The position numbers and the translations under genes were made by a program. Below are positions 1 through 64,000 of a stretch of DNA of 64,000 nucleotides, piece after piece. Position 1 is the first letter of the stretch. Each line of letters starts with the position of its first letter. The notes under the pieces are model-generated. The model saw only the letters and a list, made by a program, of their open reading frames with translations. It was not told the origin of the DNA and did no database searches. The DNA is from Tricholomella constricta (lineage: Eukaryota > Basidiomycota > Agaricomycetes > Agaricales > Lyophyllaceae): assembly GCA_013368375.1 (NCBI GenBank), contig JAACJP010000041.1, forward strand, positions 330,774 through 394,773, given 5' to 3'.

Positions 1-1530
1 GACCCGTTCACTGACGCACACGTCAGTGAGTCGCTGCGCGCAATTACGGAGAGACATCAAAGGAGGGTGGCACAGATGGGCACCCTCACGGAGGAGGATA
101 TCCTGAGACTACGGGAGGCATGGAGGGCGTCATGCAAGGATATCATGAATGGAGTACCGGAGGAGCTACCACCGGTGCAGGGGGTTAATCATCATATTAA
201 CCTCATTGATGATAACAAGCAGTATCATTACCATCTACCACGGTGTCCGGACTCGCTCCGGACACAGTTAATGGAGAAAATTGCGCGTTACACGCGCGCA
301 AGATGGTAGGAATCGGTGCAGACGTCACAGGCGGCACCAATGTTATGTATACCGAAAAAAGACGGCTGACTGCGTACAGCAGCGACGGTCGGAAGAGAAA
401 TGCGAACACAATTAAGGACGTGACGCCGTTCCCCGACCAAGACCAGATCCGACTGGATGTGGCCAGAGCGAAAATTCGATCTAAGATCGACTTTTCTGAT
501 GCATATGAACAAGTACGAGTTCATCCGCCAGACGTGCATAAGAGCGCGTTTGCAACAGTATTTGGCACATTCGTGAGCCATACGATGCAGATTGGGGACT
601 GTAACGCGCCAGCCACGTTTCAGCGAGTGATGACAATGATATTCCGGGATTTCATCGGGATATTTTTACATGTCTATTTAGACGATCTGTTCGTATATAG
701 CGCGACAGTGGACGAACATGAGAAGCATCTCAAGCTCGTCTTTGATAAAATAAGGGAGAACAAGTTCTACCTGTAGGAAGAAAAGTGTGAACTTTATTCC
801 GATAGAGTCGATTGCCTCAGGCATATTATCGACGATAAGGGATTGCACGCAACAGCGGACAAGATGGCGCGTATTCGAGAATGGCAAAGACCGCAAAATT
901 ATGGCGATATCCAGAGATTTCTGGGTCTCGTACAGTATCTGGCGCACTTTCTGCCAGATATATCGTCATATACGACACCGCTGTCAGCGATGACGCAGAA
1001 TGGACAGGTGTTCGCCTGGAGGCCCAGGCGTGCTTTCAAGCGATCAAAGACGCAGCTGTCAGACACCCGTGTTAGTTCCATTGGACCACGACAAGGATGA
1101 ACCCATATGGGTTATTTGCGACGCGTCGGTATCCGGCGTGGGCGCAATGTACGGGCAGGGGCCGGCATGGCAGACATGTCGGCCAGCGGGATTTATGTCC
1201 CGCAAGTTTACGGATGCCCAGAGGCATTATCGTGTCTTCGAACAAGAGACGATAGCGATACTAGAAGCTCTCCTGAAATGGGAAGATAAGCTGCTGGGGT
1301 ACCGCATCCATGTGGTTACTGATCACAAAGCACTGGAGTTCTTCCAGATGCAGAGGCGACTCTCCAGTCATCAGACGAGATGGATGGAATATCTATCACG
1401 ATTTGATTTTGACATACGATATGTCAAAGGGTCGCTAAACAAAGTAGCAGATGCATTGTCCAGATATCACGAGAGTGACGTCTGGGATAATAAATTTTTA
1501 ATGAATGGCTACGTGAATGCAGACGTTTGA
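1..1530 (+). pseudogene. Element 1 pol: reverse transcriptase and RNase H, broken
   Basis: The frame is open from base 1 and gives the start of the RT domain (the PLIDD- and YHLPRCP-like segment near 200-250). It then shifts near 300 into a second frame with DFSDAYEQV and the catalytic VYLDDLFVY box near 675-705. A TAG at 774-776 stops this frame, which then continues through the RT thumb and connection to about 1020. A second shift leads into RNase H (WVICDASVSGVGA near 1110, TDHKALEFF near 1320, ADALSRY near 1450), ending at a TGA at 1528-1530. Two frameshifts and two stops show it is not functional. Its closest relatives should be agaricomycete Ty3/gypsy polyproteins. Confidence 0.9.
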
Positions 1531-3423
1531 CTCGACCCAAGGCACGATGATTTGCCGTGGGACAGGGTGAGGGAGATTGTGGATAAAGTCGTGGAGCGAC
1601 AGATCCAGCAGAAAGCGAATATGTGGGAGCACAGCAGGATGGCAGTGCTCCGGGATATGATACAAGAACGGGATGTGAGAGCGGCAGAACTAGCGGCCGC
1701 CACGGAACATGGCCGGATGGGGGCGTCGACTGCGAAAAGCGCAGACGACCCGACCATATTTCAATCCCGGGAATGCGGAGCGGACCCAAGATCGACAGTC
1801 GAGAACGGGGAAGGGAACGAGGCATTTATTGCCTCGGTGAAAGCGGGATACGAAGTGGACCCACTGCTCAAGAAAGTAGTGAGCGCGCCAGCCCAACACC
1901 CGCAGTTTAGGGTAGCGAACGGGCTGGTGTGGAGTAAGAATAGAGGTGGAGAGGAGGTGCTATGCATCCCCTCCACAAAGAACGGAAATCAATCATTGCA
2001 CGGGCAGATCATTGACCGCGCGCATCAGGTGGTGGGCCATTTTGGCCCACAACGCACCGCCGACTATGTTCGGCGATGGTACTGGTGGCCACGACTTCAG
2101 CGGGAAGTCGAGGCCTTTTGCGCATCATGCCAGATATGTATGATGACGAAAGGGGAGTACCGAGCACCCGCGGGGTTGGTACATTCCCTACCAATACCCA
2201 CACAGCCATGGGAGTCGATCGGCATGGACTTCGTTGGTCCATTCCCGGAAGTGGACGGGTATAACTACCTATGGGTAGTGGTATGTCGGATGACATCCCA
2301 GGTGCATCTGGTGCCGCTAAACACCAGGACGACAGCGTCAGAACTGTCGTGGATATACATGAGGGAGGTGGTGCGACTGCACGGCCTCCCAAGCTCGATT
2401 GTCTGCGATCGTGACCCTAAGTTCACATCCAAATGGTGGAAGGAACTGCATCGGTTAATGGGATCGACACTGCTGATGTCGACAGTGTTCCATCCGCAGA
2501 CGGACGGAGCAACGGAAAGAGCGAACCGATCGATCACACAGATCATTCGGGCATGTATCCGACCAGACCAAAAGGACTGGGTAGTGGCGCTACCGATGGT
2601 AGAGTTTGCCAAAAAGTCTAGCATCAGCGCGGCAACAGGGCTTGCTCCGTTTGAAGCAAACCATGGATTTTTACCAACGGTAATGACAAAAATAGACTCG
2701 GGGACGAAAGTGCCCTCGGGAGTGAAGGAGTTCGCAGCTAATGCGCTGCAGAATATGGCGGCGGCACACGATGCAATAATCGCAGCGCGCACATTTCAAA
2801 GGCACCACGCGAACGCGTGGAGGCGCGCTGACCCGGTGATAGGGAAAGACGACTTGGTCTATCTATCGACAGACCACGTGTCCATGCCGTTAGGCAGGGC
2901 AGGTAAACTGCTGCCAAAGTATGTGGGCCCGTACAGGGTCCTTGAGGCGTTCCCGGAAACGTCCAACTATGTGTTGGAGTTGCCGGAAGCTCTTAGGAAA
3001 CGCAGGATACACCTGCGATTCCACATATCAAGACTTCGCCTGCATCAGGTGAATGATGACGCACTGTTCCCTAACAGAGCGACGCCAGAGGCTTACGATT
3101 TTGGGGCCCCTGATGAAACTGAATACTATGTCGACGAGATCGTCGGACATCAGTGGAAAGGGAAGGAGGTGTCCTTCCTCGTCAAATGGACAATGGGCGA
3201 CTCTACATGGGAGCCGCTCAAGACATGCGAGGAGCTTGAGGCGCTTGACAGCTACCCCGAACTCATTGGGGTAAAGGACTGGACAGCCCTTCCCCGGCGG
3301 GCGACGGTGACGACGCACGCAAAGACAGGGGCGCGGCGCACCGTGACAAAGTGCGTGGCAGACGGGCAGAAGTCACGGGATGGGAAGAAAAAACCGGCGA
3401 ACGCTGGGAGTCACAAACCGTGA
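1531..3423 (+). CDS. Element 1 pol: integrase with C-terminal chromodomain
   Basis: This frame continues the RNase H frame after the TGA at 1528. Seen in order: a helical linker; the integrase zinc finger (H near 2025 to CASCQIC near 2120); the DDE core with GMDFVGPF (first D, near 2225), VCDRDPKFTS (second D, near 2405) and TDGATERANRS (E, near 2510); the GPY-like C-terminal segment (KYVGPYRVL near 2915); and a chromodomain (EYYVDEIVGHQ, FLVKW, STWEP, near 3120-3215). Integrase inserts the cDNA copy, and chromodomains of this class are known to direct insertion to modified histones. The body is about 620 residues and open, unlike the broken upstream part. A TGA at 3421 ends it. It is a domain-complete remnant of a dead element. 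Confidence 0.9.
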   Translation, partial: LDPRHDDLPWDRVREIVDKVVERQIQQKANMWEHSRMAVLRDMIQERDVRAAELAAATEHGRMGASTAKSADDPTIFQSRECGADPRSTVENGEGNEAFIASVKAGYEVDPLLKKVVSAPAQHPQFRVANGLVWSKNRGGEEVLCIPSTKNGNQSLHGQIIDRAHQVVGHFGPQRTADYVRRWYWWPRLQREVEAFCASCQICMMTKGEYRAPAGLVHSLPIPTQPWESIGMDFVGPFPEVDGYNYLWVVVCRMTSQVHLVPLNTRTTASELSWIYMREVVRLHGLPSSIVCDRDPKFTSKWWKELHRLMGSTLLMSTVFHPQTDGATERANRSITQIIRACIRPDQKDWVVALPMVEFAKKSSISAATGLAPFEANHGFLPTVMTKIDSGTKVPSGVKEFAANALQNMAAAHDAIIAARTFQRHHANAWRRADPVIGKDDLVYLSTDHVSMPLGRAGKLLPKYVGPYRVLEAFPETSNYVLELPEALRKRRIHLRFHISRLRLHQVNDDALFPNRATPEAYDFGAPDETEYYVDEIVGHQWKGKEVSFLVKWTMGDSTWEPLKTCEELEALDSYPELIGVKDWTALPRRATVTTHAKTGARRTVTKCVADGQKSRDGKKKPANAGSHKP

Positions 3424-4416
3424 GGTGTGATGGTTGAAGTTTTTCTTTTCTCTTCAGCACCGTCAACATCGATGGAGCGCGGACCACCAGATGACACGCC
3501 GGACAAGCCGGACCACCCAATGGGTGGTGCTGACGACATTAACAGCGCGCGGGGTGGAAGGGAGTTCCGCCCCAGAGAGAGTAGGCGAATGGGGGAGCGC
3601 GACCGAAATCGGTCGCGGTCCCAGATGAGGGGACGAGAACGGTCCCGAGAGAGGAGCAGCGGTGGCAGATATCTGTCGCCGCAACGTGAAGGAGGAGGCG
3701 GCCGTGCACGAGAACGTTCATGGTCTGCGGAACAGGCAGCAAGCACAAGCGAGCTGCGGTGGACCTATAATGAGCAGGTCAACCTGATCAGCCACCCGAG
3801 GGGGTGTGCGACGTGTACAGGGTACGCGGCGCATATGCTGATGGACTCGATTACCGAGGCGGAGGGTCTGCATAAGGCCCACCGCAAACAGAAGGAATAT
3901 CTTAAGAGCGCTGATCTAGCGGCTCTTAAGCTTGAGAGAGACGACCTGCGGAAAAGGTTGCAGTCCCTCGACATCGATTATCGGCGCTTGTGCGGCAACT
4001 ACGATGAGCTCCGCGAGCAGTTCTATGCTCGCGAGAACGAGTGCAAGGAGTTGCACAAGCAGTTGGAGGCTCGCGACAAGGTAAAGGAGGGCTGGAAGCG
4101 AAAACGCTCCTGCAACGACGACAGTGGAACCACCGTGTCGTATGGGGCAGGGCCGACATCGTCAAGACTGTCCCCAGCGAGTCAGCTGCCAGCAAGGATG
4201 CCGGCAGAGGAAGGCGATACAGACGCCAGTCAAGGCGACTATATGGACCTGGACGTGGGGACGTACCCGACCCCCGTTGAGGCGTACAGAGTGTCAGTGC
4301 CCGTCGGGGCGCAGACTACGATGCCGGCCATTCGCAGGCCGGCGCCGTTGGGGTCTACGGACCACATCAGGCTACCCGGCGGGGCTCATCTGAGCGCCGT
4401 CGATCACACGCTCTGA
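3424..4416 (+). CDS. Element 1 downstream ORF a: Arg/Ser-rich, coiled-coil protein of unknown role
   Basis: This frame lies after the integrase stop and in the same frame; first ATGs are at 3430 and 3472. The N-terminus (about residues 20-90 from the first ATG) is rich in R, S, E and G with SR-like clusters. A short cysteine pair (CATC) follows near residue 125, then a charged helical stretch that looks like a coiled coil (about residues 150-220), a basic patch and a polar C-terminus. I recognise no domain, gag zinc knuckle, signal peptide or membrane segment. Its place, between integrase and LTR, is where retroviruses keep env, but nothing here is env-like. The 38 bases at 3421-3458 resemble a very short intron (GT, pyrimidine tract, CAG). 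Confidence 0.55.
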   Translation, partial: GVMVEVFLFSSAPSTSMERGPPDDTPDKPDHPMGGADDINSARGGREFRPRESRRMGERDRNRSRSQMRGRERSRERSSGGRYLSPQREGGGGRARERSWSAEQAASTSELRWTYNEQVNLISHPRGCATCTGYAAHMLMDSITEAEGLHKAHRKQKEYLKSADLAALKLERDDLRKRLQSLDIDYRRLCGNYDELREQFYARENECKELHKQLEARDKVKEGWKRKRSCNDDSGTTVSYGAGPTSSRLSPASQLPARMPAEEGDTDASQGDYMDLDVGTYPTPVEAYRVSVPVGAQTTMPAIRRPAPLGSTDHIRLPGGAHLSAVDHTL

Positions 4417-4959
4417 TTCGGGAAGCGGGCGCAACGCGCTGCCGAGAACGAGCGAATGGGATTGCCTCCCCCGAGGATGGGGATGCCCGCAGGTGGCACG
4501 GGGATGCCCGCGTCATCGGGAGAGCTGGAGGCTTGGATAGCCACAGCCAATATCCCAGGCAACGAGTTTGCATTGCAGCGAATGAAAGCATTCGTTGCAG
4601 TCTGCCAGCAGATTGCAGACGCCAACCGCACGGAGGTGATGCGGTCGGCAATGACACAATGGCAACTCCCTACATGGGCGAAGGCAAAGCAGGCTGCCGT
4701 GACGGCGAAGTACGCCGTGGGCAAGGGGCAAAAACCTGTGAAGGTTCCGAACCCGAACTATAGTGACCCAGCCGAGACCTGGGCAGCTTGGTTGTACCGG
4801 AATCGGGCAACCATTATCAACAATGGCCGACCCCAGTATCCGGGGACGGTAGTAGGACAGGGGGGAGTGTCCTTGACACATATTCGCGGCATGAATATAA
4901 TCATGCCACGCGCGCCGAGGCGTGTCGCAGATCTTGCGGCGATGAGGAATCGAACTTGA
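4417..4959 (+). CDS. Element 1 downstream ORF b, unknown
   Basis: The frame continues in the same phase after the TGA at 4414; the first ATG is at 4456. The product of about 167 residues starts with a Gly/Pro/Met-rich segment and then looks globular and helical, with several Trp residues (TQWQLPTWAK, ETWAAWLYRN). I recognise no family. Even amino-acid use and the open frame suggest it was once coding. It ends at a TGA (4957) that could derive from an arginine CGA codon. It may be the middle of one long downstream protein running from 3472 to 5760. Confidence 0.5.
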   Translation, partial: FGKRAQRAAENERMGLPPPRMGMPAGGTGMPASSGELEAWIATANIPGNEFALQRMKAFVAVCQQIADANRTEVMRSAMTQWQLPTWAKAKQAAVTAKYAVGKGQKPVKVPNPNYSDPAETWAAWLYRNRATIINNGRPQYPGTVVGQGGVSLTHIRGMNIIMPRAPRRVADLAAMRNRT

Positions 4960-5319
4960 TTCCTCCAGATGGCCTGCGAGTTGATGGGTACAGTTAATCT
5001 GTACCGCAACACACTGCAATTGCTCGGAATGAGCGTTGCAGAAGTCGAAACAGTCGAGAGGTTTGCACAACCGCTCGACAATGTGACGATGGAAGACATC
5101 GCCGCATTTTTTGCGCAACAAGGAGTGAGCGTCGAACGCTTCGTCGACGCTCAGCCGTTCAGGATGGAGTGGCTCCGGGACTACCAGGGCGGCCACACCG
5201 AGGACCCCGAGGCCAGTGCCATGTTTTCACGGATGGCCAACTACGCCTTGACCCAGCATGACTGGACTCAAGAAACTTTGCCGGGGGAAGCGATGTGGTG
5301 GTATCCACCATCACGATGA
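4960..5319 (+). CDS. Element 1 downstream ORF c, unknown
   Basis: Same frame as the previous two; the first ATG is at 4969. It gives about 116 mostly helical, acidic residues (for example the VERFAQPLDNV and MEDIAAFFAQQG segments) and ends at a TGA at 5317-5319. No domain recognised. The shared frame and the TGA-only interruptions suggest it belongs with the neighbouring frames to a single ancestral protein. Confidence 0.45.
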   Translation, partial: FLQMACELMGTVNLYRNTLQLLGMSVAEVETVERFAQPLDNVTMEDIAAFFAQQGVSVERFVDAQPFRMEWLRDYQGGHTEDPEASAMFSRMANYALTQHDWTQETLPGEAMWWYPPSR

Positions 5320-5760
5320 ACTAATGTGCCAGTAGCTGGCGTGAGTAGAGTATCGACGATGTCGATGTCCAGTATAGCAGGGTCGTCAGCCAGTGGGTCG
5401 GTGACCGCGTCAAGAACACCGTTGACGGTGGCACACCAGTTGACGGCAGGAGTCCGGGCGGCCCTGAACTATGGGTCGTCCGAGGCCGGACCCTCGGGGT
5501 CAAGCACGGGGCTGTCGGGAAATGCGACGACCTCAGGGGCAGCAACAGCGGCGGTATCGGCGCCCACACCAGGCTTCGAGGCTGGGGTGGGCAGCACAAG
5601 TGGAGGGTCCCCCGCAAGCGCGGGGGGGCTCGGTGACCAGACGCAGGGGGCTGGCGAAGAGGCGCCAGACGACCCGAGGATGGCGAGGTGGAGGGCGCGG
5701 CGTGAGGGGCGGGACAACAGTACCGCCCATGAAAAAAAAAAAAAAAGCTTAGACATATAA
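5320..5760 (+). CDS. Element 1 downstream ORF d: Ser/Gly/Ala-rich tail
   Basis: This is the last open stretch before the 3' LTR, in the same frame as the three before it, and it ends at TAA (5758-5760). The sequence is low complexity (Ser, Gly, Ala, Thr, Pro) with a basic end (MARWRARREGRD) followed by lysines encoded by a run of 15 A (5731-5745). It would be the disordered C-terminus of the downstream protein. The A run is prone to slippage, so the true end could differ between copies. Confidence 0.4.
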   Translation, partial: TNVPVAGVSRVSTMSMSSIAGSSASGSVTASRTPLTVAHQLTAGVRAALNYGSSEAGPSGSSTGLSGNATTSGAATAAVSAPTPGFEAGVGSTSGGSPASAGGLGDQTQGAGEEAPDDPRMARWRARREGRDNSTAHEKKKKSLDI

Positions 5761-5860
5761 AATTATGTGTCTATAACCATCGAAAACACGATGGTGGACT
5801 TACACAAGTCTACTATCCAAACAACGGAATTGGGAATAGATCGAGCCCCCGGCTCGATCT

Positions 5861-5872
5861 AGAGGGGGAGAG
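5861..5872 (+). other. Polypurine tract of Element 1
   Basis: A run of purines (agagggggagag) directly abuts the TG start of the 3' LTR, as expected for the plus-strand primer of an LTR retrotransposon. A short palindrome (tcgagccc / ggctcga, 5841-5857) lies just before it. Confidence 0.8.
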
Positions 5873-6064
5873 TGTAACGGGAGTTACCAAATATGGTAGC
5901 GATCATTGTTTGTCTTTATTTATTTCTAAAGGTGCTGGCCATATATAGCCAGCACCTCTGTATTATATAATTCTTAGACTTATTTACACTACCACTACAC
6001 ACAATCCAAGACGCGGTCGTGTTTAGCTCAGTGTGAATCACTAAGTCTACAACCCAACCTTACA
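5873..6064 (+). repeat. 3' LTR of Element 1 (192 bp)
   Basis: It starts TGTAA and ends TTACA, an inverted terminal pair with the usual TG...CA, right after the polypurine tract. It contains an internal palindrome (ggtgctggccatatatagccagcacc) whose centre holds a TATATA, and a TATATAA further on. The partner LTR is outside the window, so identity and target duplication cannot be checked. Confidence 0.8.
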
Positions 6065-6223
6065 GGAGCGGGACTGAATGGAAATGGGGGTTCGAACTCA
6101 GCGCGCGTGATCCAAGTGATCCGCCCTGAGGACGAGACACTGAGACACGTGGGAGGGGTCTGGAAGCGGGCGCAGAGGCCTGCGAAATTACTCCTTACCC
6201 CTGGAACCCGTAGTTACAACGAT

Positions 6224-6956
6224 CCCAAAAAAAATGAAAGCAATCGAAATTTTGAAATCCGGACCCTAGATTAGGAGCATGCGCGTATATGCCGACTCGA
6301 CGTTCCACAATGTTCACTGTTCTCCCCCATCTGTAATGCCATGACATACAATCATTTGGAATGTGAGTAGCTACCTGAATTTCTGAGCAAAAGATACTAT
6401 CTGTAGGCAACATTCTTGACTACACAGCAACATGCAAAGTGTAGATGGTTCAGTGAATACAATCTTCACCAATAGTTTGGACTTGCGTTTGAGGGCCATT
6501 TTGAACGTGTAATGTAGTCCTTATTCATACAGAAAGGTAATGGGTTCAGAGCAAGGTTGGAGCAAGGCATAGAATAGACTTGACATTGATGAATTATGAC
6601 AGCCTCCTCCACTGGCTCCTCTTCCTCCTTCTCCTCCTCCTCTTCCTCTGCCTGATGCTGCATCATTTTCTTGTCCTTCTTATCATCTTCCTGTTCTTCC
6701 TTGTCCCCTTCTGAACCCAAAAAGAGCATGTTGACCTTCTCAAGGTTCACGGAATTGTAGATAGACAGGACCTTACTTCCAGTCTGCAGAAATTTCACAG
6801 GTGCGATTAGGGTCGGTTGCCATTGATTAGGACCCTTCATGGCAGTAAAATGTGGCGAGGGGAATGTGCGGGAGGGCACGAGAGTCCTCTTGGCATGTTC
6901 AAACGCTACGTTAGGGTCAGGATTTCAAAATTTTCATTGCTTTCATTTTTTTTGGG
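6224..6956. mobile_element. MITE-like element with about 44 bp inverted arms
   Basis: The arm at 6224-6267 (starting cccaaaaaaaatgaaagc) returns in reverse complement at 6912-6956 with few mismatches. The 733 bp unit has no coding region with recognisable similarity. On the minus strand (6466-6879) there is an acidic low-complexity frame (Glu runs), which I do not trust as a gene. No clean target duplication is visible. It could be a MITE or the ends of an old DNA transposon. Confidence 0.55.
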
Positions 6957-7748
6957 AAGTGCCAACAATTATGCAAAGTGCTGTAATGACTGACTACGTT
7001 ATAAGCAATAAAACTTAGCTATGGTGCAGTTCACCTAGCCACAGCAAAACACTCCTTGATCCGTTACCACCACCACGAGCTACTTTCCCATGCTTACTGG
7101 CTGGAGGCAGATTGTCCGCAGACATGCAGGCACTGAGCATAAATACATTCTCTTTCCACAGACCCAAAAATCCCCCATCTGCAAGCCACACTGAATGTGC
7201 ATGCCAAATCCAAATCCCACAGAGAAGCATGGGCAAACACAAGGGACATGTTGCGACCACCAACCCCCACCCGCAAACTCACCCGCCCAAGGGTGTTGAC
7301 CCTAGGGGCTACTCTCATCGCTTATGTTACCAATCACATGTGACTTAGCATACACTTCCCTCCGTCCTCGCGTCCTCATCCTCAGTCATCATTCTTTCTT
7401 TCCTGACTGAGGATGTAAGTGTATGCTCATTTACTTATTCCCTTTACTAAGATATGCCTCGTTCATACTCGACCATCTACGTGTGGTGTGACAGTCTGTG
7501 ATGATTATCACCTGACCCATTATGTAATCTACCTTATCGGAAATTTTGATCTCTGTAAAGACCTCTGAACATTGCTCATTTCTCAAATTTACAGTCTTTC
7601 GGATTTCTGTTTGTATTGTGATAGTCTAACATCTGCGACATTGTTTGATATCTGTGCAATCCCTGATTTTATTGCACTCCTTGAGGTATTTACATCAATG
7701 AATCAGTCTTCTTTTCCCATCAGGCCTTTTTCTCATGTCTACGACGCT
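6957..7748. other. Gene-free stretch with one long hairpin
   Basis: No supported gene. The only structure is an imperfect hairpin at 7347-7427, with outer arms agcatacactt / aagtgtatgct and inner arms cctcagtca / tgactgagg. It may be the end of an old transposon. Confidence 0.4.
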
Positions 7749-8700
7749 CTACGCAATCTCTGCCTCATCCAACATTGCCATGATATCCTCCAGAAGCTTT
7801 CTGTGGCCTCTGTACTTCTTGCTTGCCCATGCAGCCTGTCTCCCATTCAATCCCCTTCTGTATCCATCCATGAACCTCGGAAAGCATGTTGCAAATCTAC
7901 GAGAAACTTTGTGAGTATTGTTAGTCTACTGATTCTTTTTACAAGTGCTAACCTTCGCATTGCCACTAAAGGAATCGATTCCAGAGCCTCGAGCATGTTT
8001 CGCTCGAGATCTGCTTCTTTGGAAGATGCTGAGAACATCCAGTAAGTGCGCTTTGCATATTCCCAGCACTGTTCGATAAAATTGAGTTCATGGTGAAACT
8101 TCGGGAGAAATATAACCTTGAAGCTCCGGGACTTGCAGGCAACCTCTAGCAATGAAGGAACCTCAACGAAATTGCACTGGTTGAACAGTACTCGCTGACA
8201 GCAACAGTTCTTGACTGTAGGATCACATTTGAACTTCGGGCACTCAGCCCTCAGCCCCTTGCATCCCTGACAGTTCGTAAATGATTGCCATCTCTTTGAA
8301 TAGTCCTGCATTCTCATGGCCTTCTGGGTAGTAGAAGTTCTGCAGATCACCATTTGCGAATCGACCGTAACCCATTCGAACCTGGGTTTTCACAACCTTT
8401 CCATGGTGATCGTACACTGGTTTCCCATCGTCACCAAGTAGCGGCACATGTACGCCCCAGTTGGTGGTCCCCTTTGGCATGTGACGAGCAGACAGAGCAT
8501 CATCTGCTTGTTTAAGGTGTGTTGATGCATTGTCAAAGGCGAAAACATGTTTCTCATTCCGATGTTCCTTTTCGAGAACATCCATTGCTTTAGTGGTCTG
8601 CTTGAGAATGACATTGTTGGTGAAGTAGCCCTCCTGATTTTTTCCAGCTTTGAACAGGACTCAAGCACCATTTGATATCACTTCATTCGGGAACACATTA
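7749..8700 (-). pseudogene. DDE-superfamily transposase (Tc1/mariner-like), frameshifted
   Basis: On the minus strand the frame holds FAFDNASTH (a catalytic D, near 8540), shifts frame near 8270, then continues with a cysteine-rich segment and ELNFIEQCWEYAKR (the catalytic E, near 8065). A 5' stop lies near 8663. A typical intron (GTTAGC...CTCGTAG, about 7950-7895) joins to a C-terminal exon (GLNGRQAAW, KKYRGH) ending at TAG 7749-7751. The family, a DDE superfamily endonuclease widespread in basidiomycetes, is recognised from these motifs. The first catalytic aspartate and N-terminus are missing or too decayed to place. It is a dead copy. Confidence 0.8.
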
Positions 8701-10067
8701 GCTCTGGCGATTTCTGTATGGATTTCGACGCAAGAAATGACTGCCAATATTATGACTAAACCTCTGGTCCTGGAGATTTTTTCTCGTCATCGGAAAAATC
8801 TTGGCCTTGTTACTATCTGATTTATTTCCTTTCTCATTCCTCTTTGTTGTCCATTTTACAGTCCTTTCGTTTCTGAAGGGGGTGTGTTGTGGACACGCGC
8901 AACCCCTGCGAAAATTGTGTGACCGAAAAAGTGGACCTTCCTGATTTGGAATTTCGTCCGGTGACGGCTTAATGTCTCTTGATCTTACATCTAAATAGCA
9001 GTCGACAGTCATTGTAGGACAGTTCTGCTGCAATTATGCATGAGAAGTACCAGGATATGTAGTGTAAGTAGTTGCCCTCTGAATAGCATTTCCCTTCTGA
9101 GCAACCGAGTGAGACTTTTGTCATGGGCATATGCAAAAGGTGTTTTCAGAGCAGTAAAGGGGGTGTTACCGCGGTGTAAGGTGCGTATTTGCTGTAGATT
9201 ACCCATAGACTGTGCCCGCTGGTAGAGAGACCGTTTTCCCATAGGTATAGACCCAGAAAATAGGTTTTTCAGGGCGGTCGGCGCGTTGACGCGACTCGTT
9301 CACTCCTTCTACTTGGATTAGTCAGCGCATTGATGGTGGTTTTGGGCCTGTTCTTGCATCGTCGAGTAGTTAAGCTCGTACACACATCGGACACACATTC
9401 TGACACATGTGAGCACAAGATGTATATACCCTCAAAAAAATCTTCGGGACAGATTTTTGTCATAGGACTTAGATCAATTTATATGACCTCTTTTATACAC
9501 AAAATATCGCACTTATTTAGATCAAGGGAGTAACAAGGAAATCGAAATTGCTATTACAATGTCACTGATGACTTTTCGCCAGCCAAACATGCTGCCAAAA
9601 TGCTTGTGGAAGGCTGCAGGTTTTGGGCCGCAAATCCCTGCGTGTGTCGGAGTTTTAAAGTGGCAGGGGTTGCGTGTGTCCATGTGTTGGACATATTGTC
9701 TACTCCACGACTGTACCATGTGACTGCCACGTGACTCGTCCACTTCATCGCGTCCTCGTCCATAACAGTGTAAGCGCGCTCCGCCGCAGGGCCCACTACG
9801 AGGATGTCTTGTACCACACACGTTAGATTATATCAAGTTCAATCACAGAAACTGCCTGTCCTGTGCGATTTTCCATCGTTGAATTCAAGAAAGATTCACG
9901 GCTACATTACAAATCGTCCATCCGGTCGTTGTCGTCTGCAGCGACATAAAATCCATTGCGACGACTGTATCGCAGCGAGGCGGTGCTGTGTACCTCGTCA
10001 CGGCCAAATTCCTTCCATATGTCATTTATACCTAGCCTCCGCCGCATTGTGTTCTTTGCATCCTCCG
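8701..10067. other. Decayed region, no firm gene
   Basis: Mostly degenerate AT-rich sequence. A minus-strand frame at 9554-9817 has protein-like composition (VGPAAERAYTV, SNTWTHATPATLK) but no family I recognise and no clear exon borders. It may be a further exon of the Helitron remnant that lies just upstream on the same strand, or an unrelated gene scrap. Confidence 0.4.
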
Positions 10068-11076
10068 TCAACCATGTGCTTTCCCCTTCCAGTAATCTTC
10101 AAGTACCCACATGGCCATCACGGCAAAACCTGGGATTTTATTCCATACTTGTGGACCTTTTCCCAATGTCCATTCTTGAAGTGCGAATCCCATGAAATCA
10201 CCTTTCCCCGCGAACGGACCGACACCATTAGGAAATATGGTAGGGCATGCCTCTGCGAAATTCAGAGTTCCTTCGGCATTGAGTAGTGGCACAACTAGAA
10301 GAAGTTGAAAATCAGTTGGTGTCCATTTATGTTTTTATGTTTGTACCTGAACTCTGAATTCCAAGAGGAATTTCTCTTTCAACTGTCATTCATCAGTCCA
10401 AACTGGATGTATTGAATGCATTGATAAAATTACCGTTCAGATCCGTCACGTAGGATTCAAAATTGGGAAGTGGACCCCCACTGGGAAGGTTGTTCAACCT
10501 CTTCCAATTGATGGAAATGTTCTCGTAGGGTTTACTGTGTCCCATCAGCCATGCCAATGCGGCATGTAACTTGTCACGGCGAATGCATAGTTTGTCAGTC
10601 AGGATGAATCCACAGGTCATGTCAGTCAACACAGTTATGATTTGTCGAAGTTCTTCAAGTGAAAGCGGTAATTCAGTAGCTGTAAACTGCCCGTGGAACT
10701 GCAGCGGTAACAGTTGAGGTGAAATGATGACGTCCTCTCCTTTAAGATGGATATTTAGACCGACATGGAATGTCAGTGTAATGAGAGCAATTTCGACGCA
10801 GGTCAACTCCTGCATGATGGTGGGCATTTTGCCAACTTCGAAATCGTAATTGTGGGCGAGAATCGAGTAATCTTGTGCTCTTTCAGCGCAAGTGTAGCAT
10901 ATTATGCACTGTCTTCGAAGAGTGGCATCGTAGCAGAAGAATGTTTCATTAGGTGGACCATCTTCGTACTTGTCGATGTCGTTGATGAGATACAACCGAT
11001 TAACGTTGAACCATGTCGCATTTCTGATCTTGTCAACAGGCTCTATGCAAGCAGCGCAATACGGTGTGAAGTGCAT
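10068..11076 (-). pseudogene. Helitron replicase N-terminal region (DUF6570-like), remnant
   Basis: A minus-strand exon (11076-10393) carries a cysteine motif (CIICYTCAERA) and the segment CVEIALITLTF...INIHLKG-like...ELPLSLEELRQIITVL, typical of the region placed before the Rep domain in fungal Helitrons. An intron with GTACAA...TTCTAG (about 10347-10296) joins to a second exon (10292-10068) with ACPTIFPNGVGPF, similar to the start of the Helitron_like_N region. The frame then ends; no HUH or helicase motifs follow. It is a truncated 5' part of a Helitron replicase gene. It points the same way as the Rep fragment at 27470-28201 but the order shows they are different copies. Confidence 0.65.
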
Positions 11077-11523
11077 GTCGGTGATGTTCTCAGAATGCCA
11101 TACATCTCTCGGTTTATATATGTCTTGATACCCCCTAATGTGCTCTACGTTCCAGTCAAACCCCTCTTTCCCCTATTGTAACAAAGTTATTACTGCAGTA
11201 CGGTCTGCTATATGCAATTTTTTACGTCGTCTTAACATGTAATATAAACATTTTCCAAATTTAAATGATACAGAATCAGTTGTTAGGAAATTGTAAGTTA
11301 ACACAGAAAATAAGTATACGTGTCCGAGCACCTGGAATGAAGTGTCCAAAGAGATAAAGAAAGTTAGCTAAGACTGTCCGAAATGAAGTATCCATCAACC
11401 AAGAAACATTGATCGCTCTTAAATGAGTAGCAGAAAAAGTGTCTGTGAATTTGAAGTGAACTGTCCAGATAGAAAAGGAGATGGTGACGTTTAAAAACAG
11501 AAGTATAGGAGAAAAAGGTGTTA
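11077..11523. other. AT-rich spacer, nothing recognised
   Basis: About 450 bp between the Helitron remnant and the end of the split gene; AT-rich, no open frame of note and no repeat that I can see. Confidence 0.4.
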
Positions 11524-12247
11524 CTATTTTTTACTTTGGCGGGATGACTTCGCTGAACGTTGATCAACAGCTTTTGCCTTTCCTTCGCGGTTTGAAGAAG
11601 TCAGGGCATCATCGTCCATGTTTTCATTGTTGTTGTCATAACTGTCGAGTTCGATGAAGTCATCAGATTGATTGGCGAGGGGAGCAACTTTCATGGCGCT
11701 GTCAGCGTAGGACGAATTCTCAGCGTTGGACTTCCATTTTTGAATCGGGTTGGCCTTTAGTCGTTTTGTTCCGAAGTTATCGAATGCTTTGTCGCTGGTT
11801 TTGGTCGGGGCAATTTTGACAGAGTTGATAGGAAACTCGTTTTCATTGGCGTGATGTTCAATGGGCATAGGGCTCGTGGTGAGTGCACGCATGGTGTGGA
11901 CGTTGGTCTGGTAGATCTGAAGAGGGGAGTTAGATACAATTACGTGACACATGCGATATACATACATGACGAGAGTCCCCGCGTGAATCTTGTATGACAA
12001 AACAATGAAAGGTGACTCTCATGATCACGAGAGTTCCGGCACGGAAAACATCGCTCATGTCCCATGGTTTGACAAGCTCCCCATTAATATCCCGTACATC
12101 GAGTTGAGCAAGACGGGATCGCTCGTGTTTAAAGACGGGACCCCTGTAGTCAGGAAGACGGGAACATGGATAAGTACTGTTCAAGGTTGCTGCTAGGTGA
12201 ACACATTAAGTATATCATTATACATATTACAATTTATGACGAACCGT
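11524..12247 (-). CDS. 3' half of a spliced unknown gene, separated from its 5' half by Element 2
   Basis: Minus-strand exons encode a segment with QLDVRDINGELVKPWDM and RAGTLVIMRVTFHCFV (near 12115-12015). A canonical intron (GTATGT...CTTCAG) near 11994-11946 leads to a final exon (YQTNVHTMRAL... to a Lys/Ser-rich tail) ending TAG 11524-11526. Directly before it, a 52-nt intron (GTTCGT...CACCTAG, with a TACTTAAT branch-like site) would join it in frame to the exon at 25005-25093 if Element 2 is removed. The protein would be about 450 residues in total, with an acidic then basic tail. I do not know its function. Alternatively the two halves are neighbouring genes, because the unspliced frame also stops shortly after the junction. 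Confidence 0.6.
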
Positions 12248-13293
12248 TGATGAGCACCGTCCAGCGCTGTACACTGAACCAACCCATTCTACGGATATCT
12301 ACCGTTGCGCCACGACGAACACGGTCCCAAATGCGACCAAAGCGCTAAACCGACCGACTGACAATACGACCGACCGACCGACAATACGACCAAACGACCG
12401 ACGCACCGACCAAGAGACAAAGTAACTTGGAACGCCAGTTCTCCTCTCTGGGCGCGCGGAGCACGGAACGCCGTATAACCTGTCAACGACCGCGCACGTT
12501 GGTATGCCAAGGTCTCAACCTGGCAACAACCAAACCCGATTTGAAATGATCCTAGGAAACGCCGTTGCCCAGCAGTCACAGGAAGGATCCGGCCGTACCA
12601 CGGAGCTCCGCACCCAAGAGCCACTACCGATCGCAAAGCCACCACCGATCATACATCCGACCCGATGCCGCGAGCCGATCAAAAGCCCCTCTGCCGAGCC
12701 AAAGAGCGCCACACTCTCTAAAAAAAGCGTCGCGCGGTACCAAGCTTGGCGGCGCTTCTCCCAATAAACCAGTAAAACACCTGCCTCGCCGGCTCGCGCG
12801 AGGCGAGTCGGTCGTATTGTATAAAAACATACCCATGTATTACCTACTTCCCCCAGTGAAGTACAGCCCGTATTTTCCCTCACACTCAGAGTGAATAGCT
12901 CGAAACCGTCGTCTCTGTCGTCTCTGCACCGTCCTCATCGTATAAACCGTCGCCACTGTCGTAAATCTCGTAACTGCCGTCTCTGCCGCCTCGTACTCGT
13001 CGCCCGAACCCGTGAGTTCTCCGTATTAACCTCGTTCGTCTCGTTGTCGCACGACCGACACCTAAAGTCGCGTCGCCGACCCGTTCCACTCGGGAAACGT
13101 CGTGTTCCATCGCCCCCGTCGCGTTGTTGTCGGTTCGACTAACTACGAGTCGGATCGTCTCTTACCTTCGTCAAACAACCCTTACAAGCCCTGCACACTC
13201 GCGTGTTTGGGAACTTTTAACACTTCTCGCCCCCCATAGTTGTTAGTTGTTTTGTTGTTGTGCACAGCACCTACAGGCCTTCTAGCTCTATCA
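12248..13293 (+). repeat. 5' LTR of Element 2 (1046 bp)
   Basis: TG...CA ends; nearly identical to 23959-25004. It contains a run of gaccgacc-type simple repeats (about 12350-12415), a GC palindrome (ctcgcc...ggcgag near 12786-12807) and a TATAAAAA box. A reversed, diverged solo copy of the same LTR family is at 42161-43190. Confidence 0.95.
12820..12827 (+). promoter_or_regulatory. TATA box in the 5' LTR of Element 2
   Basis: TATAAAAA about 470 bases before the end of the LTR, with a GC-rich palindrome just upstream; the same box is at 24531-24538 in the 3' LTR. The position fits a U3 promoter. The transcription start is inferred, not seen. Confidence 0.55.
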
Positions 13294-13296
13294 TTC

Positions 13297-13310
13297 TGGA
13301 GCCCACCGCG
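13297..13310 (+). other. Candidate tRNA primer-binding site of Element 2
   Basis: TGGAGCCCACCGCG begins three bases after the 5' LTR. It starts with TGG, which pairs with the CCA end of a tRNA. I cannot name the tRNA from this alone. This contrasts with Elements 3 and 4, which lack TGG here. Confidence 0.55.
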
Positions 13311-13433
13311 AGGGTTTTAAAAGCCACCGCCGAACACGCAACCTCATTCCTCTTGTTCATAAAAACCTACGACTCGTCGACCATTCCACCCGCAACCCGA
13401 CAAGAAGCTAAAACCCGAACCCTCCGTGCCGAA

Positions 13434-16082
13434 ATGCGCGCTGCTCTCGGACAAGCCGACACCGACTCAGAGTCGCTCTCCCCGTTCTTCCGCTCAGTAA
13501 CCCCACACCGCGCGATCCATAACAACCTCAGCCCGCTCTTCTATAGCCCTTCGTCGACACTACCGTCGCCTACCCCGACCGATCAAACACCGATCCCCGA
13601 ACCAACCGCGCAACCCGACCTAGCTTTCGACCCCTTTGCGTCGGAACCTCCTACCACCGATCAAGGAGTTGAATTTAGACTCCCCTATCTATCGCCCGCG
13701 ACCCCAGAAATCTCAGATTCTTCTTCACCGTCGTATTCCCCCTCCCCGTCCCCTATCCCGAAACCAATACCATCTAGCATGGCACAACCACCAATCATTA
13801 TAAAGCCGATGCCCGCACGAGGACAAAGCTCGGCGCCGACGTTCGTGCCCGAACGCGCGCGTGAACTGCGCCGATATTTCTCGGACTTAAATCATCTCTT
13901 CATCGAGTGTAACGTCGTAGATGAACAAGAGAAGAAAACGCACACTACGCGATACACCGACATCGATACCGCGGATCTGTGGGAGCAACTTGACGAGTTC
14001 GCAGTCGGTACCACATATGATGATTGGCGAAAAGCAATAATGGCGCTTTACCCAGGCGCAAGCGAAGAAAGAAAGTATTCAATGGCCGACCTCGACTACC
14101 TGATCAGAGAACGACACCGACTCGGGATCCAGTCGAATAGTGACCTCGGGGAATATTACCGACAGTTCCTTTCTGTTACCCAGTTCCTTGTCAGCAAAAA
14201 CCGACTTTCGATAAACGAACACGACCGCCAATTCCGTCGCGCGTTCCAGTCCGATCTATGGTCAAAGATCCATCGCAGGCTCGAGATCCTAAACCCGAAC
14301 CACCATCCCGACGACCCCTACGCCACGGAAACCGTTCGCGCTGCGGCCGAACATATCCTCCACGGAACAAACGCCGGCCAACGACAGGAAGCGCCATCGG
14401 GCGCGCCCACACAAATTACGATCGCGCCAAGCGGGTCGTTAACGGGCGCGACCAAGTCGCCTAGCACGGGACAGCCCCTCAAGTTGGAGGAGCTCTACGA
14501 AAGAATCAACCTGTTGGAACAACATATCCAACGCTTAGGACAAGACAAAGGAGGCGACGGCGGCCGACCGAATCAGTCACCTAATGACAACTGCCACTTC
14601 TGCGGTGGTGAAGGACACTATATTCCTAACTGTCCCATACATCAAACATACGCGACCAAAGGACGCTGCCGACGAACCGACGACAACAAGATAGGCCTAG
14701 CAAGCGGCGCGCGCATACCGGCGGGAACTCCAGGTCGATACATAAAAGACAAGTTAGACGAGTGGCACAGACGCAACCCCGGCCAAATGGCGACAGGACA
14801 GCTATCAGCGAATGCGAACCCGACCGAAAGCATGATGTTGGAAATACTACAGTTTAACGACGTCACCGACCATGACCTGAAAATCGAGGATCGCATGATC
14901 GTGTTGGAACGAGAACTCAACACCCTGCGCGCAAGGAAAGAGGTGTTCGACGGCGTAGAACTTATTAGCCGCGCACCGCAAAAACGACCCGTCACGGTCG
15001 AAACCGTTCCAGACGCCGACCAACCAAGGATCGCACCAGTCAACAAGTCAGCGCCCGCGTCGCAGCCCGCCTCGGACGCGACGAAAGGCCAAGCCAAGGC
15101 TCCCCCGCCACCGTCCAACATACCTCTGATCCCCAGTACCAAGACCGACGCCACAGGCAATGCCCGCAACCAGACTCCAGTACACCCTTTCTCTAACATT
15201 CCTGAGAACCGATACATCCCCCCTACCACGCGAAACTTAGCCGCCACGGAGAAGGCGAAAACCGACAGTGCGTACCGCACACAAGCGCCCATTACAGATC
15301 CAACCAAATCAACGACTCTATTCGAACGCGCACTCGACGCCACCATACCGGTCACAGTTCGGGAACTCTGCGGGGTAGCGCCAGAGGTTCGCGGAAAGTT
15401 TAGGGAAGCTAATACACCGAAGCGTATCGTCGCCGGCAACCTCACAACAGTATACCAAGAAGTCCCCACGTCGGCGTTCATTGAGGAACTCGACGCACTA
15501 CCTTGCGAATCCAACAACGACAACGCGACGCCACCGCCCGGAGCGCTAGTCACCGGCGACATCTACGACACGTATTACCAGACACTACTACCTGGCGAGC
15601 ATCCGGACCGACTGATCGTCGCAATGGAATCGCATGCACTCAGATCGATCATGATAATGGTCGACGCGAGAGAACAGATAGAAAGCATTGTCGACAGCGG
15701 GTGTCAGATCATAGCCATGTCGGAAGAAGTTTGCCATGGACTAGGGGTCAAATACGACCCAACTATAGTGCTGCAGATGCAATCAGCAAACGGAACAACC
15801 GACCCGTCGCTCGGTCTAGCACGAAACGTACCTTGTACGATAGGAGAGGTCACGCTCTACCTCCAGATGCACGTCATTCGCAATCCTGCATACGATATAC
15901 TCCTCGGCCGCCCGTTCGACGTACTTACTTGCTCTAACGTGAAAACGAGATCCGCCGACGATACGATCATAACCATCACCGACCCGAACACCCGAGAGGT
16001 CATCGCGATACCGACCTTCGCGCGCGGACAACGTCGCCGCCCCAAGACCGACGTAAATTTTCGTATACTCTCGAGGAAATAA
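13434..16082 (+). CDS. Element 2 Gag with C-terminal aspartic protease
   Basis: The start is chosen as the first in-frame ATG (13434); the frame is open back into the LTR, but the upstream codons have no ATG. The product is 882 residues. A Pro/Ser/Thr-rich N-terminus comes first, then a helical capsid-like region (about residues 145-320). A CCHC zinc knuckle follows (CHFCGGEGHYIPNC, about residue 390), then a long disordered linker. At the end is a retropepsin domain (IVDSGCQII with the catalytic DSG near residue 750, and ILLGRPF near residue 825). Gag packages RNA and the protease cleaves the polyprotein. The frame ends 19 bases after a slippery site that leads into pol. Confidence 0.92.
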   Translation: MRAALGQADTDSESLSPFFRSVTPHRAIHNNLSPLFYSPSSTLPSPTPTDQTPIPEPTAQPDLAFDPFASEPPTTDQGVEFRLPYLSPATPEISDSSSPSYSPSPSPIPKPIPSSMAQPPIIIKPMPARGQSSAPTFVPERARELRRYFSDLNHLFIECNVVDEQEKKTHTTRYTDIDTADLWEQLDEFAVGTTYDDWRKAIMALYPGASEERKYSMADLDYLIRERHRLGIQSNSDLGEYYRQFLSVTQFLVSKNRLSINEHDRQFRRAFQSDLWSKIHRRLEILNPNHHPDDPYATETVRAAAEHILHGTNAGQRQEAPSGAPTQITIAPSGSLTGATKSPSTGQPLKLEELYERINLLEQHIQRLGQDKGGDGGRPNQSPNDNCHFCGGEGHYIPNCPIHQTYATKGRCRRTDDNKIGLASGARIPAGTPGRYIKDKLDEWHRRNPGQMATGQLSANANPTESMMLEILQFNDVTDHDLKIEDRMIVLERELNTLRARKEVFDGVELISRAPQKRPVTVETVPDADQPRIAPVNKSAPASQPASDATKGQAKAPPPPSNIPLIPSTKTDATGNARNQTPVHPFSNIPENRYIPPTTRNLAATEKAKTDSAYRTQAPITDPTKSTTLFERALDATIPVTVRELCGVAPEVRGKFREANTPKRIVAGNLTTVYQEVPTSAFIEELDALPCESNNDNATPPPGALVTGDIYDTYYQTLLPGEHPDRLIVAMESHALRSIMIMVDAREQIESIVDSGCQIIAMSEEVCHGLGVKYDPTIVLQMQSANGTTDPSLGLARNVPCTIGEVTLYLQMHVIRNPAYDILLGRPFDVLTCSNVKTRSADDTIITITDPNTREVIAIPTFARGQRRRPKTDVNFRILSRK

Positions 16083-19000
16083 GTCGAGATCACGGCGATC
16101 TTGCACTCCTCCTCGAGTACGACCCACTAAGCTATACCCCGACTGTCCTTTCTTTCTGCGAACTACCAACCGAATTTAATAGCAACGCCACCTACGACGC
16201 GCAACTAGCCTCACTCTACGTCGCGGCATCCGAACTAACCACACCAGCAATCGCCGACCAATCCGTTAATACCAGCTCTACCCCTCTTGAACGAACGACC
16301 CTCTGCACTATTTTACCGAACAACGAGCGCCATAGTGAACGCCACACCCAATCCCTGACCAACGCCGCCACCGACGCCTTCGTTGTGAAAATCAAAGGCG
16401 TACAAACCAAAAAGAAGTACAAACCAGTAGCGCAAAAAGTGCGATCGATCATAGCGAGCTGTCCCGACCACTTCCGAATCGAACGCAAAATATTAGGCGA
16501 TCCTCTCGCCAACATGCCGACCTTGGTTCCTAACCCGCCACCTTTTCAACCCACAGGCCGCTACACCCTAGAACGAAAGAAAGACCTAGACCGCGAACAC
16601 CCGGACTTCCTAACACCCGCCGAACGCGCCATTATGCACGACCTCATGTGTAAACAGAACCTCGCGTTCGCATGGGACGATTCCGAGCGCGGTAGTTTTC
16701 GGCCGGATTTCTTTCCCCCCATCGACATACCGGTTGTGGCGCACACGCCTTGGATCGAGCGCAATATCCCCATACCACCTGGCATCTACGAAGAAGTTTG
16801 CGACATTATCAAAACTAAGCTCGCCGCTGGCGTTTACGAACCGTCCAACTCCAGCTACCGGTCACGTTGGTTTTGCACTCTGAAAAAGAATGGCAAGTTC
16901 CGCCTCGTCCACAGCCTCGAACCGCTCAACCGAGTAACCATCCGACACTCGGGTGTCACTCCAATACCAGACCATGTAGCTGAACAATTCGCTGGTCGAA
17001 TTTGTGGCGCAATGTTAGACCTGTTTGTCGGCTACGACGAACGGCTAATCGCACCATCGTCGCGCGACCTTACCACTTTCCAGACACCTTTCGGCGCGTT
17101 ACGCCTAGTCACCTTACCCATGGGCTGGACCAACTCCGTCCCAATCTTCCACGACGACGTCACTCACATCCTACAACCGGAGATCCCGGACTATACACTG
17201 CCTTATATCGATGACGCGGCTATAAAGGGACCAGCAACTTGGTACCCCGACCCGGACACAGGACTGCCGAAAACACACCCCGACAATGCCAACGTACGAT
17301 TCGCGATCTGGGAATTCTTCAACGATGTCAATCGAATCCTTCAGCGCATGAAGTACTGCGGAGGCACCTTCTCTGGCAAGAAGCTGGTTTTATGCGCCCC
17401 GGAATTTAAAGTCCTCGGACACGTCTGCACGCCCGACGGCCGCATACCCGACGTGGACCGGCTCACTTTGCTGCGTAATTGGAAGTCGTGCGCCACCCTA
17501 TCGGAATTGCGCGCGTTCTTAGGAACGGTCGGCGTGCTCAGGATATTCGTCAAGAACTTTGCTCATCGTGCACACCACCTCGTAAAACTGACTCGCAAGG
17601 ATGCCGTCTTCGAGTTCGGACCCGACCAAATCGCGGCACAGCGCGACATAGTCGAAGCGATCGCAGAAGCTAAACCCCTCGTACCCATCGACTACACCTC
17701 GGACGACCCAGTTATCCTGGCCGTCGACACTTCACACATCGCAGTCGGATTCTACCTCTGTCAAGCCGACCCCGTCGATCGGAAACGACGCAGATACAAT
17801 CGGTTCGGTTCCATCACACTGAATGATCGCGAATCACGATTCTCCCAACCCAAACTCGAATTTTATGGTCTATTCCGGGCGCTTGGCGCGCTACGACTGT
17901 ACGTTATAGGCGTCCGCAACCTAGTCGTCGAAGTCGACGCGCGCTACATTAAAGGCATGCTCTCCAACCCCGACATCCAACCGTCAGCTTCCATAAACCG
18001 GTGGATCGTATCTGTTCTCATGTTCCACTTCGAGCTGGTCCACGTTAAAGGCACGTTCCACGGACCCGACGGTTTATCCCGTCGCCCGCGACAACCCGGC
18101 GACCCGGCCGACAACTACAGCGCAGAAGAAGCCGACTTCGAGGATTGGGTCGACCGGATGCAAGGACTCATGCACATTATTCAACCGCTGCCACGACCGC
18201 CGTCGCCGTTGCATGTGGGCCAGATCTTCGCTATGGCTCAGATCTCAAGTAAGGAGGAGATGGTGGCAGTATACACTGACGCGGTACCACCAGACTCAAC
18301 GACTCACGAACTCGCAGCCGACCCCCCACGACAACCCAGAATCCGTACCGACGACGATACAGGAATAACCGACCCAAATGCGAATTCGACCGACTGGTCA
18401 TACGACGACGTGCCCAGAACCGACGTCGCTAAAGCCCAAGACCAACGCATAGACGCTGTTAGACAATGGTTGACCAACCTAGAACGACCAGAAGGCATGT
18501 CCGATGATCAATACGCCACTTTCATTCGATACGCCACCGGATTCTTCCTAGACGGAACACGACTCTGGAGAAGAGACAGCCAAGGCGCACATAAACTAGT
18601 CGCCCGCCCCAGCGCGCGATTAGAGATTCTACGATCGGTCCATGACAACCTCGGACACAAACGCTTCTACGCGACACGCGCAACCTTGCTTGAACGCTTC
18701 TGGTGGCCTAATGTTCAGGCCGACGTCGTGTGGTTCGTAAAGACATGTCACATATGCCAGATCCAGCAAACAACCAAGGTCCTGATCCCCCCGGTCGTTG
18801 CGACACCTGCGCCACTATTCGCGAAAATGTACATCGACACTATGCACCTACCGGCGTCGAACGGTTTTAAATACATCGTACAAGGGCGCTGCTCCTTGAT
18901 TCACTTTCCTGAATGGCGCGCGCTCCGAAAGGAAAACAGTCGCACCCTCGGCGATTGGATGTATGAAGACATCATCTGCCGGTGGGGCGGACTGCGCGAA

Positions 19001-19825
19001 ATCGTAACCGACAACGGTCCAGCTTTCATCAAAGCCGCCGAACACCTCACAAAGAAATACCACATACACAATATTCGAATCTCGGGCTATAACTCTAGAG
19101 CCAACGGGCTCGTCGAGCGATCCCATTTCGACGTACGACAATCCCTTTTCAAAGCCGCCGACGGAAACGAAAGCAAATGGTCACAATCCGCGTATTCAGT
19201 CTTCTGGGCTGAACGCGTCACGATCCGCAAGCGAATGGGATGCTCTCCCTATTACGCCGCGACAGGAACCCAACCCCTTCTCCCACTCGACATCGTCGAA
19301 GCCACGTACCTACAACCACCGCCCGACTCTATCCTGTCCTCCACCGACCTCTTGACACGACGCGCGATCGCCCTGCAGAAACGAGCGACCGACCTAGAAC
19401 GACTGCATTCAGACGTATACGCAGCGCGACGACAAGCGGCGATTCGCTTCGAACTTAAACACGCCAAAACTTTGCGCGACTACAATTTTAAACGCGGAGA
19501 CCTCATCCTCATGCGCAACACGAAAATCGAGAAGTCGCTCAACCGCAAAATGAGGTCTAGATACCTAGGACCACTCGTCGTGATCTCACGCAACCGCGGA
19601 GGCGCCTACATCCTCTGCGAACTGGATGGCACCGTCTTACACCGGCCTGTAGCAGCATTCCGACTCACCCCCTACTTCGCACGAACCAATATCCTCCTAC
19701 CCGATAGCGCTCTGGACATAGACACCAGGCGACTCAGAGAACTAGAGGCAACAATGATCACTGACGACGAAGACCGACCCGAAGTCGTAGGCGACGACTC
19801 CGATTCGGAAGAAGAGCAAAACTAA
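15938..19825 (+). CDS. Element 2 Pol: reverse transcriptase, RNase H and integrase
   Basis: The -1 frame is open from 15938 (first ATG 16385) and overlaps gag by 145 bases, so translation by frameshift at 16055-16061 is expected. Domains in order: RT with FRLVHSLEPLNRV, LPMGWTNSV and YIDDA (near 17205); RNase H with AVDTSHIAVGF (near 17720) and VEVDARYIKGM (near 17930); integrase with the HHCC finger (HDNLGHKRF to CHICQ, 18640-18760), the DDE core (YIDTMHL, VTDNGPAF, GLVERSHFD, 18830-19125) and a GPY-type module (SRYLGPLVVI near 19560). The end is acidic. The frame is uninterrupted over more than 1140 residues from the ATG. Confidence 0.95.
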   Translation, partial: RENEIRRRYDHNHHRPEHPRGHRDTDLRARTTSPPQDRRKFSYTLEEISRDHGDLALLLEYDPLSYTPTVLSFCELPTEFNSNATYDAQLASLYVAASELTTPAIADQSVNTSSTPLERTTLCTILPNNERHSERHTQSLTNAATDAFVVKIKGVQTKKKYKPVAQKVRSIIASCPDHFRIERKILGDPLANMPTLVPNPPPFQPTGRYTLERKKDLDREHPDFLTPAERAIMHDLMCKQNLAFAWDDSERGSFRPDFFPPIDIPVVAHTPWIERNIPIPPGIYEEVCDIIKTKLAAGVYEPSNSSYRSRWFCTLKKNGKFRLVHSLEPLNRVTIRHSGVTPIPDHVAEQFAGRICGAMLDLFVGYDERLIAPSSRDLTTFQTPFGALRLVTLPMGWTNSVPIFHDDVTHILQPEIPDYTLPYIDDAAIKGPATWYPDPDTGLPKTHPDNANVRFAIWEFFNDVNRILQRMKYCGGTFSGKKLVLCAPEFKVLGHVCTPDGRIPDVDRLTLLRNWKSCATLSELRAFLGTVGVLRIFVKNFAHRAHHLVKLTRKDAVFEFGPDQIAAQRDIVEAIAEAKPLVPIDYTSDDPVILAVDTSHIAVGFYLCQADPVDRKRRRYNRFGSITLNDRESRFSQPKLEFYGLFRALGALRLYVIGVRNLVVEVDARYIKGMLSNPDIQPSASINRWIVSVLMFHFELVHVKGTFHGPDGLSRRPRQPGDPADNYSAEEADFEDWVDRMQGLMHIIQPLPRPPSPLHVGQIFAMAQISSKEEMVAVYTDAVPPDSTTHELAADPPRQPRIRTDDDTGITDPNANSTDWSYDDVPRTDVAKAQDQRIDAVRQWLTNLERPEGMSDDQYATFIRYATGFFLDGTRLWRRDSQGAHKLVARPSARLEILRSVHDNLGHKRFYATRATLLERFWWPNVQADVVWFVKTCHICQIQQTTKVLIPPVVATPAPLFAKMYIDTMHLPASNGFKYIVQGRCSLIHFPEWRALRKENSRTLGDWMYEDIICRWGGLREIVTDNGPAFIKAAEHLTKKYHIHNIRISGYNSRANGLVERSHFDVRQSLFKAADGNESKWSQSAYSVFWAERVTIRKRMGCSPYYAATGTQPLLPLDIVEATYLQPPPDSILSSTDLLTRRAIALQKRATDLERLHSDVYAARRQAAIRFELKHAKTLRDYNFKRGDLILMRNTKIEKSLNRKMRSRYLGPLVVISRNRGGAYILCELDGTVLHRPVAAFRLTPYFARTNILLPDSALDIDTRRLRELEATMITDDEDRPEVVGDDSDSEEEQN
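16055..16117 (+). promoter_or_regulatory. -1 ribosomal frameshift signal, gag to pol, Element 2
   Basis: The heptamer A AAT TTT (16055-16061) is read in the gag frame as GTA AAT TTT. One step back it reads AAA TTT TCG, which is the pol frame. Eight bases later an 8-bp perfect stem can form between CTCGAGGA (16070-16077) and TCCTCGAG (16110-16117), and the outer cgta / tacg could extend it. Slippery heptamer, 5-9 nt spacer and stem are the classical parts of a -1 frameshift site. The gag stop (16080-16082) lies inside the stem-loop. Confidence 0.8.
18245..18260 (+). other. Internal copy of the polypurine tract within pol
   Basis: TCAAGTAAGGAGGAGA is identical to the tract before the 3' LTR (23943-23958). 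It lies between the RNase H and integrase domains and is translated as SSKEE. It may act as a central polypurine tract. Confidence 0.5.
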
Positions 19826-20220
19826 TCGCCATCCTGCGAAACCGTATACCCTTTCTTTTAATCAGCACCTTTCTCACCGACACACCCCGTTCGACCGACC
19901 GAATATACGGACGGCCTATGCAAACCCTCTTTTTTTTCTTTTTCAGTTCCGACCTATTACTGACCATCCGTCGGGTGCCCGATTCCTTAGGGTCAGAATT
20001 CACAACACTCCACTCAATCTCTTTCTCAGGCTCTGCCGCGACTTAGCACAACAAAACGGGCGCAAAGCCGAACACTGGTATTAGATTATATGGCGGTCCC
20101 ACTTAGGAACCGCCCAGACGCAGACCACATCAAAAAAGAAAATATATAAACAAAGGTCGGGCGCGCGACCAAGATACCAAGCGCGCTCCGACCAACCGAC
20201 ACCCCCCCCACGACGCTCGT
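19826..20220. other. Spacer between convergent pol and antisense gene A
   Basis: No gene. It holds pyrimidine-rich stretches and an A-rich segment (aaaaaagaaaatatataaa near 20131-20149). Pol reads into it from the left and antisense gene A from the right, so 3' ends of both transcripts should lie here. Confidence 0.5.
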
Positions 20221-22107
20221 TCACCCCACCACTACATCCCCGCCCTCGCCCTCGTCGCCTTGTTCCCCGTCTACGTCGCCCTCGCCCTCACCCTCAGCAT
20301 CCTCATCGTCGGTGCTAACGGCACTCCCCTCACTAGACTCGGACCCGGCCGCCATCTCATCCACCACCTCCGAGCGCCGCTCTCTCAGCATCCTCAACAC
20401 GTCCACCGTACCTTCAACTTGCAAGTAGATTTGTTGCAGCGACCACTGTGTTATCTCTTGTTGGGACTGCAGGACCTGCGCTTCCTGCACCAGGGTCCGG
20501 AGGAAGGCGTTGCGAGAAAAGAGGGCGCGGTCCACATCGGCGAGGCTGAAGTTGTCGATCATCGAAGTCGACGCCATGTAGCCCAAGCCCTCGAGGTCCT
20601 CGTTCCGAAGCAAGGCTTCGGCTTGAGGAAGCGATCCCTGAAGCAAGAAGCTCGTGCCCATTCCAGCAGAGCCGGCAGACTGGAACATCGCGAGGCGGTG
20701 TGCGACCGCAGCCAGTTCGCGCTCGCGCTCCCGGGGATCCGCCATGAACGGTGGGGGAGAGCGGTGCACCGGGTACATGGGCGCAACGTGGGGCTTTTCC
20801 TCCTCCACATCCTCAACGACCGCGCGCGAGATGTGTTGGCGCCGCGATCGCGAACCCGATGCCTTCGGAACGACGAGGGGGACGCCGTCGCGCGTCGTCT
20901 CGCACTTTTTGGCATGTATCTTGCAGAGCGCGCAAGGACTGACGCCGGGCTTCTGCAGACAATCGACGCCTGCGTCCACGCACCGATCGCACTAGTGGAA
21001 GAGTCAGCGCTGACAGACGCCAAGACCCGACCGATGACCTACCGCCACATCGCGCACCAAGTGGTGAGGACACTCCTTCTTGAAGTCCTCGAGGCGCCCG
21101 AGCCACTTGTCGGTCGTGCGCCGCTTCCTTTTGCCCTTCCCTAACTCCTCCTCGGGGACCTCCACGACCGACCCTTCCCCTTCATCTACGACGTCGCGCT
21201 TGCGCTTACGACTCGAAGTCGTCGCCTCGTCGGACCCAGTGGCGGCAGGCGTCGCACCTACCAAACTAGTTAGGGGCAGACCACTCACAGCGCTAAAGAT
21301 AGGCCCTGATCGGAAGGCGGACTCACGCGTACGAAGCGATCACGAAGTGGACGGCGCAGCCTGTTCAAAAAAAAAAAAAAAATGTGTTAGCAACCGGGGG
21401 AGGACAAAATCGCGTGAGATACGCACGTCGGCTACAGCGCCTTTGCCAGCACGCGACCCGCCGCCAACCGACATACGAGGCACAAAAATAGGAGGCCGCG
21501 AGGATTTGCCTTTCCCCTGGGGCGATGGCGCCACGAGAACGCCGGACGATGCCCCCACGACCGGCGGCGGGATTGCGCCCACGCTACCGTGCCCCTGCCC
21601 CGCCTCCGCCACCAATTCCGTGTCACGCACTTCGATGCCGCCAACATCCGACCGGGGACCCTGCTCGACCGGCGATTCCCCCCCAAGCCCGCCAGATACG
21701 ACCGGTGGCGCATTTCCGGCGCCTCGAGATGTTCCTGATTGAAGACGTCGTTCGCGGCGTCGACGGGTATACTCGTCCTGAAGACGGACAAGCCCAAGTC
21801 GGTCATCTGCATACCAGAAGTCGGAAAACGGACGCACCTCGGGCTCCAGATCCGCGAATTTCTCCGACCACTCCCCGTCGTCCTTGATGCGCGCCCATAT
21901 TTGGGACAACGCCTCCTGCTCCTCACGCCATTCCAAACGCCCGGGGCCCGCCTCTTGTTTCTGAAGCGCGGTCAAGCCGTCCCGAATATCCTCGAGCGCC
22001 TCGAAGTGCTCGGCGCGGGTGGCGTCGTCGGGGAGTTGACACCATCGAATGTAATCGGTGGTCAGATATCGGAGGACGCGCTTGAAGTCCGACACGACGG
22101 TGGTCAT
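20221..22107 (-). CDS. Antisense gene A of Element 2: spliced Zn2Cys6-like cluster protein
   Basis: Start ATG at 22107. Exon 1 (22107-21838) encodes an N-terminal helical region. A 60-nt intron follows (GTGCGT...CTTCAG), then a Gly/Pro-rich linker, and an intron with a pyrimidine tract ending TTTTTGAACAG (acceptor near 21361). An exon ends in WLGRLEDFKKECPHH (to 21043). A 51-nt intron (GTAGGT...CACTAG) leads to the last exon, which opens with six cysteines in the order CX2CX6CX8CX2CX6C, the spacing of fungal Zn2Cys6 DNA-binding clusters. A helical region (RNEDLEGLG, LADVDRAL, FLRTLVQE) and an acidic tail end it. The basic residues usual between the first cysteines are absent. After the third exon begins there is an in-frame TGA, so either another acceptor is used or this copy is damaged. 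Role unknown; a nucleic-acid or chromatin factor is an inference. Confidence 0.75.
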
Positions 22108-22500
22108 GTTGGTTGAACAAGAAACGAGAGGGAACCGAACAGGCAGCCGTCACTTAAAAACAAGAACCAGGACGCGCCACCAAATTTAGTTGCACCGCCA
22201 CCAACATCTCACGCCACACACGCGCCAGTTCTAGAATTTTCTCGACTGGACTCCGGCCCGACTGGGGACAGTCGGCATTTCAAGTAAGGAGGAGACACGA
22301 CCTGTGGGTTGAGCGGAAGCCGACGCCAATAAACCGACACCGCCGATGAGCAATGCGAACTAACATGCGCCGCTCGAAACGAAAAGTCCAGATTATAAAG
22401 AACGACCCAATTTTAGGGCCCGCACGACAAAACGGGTATAGACGGAATACGCGACCGACAACGAGCGCAACCCGAACACAAACACACGACAAACCCGGAG
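22108..22500. other. Spacer between antisense genes A and B, with a polypurine-tract copy
   Basis: About 390 bases. At 22280-22295 it carries TCAAGTAAGGAGGAGA preceded by gggacagtcggcatt. Nearly the same block precedes the 3' LTR (about 23930-23958). Gene A therefore ends, on its 5' side, in the same way as gene B, which supports duplication of a unit made of gene plus tract. The promoter of gene A should be here. Confidence 0.6.
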
Positions 22501-23800
22501 TCAAGGCGACGAACCCTCGCCACCACCGTCGCGTACGCCACCATCGATACCGCTTCCACTGCCGCTGCCCCCACTTCTCGAGTTGTCCATCATAGACGCA
22601 CCAACTAGCTCTGCACGACGGGCCTGAAGCAAGTCAAAGGCCGACGACGTGGACACGACCTGCTCGTAAAGCTGACGGACCGACGAACGCATAATCTCTT
22701 GGCGCGATTCAAGGACTTGAATTTCCTGGACCAAAGTACGCAAGAAAACGGTGCGCGCCGATAGCGCCCGATCTATATCCGCAAGACCGAACCGCGAAAT
22801 CACCGACAACGGCTGGATGAAGCCCAGACCGCGCAAATCTTCGTTACGGAGGAAGTCCTCAGGGCGAAACACCGGCCCTTGATAGAGGAGACCCGCGCCC
22901 CGGTCCGCCGAACCCGCAGAACGAGTCACGACAAGGCGCTGAGCAGTTCTCGCCAGGTCGGGCGAACGGACCTCGACGAACAACGGAGGTGGCGCGCACG
23001 CGTCGCAAGAGCGTCCCTCTGCTAAGCAGGGCACAAACTGGTGCGGAGCCGGCGGAAACGACCCCACCTCGCTCGTCTCACATTGCTTCGACTGAATCTC
23101 GCAAACCGCACAAGCGTCAATCCCGTTGCGCTGAACACAGTCCAAAGCGTAGCCCACACAACGGTCACACTAGCCAACAAATGAGAGGAAGAACAAGATC
23201 GCACGAGAACCGATGACTTACCGCTTCGCTACGAGTGTAATGCTCCGGGTACTCCTCTTTAAACTCCTCAAGACGCTCCAGCCACAAATCGTGTCGCCTC
23301 CGCTGCGCCGCCAATACCGACTCCCCGGAGATCTCGACTACAGACTCTTCTTCGTCCCCGTCCCCAACCAAGGAGGCGCACGTACGATCCCGAACGACAG
23401 GCTCTGCCTCTTCTCCAGCAGAGGCGACGCGAGCAGGCTCCCGAACGACCGCCCGTCGGCGAGGGTAGTCAGACTACCAACTAGCGCGTTAACCCTCGGG
23501 AACGATCAAGCCAATGAAGAGCGAACTTACACTCGGCTGTAGACCCGCGAACCGTCTGGACCATTCAGGGTCAGACGCGACCGTAGACCATACGTCGAGC
23601 AAAGCATATTCTTCGTCGCGCCACGCCCAGCGCCAGGGTTCAGCTGCTGGCGACCTAAGCACTTCGACGCCGTTTAACAAATATTGCAGCACGCGAGTAC
23701 GCTCGTAACGAGGCGAGTCGTCCGACAGCGACTGCCATTCCTCCCAGTCTCGTCCCAAATTGCGGAGAATACGATGAAGATCGACAGGAGGTCCCGACAT
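22501..23800 (-). CDS. Antisense gene B of Element 2: spliced Zn2Cys6-like cluster protein, paralogue of gene A
   Basis: Start ATG at 23800. Exon 1 is 23800-23531; an intron GTAAGT...TTGGTAG leads to exon 2 (23473-23222), which ends WLERLEEFKEEYPEHYTRSEA. A second intron GTAAGTCATCGG...GGCTAG leads to exon 3 (23169-22501), which opens with CDRC and the cluster CX2CX6CX8CX2CX6C. It then has RNEDLRGLG, LADIDRAL, FLRTLVQE and a Gly/Ser-rich tail to TGA 22501-22503. All frames join without stops, giving about 395 residues. Intron positions match gene A. The 5' end lies only about 160 bases from the 3' LTR, so the LTR may supply or influence its promoter. I recognise the cysteine pattern but not the family. 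Confidence 0.8.
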
Positions 23801-23942
23801 AACGATGGGAAAACAAACAAGAACCAGGAAATATATATGTCGCCAACGCGTCGGCACCGCCACTCGCTCCTATGTCCGCCCCTTTTTCCAAGGAGAACAC
23901 CCCCTGACCAATGCGCGGGACCGACTGAGGACAGTCGGTATT

Positions 23943-23958
23943 TCAAGTAAGGAGGAGA
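23943..23958 (+). other. Polypurine tract of Element 2
   Basis: TCAAGTAAGGAGGAGA ends exactly where the 3' LTR begins (TG at 23959), as expected for the plus-strand primer. Confidence 0.85.
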
Positions 23959-25004
23959 TGATGAGCACCGTCCAGCGCTGTACACTGAACCAACCCATTC
24001 TACGGATATCTACCGTTGCGCCACGACGAACACGGTCCCAAATGCGACCAAAGCGCTAAACCGACCGACTGACAATACGACCGACCGACCGACAATACGA
24101 CCAAACGACCGACGCACCGACCAAGAGACAAAGTAACTTGGAACGCCAGTTCTCCTCTCTGGGCGCGCGGAGCACGGAACGCCGTATAACCTGTCAACGA
24201 CCGCGCACGTTGGTATGCCAAGGTCTCAACCTGGCGACAACCAAACCCGATTTGAAATGATCCTAGGAAACGCCGTTGCCCAGCAGTCACAGGAAGGATC
24301 CGGCCGTACCACGGAGCTCCGCACCCAAGAGCCACTACCGATCGCAAAGCCACCACCGATCATACATCCGACCCGATGCCGCGAGCCGATCAAAAGCCCC
24401 TCTGCCGAGCCAAAGAGCGCCACACTCTCTAAAAAAAGCGTCGCGCGGTACCAAGCTTGGCGGCGCTTCTCCCAATAAACCAGTAAAACACCTGCCTCGC
24501 CGGCTCGCGCGAGGCGAGTCGGTCGTATTGTATAAAAACATACCCATGTATTACCTACTTCCCCCAGTGAAGTACAGCCCGTATTTTCCCTCACACTCAG
24601 AGTGAATAGCTCGAAACCGTCGTCTCTGTCGTCTCTGCACCGTCCTCATCGTATAAACCGTCGCCACTGTCGTAAATCTCGTAACTGCCGTCTCTGCCGC
24701 CTCGTACTCGTCGCCCGAACCCGTGAGTTCTCCGTATTAACCTCGTTCGTCTCGTTGTCGCACGACCGACACCTAAAGTCGCGTCGCCGACCCGTTCCAC
24801 TCGGGAAACGTCGTGTTCCATCGCCCCCGTCGCGTTGTTGTCGGTTCGACTAACTACGAGTCGGATCGTCTCTTACCTTCGTCAAACAACCCTTACAAGC
24901 CCTGCACACTCGCGTGTTTGGGAACTTTTAACACTTCTCGCCCCCCATAGTTGTTAGTTGTTTTGTTGTTGTGCACAGCACCTACAGGCCTTCTAGCTCT
25001 ATCA
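23959..25004 (+). repeat. 3' LTR of Element 2 (1046 bp)
   Basis: Same length as the 5' LTR with one base difference that I can find. It is followed by the target duplication ccgt and the 5' half of the interrupted gene. Confidence 0.95.
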
Positions 25005-25800
25005 CCGTTGGTGTCAGCATCTGATTCCTGCGTCTTTTCAGGATTGGGCACTCTTGGCAAGTCCGAGTTCAATGCGCGTTTGCCTACACGTCGCTTGGAC
25101 ACTGCATTTAGTGTAGGTTTAGGGGCCTATAGCAAGCTTCAGAGCAAATAAAAGGAACATATGGTCAACGTACAACATATTTGGGTGCAAGAGTGACGAC
25201 TATGACATTTGGCGCATCGGTCATGTTGCCCCTCTGTTCCACAATACATTCCTTTAGGTTGAACCTCTGAGCTTCAATGAGTAATACAAAACTCTCTCTA
25301 TCACAGATACCCACATATCCAAATTCTTTTTCGTCGGCCTGTACAACAGCGTTGAAGGTTCCAACCTGGTTGATATATAAGGTTTCAACCAGTTTAGTCG
25401 CATTGGTAGGACAGCCAATATGGATGACGTCCTTGACGTGGACGTCGTCCGTGATGGTTCTGGTCTGCTTATTTGTTCCGTCACTGTACACAATTAAGTG
25501 AAATTTATCACTCACTTGTTTGCCAGAACGTCCAGTGTAGAATGAGCCTCTGGCAGACATTCTAGTTCCTTGTTGTTCAGTGCCAATTTCACCAAATAGA
25601 ACTCCAACAAATTCATTTCTTGTCTGGTTGACGTAGTTGAAATTTTTTGACCAGTCTTCAATGCGGCGAAAGAATGTCTTGTTATAGTCTGCAGAAGCGA
25701 TGGCACGATCTCCAAGAGAGAGAATTTCAGAAGACAGTTCATCATAGACACCTTCATCAGCAAGATTGCGGAAGTGTTCTGTGTCGAAGTTCGCATTCAT
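25005..25800 (-). CDS. 5' half of the spliced unknown gene interrupted by Element 2
   Basis: Start ATG at 25800, chosen because homology-like composition starts there. Exon 1 runs through LADEGVYDELSSEIL, FFRRIEDWSKNFNYVNQTRNEF and NVIVVTLAPKYV to about 25175. A likely intron (GTACGT...CCAAG) joins to exon 2 (25093-25005), which is basic (RRVGKRALNSD) then acidic. In the split state the frame runs on into the LTR, adding about 37 residues. With Element 2 removed, exon 2 meets an intron and the exons at 12247-11524. About 240 residues are encoded here. No known domain, signal peptide or membrane segment is seen. The region looks like a repeated basidiomycete family, possibly carried with Helitron material. 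Confidence 0.6.
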
Positions 25801-27469
25801 GATGAGGTGAAAGGAGTAAACAGCAATGACACAGTATACACCCTGCCGACTACGTGCCTTTATACAATAAATTGATTTGAAACAAGGGATAAGAAAGCCG
25901 CAAACATGAAACATCTAAGTTAATGATGTGTGAAATAGGAGATATTGAAATAGGGGATATAGAACATGCTCACCGGGAACATAAATACATGAACGGAGCG
26001 AAAAGTGAGCACGGGAGTTATGGATGCAAACAGAAAGTGCGTATATGTGAAAATTTGAAAGAAGGAAGAGGAGGGGAGATTGGGTTGAACTCGCTAAATA
26101 CAGGAATTTTCACACACTCTCTCAGCAGCATGTTCGCCGAACGATCCCTCTTCTCCATGTGATCACTGGTGTCATTCAGGCTGAGCGCCTTCAGCGGGGG
26201 CAGCGTAATCGAGGGCGAGCCTGAGGGGTGCAGTGTGTCACAATAGAAAGTGCGGCGTGGGGAGAGGTTAATGAGATACACCTTGACAATGGCAGGTGGT
26301 CTGCCAAGTGTGATGCAGTGGAGAGCACGAGTGGGGTGGACAGGTGGTTTGCCCAGTGCGACGCAGCGGAGAGCATGGAGTGGGGGCGGACAGGTTATTG
26401 GGGGTCATTGAAAACGCTGCATGGATGAAGGATGTGTGGTGGTGTTGGGCATTGACAATGGCAGGTGGTTGGCGAAGTGCAACAGCGTGGACGTGCCTGA
26501 GTGCAGGTGCGACATTGTGTGCTTGTGCACAAAGTGCGACCGCGCTATCGGATACGAGATGGTGAGGGGTGTAGTGCCTCGCATTGGGCAGCGCGGAGTG
26601 GGGGCGGAAATGTTAATGGGGGTTATTTTGCATGTTGCACGGACAGAGTGTATGCGATGGGGATAGTGTGGTGGTGCGTTACAGTGCTCGGTGGGCGCTG
26701 AATGGAGATTGTTGTGATTGAAGCTTGTCAACCGGGGACATTAATGTCATGTGCGGAGGGGGAAGGATAATTGGAGACGGTGCAAGGGAAATATTGGCAG
26801 AGTGGATGTTGCGCGCTCGTTAAACCGACACGCTTCCTGAACCTCCCCCACGAACACATGTTCTTGTGCTCGTCTACCTTTCAGGCACCACATGACCACT
26901 GCATTCACGTTCGCATTATGCCCCATGAACGTATTCTCGTCCTTCTTGCCATTGAGCCCATACATAACTACCCAACACGTCATGGGTCGAAAGACGGATA
27001 CAGATATGGCTGGGGATGGGAGGTTTGCCTTTATCTTAAGCGTCATGGCGGGATTGGGCGTTTCCTGGCTAGAGCCAGCCGTCTTTTTGTCAGATATTGG
27101 CTTGGCAGATTTCAAGTGTGGGCCGGAGCGTTTTCCGGGTGCATTTATCACACGTGCAATTATTTTTGCAGCAGGGAGACGATAAGTTTTATGCCCTTGC
27201 CGATGTACCTGCTCAGTAAAATAAAGGGCGAATCACAGCCTGTCAGATAAATGCGGCGGCTGGAGAAGAAAGTAAAAAGGGAATCGTACCTTGTAGTGAT
27301 GCAACACACACAGGGCTGCTGCTCACACGCGCAGATGAGCTTTTAGATACAGCTTCGGCTCATACACTGATGGCAATACACATATTCGCTGCCCTGCAAC
27401 CGTCCGCGGGGCTCCAACTGGGGCGGCGTGAACTCCTCGCTTTTGATGTTGCTCTCGTTCTCACCCTCT
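25801..27469. other. Region without a firm gene; short tandem repeats at about 26270-26500
   Basis: Several imperfect copies of a GT-rich unit (aggtggt.tgcc.agtg.gacgcag.ggagagc) lie at about 26285-26500. A minus-strand frame at 26747-27151 has plausible protein composition but no recognised motif and no clear exon borders. No gene can be supported. Confidence 0.4.
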
Positions 27470-28201
27470 TTATCCGAGGTGTCCGACAGCATTTTGACAA
27501 CATTGAACAAGGTCTCTGAGATGTTTTCTTCGCATAATAGGACATTGACCTTTTGTAAATCTTATAGAACACGGATGACAACAAAGTGGTTCACCAATAT
27601 TGTCAGGATCTAAATCCTCAGGTAGGGAAGTGGAAATTAAGTCTTCAAGAAAAGATATCAGTCGTGACTTGAAATCAGGATCCGCAAGGGCCTTTTGCTT
27701 CAATTCGTCTGGATGTAGTGCACCTTCCAGCCATATCAACATGTGGCAATGCAAAGTGCCTCGTCCTTGTGCTTCCACACATCCATAATATGCTTTAACA
27801 CATCCGAAGATTCCTCCATCATCAGTTGAACCGTCTTTACCATATCCCAACAAACATTTGATAAATGCTTTCATATATAAATTGAAGAATTTTGCCGCTG
27901 CAACGGGATTACGTGCAACAATAAGAGACTGCTCATAAAAGCTCAGACTTTCTTGTGGAATTAAGTTGTCAATGTCAATCTCTCCACCAGCAAGTAAGCG
28001 CACGATGGGATTGTACACGTCTGCAAAATTTAGCGTCACAAAAAAACTTGGAGCACCTTTTGAGATGGTGGTGGATCTAATTTCATTTCGCATATTGACA
28101 CGAGCTGCTGCAGAACCAGGAACATTGGAATTAATAACCCGAACATTTTCCATCAGACTATGGACTGAGATTCTCATCCGCTGACCGGGATGAAGGTACA
28201 T
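27470..28201 (-). pseudogene. Helitron Rep (HUH) domain fragment
   Basis: A 243-residue open frame matches the Helitron_like_N region: NMRNEIRSTTISKGAPSFF, FVTLNFADVYNP, then RGTLHCHMLIWLEGAL, which holds the HUH metal-binding pair (H-C-H) of rolling-circle replication initiators. Further downstream is a cysteine/histidine stretch (CCHPCSIRF, CPIMRRKH). The frame breaks after about 27470; the catalytic tyrosines and helicase part are not found and the N-terminus is truncated. Helitrons move by a rolling-circle mechanism using Rep plus helicase. This is a fragment. Confidence 0.85.
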
Positions 28202-30071
28202 TGGCAGTGTCGTACGAAGAACAGGTCAGGATTCAGATATCCAGTTTCCGTCCCAACATCGAGTATCGTGTCCAAGGGACCTGGAGGGTGATCGCCAATA
28301 CATGGACAATTACCAACGGTGCCGAAGACATGGAGAATGACAGGATGGAGTTTTTTGAACTTGCGCAAAGTGGACAAGTTTGGGTTCACGATGAACAGGA
28401 GGGGGATTCAGATGAATCGGAGAATACAGGAGATTCGAAGGATTCGGAAGTTCGGAGGATTTGGAGGATTCAACGCAGCAATATGGCGTAACATGGAAAA
28501 ATTTACAGTGTGCCAGGACTATGCACTATACGCTTTTTGTAATGTGTACGGCGAAGTCTCAGATTGTCTGGTTGTCGTCCGTTTACGGACTTAAGTCCAC
28601 GGACCGGTCATGTGAAAATCACGTGGATGGACCGGTCGACTCGCATTAGTGGAAATTTGCGGTGAGGTATGACAGGACCCACTACTAAAGTAGCGGGAAT
28701 ATACCTTAGTTGTCTACTATCACATTCTGATGAGCGGACATATTCCTCACTCTATATATATTGTATACCTATACTTACCACATACTAGTTCACTATACAC
28801 ATCCTAGGTAATACACAGTTGTCTACCATCACATTCTAATTTCTGACACTGAGCTTCGCTATACGCGTCCTAGGTCAAACACTCCCATAAGTCATAGTTG
28901 CCTCTGCAAGGACTTCATCTCACTCATATTCAACAGAGTCCTGGCAGATGTATTCTCTGCCATGTTCACTATCATGGTAAGTCATAGTTCTCTCTTGAGG
29001 AGCTTATTCTCACTTGAACTTAACAGTGTGGTGCTTTTTCTTCGTCAAAAAGCTCGGCAGATCTTGTTGTCAATCAATGCAGAAGGTAGCACTTCTTAAG
29101 TTATTCTATTTCCTCTGTTATGTTACCTATCTATGTACTACAACTTTGTATTTATTCTTGCAAGTACACCTGAGAGGGCAGAGAAGGGGAACAAATGAGT
29201 AGTACCAGGGTAGCGACCATTTCAGGTGGCACCGTGCTAAACTTGGGTTGGACTGGGTCCAGGCGCCGGATGGTCTCCACGCCATCAATCCTGGGTTGAT
29301 CTTGCTTGTGGCAAGCTTGTGTTGCCCGTGGTCCAGACTGTGATCAACTCAGGCAACATTAAACCCAGGATCACCGCAATCTATCTCCCAGCTGTGTACC
29401 TATCTTATATGTGGTCACGTGTTGATCCGTACGATGAAGAAGGGGGCGGGGAGCCTTGGGGGAGCCGCCAGTAAGCGGCCGAGTGCAGCTACACTGAGTT
29501 GATGAAGACTTCGGAATTGTCAACCAAGGCTTATAGGCAAACTGTAGCCCAAATCAATGGCATCCACGCTGGACCCAGGTCAGGCTTGGAAGAAAGATGT
29601 TCCAGGTGACAGTGATAATCATTGATACGTGGTGGAATGAGGCTTCAGTTGTATGATTAAGAATGACAGCATTACACGTAGACGTTCAATAACTTTAATT
29701 ACTCAGAGGCAAGACAGAGAGAGAGTGGGAGTAGAACGCAATGTACAACGGTAGCAAAGAAAAAGGAATAACAACGGACCAGGTATCGTGTATTAATACA
29801 GTGTCACAGGAGCGAGTGCGCATCTAAACAAGTCGCCATGAGACGATCAAGTGCGGATGTCGGGCATGACGTTTGCCGTCTTCTGCCGAGGGGAGACAAT
29901 GGGAACAAAGTCCACCGTCGGGGTAGGGGAACATTGAGGTTACAAAGCACCACTGGCGGGGAATAATATATGAAACAAGGGGAATCAGCCAGGGAGGAGA
30001 GGCGTCTGGGATAGCAGGTTGAAAACTTCCGAGGTATGAGGTATGGGAGGAGTATGAGGGATATAAATCAT
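28202..30071. other. Gene-free stretch with imperfect tandem repeats
   Basis: Near 28705-28990, segments such as gttgtctac.atcacattct and .ctata.gcgtcctaggt recur about 70-110 bases apart, so part is a decayed tandem repeat, possibly an old LTR. From 29190 to 30071 I see only GC-neutral sequence with no gene; the last few hundred bases include the 3' untranslated region of the G-alpha gene. Confidence 0.4.
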
Positions 30072-32134
30072 TCAGACGAGCGCAGCGGATTGGAGATATC
30101 CTCTGAAGATAGCATCACGGACTTGATGAACAAGGTCAGTCAGGTTACAGGTGATTGTTGACGTTGAGGAGACGAACCGTTTCCGATGATGCGTTGGGTA
30201 GCTTTTGTATCCTGGGAAATTGTCAGTATTGTTCGGATGACTGAACCAATAAAACTGACCACAACACTTGTAAAGTGGGTGTACAACACCCGACGATTTT
30301 CGTTGTTGCGCCGATGTACCTGCAGGAAATGGGCGCGGAAATATTGAACGACCGTTTCATAGTCATTCGAGCGTTCTCCGAATGAAGTGATACTGTGGAA
30401 AGATCTAGGAAGATGACTCGCGCGACAACGATCGAGACTCACTATTTCCGGACTCTCAGTCCCGTATCCAATTTAGCTTTCAGAAGGTCCGTCTTATCTA
30501 CAAGGCGAAGCGGTTGTCGACTATCAGGGTATTGATCGGCCGGAGAAAGGCTTACTGAGGAAGAGAACAAGGTGGACGCTCTTTAGCAGCGCATTGGAGC
30601 AAATCTGTGTGAACAGTTGCAGAGAATCGTCTATCCGATTTGTCCTAGGATCTTCCTCCAAATACTGCAAAAAGTAGGATTAAATCAGCACAAAGAACAC
30701 CAAAGGTAGAAACCAATGTTATGTAGTCGCGTGTGGAATCTCAAGCGGAGCATAACACCAGGAATGGCAAAAGGATCTCTGACCTGATCAAAAGCACTGA
30801 CGGGTGCAACGAAGATGATCGCGTTAGCATCATCGAAATAGGGAACCCAGGAATGACGCTGTCCACGAGCGCCGCCTACGTCGAACAAATGCCATGAAAC
30901 GGATTTGCCATGGATGTTCACGTCAAAGACATGCTCAGCCACACCCATAGTTTGTATACGCGCATGCAGAATGTCGTCTTTCCAGAAAGAGAAAAAAAGA
31001 AAGTGAGTATATGCGAGCAACGCCGGCGTAAGAGAAGCTTGCTACCTGTGGTCGGCGTGTAGTCCGGGGCAGCAACTCGTGAAATATGCCTCAAGAAGCT
31101 AACACCACGCCGTCAGTTGTATGTCATTGAGCATGGACAAAAACTCACAATTCAGACCACTCATCCAACTTTAACTTCCTTCTCACAATCAAGCCTTCCA
31201 CTGTAGGATGGCTCCAAAGTTCTTTGATGTCGTCCTTCGCGGCAGTCAGCATGCGGCCGACGTCCTGAACGAGGATATCTTGGCCAGAGTCGTGAGTTAT
31301 CCCGCGGCTCTTTTTGAGCTCGGCATCGTAATTTGGCTTGATTCTTCCAAGCGCATTCTCGATCGTACGGGCCTGCCAACCGCTGCGGACATAAACGCCG
31401 CCCTTGCCAGAGCCAGAAACGGTTATCCCGCCACTAAGGCGATCGGCGAGTGGGGTATCCGTTGCCATGAGTGGAGTCAATCTACGTCTCAAGTTGCCTA
31501 TCTGTACAGCGCCAGGCTCCCTGGAAGCGTTGACAGGATGACTTGAGCCGACACTGCTGCTCGGGCGTGCAGGAGAGCCTGAGAGACCAGAGCCCGCAGA
31601 CGACGAGTTTATGAGTGACGTAGAGGGAGAGGGTTGCTGTGCGATGCCATTGACACGAGATTTGTTTAGCGAGACCGAGGCCGATTCTTCTAACGAGTCC
31701 TCGTCGAGAGAATCGTCCCATGCTTCGAGAATGGCTAGGATGTGCTTCAAGGAGTGAACGACGTTGAAGTATATCACTGTTTTCCAGGATGTACGCTCCT
31801 GGTCAATCGAATTGGGCTTGTACATCAATTGAAATTGTTTCTGAAGGGTAGATTTGCCACTCTCTGCTTGTCCGAGGAGCAGTAACTGGATGGGACATCA
31901 ATATATGCGCCGAAATTGTTGCATTTGAGGATAGGAACTGACTTTGACGTCGCCCTTGTTCCGTTTCATCCGCTCCCGCTCTTGCCTAAGGTCCTCGTCA
32001 ATTTGCTCCGAGACTCGCCTGGCCTCCGCCTCCGCTACCAGACGTGCATGGCGTTCGGCCTCTGTTTCCGAGGGAGAGGGCTTGAGCGCGGCAGAAATGG
32101 GGTCGTCCTGGCTGTAGAGCGATGGCGTGCGCAT
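30072..32134 (-). CDS. Heterotrimeric G-protein alpha subunit, divergent fungal type
   Basis: Nine exons join in frame (32134-31943, 31885-31149, 31098-31046, 30977-30784, 30664-30556, 30497-30443, 30392-30260, 30211-30178, 30121-30072) to 518 residues ending TGA. Seen: the P-loop GQAESGKST right after intron 1; DDILHARIQTMGV (switch I arginine); DVGGARGQR (switch II); NKTDLL (guanine contact); DTKATQR (the TCAT-like loop); and the C-terminal helix ending GYLQSAALV. These are the G1-G5 boxes of G-alpha, which couples receptors to effectors at the plasma membrane. The protein is much longer than the usual 350-360 residues because of a Ser/Gly-rich insert of roughly 100-120 residues in the helical domain. 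No MGxxxS myristoylation start is present. It diverges from the cyclophilin gene. Confidence 0.93.
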
Positions 32135-32258
32135 TGCTCAGCGATTGTCGTGGTGGGAGCGGAGATGGAGAATCAAAATATCAGTCAGGGCTGCCAAGCA
32201 CCAGGGCAATATGGATAAGGGCCTAATCACGGTAGTCACATCAAGTGTCACAATCAGA
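32135..32258. promoter_or_regulatory. Shared 124-bp divergent promoter region of G-alpha and cyclophilin
   Basis: Only 124 bases separate the two start codons on opposite strands, so both 5' untranslated regions and promoters must overlap or be very short. No TATA box is evident. Confidence 0.6.
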
Positions 32259-33043
32259 ATGGTACTTGTCCTCCTCCATCATCCTCGAGCGCACATATTG
32301 ACTGCTTTCTAGTCTGTAACGCTCCATACTACTCATGGCGAATTAAAGGCATATCTTTTCTTACTATTATACTGGGCAGACGCTCATCAGTGCCCCAGTT
32401 GGAAATTTTTTGCGAGGCCGTGCCAAAAGCCGCAGAGGTGATATTTTTCCGTGCTCAGCCAACTCGCATTCACAACAAACCTTGATCCAGAACTTTCTTG
32501 CATTATGTGCTTCCAATTACTATGATGAATCTATCTTCCACCGCAACATCAAAGGCTTCATGATTCAGACTGGCGATCCAACTGGCCAAGGCAAAGGGGG
32601 CCAAAGCATCTGGGGGAAACCTTTCCCGGACGAGATACGGTCGACTTTGAAAGTAAGCATGGCACCATCATGTTACTCTGGATTTTATTTGTTTCCTTGA
32701 CCTGATGTGCTTCTACTAAACAGTTCAATGCGCGAGGTGTGGTTGCAATGGCAAACTCTGGCCCAGATACAAATAGATCGCAGTTCTTCGTAACCTATGC
32801 AAAACAACCTCATCTCGACGGAAAATATACAATAATAGGGAAAGTGATCGACGGTGCAGATTCGACCCTCGACGCTATGGAACGCGTGCCAGTGACACCT
32901 AAGAATCGGCCTTTAACAGATATCAAACTGACACATGTATGTTTCTTGATCTAGGAGGAGACTGACTGCTTATCTTTTTGCACTCGCAGATCACGATCCA
33001 TGCGAATCCAATCGCCGATGTTGAGCTTGTCTCGCGACGATGA
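32259..33043 (+). CDS. Cyclophilin-type peptidyl-prolyl isomerase (PPIL3 / Cyp10 class)
   Basis: Six exons (32259-32261, 32313-32348, 32399-32437, 32491-32652, 32724-32936, 32990-33043) give 168 residues. Exon 1 is just the ATG, followed directly by an intron (gtacttg...ttctag). The second intron appears to use a GC donor. Motifs: [38 protein letters not shown] (catalytic R after FH), [36 protein letters not shown] and ITIHANP. Length and motifs match the PPIL3/Cyp10 subfamily, single-domain prolyl isomerases linked to the spliceosome in other eukaryotes. The usual WLDGKHVVFG loop is replaced by [12 protein letters not shown], which is typical of this class. Confidence 0.93.
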
Positions 33044-33336
33044 TTTGGAAGTAGCGATAATCTTTAATCTTGATAGTGGTCCTCAGACACCGACGGCTCA
33101 TCGAAGTTGCGCACTATGTTGCCCCTGCCGGTCAGCATTCAACACCGCGGCACACTTGACAATGATCTCTCCCATCCTAGCACCGCAACCAGAGTCTATA
33201 AAGACGTCAACCACTGTATACTGAATCTTGCCACCTCCTGTCCACCTTGACCGATACAATGCGGCTTGCAACCAACATGTTCCGGTTGGTGTACTAGTAG
33301 TATACATTGTCGGGTTTGGTTGTCGTGGCACGTGTA
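33044..33336. other. Intergenic region between convergent genes
   Basis: 293 bases between the stop codons of the cyclophilin and capping-protein genes; expected to hold both 3' ends. No further gene. Confidence 0.6.
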
Positions 33337-34636
33337 CTACCGTTTGATAAACCCGACCAGTTCCTTCTGCAACTCTTTTTGCCTCCGGCCCTTTTCAAGA
33401 TCTTCAATACTGCGCAAGTCGTATACGATGTCACGAGTTTTCCCGAAATAAACCTGTGCAGCAGTTGCGTTAAGTCAGTGTTCGGTCAGATGACGAGCAG
33501 TCAATGTCAAGCAGCAGGACATGCGGTTGTGAAAGGCATGCGATGGAGCGGGTGCCTGGCTGGAGCGATGTAGTACTTGAAACAATCCGGGGAAACTCAC
33601 CTCTTGCAGCAAGTTCCGCATCTTGATCTCCATCTCTTCGATCATCTTTCCAGTGTTGGTTATATGAGATGAACTATCTTGCAGTGGCCAATCTTGTTCA
33701 GTCTACAGGAATGATGTAGGTCAAGTGCATGATATATAGTTCTCGATCTTACGGCAGCCATGTTGAGAACTTACCTGGCGTGTCATACTTCCACTCAAAC
33801 TCACTTCCCCCTTGCTTTTCCACCCCTCTGAGCCTTTGGGATCCCTGGTATCCTCTTGTTTCTTCTCCGCTCCAGAAGTTGCAGCCTCAGATCCCCTCCG
33901 AGTGACAAGTTGAAGCATGACAGTCGATGTCAGCTTATAATGGGCTTGTCGCCCCCGTTCAGCGGTTTCAAATACATGAATAGAGTCCCACGATCCGGAT
34001 GGTTCATATTGTGTAACTGGAGTCATGGCTGCGGTTTGAAAGAGGGATAGACGCACGGCAATTTCAGTAAACCCACATCCAGAAAGACAGGGACGCACTC
34101 TTCTTCAGCAAGACGACACCAGCAAAGCCACCATCCTCCAAGTCCCAAAGATATACAGAGGATACGCCTCCTTCGTAGTACCTGTTCGGGATGGCGATCA
34201 AGATACGCTCTAGTTGTCCAGCGTCCAGAAATGCCATACATTTCTCGGTAGGTATCAAACGCCTCGTTGGCCGCGATTTCAAGTTTCCTAAGTTTGGGTG
34301 TAGGGACCGTTCCATCATCTAGGGGAGGGTCATATTCATTTGACCAAGGCGACCTGTCATTGAATCAGATCTCCCAACCGCAGGCTTTTCTGCTCAACAT
34401 GGCATGATTGGCATCCATGCGTACCTGTAGCTTTCCCCGTCGCGGTTGTAGTCACACGCGAGATACTCTCTGCCCGTCGCCCGATCCGTCTTCAGCTGTA
34501 GAGGCTGATCAACGCTGCCCAGTAGATCATCGGCGTAATCTGGGCAAATCCCAATAAGGGCTGCTACGTTCTCTTCGGTCCGTGTTGGCGGCAGCCGCCG
34601 CATTAAATCGAGCATGGAATCCACTACATCGGCCAT
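33337..34636 (-). CDS. F-actin-capping protein subunit beta
   Basis: Start ATG at 34636. The first exon encodes [17 protein letters not shown]...[10 protein letters not shown] and [11 protein letters not shown]. After an intron the next exon gives [14 protein letters not shown] and [14 protein letters not shown]. Later exons give [46 protein letters not shown], a Ser/Lys-rich variable stretch, the SGSMTRQ segment, [17 protein letters not shown] and [15 protein letters not shown]. The end is LVGFIKR-TAG at 33337. These are hallmarks of CapZ beta, which with the alpha subunit caps actin filament barbed ends. All introns are short with GT-AG ends. The insert before SGSMTRQ is longer than in animals, as often in fungi. 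Confidence 0.93.
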
Positions 34637-34722
34637 GGTTGCTGCGCCTCTGTAGCTTTCGTGGGGAGAGGTTTGGAACTTCCAAGCAGTGCAGGTTGTT
34701 TGTGTCAACTTGACCTCGAAGG

Positions 34723-35832
34723 TTAAAGCCAACGGGATTTGTGAAACGTCACGTGATGCGTCGCAAGGTGAATTCCGTCCACTCGCGTGCAACCTTTCTT
34801 CCAATCTTCCTCTAGTACCCATATATCCTGGGCATCAATCTGTTGCTTCGGAGGTGGCCAGCTCAGTCCGTGTCGGTCAGCTGGCACATGAGGGGGTTCA
34901 GGAAGCAGGAACGGGAGGGCGGGGGGCCCTGGAGTGGCTGGCCGGTAAGAAGGCACGCCATGCCAATCCGGGAAGCTCTTCGGATTGAGCACTGGAGGAG
35001 TTTCATTGTCATCGGCTAAATCGTCAAACTGTGGCCGCCTCGTGCCTTGCAATGAGTCTTCTTCTGACCACTCACAATCTGAGAAGATTCCCCCATCTGT
35101 CACGGGCCAGAAGGCTGCAATGGCTTCTGCCCGGGTCAAGCAAATAGAAGGGGGACAGCTGTCTTGCGCCATTTCTGATCCTCCACTGGTTGCCTTTGCA
35201 ACATGTTTCTCCTTCAGTGCACTGATGAAATGAAGCCAGTGGAATCCAGCGGCGAGCCGAAGATCTTGCAAGTGCCGGGTTCGGAAGGGTGATTGACCAC
35301 CCAAGACTTGAAGGTGCATGTCAAGGGACATATTTGTTGTCGGAGGTGGGGCAGCCAGGACGGACAACCTGCCAGCAAGCGGAGCCTGAGTCCGATGCAA
35401 GAGTAATGCCCTTGAGATGCTCTCACTGTCTAGCAGCAGACTGTCGGAAAAGGTCGTCCACCAATCACAGAGGTAACGGTCAACCTGGCGGGACAGATGA
35501 CTGGGAAGCAATCTGATGTCCAGGATATTACGAATTTCAGGGGACAAGAGCCGCTTTTCTGTCTATTGCGGACAGTAAAAAAGGTCCTTCGTGAGGACTT
35601 TGATGAGGGGGAGAATCTTGCAGGCATGCGTGAATACCGCAGCGGCACCAATGGTCTCGGATCATGACAAAACTTACCAATTTGGCCGAGATATTTTTCA
35701 CAGCAAGTGTTTTTTGCTCTGCAGTCAGATCAGGGTTACTGATCAGGCTTGCAAATGCACAACGGAGGCGGGATTCCATGTAATAGATGATCTCCTGTGC
35801 AAACCTGGCATCCCTCAGAGTGGTCACCCAGC
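34723..35832 (-). CDS. Unrecognised gene, 5' end not found, one in-frame stop
   Basis: An exon beginning at an acceptor (TTGCAG, about 35832) gives TTLRDARFAQEIIYYMESRLRC and ISNPDLTAEQKTLAVKNISAKL. An intron (GTAAGTTTTGTC...CTGCAAG) follows, then ILPLIKVLTKDLFYCPQ, a TAG, and in the same frame a long open exon of about 280 residues. That exon has LPSHLSRQVDRYLCDWW, a Pro-rich acidic segment and the end KSRWL-TAA. It stops 87 bases before the capping-protein start codon. Exon 1 is missing; the satellite begins a few hundred bases upstream, so the gene may be truncated. The TAG suggests a pseudogene unless there is an unrecognised small intron. I cannot name a family. Confidence 0.5.
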
Positions 35833-36059
35833 TGCAAGTCAAAAGGTGTTGTCAGGTACAGTCTGGCCATGAGTGCTATTTTCAAAGGATCAGTGCAAGA
35901 TCAGATAGTGAAAGTAACAGCTTTTGTGACCAGGTCACGTGGCAAATTTGTATGGCCAAACCTGGCTGCGGGTTCAAAGGAAACCGGAATCATTGTCGAC
36001 ACTAATCTGGCTTCGACGTGCCACAATGTATGGTGCACACATTATTATAGTGGGCACGG

Positions 36060-37030
36060 TTTGTCCTGCTGCTGTGGTGTCCGTCCAGTACTCAATCCGG
36101 GTTTTGGACCTAGTTTGTTGGAAATTTCTGGCCCGGCTTGAAATCCAGCTCGATTATAATTATGTAATAATCTCATGGTCAGGTTATGACCTGGATCACA
36201 ACTGCAATCATGGCCGGCATGGCAATCACCGAGTGTTGATTATATTTGGTCATAACCACGATCATGACAGTCATAACCCGGGCCGTGATTAGGTGGATTG
36301 CGTCGGTTATATTAGGTTATTTGCCGGCTCAGAAATTTCCGACATTTCCGTGCACGTTCGGCCATAGTTTTCATGCACATCCTGCCAGACTTTCCGTGCC
36401 CTATCCGGATCCGGATTGTTGCTGTACTACCCGTGCACTATCCCATCCGGATATTGGCCAGAATTTCCATGCACCCGCTGCTCTACTTTCTGTGCAGTAC
36501 TCAATCCGGGTTTCGGGCATGATTTCAGAACTGCTCTTGCAACAGTTTCTGTGCAGTTACCTGGCACTATCCAATCTGGATTGTTGCTGTACTATCCGTG
36601 CACTATCCGATCCGGATATCGGCTGGAGTTTCCATGCACCCGCTGTTCTACTTTCCGTGCAGTACTCAATCCGCATTTTGGGCATGATTTCGGAACTGTT
36701 CGTGCAACAGTTTCCGTGCAGTTACCTGGCACTATCCAATCCAGATTGTTGCTGTACTATCCGTGCACTATCCGATCCAGATATCGGCTGGAGTTTCCAT
36801 GCACCCGCTGCTTTACGTTCTGTGCAGTACTCAATCCGGGTTTTGAGTGTGATTTCGGAACTGCTCGTGCAACAGTTTCAGTGCAGTTCCACTGCACTAT
36901 CTAATCCAGATTGTTGCTGTACTATCCGTGCACTATCCAATCCGAATATCGGCCGGGATTTTTGTGCCCCCGCTGCTGTGATGTCCGTCCAGTATTCACA
37001 CGGGTTTTGGACCTAGTTTGCACAGAAATT
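36060..37030 (+). repeat. 165-bp satellite, block A
   Basis: The anchor tactcaatcc recurs at 36498, 36663 and 36828, with a variant at 36993: an exact 165-base period. Each unit also contains ccgtgcactatccgatccgg-like halves and tgcacccgctgct. Because 165 is 3 x 55, frames stay open and give long artificial ORFs with 55-residue repeats. Confidence 0.85.
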
Positions 37031-37225
37031 CCAGCTGATATACGGATCACATAGTGCACAGATAGTACAGCAACAATCCAAATTGGATAGTGCAGCAGAA
37101 CTGCACAGAAACTGTTGCACGAGCAGTTCCAAAATCACACCCAAAACCCAGATTGAGTACTGCACAGAACGTAAAGCAGCGGGTGCATGGAAACTCCGGC
37201 CGATATCTGGATCTGGCTCGGATTG
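37031..37225 (-). repeat. Inverted unit of the 165-bp satellite
   Basis: The same unit appears in reverse complement (attgagtactgcacag near 37151; gcagcgggtgcatgga near 37178), directly after block A. The two arms form a large inverted repeat. Confidence 0.75.
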
Positions 37226-38150
37226 TGCACAGAATCTCTTTCACACAGTGCACAAAAACATACAGCAGGGGGGTTTTTGCTGCCCTTCTCATACTCACTT
37301 TACTTTCCAATGTGGGTTTCCATCTCAGTGTTAGGACTCAATTGAGAATGACGAGAGAAGTAAGCAGATTTTGGACTTAGAATCAATCAAGTAGCAAAAC
37401 ACTGAGTTGATTCGACGAATAAACTAAATACATATGAGGGTTTTTATAGTATTTTAGTATAGGAGAAATAAAAGGAGAAATAAGATAAGTCTGTCATGTG
37501 AAATGGAATTCTAGTGGGTCCGTGAAAGAAGTGGATAATGTGTATGTTTCTAGAGGAATGTGATAGTGAATAGGAATAGAAATATAGGAGAATATAGGAG
37601 AGAATATAGGAGTAATTTGGGACTTAGCAGAGTAATATGTGGGTTTTCGTTACACTCAGGCCCTAGATGTTTGGTGTTTCTGCACACAATTGTGATGCAC
37701 AATTGGTGACAGTGAATTGTGCACACTGGCTAAGCCTGCCGATCAGTAGGTAAACTGCGCAAACATTATCTGATCACTTCTGCTCCAATGTCTCTCAATC
37801 CCTGCGAAGTTAGCACAGCTTCTGCACATTATTTTCTATTCTAATTGAGAGAAACAATGTTCTGAAGTAGAAAGTGGATGGAAACTGGATGGAAAGCACA
37901 GCACAAACCCGCGGGACAAAAGTATTGAAAGCTGCAGCATTAAATGCATGGAAGTTCCCAAGAACCATAGCAAATAGAATGCAGAAGTCGCATGGAAGTA
38001 ACAGTACAAACATGCAATGGGTCAACAAAAGCAGGACAGGCATGCACAGACAATGCACAGAAGCTAAGGCTTACAGTGGAAAGTGAATAGAAGCCATGGA
38101 CAGTAATGTTGACTGTTATTTCTGAGCACCTACTGTTGGATGTCTTGGTA
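37226..38150. other. Non-repeat interval inside the satellite region
   Basis: AT-richer, with purine-rich short repeats (aggagaaata, ataggagaatatagga) at about 37455-37620. No gene or known element seen; it may be an old insertion into the satellite. Confidence 0.4.
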
Positions 38151-39217
38151 GGGTTGTTGATGTACCATCTATATACTATCCAATCCGGACATCAGCTGGA
38201 GTTTCTGTGCACCTGCTGCTGTAGTTGCTGTGCAGTACACAATCTGAGTTCTGGGCACGATTTTTGTATACCTTGTCCATGCAGTTCTACTGCACGATTC
38301 AATCCGGATTTTTGCTGCACTATCCGCACACTATCTGGTCTGGATATTGGCCAGAATTTCTATGCACCCGCTGCTGTGGTTTCCATCCAGTACTCAATCC
38401 GGGTTTTGGGTGTGATTTTGGAAGTGCTCGTGCAACACTTTCCGTGCAGTTCCACTGCACTATCCAATCCGGATTGTTGCTGTACTATCCGTGCACTGTC
38501 CGATCCGGATATCAGCCAGAATTTCCGTGCACCTGTTGCTGTGATGTCCACCCGGTACTCAATCCGGGTTTTGGACCTAGTTTCTGTGCGCGTTCAGCCG
38601 TAGTTTCCATGCACATCCTGCCAGAGTTTCTGTGCCCTATCAGGATCCAGATTGTTGCTGTACTACCGTGCACTGTCCCATACAGATATTTGCCAGCATT
38701 TCTGTGCACCCGCCGCTGTGGTTTCCATGCAGTACTCGATCTCGAGTTCGGACAGGATTTGGGCACCCCTCATGCAACTGTTTCCGTGTTTTACTGCACT
38801 ATCCGGATCTGGATTGTTGCCATACTATCCGTGCACTATCCCATCCGTATATTGGCCAGAATTTCCGTGCACCCGCTGCTTTACTTTCCGTGCAGTACTC
38901 AATCCAGGTTTTGGGCGAGATTTCAGAACTGCTCATGCTATTCCCGTGCAGTTCCCCTGCACTAACCGGATCTGGATTGTTGCTGTACTACCAGTACACA
39001 ATCTGATCCGGATATCGGCTGGAATTTCCATGTACCCACTGCTCTAGCTTCCGTGCAGTACTCAATCCAGGTTTTGAATGCGGTTTCCGTATGTGTTCAG
39101 CTGTAGTTCCTGTGCACATCCTACCAGAGTTTTCATGCCTTATCCGGATCTGGATTGTTGCTATACCACCCATGCACTATCCCATCCGGATTTTGGCCAG
39201 AATTTCCGTGCACTCGC
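38151..39217 (+). repeat. 165-bp satellite, block B
   Basis: The tactcaatcc anchor is found at 38391, 38556, 38733 (variant), 38896 and 39058: spacings of 165, 177, 163 and 162. Units alternate between two variants (one with gttcagc.gtagtt, one with gaactgctcgtgc). More diverged than block A. Confidence 0.8.
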
Positions 39218-39673
39218 TGTAAGGGGATGCACCGTGCGCCCACTCCTATCTGTTGCTTAGTCTCTTGCTTCCTGTCATCGGCCCCCATGGCCCCCGTCTT
39301 AGACATGCTTGCTGACCGCTCCACTGTTCTTACGCCCCTTTCGTAGTTATTATCCCACACCGACACCACTACTTAGATCCCTATCAGTCAGCTGGACAAT
39401 TGTTTACTCATCAGTAGTCAGCGCTCTTACATACCGCCTTAGTCACTGGCTCGGCGATGTAGTATATAGCCCAGGGTTGGAGATAGGATATCTCCAACCT
39501 GAACAATAACAGTATCTTCGGGTTTACACATTGATCGACTCTCAGGCTTACTCTCTCGTCGCTCTCATCACGCTCCGCGCTCTTATTGCTGACTTGATCG
39601 TATTTCGGACCTTCTAGGCTCGCGGCGGCTTGCGCTCCTTGCTCATCTCTGCCCATCCGGACGTCCCCTTACA
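39218..39673 (+). mobile_element. Solo LTR inside the satellite (456 bp)
   Basis: It starts TGTAAGGGGA and ends TCCCCTTACA (10-bp perfect inverted ends) and is flanked by ctcgc at 39213-39217 and 39674-39678, a 5-bp target duplication. No internal coding region remains, so it is the product of LTR-LTR recombination. Orientation is not certain from the ends alone. Confidence 0.85.
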
Positions 39674-39678
39674 CTCGC

Positions 39679-40140
39679 TGCTTTACTTTCCATGCAGTAC
39701 TCAATCCGGTTTTCGGGCGAGATTTCAGAACTGCTCGTGCCATTCCCGTGCAGTTCCCGTGCACTATCTGGATCCGGACTGTTGCTGTATTACCAGTACT
39801 CAATCCGATCCGGATATCGGCTGGAATTTTCATGCACCCACTGCTCTAGCTTCCGCGCAGTACTCAATCCGGGTTTTGATGCAGTTTCTGTATGCGTTCA
39901 GCTGTAGTTCCTGTGCACATCCTACCAGAGTTTTCATGCCTTATCCGGATCTGGATTGTTGCTATACGACCCGTGCACTATCCCATCCGGATGTTGGCCA
40001 GAATTTCCGTGCACCTGCTGCTGTAGTTTCCATGCAGTACTCAATCCGAGTTTCGGACCTAGTTTCTGTTCACATTTGCCGTAGCTTCCGTGCACATCTT
40101 GCCAGAGTTTCCATGCACTATCCGACCCGGAATCCGGCCA
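39679..40140 (+). repeat. 165-bp satellite, block B continued
   Basis: The unit interrupted by the solo LTR resumes at 39679 (tgctttactttccatgcagtactcaatcc) and runs to about 40140, ending before the DUF6729-like gene. Confidence 0.75.
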
Positions 40141-40317
40141 TGAATCCCGTACAATATATCTGGACAGTTTGGCTACAGGCCCCATGGCTCTCTGTGGGTG
40201 TAGAGAGCCCGCTGCTGCAGTAAACCACAATACAGTGTATTGAGTCCGCTACTTCGTTAACAACCACACACTGTACAGAGGTCCACTACAGCACAGAGGA
40301 CCCGCTCAATGCGTCAA

Positions 40318-41604
40318 CTACAGTACACTGTACAGGCCCGCTAGAGCGTCGGTCACATTATATTGTAGTGCCCTGCCCTGGAGGTGGAGCGTGAACTGTG
40401 CAGCAAGTGGAGGAAGCAGAATAGTTAGGAGTTCCGGTGACCAGCTTTGATATGTCCTGTGGCACTCGAGATGGCCACAAGTATAACGATACCCAATGAT
40501 ATAGACATTATATTCTGTGTCAATGGTGCGGTGAGGGCCACGAGGCCACCCCAATAGGCGAAGATAAACCATACGACCATCCTTATTTCGATGGTCTACT
40601 TTCTTGCATGCAGGGCAGGAAATTTTTGCGAAGATGTGGGGGAGCCACACAAAGTAATGGGGCTTGCAAAAGAGAGAGGGTGAAAGCTGGAGAATGTGTG
40701 ATGCGGCAAAAAATGGTGCTTTATCCTGAATCAGAAACTGGCCCACGTCATAGTAGAATGGTCGACAACATGGATTCACACTAATCTCCTTTTGTAGGTG
40801 GAGACATATGTCCTTATAGCTACTATTAAGCCATGTAAGGAGTGATGGCCTAAGCTTCGTTGACCTCAATTTCTCAGTCTGTGGCACATGCAGGCCTGGA
40901 ATAGGAAGAGGGCCTGGTCCTGAATTGTCAGATGGTGCTGAGGCAAGCCCAAACTTGTCATCATCCAGAAGAGGCTGGAACTCCTCAGAATAGTCGTCAC
41001 CACAACTGAACTCATTAGCGATGTCATTGAGCCCATCGTTGAACATGTCAAGGTTCTCGACTTTGTCATCAAGATCTGCCGCACCAAGTCCTTCAACTAT
41101 CTCGAAGGTGTTGTGGGGGTCGGTGGCATCGTCCCGGGGTGTGATGACAGATGTACCTTGCTGTGAAGTCATTGTCGGTGCTGGTAGTCTGGGTGTACCT
41201 TGAATAGAAGTCACTATGTTCAAAAATACTGGTCAAGAGCAGGTGTTGTCAAATGTAAATATAATGTACCTTGCTGTGATGATGCACTGACAGCTCTGTC
41301 AAGTGCGAGGGCACTGATCACACTGAATTCATTTCTACCTTGAGCCCCCTTGAGGAACAAAGTCCTTTCTGCTGAATCCTCCACAAAGTCCTCGGGAACA
41401 AGAAAAGCAGGCTCGTCACTTGGTGGAAGAGGCATGATGCCCAATAGCCCTGCTTCAGCTGAAATTCAGGCCAATTCTCAACAATAAATCTCATGTACAA
41501 GTGTCAAGCACTTACCATTGCTTGAATTCTTGCCATTTACCATATTGGCAGTTTTGGGATCCTTGGGTTCATCGTGCAATAGCTCCGGGTTATGTAGTGC
41601 TGTA
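40318..41604 (-). CDS. DUF6729-like protein gene, fragment
   Basis: Minus-strand exons join in frame. A first visible exon (41604-about 41516, after an acceptor ...TTTACAG) has PELLHDEPKDPKTANM. The second (from about 41461) has PLPPSDEPAFLVPEDFVEDSAER. The last (41213-40318) has a low-complexity acidic region and then a domain with FFAASHILQLSPSLF, HYFVWLPHIFAKISCPACK, VYIIGYRYTCGHLEC and YQSWSPELL. The WLPH..., CPAC and CGH..C pattern is what I know as DUF6729, found in many basidiomycete proteins of repeated families. The 5' end is not found and the 3' end (TAG 40318) follows soon after the domain, next to the satellite, so it is probably truncated. Function unknown. Confidence 0.6.
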
Positions 41605-41899
41605 AAGACTGTTCTGTATCATCCTAGATATTGGGAGGGAGCGGCAACATATCTGAGTTGGCTTCTGCACTGCAAAAATTAATGCCATCTTTGCAAGGCA
41701 GAAGAGCTGCAGCCTCCAGTAAATTATCAGACTCCTTGGCTAATGGGTTGAAGTGTGTCCTCATAACAGTAAAGACAGCTCATAAGTATAACTGTATTTT
41801 ACTGGGATTGGGCAAGAACAGAATTGGATTGCTTAGTCCCACTACATCAATCAGAACGCTTGGTGGTGTCTTATCTAAAGTATTTCAAGCACTGGCCAC
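41605..41899. other. Short interval before Element 4
   Basis: A plus-strand open frame (from 41631, LASALQKLMPSL...) is present but ends in the LTR and has no known motif; it may be an exon of an interrupted gene. Not supported further. Confidence 0.3.
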
Positions 41900-43438
41900 T
41901 GTCAGGGGAACTCCTGTTCGTGCTCTCCGACGCTCACATATTGTTCTCCGACTCTTGCGATCGCCCCTGACCGACCAATCGCGACCCCGACCCGACACTC
42001 TGACCCAAGCGTCGGTGTACATACTTACTCACTTCCTGTCGTTTCCCCTCACTCCCTGCACACGCTCGACGCCAACCCCGACCACCTGACATCCCGACGT
42101 CGGCTGTCCCGCCTCGTGCCCGTACCCTGAGCCATGAGGATCGGACAGCGTCGGGAACGTTGATAGAGCTAGAAGGCCTGTAGGTGCTGTGCACAACAAC
42201 AAAACCACTAACAACTAAATTTGGGCGAGAAGTGTTAAAAGTTCCCAAACACACGAGTGTGCTGGGCTGGTAAGAGTAGGTATGGTTGGACCCGCTACTA
42301 GGAGAGAACCGACTGGTCTACGACAGTCGCGACGATATGCGACCGGTTGCGACGTATATCAGTCGCAAGTGCGACCGGGGTGTCGGGTGCGCGACACGAG
42401 ATGAACGAGACTGACGAGGAGAACTTACGAGTTCTTTGTGACGATGATTTGGCTGAACGATGGTTAACGAATACGATTTCTGGCAATGTTTGCGATGGCG
42501 TGCGACGGTGTGCGACGAGTTTTACGATCGGAACGACTCCGAGATGACGATGGACGGGTTTGTTTGAGCTATTGACTCTGAGTTTGAAGGATAATATGGG
42601 GTGTATTTCACTGGGGTTTTTAACTACTACATAGTGCGTCTTTTATATCTATCCGATAGGGTTACCGTTCCTAGGAGCGACCAGGCAGGTGTTTGTTGGT
42701 ATATTGGCGAGTCGCCGCCAAGCTTGGTACCGCGCAACTCGTTTTTGAGGAGGCGGTATGGTGTGGCGCACTATTGATCAGAGGGGGTCACCGGATCGGA
42801 TACGGACGTGTTTATTGATCGGATGTGAGTGTCGGGTCAGTTATATCGGACTTATGATTGAGGGGTCCGTGGGCGCGGAGTTCTGTGATGCGGCCGGATC
42901 AGTGCCGTGGCTGGGCGATCGGAGGAGAGGAGTGTTTTTGTAGCGTATTTCGAATTCGGGGGTGGTTTCGGCCGTGCATAGGGGCCTAGGGTACGAACGT
43001 GCGTGGTTGCTGGCTGATTCTTCGGTTATCCCGAAGCCCGCGTGCCAAGGAAAGGGCCGTCCAACGGTTGTGGCGCATCTCTGATCGGTACTTTGGTCGC
43101 ATTCGTCGCTTCCATTTCGGTACGCCTTCCTAGTGGTCGGAACGTCGGTCGGAGTGTTGGTCGGCGCTCAGCCTTGGGTGGTACACATCAACGTGTCCAT
43201 ACACGTGCTGCACACCATTCGTTATTATTACATGTACAGTACACTCTGGAGGACCGGCCCTCACGTCCTACACTCGTATATAGTCGGCCCCCTGGCATTT
43301 GGGAATCCTTTACACTATTCTCTTCGGATTCCCCCTTGCCAGGTAAGCCTTACTTACCTTCGTTTACTGTACATCAATATAACTTCGGATTCCCCCTTGC
43401 CAGTGAGATAGTGCTCCGCTGTAAGGGTTGCCCTAACA
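41900..43438 (+). repeat. 5' LTR of Element 4, interrupted
   Basis: It starts TGTCAGGGGAAC and ends GCCCTAACA, as in the Element 3 LTRs. Without the insertion at 42161-43194 it would be about 505 bp, close to the 491 and 498 bp of Element 3. TATATAG (43278-43284) lies about 25-30 bases before the R-like sequence that matches the primer site. Confidence 0.85.
42161..43190 (-). mobile_element. Reversed solo LTR of the Element 2 family inside the Element 4 LTR
   Basis: It begins TGATAGAGCTAGAAGGCC, the reverse complement of the end of the Element 2 LTR, and ends TACACATCA, matching its start. Length is 1030 bp against 1046. acgt flanks both sides (42157-42160 and 43191-43194). Much more diverged than the LTRs at 12248 and 23959, so the family has been active over a long time. 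Confidence 0.88.
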
Positions 43439-43440
43439 GC

Positions 43441-43453
43441 AGAATAGTGTAAA
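43441..43453 (+). other. Self-priming primer-binding site of Element 4
   Basis: AGAATAGTGTAAA lies three bases after the LTR and is the exact complement of TTTACACTATTCT inside the LTR (43309-43321), just downstream of the TATA box. There is no TGG start for a tRNA primer. Confidence 0.75.
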
Positions 43454-43565
43454 ACCTGAGACCCGATGAAGCCGACCGATCAGCCTCCGCGCCGAAACAC
43501 GTGTCTGCTACACGCAACCCGTCCAGCGCGCGCCTGCTCCGATCGTCACCCAGTCCCGTCTCGAG

Positions 43566-44179
43566 ATGTCTGACTTTGGTGAATTTGACACGCCTCCATC
43601 TCCTGCTGCGCTCATGCCAGAGGAACAACTGGCAAGCCTTGAAACTGCAATGTCGGCTCTCTCCCGATCCAACACCACCAACTCGGCCACCATGGACCGC
43701 ATCGCTGCTCTTTTAGATACCATCATTTTGGGGAACCCCTCCGCTGCCTCCCCAGCAGCACCTACGACCCCCGCGATGCCGGTGCAGCCCCTGCCGACGT
43801 CTCCTCCCCCTCCGCGATCAGGATCGCACATTCGGCCGTCGCCCCCTCCCGTGTACGACGGTGCTCGATCGGGTGGCCGCGCCTTCTGGAACACGTGCCA
43901 GCTCTACTTCTCCCTGAGCGTTGGACAGTTCACCGACAACCATGCCCGAATCAGCTGGGTGTTGTCGTACATGCAACACGGTCGCGCTGCCGACTTCGTC
44001 GGTCGGGTCTTTCAGTATGGGTTGGTTAAGCGCGCATTCCCGACCTGGAAGGACTTCGCGTCGAACTTCGAGAAGGAGTTCTTCCTGTTCGACGAGGTCG
44101 CCGATGCTGCGCTCATCCTTGAGTCGACAGCGTACTTCCAGAATGGGCGCACCATCGACGAGTACATCGACTCATTCAA
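43566..44179 (+). pseudogene. Element 4 gag, truncated by KDZ insertion
   Basis: ATG at 43566. About 205 residues match Element 3 Gag: a short coiled N-terminus, a Pro-rich linker, then the capsid-like region with YDGARSGGRAFW, ISWVLSYMQHGRAADF, FEKEFFLFDEVADAAL and EYIDSF. After that the KDZ terminal repeat begins. Unlike Element 3, this stretch has no frameshift. Confidence 0.85.
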
Positions 44180-45200
44180 CACATACAGGCACTACAATGT
44201 AGCGTGTCCCACGGTCCAGCGGGGCCATACATGTAGCCGTGGTTGACGGCACCAGCGGGCCCGCTGGAGCGCCAGCGGGACCCCTACATGTAGCCGTGTG
44301 GCACGGTGTCAGCGGGGTCTCTACATGTAGTCGTCTGGCACAGTACCAGCGGGCCCGCTGGTGCTGCAACGGGCCCATATGGTGCTGGGTGGCTGGGTGG
44401 GGGCTACACTACCCATGTCTGCGGACCTCCGCGGATCGTTGTCCGGGGCCCCACCCAGCACTACAGCGGGCTGCGGGGCAGTGGGGTGGGGGCTAGCGGG
44501 GCACTACCCACGTCTGCGGACCTCCGCGGATCATTGTCTGGGGGCCCACCCAGCACTACAGCGGGCCGATATGCTGCCGTGGGGGCTACACTACCCATGT
44601 CTGCGGATCTCCGCGGATCGTTGTCCGGGGCCCCACCCAGCACTACAGCAGGCTGATATGGTGCTGGGGGGCTGGGGGCCACACTACCCATGTCTGCGGA
44701 CCTCCGCGGATCGTTGTCCGGGGCCCCACCCAGCACTACAGCGGGCTGCGGGGCAGTGGGGTGGGGGCTAGCGGGGCACTACCCACGTCTGCGGACCTCC
44801 GCGGATCATTGTCTGGGGGCCCACCCAGCACTACAGCGGGCCGATATGCTGCTGTGGGGGGTGGGCTGGCGGCACATTACCCATGTCCGCGGACCGCCCC
44901 GGATCATCATTGGGCATACTCAGCGATGTAGCGGGACCACTACACGTAGCCGTCTGGCATGGCATCAGTGGGCCTGCTGGAGCACCAGCAGGATGCCTAT
45001 ATGTAGCCATGTGCCGGCAGGGCCCTACATGTAGTCATCTGACATGGTACCAGCAGGCCTATGGGCAGGCTTGCAGGGAATTGGCTATGTCTGCGGACCT
45101 CCGCAGGTCAGTGTCAGGGCACACTGCAGCGGCCAATAGAAGGTGTTCATCTCCGGAACAATGCATGTCGGCGGGACGTTATGATGCCCGCAGAGCTCCG
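44180..45200. repeat. Left terminal repeat and subterminal minisatellite of the KDZ element
   Basis: The first about 190 bases match both ends of the element at 56379-60928, with palindromes agcgggcccgct and ctacatgtag (44284-, 44322-). From 44406 to about 44900 come six units of 87-98 bp, each with accca.gtctgcggacctccgcgg and ccacccagcactacagcggg. Further ctacatgtag-like motifs are near 44940-45035. No gene in this stretch. Confidence 0.8.
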
Positions 45201-45283
45201 TCATCAAGAAGGGTTTGCAAGAATATTTATATAAAAGCTATTGACAGAAGTGCACATAACTATGATGAGTCCAATCCCCCTTC

Positions 45284-45854
45284 TTATAAATCGTCTCCCT
45301 GAGGCCCGTCAATTTCATCACGCATGGTGCGGAATGCACTCAGAGCACTTTGCTCACTGTGAAGTTTGGCAACCTCCACCAGGTAAAGCTGACGAGCCGC
45401 GGAGGCATATGATACGTTGTGGAGTTGTTGAAATGCTTTGATCTCAGCGTGGAGACCAAGGAGCTCTCGCTGGGTCATTGGCTAATAAATGACTGTTAGT
45501 TTTGTTAAAAATGTGCAAGTAAACGATTTACAGGGTCCGCGGGGATTACAACGGAACCGGAGGCTAGTGTCAGGAAACCCCCCTCCCTGTGCATATGTGG
45601 CTTATCAGATAGGTTAGCCATGAAATACGATAATCAGCAATGGCTCCGCTTACCCCCGGATCTGCCTCGGCCTTCTTCAACTCTTTTGCCTTTAGTGCCT
45701 CAGTGAGCAGCTTCTGCTCCGTAGAAGCGGCCAAAAATTGGGGCACAAGGTACTCATTACCGCCAGACTTGATTACAACATGTCCGCGGAGCGGAGCGGA
45801 CTGTATGTCCGCGGGGTTGGGTTGCGCAGAGGTTGATGGGTTATCAGTGTTCAT
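45284..45854 (-). CDS. Small unknown KDZ-cargo gene
   Basis: Two exons (45854-45654 and 45481-45284) join in frame across GTAAGC...TTATTAG to 132 residues. The start is taken as the ATG at 45854 (MNTDNPSTSAQ); an open frame extends further upstream without ATG. Seen: a short domain with HVVIKSGGNEYLVPQFLAA, then a helical part with LHAEIKAFQQLHNVSYASAARQL. No known family. It diverges from the cysteine-cluster gene on the other strand; about 255 bases separate the starts. Confidence 0.55.
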
Positions 45855-46110
45855 TCGTGTGAGGTGTTCAGTAGTGCCTGGACAAGGTCCGGAAGAGCCT
45901 CGACCTTTATGGTCTGGAACGGCCTTGACCTTCAACGTGTGATAAGAACCTGGTAGAACAATGAGGAATGATTGATAAGAGAAAAAGATTATATTTAGAC
46001 AGGGTTGTCACGTGACATTTGTTTACATTTTCAAAATTTTGCCCTCTCTTCCTCTCTCACATCCGCAACCCCGCGCCCCAACCCGCACTCCAACTCCGCG
46101 CACTAACTCC

Positions 46111-48126
46111 ATGTCTATCATCGCCCTCAATTCTATTGACCAAGAGATTGCTGTCGCGGTTGCAAGCAGGGATCGTGCCGCCCTGGCCGCGGTTTACAAG
46201 AAAGCAGTATGTTTCATTTTTATTTGACTTCCCTTCATATTACTGACTGCACTTTATTGATGTAGAAAAAAGTCTGGCCCGAGGCAAAGGCCAGCACTGA
46301 CCCAAAGGTGGTCGAGGCCCAGCTCGCGTCCCTCCTTGCCGCCACTGTCAGGGAACTGCAGGGCATTTAGCACGGCCCCAAGGACTTCAATGAGCGGCTT
46401 AAGGGCCTCCGAAAAATTGTGCGGGTGCATGAGCGGGCATCCGCGGCCAATGCTGCAAGGGCCGCGGAGGATGCGAGGGCCGCGGAGGAGGCAAGGGCCG
46501 CAGAGGAGGCGAGGGCCGCGGAGGAGGCGAGGGCCGCGGAGGCGGAGGCGAGGGCAGAGCTGGCGGAGGCGAGGGCAGAGCTGGCGAGGAGAAAGAGGGA
46601 GGAGTTGGAGAAGGAGTTGAGGGAGAAGGCTGCGAAGGAGAAGGCCCAAAGGCAGGCAAAGAAAAGGGCAGAGAAGGAGAGGAAGGAGGCAGAGAGGGAG
46701 CGGAAGGCGCTGGAAGAGGAGGAGAGGGCAAGGGCAGAGAGGGAGAAGGAGAGGATGAGGGCGGAGAAGGCCGCCGGCAAGGGCGCCTCCAAGGAGAAGG
46801 CCGCGGACTTGGAGAGGGCAGAGAAGGAGAGGCGGAGGAAGGAAAAGGGGAAGGACAGGGAAGTAGCGGAGCCCGCGAATGTACAGCCCGGTAAGTTCAC
46901 TTTTTTCTTTCATTGCTCATACTGACCATTTATGCAAGGGCCCCGTATCCGTGCAGCGGACCCCCTCCCCTCCGCTGCGGATATGGGCCGCTCATTTCAG
47001 GACTTGGCCCGGGAGGATGATGAAGACATGGATGCGTCGCTCTACGACCCCCCATGTGCGCGATGCCTGCGGAAGGGGCTGGGCTGCTTGAAACCGGGGG
47101 GAACGAAGGCGACTGCATGCTTGCCTTGCAAGTATGCAAAGCAAAGCTGCATCCATGCAGCGGCGCTCGGGGTGTCCGACTCCGCGGGACGGTCGAAGCC
47201 CAGCAAGCGGGCAAGGAACTTGACCCCAGAGTATGTCCCAAGCGAGGAGGACAACACCGCGGGCCCATCCAGTAAGTCTCTTTTCTTTTTTGGTTCAAAC
47301 TATTGATAACACCTTTACAGTGACCCGTGCCGAGCGCGCCGCTGCAATGTCCGCCCCCGCCATGTCCGCGCCCTCTGAGTCCGCGGAGCTCGCTTCACTG
47401 CTTGCTCAGAATGCAAGCCTGCAGTCCACCCTGGCCCAAATGAAGGCCACAGTGAAGGAGCTCCTCAGACGGGACAGGCGAAGGGGATTTGACATGGAGC
47501 TTCTCCGTCTGGAGATGGAGGAGCTCAACAACACGGACAAAGAGTTGAAGGAGCAGGGGATGAACACCGCGGCGGTCAGCCAATACCATGGGGAGGAGCT
47601 GTGGCGGATCCGCAGGCAGTTGGCGAGGGTTGAGAGAAGGGGTTCTGGGCAGCAGGGAAGGCCCGTGGCGACACCCATGGAGACACCGCTGGAGACACCC
47701 GCGGCGACACCCGCGGCGATGCAGTTGGCAGATGTGCCCCCAGAATGGGCCGCGGCGATGGCCGCAGCAACACCCGCGGACCCCGATGCTCTCGGGGAAA
47801 CGGACATGGACTGGGAGGCATCCCCACCTCCTCCCCCTCGAGCAACTCCGCCCCCCCTCCCAACATCACCTGCCAAGTCCGTGGATTCATCGGCCCCTCC
47901 GCGCAGTCGGGCATTGGGCAGGCCAAGCCGCCTGTCAACTCCAACATCCATGCCATCCACCCCCGCCAAGTCCGCAGATCCGCCAAGTCCTCCGCCGGCA
48001 CCAAAAACCCCCTCCCCAAGGCTGACCACCCCCCCACCCCCAACTCCGAGCCCCCCTACCAGCCCCCGAGGTGTCAAGCGCAAGGCGTCGGATGAGGGTG
48101 ATAGCGACAGGCCCTCAAAAAAGTGA
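46111..48126 (+). CDS. KDZ-cargo gene: coiled coil plus Zn2Cys6-like cluster
   Basis: Four exons (46111-46206, 46266-46890, 46939-47271, 47321-48126) join in frame to about 619 residues. Order: an N-terminal helix (SIDQEIAVAVASRDRAALAAVY); a region like RELQGI with an in-frame TAG (46368-46370); a long Ala/Glu/Arg-rich coiled coil (AAEEARAAEEARAA repeats); a cluster CX2CX6CX10CX2CX6C near 47056-47155 (CARCLRKGLGC, CLPCKYAKQSC); a basic patch (KPSKRARN); a second coiled coil (SLLAQNASLQSTLAQMKATV); and a Pro/Ser/Thr-rich tail with KRKASDEGD. The cysteine spacing fits the fungal Zn2Cys6 consensus. The TAG makes the present copy doubtful. A DNA-binding role is inferred. Confidence 0.7.
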
Positions 48127-48134
48127 ATGTGCAC

Positions 48135-48225
48135 CCCGCGGACATGATTTTTTGGCGACCCTGCGGACAATCGTTTTTTTGCAAACCCGCGGACAATCGT
48201 TTTTTTGCAAACCCGCGGACATTTA
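48135..48225. repeat. Short tandem repeat around CCGCGGACA
   Basis: The unit cccgcggacaatcgtttttttgcaaa occurs about three times just after the cysteine-cluster gene. It contains the CCGCGGA motif that is scattered over this element. Confidence 0.7.
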
Positions 48226-48394
48226 TATACATATTTTTTTGTAGTCTCATGCATATATATCTTGTAATACTTCTTCAAGCAAGATCAAGAAGTAAATTGT
48301 ATTATACTTTCAAAGTAGTATATACAAAATAATAGTGCTCTCCAAAATCAGAATTTTCTCTAAGTAAAATGTGAAGTCAAGTACAAGCAAAAGA

Positions 48395-50570
48395 CTAGCG
48401 GCGCTTTGATCTTCCAATGCCAACCCCCGCGGACTTCTTTGTTGTGGCTCGTGTTGTGGTCCCATTGCGTGTGCGGCTGCCCCTGGTATTGGCACCAAAG
48501 TCCGCGGCCTCCGCAAGCAGCAAATCCTGTCTTGATTTCTTTCGCTTGGTCTGTCCTTCAACATGCTTGCGCTTGCGTGTAACCGGAGGTGGGGGTGGAG
48601 TTGGTGTACCAGGCAGAGAGGGAGTAGGAGTGTTGGGTGGCGGAGTTACCTCGTTGAGCAGCTGCATCGCAGTTGCCGGCACCATATACTGTGGCAGCTC
48701 TTCGCCAGGCCCATTGATGGGTGCCTGAGTCGGAAGTCCGCGGGCATTTAAGCGGTGCATTGTTGTTTCGTCAATGGTGACCTGAGTTTCATTGATGTTG
48801 AGACCATATTCATCAGTCTGTTCTCCAGGTCCGGGTATGTTGGATGCTCTGCGGGGTGTGTTGGGTGGTCCGTGGGAGTCGTTATCTTGTGATTGATTCT
48901 GATTGTGTTCTGAGAGTTCATCGGGTGGTCCGCGGGGTCCGTTATCCGGTAATGGATTGAATCCCAGGGGTGTCGGATGTTGGTTTTCATCTGGTTGTTC
49001 GCCGCCACTGCCTTCCAGGTCCAACATCGGAATAAGGCTTTCTAAGGGGTCCGGAGTGGGTGCTTTTTTTTTGCCCTTCTTCCGCCTTGCTTTCTTTGCT
49101 GCTGCCGCGGCAGCCAAAGCTTCCTGGTCCTTTCGCGCCCCATAGACCGCCTCCATTCTCTCCTTTTTCTTGGTCAAGTAACTGGACCAGCGAAAGGTCT
49201 CTGAGGGTCCAAGCCTCTTCTGGCGAGAGCGCCAGAAGTCAAGCAAATCCTGGAGTTCATTTAGTCGGAGGTTCCGCGGGTCTTGAATTCGGATGTCCGC
49301 GGGCACGTACTCCGTGGAGATGAACATTCCATTGTCTGCTTTTATGGAAGTGAATGGAGGGGACGAGTAGAGGTGTCCTGATGCTAGTTCTGTAAGGAAA
49401 TTAGGATAGGTGTGATATGATGTCAAAAAATTATCACGTACTGTAATGATGTTTCAGGAATGCGCGGACCAGAAGCTCAAGGTCATCTTTGCTCTGTTGC
49501 ACACCTTCTACCAACTCCGGTAGAATTGGAAAACCGTCATTTTGTTGATCCAGCTGTAGATCTGGACGTGGCTCAATCACTGTATCAATCTGATGCAAGG
49601 GGTCTGGTGCAATAGACTCCTGGAGGGAAAGGACATAGTCCATAAGCTTTCTTTTGAAGTCCTTCACCATGTGCGGAAAGGTATCAATGAAACCTTTGCT
49701 GATCACTCCTGCATTTGCCGCAATGCTGTCATGACTGCTCCGTGGTGAACATCAGCACAAGTCCGCGGAGTCGATGAACAACTCACGCCCGGACATTCAG
49801 TTGCCCATCTTGCCCTTTCCATACCACAAAGGTAAGGGACAGCATGCCCATCTCTCGCCACCTGTTGGCATCCTCATTCTCCACTCGTTGAAAGCCCCGC
49901 TTATCCGCATTCCTGAGATAAGAAGGTATCAACTCCGAGATGTCCGCGGACCCCGCGGAGTCACTCACTTGCGCTGCTCCTCAGGGGGAAAGCCCTTGGT
50001 GCTCCACTCACGGGCAGTGGCCTCTGCCTCCTGGAGTTGTTGCAGAGTGAGTTTGTTCATCACCCGTGCCAAAGCCTTGTTGTGTTGCTGGAAGGCCGCG
50101 GTGGGAGATTCATCGACCTCCTCCAGTATCTCTTTCAACTCTTCAGTAATCAAGCCGCGCATTGTCCGATTGACTACCTGGCGCACAGTAACCTTCACAT
50201 TACCCGATGACTGGTTATATGATGGGTAGGGCCTCCAGTTGTTCCTCACCCAATCTGCCAATTTCTGTGTGCTGGTCAGCATGATGGCACAGGGATACTC
50301 CGTAACCTGACAGACCGTGGTGGCGGACGCAGACTTCTTGTCGGTCTTGGGTTCTGTTCCCTTTGCCTTCCAGTAGTTGAATATATCAACAAGGACTTTG
50401 TCTCTGAAAATGGCCGCCCTTTTGTCCTTGTCCGACTCTGACCGGTACTCCTCTCGGTACTTGTTGAGGACCGCGCGCTTGTCAGCCGGGTAACGGGGCT
50501 CCTTGCTTGTCTTCTTTAGGGCCGCGGGGGCATGTGGGACAGTTTGCGGTGTGAAAATATTTTCGGACAT
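48395..50570 (-). CDS. Unknown KDZ-cargo gene, four exons
   Basis: Start ATG at 50570 (SENIFTPQTV). Exon 1 runs to 49969; an intron GTGAGT...CTCAG, exon 2 (NADKRGFQRVENEDANRWREMGML), an intron GTGAGTTG...TGACAG, exon 3 (ANAGVISKGFIDTFPHMV...), an intron GTACGT...CTTACAG, and a long exon 4 ending TAG 48395. About 650 residues. Features: a helical N-terminus with lysine-rich segments, RWSSYLTKKKERMEAVYGAR, an Ala/Lys-rich stretch, a polar Pro-rich middle and a basic end (RKRKHVEGQTKRKKSR) like a nuclear localisation signal. I recognise no domain. Head-to-head with the KDZ transposase (232 bases between starts). Confidence 0.65.
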
Positions 50571-50802
50571 GGTGGAGCTCCGTAAAGAAATGTTCAACAT
50601 GCTTGACAGTTATTCCACAGTACCCGCATTTGGCAAAGAATTTTGCAGTTTAGGTAATATGAGGAACGGGTGCATCGATGGCCCCGATTGTGAGTGCAGC
50701 TGACCTTTGCACCACCATGAGGACATGTCCGAGAGTAATCAGTGATACATCAGTAGACAGTTTCTGATTTTTCCACCATATCAGATCTCACCCTTACCCA
50801 CC

Positions 50803-52200
50803 ATGTTGCGTGCAGTAAAGCGCACACGTCGCAAGAAGGATGAAGTCCTTCAGGAAAGTTCTCGTTCACATGCCATGGATGTCGAGACAACAGTCAGGCA
50901 TACCCAGAGGGGTGACATTTTGGAATCCAGGAGTGTCCCTTTGCGCAAAAGGTCACCGGACCCTGCTACATCTGTCCCTCAGGGTGTGCAAACCCATGTC
51001 CAACCCTTTCAGCATTCGGACATTCACTCAACAGAGCTAGATGACACCACTGATGAGGTTGCCCCCAAACGGGCCAAGGTGAATTGTTCTTTGATGTATT
51101 GTGTACATTGTGTACATGTAACTGAATCAAAGCACAGACACAAGCTGATTACCTTCAAGAGTTTGTGAACCATGTTCCAGAGCTGTTGGAGGGGCTCCTT
51201 GGGAGAGAGTACATTGAGAATCATACTCAATGTTCTGATTGTCCCAAGGGCAACTATGGACGTTGGCGTTGCCGAGACTGTCTCAGTGACAGGATACTCT
51301 GCCGGGGTTGCATGCGGACAACTCACAGGGACAATCCTCTACATCGCATTGAGTTCTGGACAGGTCAATACTTCCAGGCAGCTCAGCTGCAGGAGGTCGG
51401 TACCTACTTGCTGGTCCCTCACTCCTCCGGGAAAGCACTCTGTGATACGCTACAGCTGCAACAGGAGCAGTTGGAGAAATACCAGGTGGTATATGATGTT
51501 GAAGAACAGAAGAACCACTGCACAGAGAAGCAAAACGACCCCGCGGGCCCACATGCCAACCCCGCGGACGCTGCGGACATCACCGAGCAGACTTCCTATG
51601 ATGCACAGGATGACAATTATATGACGTGTTTGAGCCGCGCTTATGGTCAAGAGCCAGGATTTCATCCGATAGCTGAGGATGGGTCTACTCTGGACACAGT
51701 TGAAGTTGAAGTTGACGAGGAAGATGACGATGACACTGGTCTTAATGATGACCTTCCGGCGAGAATGCCGCGGCACGATGCATTCAACAATCCTTATGTG
51801 CGCATTGTCCATGTCAATGGAATTCACTACATTCCACTTGTCTTCTGTTCATGCCGCGGAGTCAACCGGGTCAATACAGACCTCATGCACAAACGATTGG
51901 TGCCTGCAAGCTTCACACGGTACAATACACTCTTTACCACTGCAGTCCTTGATGACTATCGCCTTGCAAACCTGGAATGTAAGGCATCTGCATTTCAGTA
52001 TTGGCACAAGCTCAGCCGGACTACGGCTGCAGCAACAAGCTCCGCGGACATCGACAACTTTTATCGCGAACTCCGCCGGCTCTCACGTTCATGGAGATGG
52101 CTCAAGAAGCTCAAACGGGGTGGCTTTGGCAACAATAACAGAGATCCAATGGAGACCACCGCAGGGGAGCTTGCCATCTTTTGTCCAACATGTCCGCAGC
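50803..52200 (+). CDS. KDZ transposase, N-terminal half with CxC2-like cysteine cluster
   Basis: ATG at 50803; exon 1 ends at 51078 (KRAK), an intron gtgaattg...gcacag, and exon 2 starts at 51138. The cluster CSDC...WRCRDC...ILCRGCM...THRDNPLHRIEFW (about 51230-51355) is the CxC2-like motif linked to KDZ transposases. An acidic linker follows, then VRIVHVNGIHYIPLVFCSCRG, LMHKRLVPASFTRYNTLFT, FQYWHKLSR, FYRELRRLSRSWRWLK and FCPTCPQ, the region just before the KDZ catalytic domain. At 52200 it is cut by Element 3; the rest continues at 63126. The enzyme would excise and insert the element in the nucleus. Confidence 0.9.
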
Positions 52201-52691
52201 TGTTAGGGGAACGCCCGTTCACGCCCTCCGACGCTCACCGACTGTCCCCCGACACGTGCGATCGCTCCCGACCGATCGCGCCCCCGACCCCGACGCTCCG
52301 ACCCAAGCGTCGGTGTACATACTTATACATCCCTGTCGCTACCTCCCCTTCCAGCGCGCGCCCGATCCCGACGTCCGACATCCCGACGTCGGTCGCCCGA
52401 CCTCGTGCCCGCGCCCTGAGCCACAAGGATCGGACAGCGTCGGGAACGTGTACATACACGCGCCGCTGCCCATCCGTTATCATTTACGTACCATACACCC
52501 CAGAGAGCCGGCCCTCACGTATCTTACTCGTATATGGTCATCCTCCTGACATGGGGGAATCCTTTACTCTATTCTCATTGGATTCCCCTCTGCCAGGTAG
52601 GTTTACTTACGCTCTCTCTATCGTACATAATATAACATTGGATTCCCCTCTGCCAGCACGACTAAGCTCTGCAGCTGAGGTCGCCCTAACA
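52201..52691 (+). repeat. 5' LTR of Element 3 (491 bp)
   Basis: TGTTAGGG...CCCTAACA ends. It has a TATATGG box (52531-52537) and, about 30 bases on, the sequence TTACTCTATTCT (52564-52575) complementary to the primer site. A direct repeat, attggattcccctctgccag, occurs twice near its end. Confidence 0.92.
52531..52575 (+). promoter_or_regulatory. LTR core promoter and R-like start of Element 3
   Basis: TATATGG at 52531-52537 is followed about 26 bases later by TTACTCTATTCT (52564-52575). If transcription starts about 25-35 bases after the TATA box, this sequence is at the 5' end of the RNA, where a self-priming element needs it. Confidence 0.55.
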
Positions 52692-52693
52692 GC

Positions 52694-52705
52694 AGAATAG
52701 AGTAA
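52694..52705 (+). other. Self-priming primer-binding site of Element 3
   Basis: AGAATAGAGTAA, two bases after the LTR, is the exact complement of TTACTCTATTCT in the LTR. The corresponding pair in Element 4 has changed together (GAG/CTC against GTG/CAC). Confidence 0.78.
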
Positions 52706-52818
52706 CTCTAGAAACCCGACGAAGCCGACCGATCCGCTTCCGCGCCGAAACACGTGTCTGCTACACGCGACCGTCCAACGCGCGCTCGCTCCGATCGCCC
52801 GCCCAGTCCCGTTTCGAG

Positions 52819-54032
52819 ATGTCCGAATTTGGTGACATGTCGCAGCGACCGTTCTCTCCCTTCCTCACGACGGAGGAGCGGTTGGCGAATATGGAAGCCA
52901 CAATTTCGGCTCTCTCTGCCTCCAATACCTCCAACTCGGCCTCTATGGACCGCCTCTCCGCTCTTTTCGAAAAATTCATGTCGGGGACACCCCCCAATCC
53001 CACCCCCGCTGCTCCCGAAGCAGACACGACCACTCCGCCGCCTGAGACGACCACCCTGCTGCCAGGCTCTCCGCGATCGGGATCACACCACCTCCGACCG
53101 TCGCCCCCTCCCATTTACGACGGCGCCCGATTGGGCGGTCGCGCGTTCTTGAACGCCTGCAAGCTCTACTTCTCCTTGTGCGGGGAAGTTTTGCCGACGA
53201 CCACGCCCAAATAGTATGGGTGCTGTCGTACATGCAGCACGGGTGAGCCGCCGACTTCGTCAGTCGGGTGTTCCAGTTCGGAACCGCCAAGGACGTCTTT
53301 CCCGCCTGGAAGGACTTCGAAGACACCTTCCGTGGCGAGTTCTTCCTCTTCGACGAGGTCGCTGATGCCGCGCTCATCCTGGAGTCGACGGCGTACTTCC
53401 AGAACAGTCGATCGATCGACGAGTACATCGACTCGTTCCGATCCCTGTGGGTCAAGGCGGGCTATCCAGATGGGCGTCACCTGGTCCTCAAATTCCGTCG
53501 AGGAATGGACCCGAAGCTCTCGAGGCGACTCGGAAGCATCACCACGGGTCGCCCGCACGATGAGAAGATTGAGGAGTGGCTGAGGATCGCTCGTTCTCAA
53601 GATTTCATCATGAGGTCGGAGGACGACTTCCACCGTCGGATGGTCCCGACAAAGGCGCCCGACAGCCGCCAGCCCACCGCCGCAGCTGCACGATGGGCGT
53701 TCGCTACTGCCCCCGCTCCCGCTCCCGCTCCTGCTCCCCCCGCCCCCCGCGCTCCTGTCGCACCAGCCCCCAGGCCGATCCCCCAGGGCATCCCAATGGA
53801 CGTAGATCGGATGCGCGATCGAGTCGCGCCTGCCGACGACCACTGTTTCCGGTGCAAGAAAAAGGGTCACTACTCTCGTGACTGCCCTTTGCGCTGGGAC
53901 GTGCGCCACATGCTCGATGATGAGCTGGAGGCGCTTATCATGGAACGTCTAGCTCGCAAGGACGCAGTCCCCGCCGACCCGACTCCATCGTCGGCCGACG
54001 CGACCGCCTCCGACGCCGAGGAGGGTTTTTAA
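52819..54032 (+). pseudogene. Element 3 Gag with one frameshift and one stop
   Basis: ATG at 52819. The N-terminal and linker part is open to 53214. Comparison with Element 4 shows a frame change near 53175-53185 and a TGA (near 53244) in place of an arginine codon in the MQHGRAADF segment. The frame is then open from 53245 to 54032. The C-terminal part has the capsid-like region, basic and Pro/Ala-rich stretches and one CCHC zinc knuckle (CFRCKKKGHYSRDC, near 53850). The last codons run over a slippery site directly before the TAA. Not functional as it stands. Confidence 0.88.
54023..54032 (+). promoter_or_regulatory. -1 frameshift site, gag to pol, Element 3
   Basis: G GGT TTT followed directly by TAA: in the gag frame GGT TTT TAA; one step back GGG TTT TTA ATC continues into the open pol frame. 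GGGTTTT fits the X XXY YYZ rule. A downstream stem is less clear than in Element 2; a weak acaac / gttgt pairing is possible (about 54036-54066). Confidence 0.65.
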
Positions 54033-56378
54033 TCACACAACAGGTGGAACGTACGCCCCCGTTGTCTAGTCGTAATCGGTTCGCTCCTTTATCCGTAGAA
54101 TACGCCAATACACCTAATATTGCTGCTATTCCGACGAGTGAACTGACCGACAAAGACGTACAAAACCCCTCCAACCCGACGACACCGATCGCAGTCGCAA
54201 AGCCGATCGCCCCGTCGCGTCGTGGCCTACCCCGCTGGGAAAAGCGACTTCCTAGTCGCTTCATCGCCGCTGCCTCCCCCTGCCCCAGATCCCTGTGGCT
54301 CAACGTCGAACTGGAGACCACCGACACCCAGGAGTCGCATGCCGTCACTGCCCTAGTGGACAGCGGAGCGACCGGCAGTTTTCTCAATGTCGCTTTCGTC
54401 GAGAAACACAAGCTCACGACCAAGGTGCTTAGTCGGCCATCCCCGGTTTACAATGTGGACGGCACCCTCAACGAAGGCGGTTCGGTCTCTTGCATCGTAG
54501 AAGCTGTCTTGCGATACAACGGTCATACCGAACGAGCCGTCTTCGGGGTCACCCAGTTAGGCAAGCAAGACATGATCCTCGGGTTCAACTGGCTTAAAAA
54601 CCATAACCCCGAGATCGATTGGGAGACCAAGGAGGTGAAGATGAGTCGCTGTCCGACGCAGTGTGACACCTGCAAGGACGAGGTCAAAGCCGATCGGCGC
54701 GCACGCACCAGAGTGCGCGCAGCGATCCGCGCCTGTCGAGCCGACGGTATCCCGATGACTGAGCCCGACCTGCGAGCCCCGACCAACCCATATGTTGAGG
54801 ACGACTCTGATGAGGAGGAGTTCCTCCCTTACACCCCGATCCTGGAGGAACCTGACCCAGAGTCTGACGACTTCCTGGTGGAAACCTTCCTGAATGGCGA
54901 TCGCATCTTCGCGACCGCGATCCATCCGACTCCAACCGCCGAACATATTCGGGCCAGCCAAACGACATCGCAGCGACTTGCGGAAGCGCACGCTGCTAAC
55001 TCCGTGCCCAGAACTTTCCGTGACGCAGTACCGACCCACCTCCACGACTTTGAAGATGTCTTCTCCAAAGTCGCATTCGATGAGCTTCCAAAGCGCAAGC
55101 AATGGGATCATGCCATCGAACTGGAGCCGGGCGCGTCGCCGACGGGCACGAAGGTCTACTCGCTCTCACCGGCAGAACAGGTCGAACTCGACGCGTTCCT
55201 CAAGGAGAACCTCGAGACAGGTCGCATCCGACCGTCCAAGTCGCCCATGGCATCGCCGGTCTTCTTCATCAAGAAGAAGGACGGGTCGCTCCGACTGGTT
55301 CAGGACTATCGGACGCTCAATGCGCTCACAGTGAAGAACCGATACCCGCTGCCCCTCATTAGCGAACTGGTGAATAACCTTCGCGGCGCGCGGTACTTCA
55401 CCAAGTTGGACGTCCGATGGGGGTACAACAACGTCCGGATCAAGGAAGGCGACGAGTGGAAGGCAGCGTTTCGGACGAATCGCGGCCTCTTCGAGCCGCT
55501 CGTCATGTTCTTCGGCCTCACGAACAGCCCCGCCACATTTCAGACCATGATGAATGATATCTTCCGCGATCTGATCGCCGAAGGTGTTGTTTGCGTGTAC
55601 CTCGATGACATCTTGATTTATACAAAGACGCTAGAGGAACACCATCGGGTCATGCGACTGGTACTGGACCGACTCCGCGAACATCAGCTGTTCTTAAAGC
55701 CCGAGAAATGCGAATTCGAGCAGACTAAGATCGAGTATCTCGGGCTGATCATTTCGCAAGGGCAAGCGGAAATGGATCCGGTTAAAGTCGCTGGAGTGTT
55801 GGAATGGCCGGCGCCGAAGAACAAGAAGGAGGTGCAAGCGTTCCTAGGCTTCACCAATTTCTACCGACGGTTCATCCAGGACTTCTCGCACCACGCCCGA
55901 CCCCTGTTCGATCTGACGGGCAAGGACGTCGCCTGGCGGTGGGGAGAGTCGGAGCAGTCGGCCTTTGCCCTTCTGAAGTCTGCGATCACGTCGGGGCCAG
56001 TCCTCATGTTCCCCGATGGCGACCGACCGTACCGCATTGAAGCCGACTCCTCCGACTTCGCAACGGGCGCGGTCCTGTCGCAAGAGTCGCCGTCCGATGG
56101 CAAGTGGCACCCGGTCGCGTTCTACTCGAAGAGCTTGAACGCCGTCGAGCGGAACTACGAGATCCATGATAAAGAGATGCTGGCGATCATCCGGTCTTTG
56201 GAGGAATGGCGACACTTCGTAGAAGGCGCAAAGCACAAGGTGGAGATCTGGACTGACCACAAGAACCTTGAGTACTTCCTCACCGCGAAGAAACTCAATC
56301 GGCGTCAAGCCCGATGGTCGCTTTACCTCGCTAACTTCGACTTCGCCCTCCACCACCGTCCTGGCCGTAGCATGGGCA
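54029..56378 (+). CDS. Element 3 Pol part 1: protease, reverse transcriptase, RNase H
   Basis: The -1 frame is open from the frameshift site. Retropepsin: ALVDSGATGSFL near 54350 and ILGFNWL near 54580. RT: GTKVYSLSPAEQ, SPVFFIKKKDGSLRLVQDYRTLN near 55255, LDVRWGYNNVRI near 55410, VYLDDILIY near 55600. RNase H: IEADSSDFATGAVLSQ near 56040, DKEMLAIIRSLEEW near 56170 and WTDHKNLEYF near 56250. The frame runs to RPGRSMG, where the KDZ-end element is inserted at 56379. The extra residues up to TAG 56399 are not part of pol. Confidence 0.93.
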
Positions 56379-56599
56379 CAGGTAGGGGCATTACAATGTA
56401 GCGTGTCCTACGGTCCAGCGGGCCCATACATTGTAGCGTACTTGACGGCACCAGCGGGCCCGCTGGAGCGCCAGCGGGGCCCCTACATGTAGCCGTCTGG
56501 CACGGTGCCAGCGGGACCTCTACATGTAGTCGTCTGGCACAGTACCAGCGGGCCCGCTGGTGCTGCAGCGGGCCTATATGGTGCTGCGGGGGCAGCAGG

Positions 56600-56890
56600 T
56601 GGGGGCTAGCGGGGCACTACCCATGTCCGCGGACCTCTGCGGGTCATTGTCTGTGGAGCACACCCAGTATTGCAGGGGGCCGATATGGTGCTGTGGGGGG
56701 GCAGCAGGGTGGGGGGGCTTGCGGAGCACTGCCCATGTCCGCGGACGTCCGCGGGTCGTCGTCTGGGGCACACCCAGGATTGCAGGGGGCCGATACGGTG
56801 CTGTGGGGGGGCAGCAGGGTGGGGGGCTTGCAGGGCACTGCCCATGTCCGCGGACGTCCGCGGGTCGTTGCCTGTGGAGCACACCCAGCA
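56600..56890. repeat. Subterminal minisatellite, left arm
   Basis: About 100-115 bp units with cccatgtccgcggac.tccgcgggtc and cacccag.attgcagggggccgata; mirrored in reverse complement at about 60420-60690. Confidence 0.75.
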
Positions 56891-56945
56891 ATGCAGCAGG
56901 CCTATAATGATGCAATAGGGGGCCACAGAGCAGGTGCTGTTACAC

Positions 56946-57620
56946 ACCTCCGCGGACTTGCAGCGGAGCACATTACATATAGTATGTCTGCATTACATTG
57001 AGCTTGCAGGGCATTACCCATGTCCGCGGACCTCCACGGGTCGTTGCCTGTGGAGCACACCCAGCAATGCAGCAGGCCTAGATGGTGCTGTGGGGGCCAC
57101 AGAGCAGCACACCTCCGCGGACTTGCAGCGGAGCACACTACATATAGTATGTTCGCATGACATTGAGCTTGCAGGGCATTACCCACGTCCGCGGACGTCC
57201 GCGGGTCGTTGCCTGTGGAGCACACGCAGCACTGCAGCAGGCCTATATGGTGCTGTGGGGGCCACAGAGCAGCACACCTCCGCGGACTTGCAGCGGAGCA
57301 CACTACATATAGTATGTCTGCATTACATTGAGCTTGCAGGGCATTACCCACGTCCGCGAACGTCCGCGGGTCGTTGCCTGTGGAGCACACGCAGCACTGC
57401 AGCAGGCCTGTATGGTGCTGTGGGGGCCACAGAGCAGCACACCTCCGCGGACTTGCAGCGGAGCACACTACATACAGTATGTCTGCATGACATTGAGCTT
57501 GCAGAGCATTACCAACGTCCGCGGACCTCCGCAGGTTATTGCCTGTGGGGCACACCCAGCACCGCAGCAGGCCTATATGGTGCAGTAGGGGGCCGCGGAG
57601 CAGGGGCTGTTACACACCTC
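56946..57620. repeat. 165-bp tandem repeat, left arm
   Basis: acctccgcgg recurs at 56946, 57111, 57276 and 57441, exactly 165 bases apart. Each unit carries cttgcagcggagcaca, cattgagcttgcag and gcaggcctatatggtgctg. Confidence 0.85.
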
Positions 57621-57661
57621 CGCAGACTTGCAGCGGAGCACACGGAGTAGCAGTAGCAGTG

Positions 57662-58004
57662 GAGCACAAAATCAAGAACGAAGGAATAATACTCCTTGAA
57701 AGATGGAACTGGGTGTCTTTGATCATGGTCCTATTGGGCAGTTCGGACACCAGCCTTGCCAGGAAAATACAATTTGAGTACGGTTAAAGACAAGGAACAG
57801 GGCTGTTTTGCCACCTCCGCGGAGTTGCAGTAGAGCACAAAATCAAGGAAGAAGGAATAATACTCCTTGAAAGATGGAACCGGGTGTCTTTGATCATGGT
57901 CCTATTGGGCAGTTCGGGCACCAGCCTTGCCAGGAAAATACGATTTGAGTATGGTTAAAGACAAGGAGCAGGGCTGTTTTGCCACCTCCGCGGAGTTGCA
58001 GTGG
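57662..58004. repeat. 171-bp tandem pair in the centre of the element
   Basis: gagcacaaaatcaag at 57662 and 57833 and a further gagcac at 58004 mark two 171-bp units with cttgaaagatggaac and ttgggcagttcgg. Confidence 0.8.
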
Positions 58005-59220
58005 AGCACACTACATGTAGCATGTCTAAAGTACATCTGCAGACCTCCATGAACTGTTGTCTGTGTAGCACACCTGGTGCTGCAGTGGGCCTATACAGTG
58101 CTAGGGGGCCATAGAGCAGAGGTGTTATATACCTCCACGGAGTAGCAATGGAGCACACTACATGTAGCATGTCCTACATTTCTACTGGTATACAACCTCA
58201 ACAGTATACAGTATCACCATCAAATCCTGTCTGCATGTTATGGTTTACTTCCATTCAATCATGGGCCTACAGAGGAGGCTACACTTAAACCTGTAGCTCC
58301 ACTATAACTGTGGTGTGGAGTTAACAAAGCCTGTATCAAGTATCAAGGGAGTGTTGTGTAATGAGTATGACCTTTGTGTTCCTTAGTATTTCAATAGCAG
58401 GAGGGCTGCAACAGCTGAAGGGCCGCAACAGCTGTATCTAGCTCGATATTGACAATGCTGTGCATAAAGAGTACATTATATCGCAGTAGCAAAAGTGTAA
58501 AGCTCAATATGAAAGATGGTGCTGTATCATGCACTCTGAAGCACAAACAACAAATACTGCTGATTGACAGCTATAAGAGGACACAGGGCTACTCTCAATA
58601 CATTCTCTCTGTGAATTTGTAAGAATAGCTTACATAGTGTAAATAATACTAGTATATAGTAGAGATGATACAAGAAAGCTACAATAGCATGATGCTGCAG
58701 TGAACATAAGTACTGCAGAATAAGCAATCTTTTGGATATTGGACATGTCCACTTGTCTGTAAAGTGTACCAAAGTGGTACACTTATGCACTCTCTTTGGA
58801 ATCCAGCCCACATATTAGATGTAGGCTTGGACTAGTTAGACTAAATTCAAAGCTTGTGTATCCAAGCACATATACATTTTTTATTGACCGTGGCGTAACA
58901 ATAAATATACTTTGAAATGCATTGCCACACTGCTGCTGTGCTGTCCGAGTGATGAAGTGTCAGTGGAACCAAGGCTGAAGATTACATCAATACAATTCAC
59001 TTCTATTACAGGGCATGGAAACCTGCAGGTCTTGCATACTGGTTACGCCACACTGCGGAAGTGACTGAAGTCCGCGGACATGCCAAATGTCATATACCTG
59101 CCCTGTAATGTGATGTCGGTATTTGAACTGGAGCCTACATCGCACACTGCAGAGCGGGGTCACCGGCATTATGCCTCGTATGTTGGACATGCAATATAGT
59201 GTGCTCCGCTGCAAGCATGA
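58005..59220. other. Central unique part of the non-autonomous element
   Basis: About 1.2 kb of AT-richer sequence with a few ctacatgtag motifs (near 58011 and 58158). No coding region with similarity to a transposase; no gene supported. Confidence 0.5.
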
Positions 59221-59689
59221 TATATGTAGTGTGCTCCGCTGCAAGTCCGCGGAGGTGTGTAACAGCACCTGCTCCGTGGCCTCCTACAGTACTATATAGG
59301 CCCACGGCAGCCCCAGCGGGCTTGTTGACACTATGCCAGATGGCTGCACGTAGATGACGTGCTCGTACATTGGACATGATATACATAGTGTGCTCATGAT
59401 ATATGTAGTGTACTCCGCTGCAAGTCCGCGGAGGTGTGTAACAGCCCCTGTACTGCAGCCCCAGCGGGCTTGCTGATACTGTGCCAGATGGCTACACGTA
59501 GATGATGTGCTCGTACATTGGACATGGTATATGTAGTGTGCTTTGCTGCAAGTCCGCGGAGGTGTGTAACAGCACCTGCTCTGTGGCCCCCTATTGCACC
59601 ATATAGGCATGCTGCAGTGCTGGGTGTGCCCCACAGGCAACAACCCGCAGAGGTCCGCAGACGTGGGTAATGCCCTGCTGCTCCGCTGC

Positions 59690-60365
59690 AAGTCCGCGGA
59701 GGTGTGCTGCTCTGTGGCCCCCACAGCACCATATAGGCCTGCTGCAGTGCTGCGTGTGCTCCACAGGCAACGACCCGCGGACGTCCGCGGACGTGGGTAA
59801 TGCCCTGCAAGCTCAATGTAATGCAGACATACTATATGTAGTGTGCTCCGCTGCAAGTCCGCGGAGTTGTGCTGCTCTGTGGCCCCCACAGCACCATATA
59901 GGCCTGCTGCAGTGCTGCGTGTGCTCCACAGGCAACGACCCGTGGAGGTCCGCGGACGTGGGTAATGCCCTGCAAGCTCAATGTAATGCAGACATACTAT
60001 ATGTAATGTGCTCCACTGCAAGTCCGCGGAGGTGTGCTGCTCTGTGGCCCCCACAGCACCATATAGGCCTGCTGCAGTGCTGCGTGTGCTCCACAGGCAA
60101 CGACCCGCGGACGTTCGCGGACGTGGGTAATGCCCTGCAAGCTCAATGTAATGCAGACATACTATATGTAGTGTGCTCCGCTGCAAGTCCGCGGAGGTGT
60201 GCTGCTCTGTGGCCCCCACAGCACCATATAGGCCTGCTGCAGTGCTGCGTGTGCTCCACAGGCAACGACCCGTGGAGGTCCGCGGACGTGGGTAATGCCC
60301 TGCAAGCTCAATGTAATGCAGACATACTATATGTAATGTGCTCCGCTGCAAGTCCGCGGAGGTGT
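59690..60365. repeat. 165-bp tandem repeat, right arm
   Basis: gcgga of the ccgcgga motif recurs at 59696, 59861, 60026, 60191 and 60356, exactly 165 bases apart. These units are the reverse complement of the left-arm repeat. Confidence 0.85.
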
Positions 60366-60935
60366 GTAACAGCACCTGCTCTGTGGCCCCCTATTGCATC
60401 ATTATAGGCCTTCTGCATTGCTGGGTGTGCTCCACAGGCAACGACCCGCGGACGTCCGCGGACATGGGCAGTGCCCCGCAAGCCCCCCACCCTGCTGCCC
60501 CCCCACAGCACCGTATCGGCCCCCTGCAATCCTGGGTGTGCCCCAGACGACGACCCGCGGACGTCCGCGGACATGGGCAGTGCTCCGCAAGCCCCCCCAC
60601 CCTGCTGCCCCCCACAGCACCATATCGGCCCCCTGCAATACTGGGTGTGCTCCACAGACAATGACCCGCGGAGGTCCGCGGACGTGGGTAGTGCCCCGCT
60701 AGCCCCCACCTGCTGCCCCGCAGCACCATATAGGCCCGCTGCAGCACCAGCGGGCCCGCTGGTACTGTGCCAGACGACTACATGTAGAGGTCCCGCTGGC
60801 ACCGTGCCAGACGGCTACATGTAGGGGCCCCGCTGGCGCTCCAGCGGGCCCGCTGGTGCCGTCAAGTACACTACAATGTATGGGCCCGCTGGACCGTGGG
60901 ACACGCTACATTGTAGTGCCTGTATGTGATGGGCA

Positions 60936-62622
60936 AACCCGACGCGTTATCGCGTCGCCCCGACCATGGCGACGGAAGCGCCGACAACGCCAACATCGTG
61001 CTGCTCAAACCAGAATTCTTCGCCGTTCGTGCAACTGAAGGTCTTGCACTGGTCGGAGAGGAGGATGACGTGCTGAAAGCGATCCGCAAGGGCAATCGCG
61101 ATGGAGCTCAGGAGGATGCGGTCGCGAAAGCGGCGCAACTGGTCAAAGCATCCAAGATCGCCGGCCGCTCCCTTCGCTTTGGCGAGTGGGGAGAGGAAGG
61201 CGGTCTGCTCATGTTCCGTGGACGGATCTATGTCCCGAACGTCCCAGACCTTCGCCGACGCATTGTGGAGCAGCACCACGACTCCAAGGTCGCTGGTCAC
61301 CCCGGTCGCTGGAAGACGCTCGAACTGGTGTCGCGCAACTACTGGTGGCCCCAGATGTCGCGCTTCATCGGTTCGTACACCAGCACCTGTGACATGTGTC
61401 TGCGCACAAAACCTCGCCGCCAACCCCCCGTCGGACAGCTGCAGCCGCTTCCCATCCCCGAAGGCCGATGGAATGTCGTATCGGTCGACTTCATCACCGA
61501 ACTTCCAGAGTCCAACGGCCACGACGCGATCATGAATGTCGTGGATTCGGTCGGAAAGCGCGCGCACTTCATCGCGTCGCACACGACTTGTTCGGCCCTG
61601 GGAGCTGCGAACCTCTACCGCCGCCACGTCTGGAAGCTGCACGGTCTCCCTGACGCATTCGTCTCTGATCGAGGTCCACAGTTCGTCGCCGAGTTCATGC
61701 GCGAACTGTACAGACTCCTGGGTATCAAGCTGTCGGCCTCGACGGCGTACCACCCACAGACCAACGGACAGACGGAGCGTGTCAACCAGGAACTGGAACA
61801 GTTCTTGCGAGTCTTCTGCAATGAGCGCCAGAACGATTGGGAGGATCTCCTGCCCGACGCCGAATTCAGTTACAACAACCATGTACATTCGGCGACGCAG
61901 CAGACCCCCTTCCTGCTTGACACTGGTCGGCATCCGCGCATGGGCTTTGAGCCGCGTCGGGGCGCTTCCAAGAACGAGTCAGCCGACGAGTTCGTGGAGC
62001 GCATGAAGGAAGCACAGGAGGAAGCCAAGGCAGCGCTTTCAAAGGCCAAAGACGACATGGAGCGGTATTACAACCAGCGACATGCCCCAACGCCCAACTA
62101 CCAGCCTGGCGACAAGGTATACTTGGACGCGACCGACATTTCTACGACCCGACCATCTAAGAAGTTGTCGCATCGCTACCTTAGCCCTTTCGTCGTGCAA
62201 AGGCGAGTCGGCCCGCTTGCATACCGCCTCCTGCTGCCTCAGTCCATGAAGCGCATCCACCCAGTCTTCCACGTCGTGAAGCTCATCCCTGCCGTCGCTG
62301 ATTCCGATCGAAGGTCGTCAATCCGATCCCCCTCCGCCCCCCGACATAATCGACGACGAACCCCATTACGAAGTTGAAAAGATCCTCGATAGCCGAACCT
62401 TCCGCAAAAAACTACAGTACAAGGTCCTGTGGAAGGGCTATGGTTACGAAGAAGCTTCTTGGGAACCTCGCGAAAAATGTCGCCGCCCCCGATCTGGTGC
62501 GAAAGTTCCACCGTGACAACCCTGACGCTGCCCGCCACATTCGTGGCATATTCATGTTATCCCCGGCCGTCTTCGCCACCGCGGCCCCGCACCGAGTCGT
62601 TGCGATTCAAAAGGGGGGGTGA
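60936..62622 (+). CDS. Element 3 Pol part 2: integrase and frameshifted chromodomain
   Basis: It continues the pol frame after the insertion: [11 protein letters not shown]; the integrase finger ([11 protein letters not shown] to CDMCLRTK, 61270-61410); the DDE core with [11 protein letters not shown] (near 61478), VSDRGPQF (near 61660) and [11 protein letters not shown] (near 61762); and the GPY-like segment ([17 protein letters not shown], 62185-62230). The main frame ends at TGA 62377. The chromodomain ([26 protein letters not shown]) reads in another frame from about 62330 to 62470, and its end ([16 protein letters not shown]) in yet another up to 62622. At least two small indels have therefore broken the C-terminus. 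Integrase itself looks intact. Confidence 0.9.
62608..62622 (+). other. Polypurine tract of Element 3
   Basis: A purine run (caaaaggggggg then tga) abuts the TG start of the 3' LTR at 62623. Confidence 0.75.
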
Positions 62623-63120
62623 TGTTAGGGGAACGCCTGTTCACGCCCTCTGACGCTCACCGACTGTCCCCCGACACGTGCGATCGCTCCCGACCGAATC
62701 GCGCCCACCGACCCCGACGCTCCGACCCAAGCGTCGGTGTACATACTTATACATCCCTGTCGCTACCTCCCCTTCCAGCGCGCGCGCCCGATCCCGACGT
62801 CCGACATCCCGACGTCGGTCGCCCGACCTCGTGCCCGCGCCCTGAGCCACAAGGATCGGACAGCGTCGGGAACGTGTACATACACGCGCCCGCTGCCCAT
62901 CCCGTTATCATTTACGTACCATACCACCCCAGAGAGCCGGCCCTCACGTATCTTACTCGTATATAGTCATCCTCCTGACATGGGGGAATCCTTTACTCTA
63001 TTCTCATTGATTCCCCTCTGCCAGGTTAGGTTTACTTACGCTCTCTCTATCCTACATAATATAACATTGGATTCCCCTCTGCCAGCACGACTAAGCTCTG
63101 CAGCTGAGGTCGCCCTAACA
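62623..63120 (+). repeat. 3' LTR of Element 3 (498 bp)
   Basis: Same ends as the 5' LTR. I count roughly five base changes and about eight one- or two-base indels between them. This makes Element 3 clearly older than Element 2. Confidence 0.92.
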
Positions 63121-63125
63121 GCAGC

Positions 63126-64000
63126 CAGGTGTGAATCTCCCCGCGGGGGTGGTCCGCGGACCCGAATAAGTGAGTGCATTTGGTGACAATTAATCATCGT
63201 TATTGACATTATATGCAGAAAAGTATACATGAGGTCTTTTGTCGCAGATGGCAATTTCAAAGCGGATCATGTTCGCCAAAAGAACAATGCCATGGATGTT
63301 TGGCTGTCGGAAGGGTCAGGTATGATGGCTAACCGGGCCAATTATAATGAGTTCCTGAAGGAAGCATTCAATGTGATGACAGTGAGTCAAGTCCGATCAC
63401 CTCTGCGGCCCAGCCCGCAGCGTTCTGTGCTAACCTCTATTTTAGAAAGCCCCTTGCGAGAATCAGTTCCGCGCTGTTGAGCAGGCAATGCTTGTGTCCA
63501 AGGCCTGTGATGTTAAAGGAATTGTAGCCATTGCATGTGCGCGGCAGCTGTTTTGCCCCCAACAGCCTGTCGGACTTCCACGCGGGTGAGCAGCAAAAGA
63601 ACGTGGACTGGGCATTCCTCCAGGCGCTTAAAACAACAAATGTGGAAGACATTGACCAGGTGTTATTGATCTATGATATTGCCTGCCAATACATGGTACA
63701 CTTTCTAAAGCGCATCGGCCACCTACTCCCCTCAGGGATGACTATTGCTCAGGCCATCGGACTACTCCATGTTCACGGTCACAAAGATGATTGCTTTAAC
63801 CGCTTTGCAACTTCATTCATTCCAGGCGCTGCTATAGTTGCGGGTGAAATTTTGGAGAGTTTGTGGGCTGTGTTGAACACTGTGTCACCAATGACCAGAA
63901 CCGCAATGTTGGCACACCGAGCGGAGATCCTGGACGACCATATGAATGATTCTAACTGGAAGAAACTCCTGCCAGATGCGTTAGTAAAATTTCATCTATT
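63126..64000 (+). pseudogene. KDZ transposase, catalytic half, frameshifted, running out of the window
   Basis: After the target duplication the frame gives PGVNLPAG-like residues, but an extra G in a G5 run (about 63142-63146) shifts it. An intron gtgagtgcat...atgcag (about 63170-63224) leads to MRSFVADGNFKADHVRQKN and DVWLSEGSGMM. A second intron (63382-63445, gtgagt...ttttag) leads to KAPCENQFRAVEQAMLVSKACD and IVAIACAR. A 2-base loss near 63547 shifts the frame again, into FAPNSLSDFHAGEQQKNVDW, LLIYDIACQY, IGLLHVHGHKDDCFNRFATSFIPGAAIVAGEILESLW and SPMTRTAMLAHRAE. These are core KDZ motifs with the catalytic acidic residues. The indels and Element 3 make this copy inactive. Confidence 0.88.

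Follow-up and report, generated by a model that had tools for sequence, protein, structure and literature searches.

Two genes on the minus strand of a retrotransposon from the fungus Tricholomella constricta raise the question of what an LTR element does with genes that run against its own genomic RNA. The element lies in a 64,000-nt stretch of contig JAACJP010000041.1 (the window, whose first base is position 1), and its main parts are as follows:

12248..13293, + strand: 5′ LTR, 1046 bp, TG...CA, 99.904% identical to the 3′ LTR by self-BLAST
13260..16082, + strand: gag-protease ORF, with an aspartyl protease and a weak CCHC knuckle match
16385..19825, + strand: pol ORF, RNase H then integrase (Pfam RT_RNaseH, Integrase_H2C2)
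18247..18260, + strand: polypurine tract copy within pol, without the palindrome described below
23959..25004, + strand: 3′ LTR, 1046 bp, self-BLAST partner of the 5′ LTR

Both flanks of the element carry the 4-bp repeat CCGT, and the open frame of pol extends further 5′ (1295 aa from stop to stop). The order of RNase H before integrase, the LTRs and the polypurine tract, which is present three times (at 18247, 22282 and 23945), place the element in Ty3/gypsy; on the element Pfam RVT_1 gave no match at E ≤1 and rve gave only E 0.13, and Rfam gave no match at the gathering threshold over 12000–25300. The coordinates, the self-BLAST and the exon structure given below bear out the first-pass annotation, which had described a pair of paralogues on the opposite strand, lying between pol and the 3′ LTR of such an element.

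Structure of the antisense genes and selection on them

Gene B is adjacent to the 3′ LTR and gene A lies between gene B and pol:

23531..23800, − strand: gene B exon 1, helical domain at the N-terminus (AF2 pLDDT 91)
23474..23530, − strand: gene B intron 1, 57 nt
23222..23473, − strand: gene B exon 2
23170..23221, − strand: gene B intron 2, 52 nt
22501..23169, − strand: gene B exon 3, with the cysteine cluster and a helix of 69 residues
21838..22107, − strand: gene A exon 1, homologue of B exon 1, N-terminal domain
21778..21837, − strand: gene A intron 1, 60 nt, matching intron 1 of B in position
21427..21777, − strand: gene A exon 2
21361..21426, − strand: gene A intron 2, 66 nt, missing from the copy L046
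21043..21360, − strand: gene A exon 3, basic RKRKR-type stretches, premature stop in the window copy
20992..21042, − strand: gene A intron 3, 51 nt, directly before the cluster
20221..20991, − strand: gene A exon 4, which holds the cysteine cluster, a linker, the helix region of the C-terminus and, before the stop, an acidic tail

All introns are of the GT-AG type. Matching intron positions had been claimed for the two genes, and this holds for introns 1 and 3 of A, which correspond to introns 1 and 2 of B, and fails for the extra intron 2 of A. Gene B is fully open after splicing, as predicted, with a frame of 396 aa. Among 40 distinct B copies, intron 1 retains GT in 39 and AG in 40, intron 2 retains both in all 40, and the frame is open in 31 and broken in nine. 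The window copy of A is not fully open, having a single premature stop in its third exon; eight of 11 aligned A copies, several of which are close copies of one another, are open. In both genes the last exon opens, from its first codon, with the cluster CX2CX6CX8CX2CX6C, which confirms the proposed start at an exon boundary after a short intron, and the junction predicted here just before CDRC is used by the database protein P0001 of the same species.

Comparison between copies, a check proposed with the first-pass annotation, gave a median dN/dS well below 1 for both genes (0.32 for B in 40 copies and 0.23 for A in 11). When frames were compared, the gene-strand frame, the only one without stops, gave 0.28 for B (nine copies) and 0.25 for A (six copies), and four of the other five frames gave 1.0–1.4; the fifth, the sense-strand mirror, gave 0.34 and 0.44, yet is full of stops. 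Judged from these sequence comparisons, A and B are spliced, antisense, paralogous genes under selection, and the splice sites and frames go beyond what chance would give. Coding on the sense strand was also considered and was rejected, as those frames are interrupted by stops and, for the most part, have a dN/dS of about 1 or higher.

Copies in the genome and exchange of gene A

Among the near-full-length pol matches listed at ≥88% identity, 48 of 65 show matches to both genes and 57 of 65 to at least one, so the genes are kept in most copies of the family, the count being made on near-full-length matches and leaving aside 23 partial ones. Among the scored pol matches listed below 60% identity, none of 12 has either gene. 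Downstream of the distant pol copies L060 and L061 we found no palindrome, tract or cluster; from a reading of the frames, that region holds other elements.

In several elements with similar pol, the divergence of A greatly exceeds that of pol and B, and A behaves as a swappable cassette, exchanged between elements with similar pol and B. Several old A lineages exist side by side in one genome, with both genes retained, and the comparisons indicate that both genes are kept and selected across families since one old duplication. In family 2 (two loci, L048 and L050) the B gene is without the cysteine cluster.

No relatives in other species were found by a protein search with the last exon of B, which covered proteins up to about 387 aa, or with four spliced proteins as queries among the best 7993 candidates scored. 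The sole protein found in alignment A1 was P0001, from the same species, IMG/VR yielded no relative, and no host paralogue outside the elements was recognised among the matches listed.

Cysteine cluster and predicted protein structure

Zn2Cys6 domains (PF00172), typical of fungal zinc-cluster factors, have the spacing CX2CX6CX5-12CX2CX6-8C, and both window genes fall within it. The six cysteines are invariant across 21 aligned members, which were chosen for having the cluster. Pfam Zn_clus matched three of the 21 last-exon members below the Pfam cut-off (best E 0.024), and none of four full spliced proteins nor the last exons of A and B in the window. Residues 1–35 of the predicted model superpose on Gal4 (1aw6) with 2.0 Å over 33 residues at 30% identity and on PPR1 (1pyi) with 1.6 Å over 34 residues, and the cluster model is of low confidence (pLDDT about 65). 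VIA Z was 2.5–2.9 for the Gal4 and PPR1 entries versus up to 4.9 for unrelated helical chains, the superposition on 1d66 had an rmsd of 9.1, and Foldseek returned 1aw6 at E 7.5, with no match at 0.001. The term Zn2Cys6-like, used in the first-pass annotation, is borne out by the spacing and accords with the partial Gal4/PPR1 superposition of a low-confidence model; the Pfam profile speaks for it more weakly.

Zn2Cys6 proteins usually have basic residues in the first half-cluster, which are missing here; the second half-cluster of A is basic, and B has fewer basic residues. The cluster is accompanied by a predicted 69-residue helix (block pLDDT 77–96 over most of its length). The N-terminal domain is predicted as a confident helical fold, for which comparison with PDB structures gave no convincing match (best E 1.1). 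A PDB search by sequence gave a best E of 0.52.

A palindrome and polypurine-tract block upstream of both genes

Both genes have upstream a copy of the polypurine tract together with the palindrome CCGACTG-N4-CAGTCGG:

22258..22295, − strand: block upstream of gene A, palindrome 22258–22275, polypurine-tract copy 22282–22295
23921..23958, − strand: block upstream of gene B, palindrome 23921–23938, 3′ polypurine tract 23945–23958

The palindrome occurs 109 times in the 44-Mb genome and its reversed control 0 times, and an antisense-gene match lies downstream at 46 of the 50 sites listed. The A-side block is kept although no LTR follows it. Beside the block, the base is A in 44 of 44 B-side blocks and G in 37 of 38 A-side blocks, and because this difference persists, homogenisation of the two blocks was rejected. 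Exceptions to the side-specific base are L019 and a listed A-side block at C19:381334. Half-sites of the palindrome showed no clear enrichment in the LTR (3 found, 0.8 expected, fraction 0.055). The palindrome is near constant while the sequence of A has strongly diverged, which is a poor fit to tight co-evolution of A with the site.

An antisense promoter within the 3′ LTR, as in the retroviral genes to which the first-pass annotation likened the arrangement, is not favoured, because gene A lies 1.85 kb from this LTR with its own upstream block, and because in 38 of 40 copies of B a TATATA is located outside the LTR, between the upstream block and the ATG and within 90 nt of the latter.

A proposed regulator pair and alternative explanations

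The best explanation of the observed gene structure, selection, genomic pairing, common block and turnover of the A cassette is, tentatively and with a probability of roughly 0.46, a pair of DNA-binding regulators acting on the palindrome. A and B would be read from the minus strand, each from a promoter located between its polypurine-tract/palindrome block and its ATG. In their shared layout, a predicted N-terminal helical domain would be followed by a basic linker, the Zn2Cys6-like cluster and a long C-terminal helix that may allow pairing, and the proteins would most likely be nuclear DNA-binding dimers or heterodimers. Their candidate target is the palindrome (CCG-N12-CGG), which stands beside the 3′ LTR and again upstream of gene A; there they could tune their own transcription and also that of the element, acting through the LTR nearby or through antisense transcription. 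The model casts A, which has a basic second half-cluster and an acidic tail, as the partner that would bind DNA and activate, and B, with fewer basic residues and with the cluster absent in family 2, as the modulating one. Expression, zinc and DNA binding, dimerisation, the target and the sign of regulation are what we infer in this model. Together, the dozens of copies, the selection and the swapping of A make it probable that the element uses the pair to help control itself.

It is unlikely, though worth weighing, that the proteins are instead accessory replication factors (for nuclear import, integration targeting or DNA-copy chaperoning) and that the block is a duplicated reverse-transcription signal, a polypurine tract with a hairpin. 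The tract belongs to the block and has three copies in the element, the sense RNA can form a 7-bp hairpin beside it, and a confident helical fold with no convincing PDB match, as in the N-terminal domain, would be compatible with such a role. However, the hairpin context is no more stable than shuffles (sense strand z −0.85 and +0.38), the tract within pol has no palindrome, the A-side block is conserved without a following LTR, and the zinc-cluster-like model would point to DNA. A module for immunity or copy-number control, with related elements excluding or tolerating one another by the A cassette that each carries, is rather improbable: exchange of A as a discrete cassette among elements with similar pol and B, and the retention of both genes alongside several old A lineages in one genome, speak for it, but in a family of such high copy number A could also turn over by neutral recombination, or through an arms race between element and host, and the palindrome does not diversify along with A. 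In a specific and quite improbable form, argued by analogy, the locus would be a transposable immunity region, that is, a tandem pair resembling a repressor and an activator with a shared operator palindrome and with A as the exchangeable specificity part, the A cassette being likened to the repressor regions of temperate phages; if so, related elements with similar pol would coexist in one genome through differing A.

That the antisense RNA is the active product, with RNA-level copy control and incidental proteins, would suit genes antisense to the 3′ end of the genomic RNA, but dN/dS of 0.23–0.32 in the gene frames and the open frames in most copies of B and A make this very improbable. Least probable is a host transcription-factor gene captured as a passive passenger: the cysteines are spaced as in fungal zinc-cluster factors, yet both copies have been retained under selection in different families since a single old duplication, and the matches listed include no recognised host paralogue.

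Relation to known systems

Zn2Cys6 factors prefer CGG-triplet DNA targets. The predicted proteins resemble Gal4 and PPR1 in how their six cysteines are spaced, in a model that superposes in part, in a C-terminal helix that would suit a dimer and in the CGG of the candidate site, and differ from them in scoring below the Pfam cut-off, in lacking the usual basic residues of the first half-cluster and in being encoded by a retrotransposon. HBZ of HTLV-1 is a spliced bZIP protein, an antisense nuclear regulator near the 3′ LTR. The present genes are likewise antisense, spliced and near a 3′ LTR, but have a different cluster and a conserved upstream sequence outside the LTR. Excerpts of PMC11963269 name HBZ, and those of PMC7264820 put the HTLV antisense promoter within the 3′ LTR.

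Closer in position are the antisense aORF-3R of plants, namely Grande gene23, RIRE2, Retand TRP28 and PvRetro13, which in the excerpts of PMC7264820 and PMC11963269 also lie between pol and the 3′ LTR and are kept in most copies. Their proteins are proposed there to be nuclear or DNA-binding, and a promoter in the region upstream of Grande gene23 drives its transcription (PMC7264820, PMC11963269). Set beside gene23, with its own promoter and nuclear protein, the sequence hints here are the TATATA of B and the basic stretches of A. Unlike the plant genes, ours are two tandem paralogues that contain introns, encode a Zn2Cys6-like cluster, share a palindrome block and show exchange of the A cassette; the TRP28 domain PF04195 had no Pfam match in 21 last exons, 28 first exons and four spliced proteins, and the word ‘intron’ is absent from the main text of PMC7264820 and PMC11963269. 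According to excerpts of PMC7264820 and PMC8365987, the fungal element Boty also carries an additional antisense gene in the pol–3′ LTR interval, but this is one gene in ascomycete elements, compared here by description. Antisense accessory genes are a kind already known from plant elements and Boty, of which the present pair is a variant. The ‘undescribed regulator’ proposed in the first-pass annotation is right only in part, as antisense genes in this interval have been described before (PMC7264820), and the regulatory role keeps the conditional standing given above. Among the open-licence papers listed, none describes a fungal retrotransposon with an antisense gene pair, whether spliced or tandem.

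It has long been seen that LTR retrotransposons can carry antisense accessory genes, the function of which is described as not known in the excerpts of PMC7264820. Here a single genome offers dozens of copies, two paralogues whose fold may bind DNA, 109 occurrences of a candidate binding site and natural swaps of A on a near-constant backbone, thus making the function of antisense genes directly testable. The finding suggests that some retrotransposons may carry their own multi-gene regulatory systems.

Host element and its sense-strand genes

The retrotransposon carrying the antisense genes A and B is flanked by the 4-bp repeat CCGT, and its LTRs, of 1046 bp each, are 99.904% identical. Its sense strand encodes gag-protease and pol, and in pol RNase H precedes integrase; RNase H was recognised by Pfam, whereas RVT_1 was not recognised in the pol of this element. 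Counted from stop to stop, the open pol frame measures 1295 aa. It extends 5′ of the ORF given below, and so extended it would overlap the end of gag-protease in a different frame, an overlap that suggests a −1 frameshift between the two. The features are as follows, other elements of the window included.

Features of the window
1552–3420, integrase with a weak chromodomain match, other element
13260–16082, gag-protease ORF, in a frame different from that of pol
16385–19825, pol ORF
22107–21838, 21777–21427, 21360–21043 and 20991–20221, minus strand, exons of gene A
23800–23531, 23473–23222 and 23169–22501, minus strand, exons of gene B
51165–52697, KDZ-associated CxC2 protein, other element
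54044–56398, RT/RNase H ORF, other element
60926–62374, further integrase ORF, other element

Structure and splicing of the antisense genes

Both introns of gene B are in phase 0, and its spliced frame, which the first-pass annotation had read as fully open, is open for 396 codons in the window copy; that annotation had also placed the introns of A and B at matching positions, which holds for the first and last introns of A (1 and 3), coinciding with the two of B. The middle intron of A is extra and variable, and is missing from copy L046. Among 40 distinct B copies, GT and AG are present in 39 and 40 at intron 1 and in all 40 at intron 2. Spliced frames are fully open in 31/40 B copies and 8/11 A copies, and the window's own A copy has a premature stop. 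Introns in retroelements persist only where the genomic RNA stays unspliced, and the antisense orientation of A and B accounts for this, as the first-pass annotation had argued.

Alignment of the antisense proteins gave a sole database match, P0001 (D9615_010527, Tricholomella constricta), which includes the final exon of gene A from L050 letter for letter. Its exon ending in ERPIP is followed by CDRC, and this is the splice junction that was predicted for L050. P0001 appears to fuse DUF6534-type sequence with this last exon, and is probably a chimeric annotation. An open A frame of 592 aa occurs in L049 (contig C21) and at C41:6128–6856, and in L049 it continues through the intron preceding the cysteine cluster. 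In the family-2 copies L048 and L050, B has the N-terminal domain and the C-terminal region without the cluster, and A retains it.

Distribution and selective constraint

We scored 100 of 742 pol candidates in the 44.1 Mb assembly (118 contigs), and from the 100 matches listed 23 partial ones were left out; the core set is the 65 near-full-length pol matches among those listed with identity of at least 88%. A gene match lies at the A position in at least 53/65 and at the B position in at least 52/65. Both genes, which the first-pass annotation had proposed to seek in other copies, accompany at least 48/65, and among the matches listed 8/65 have neither. Pol matches below 60% identity had an A or B match in 0/12, among those listed. 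A tree of 15 proteins split 8 A from 7 B by a branch with support 99/98, and therefore one old duplication predates the element families; the A proteins of L048 and L050 form long branches whose joint placement is unsure. In L031 (C33:115374–119036) only ∼470 bp separate the A-side block from a pol-like polypurine tract beyond it, and from its sequence gene A seems to have been deleted.

The same annotation had treated dN/dS near 1 across copies as evidence against it, and the median pairwise values were 0.319 for B (744/780 pairs) and 0.234 for A (44/55 pairs), from non-independent pairs with dS of 0.05–1.5. Pol is more strongly constrained (dN 0.011–0.049, dS 0.23–1.18 in 11 comparisons, near-identical L002 left out). 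Variable sites at codon positions 1/2/3 of the last exon number 70/71/135 in B and 99/95/171 in A, counts for which chi-square was computed without regard to the relatedness of copies. Across nine copies of B and six of A, only the gene frame is stop-free; intron variation is about equal to that of third codon positions, or greater. The indels do not give a clean picture: frame-breaking ones account for 2/3, 6/9 and 1/6 of the distinct events in B exons 1, 2 and 3, and therefore part of the copies are damaged.

Upstream signals and a possible mode of action

Upstream of both A and B lies, in gene orientation, the polypurine tract TCTCCTCCTTACTT followed by CCGACTG-N4-CAGTCGG. Among 86 tracts in the fetched loci, seven palindrome pairs are present in 66, six in 11 and five in 9; four of these last nine resemble the pol-internal copy, without the palindrome, and five are A-side blocks. 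The palindrome occurs 109 times genome-wide (reversed control 0) and the 30-base block pattern 87 times (control 0), and for 46 of 50 palindrome sites listed an antisense-gene match follows within 2.6 kb downstream. At one position ahead of the palindrome, 44/44 B-side blocks have A and 37/38 A-side blocks have G. Pol itself contains a third exact tract copy (18247–18260), likewise present in L039–L041, which may be a central polypurine tract. Two palindrome blocks in opposite orientation stand ∼1.3 kb apart at C20:302867–302896 and C20:304147–304176, with no antisense-gene match nearby among those listed.

TATATA is found within 90 nt upstream of the B ATG in 38/40 copies, the exceptions being L025, which lost it, and L029, which has no ATG there; the spliced B frame of L025 is open despite this loss. 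No comparable TATA was seen upstream of gene A in the copies displayed.

Zn2Cys6 factors bind paired CGG triplets, and CCG-N12-CGG within the palindrome would be an everted CGG pair, a candidate site. The simplest reading is a dimerising DNA-binding pair acting on the palindrome: A and B would be expressed from the antisense strand and form dimers, whose predicted target is the palindrome upstream of both antisense genes, adjoining the 3′ LTR. Palindrome half-sites showed no clear enrichment in the LTR, and the palindrome did not diversify along with A. That the palindrome travels with the polypurine tract keeps alive the alternative that these proteins are replication factors.

The first-pass suggestion of an undescribed regulator stands in part. 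PMC7264820 already describes additional ORFs in antisense orientation, placed between pol and the 3′ LTR, for the plant elements Grande, RIRE2, Retand and PvRetro13, with Boty of Botrytis and Sclerotinia as a fungal example; the Grande GENE23 protein is reported to be nuclear and its gene to have its own promoter (PMC7264820), and TRP28 is encoded in antisense ORFs of Retand elements (PMC11963269). Relative to those elements as described there, the tandem paralogous pair, its introns, the predicted zinc-cluster-like fold, the block with its palindrome shared by both genes and the exchange of A as a cassette are new.

Exchange of gene A

Divergence was measured against the window element. With near-identical L002 set aside, family-1 copies have dS of 0.23–0.51 in pol and 0.13–0.49 in B, roughly concordant, L004 being the exception (pol 0.49, B 0.13). 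A is consistent with the same age in L002 (0.03), L003 (0.28) and L046 (0.58), reaches about twice the pol value in L005 (0.73), is more distant still in L045 (0.97) and L044 (1.6), and attains very high or saturated values in L012, L049, L040 and L047. In family-2 L050 all three are distant (pol 1.2, B 2.0, A 1.9). The DNA of L040 aligns through pol to 19827 (89.7% identity) and again from 22492 across B and the LTR (82.9%), gene A being unalignable apart from short fragments; that of L012 aligns in pol (94.3%) and restarts at 22163, directly upstream of the A start (86.3%). From these divergences and DNA edges, A was therefore exchanged as a unit, pol and B largely staying. Turnover of A alone is no proof of selection for A diversity; neutral spread of old A lineages could result from recombination in so large a family. 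The exchange of A as a unit is the strongest unexpected result of this analysis.
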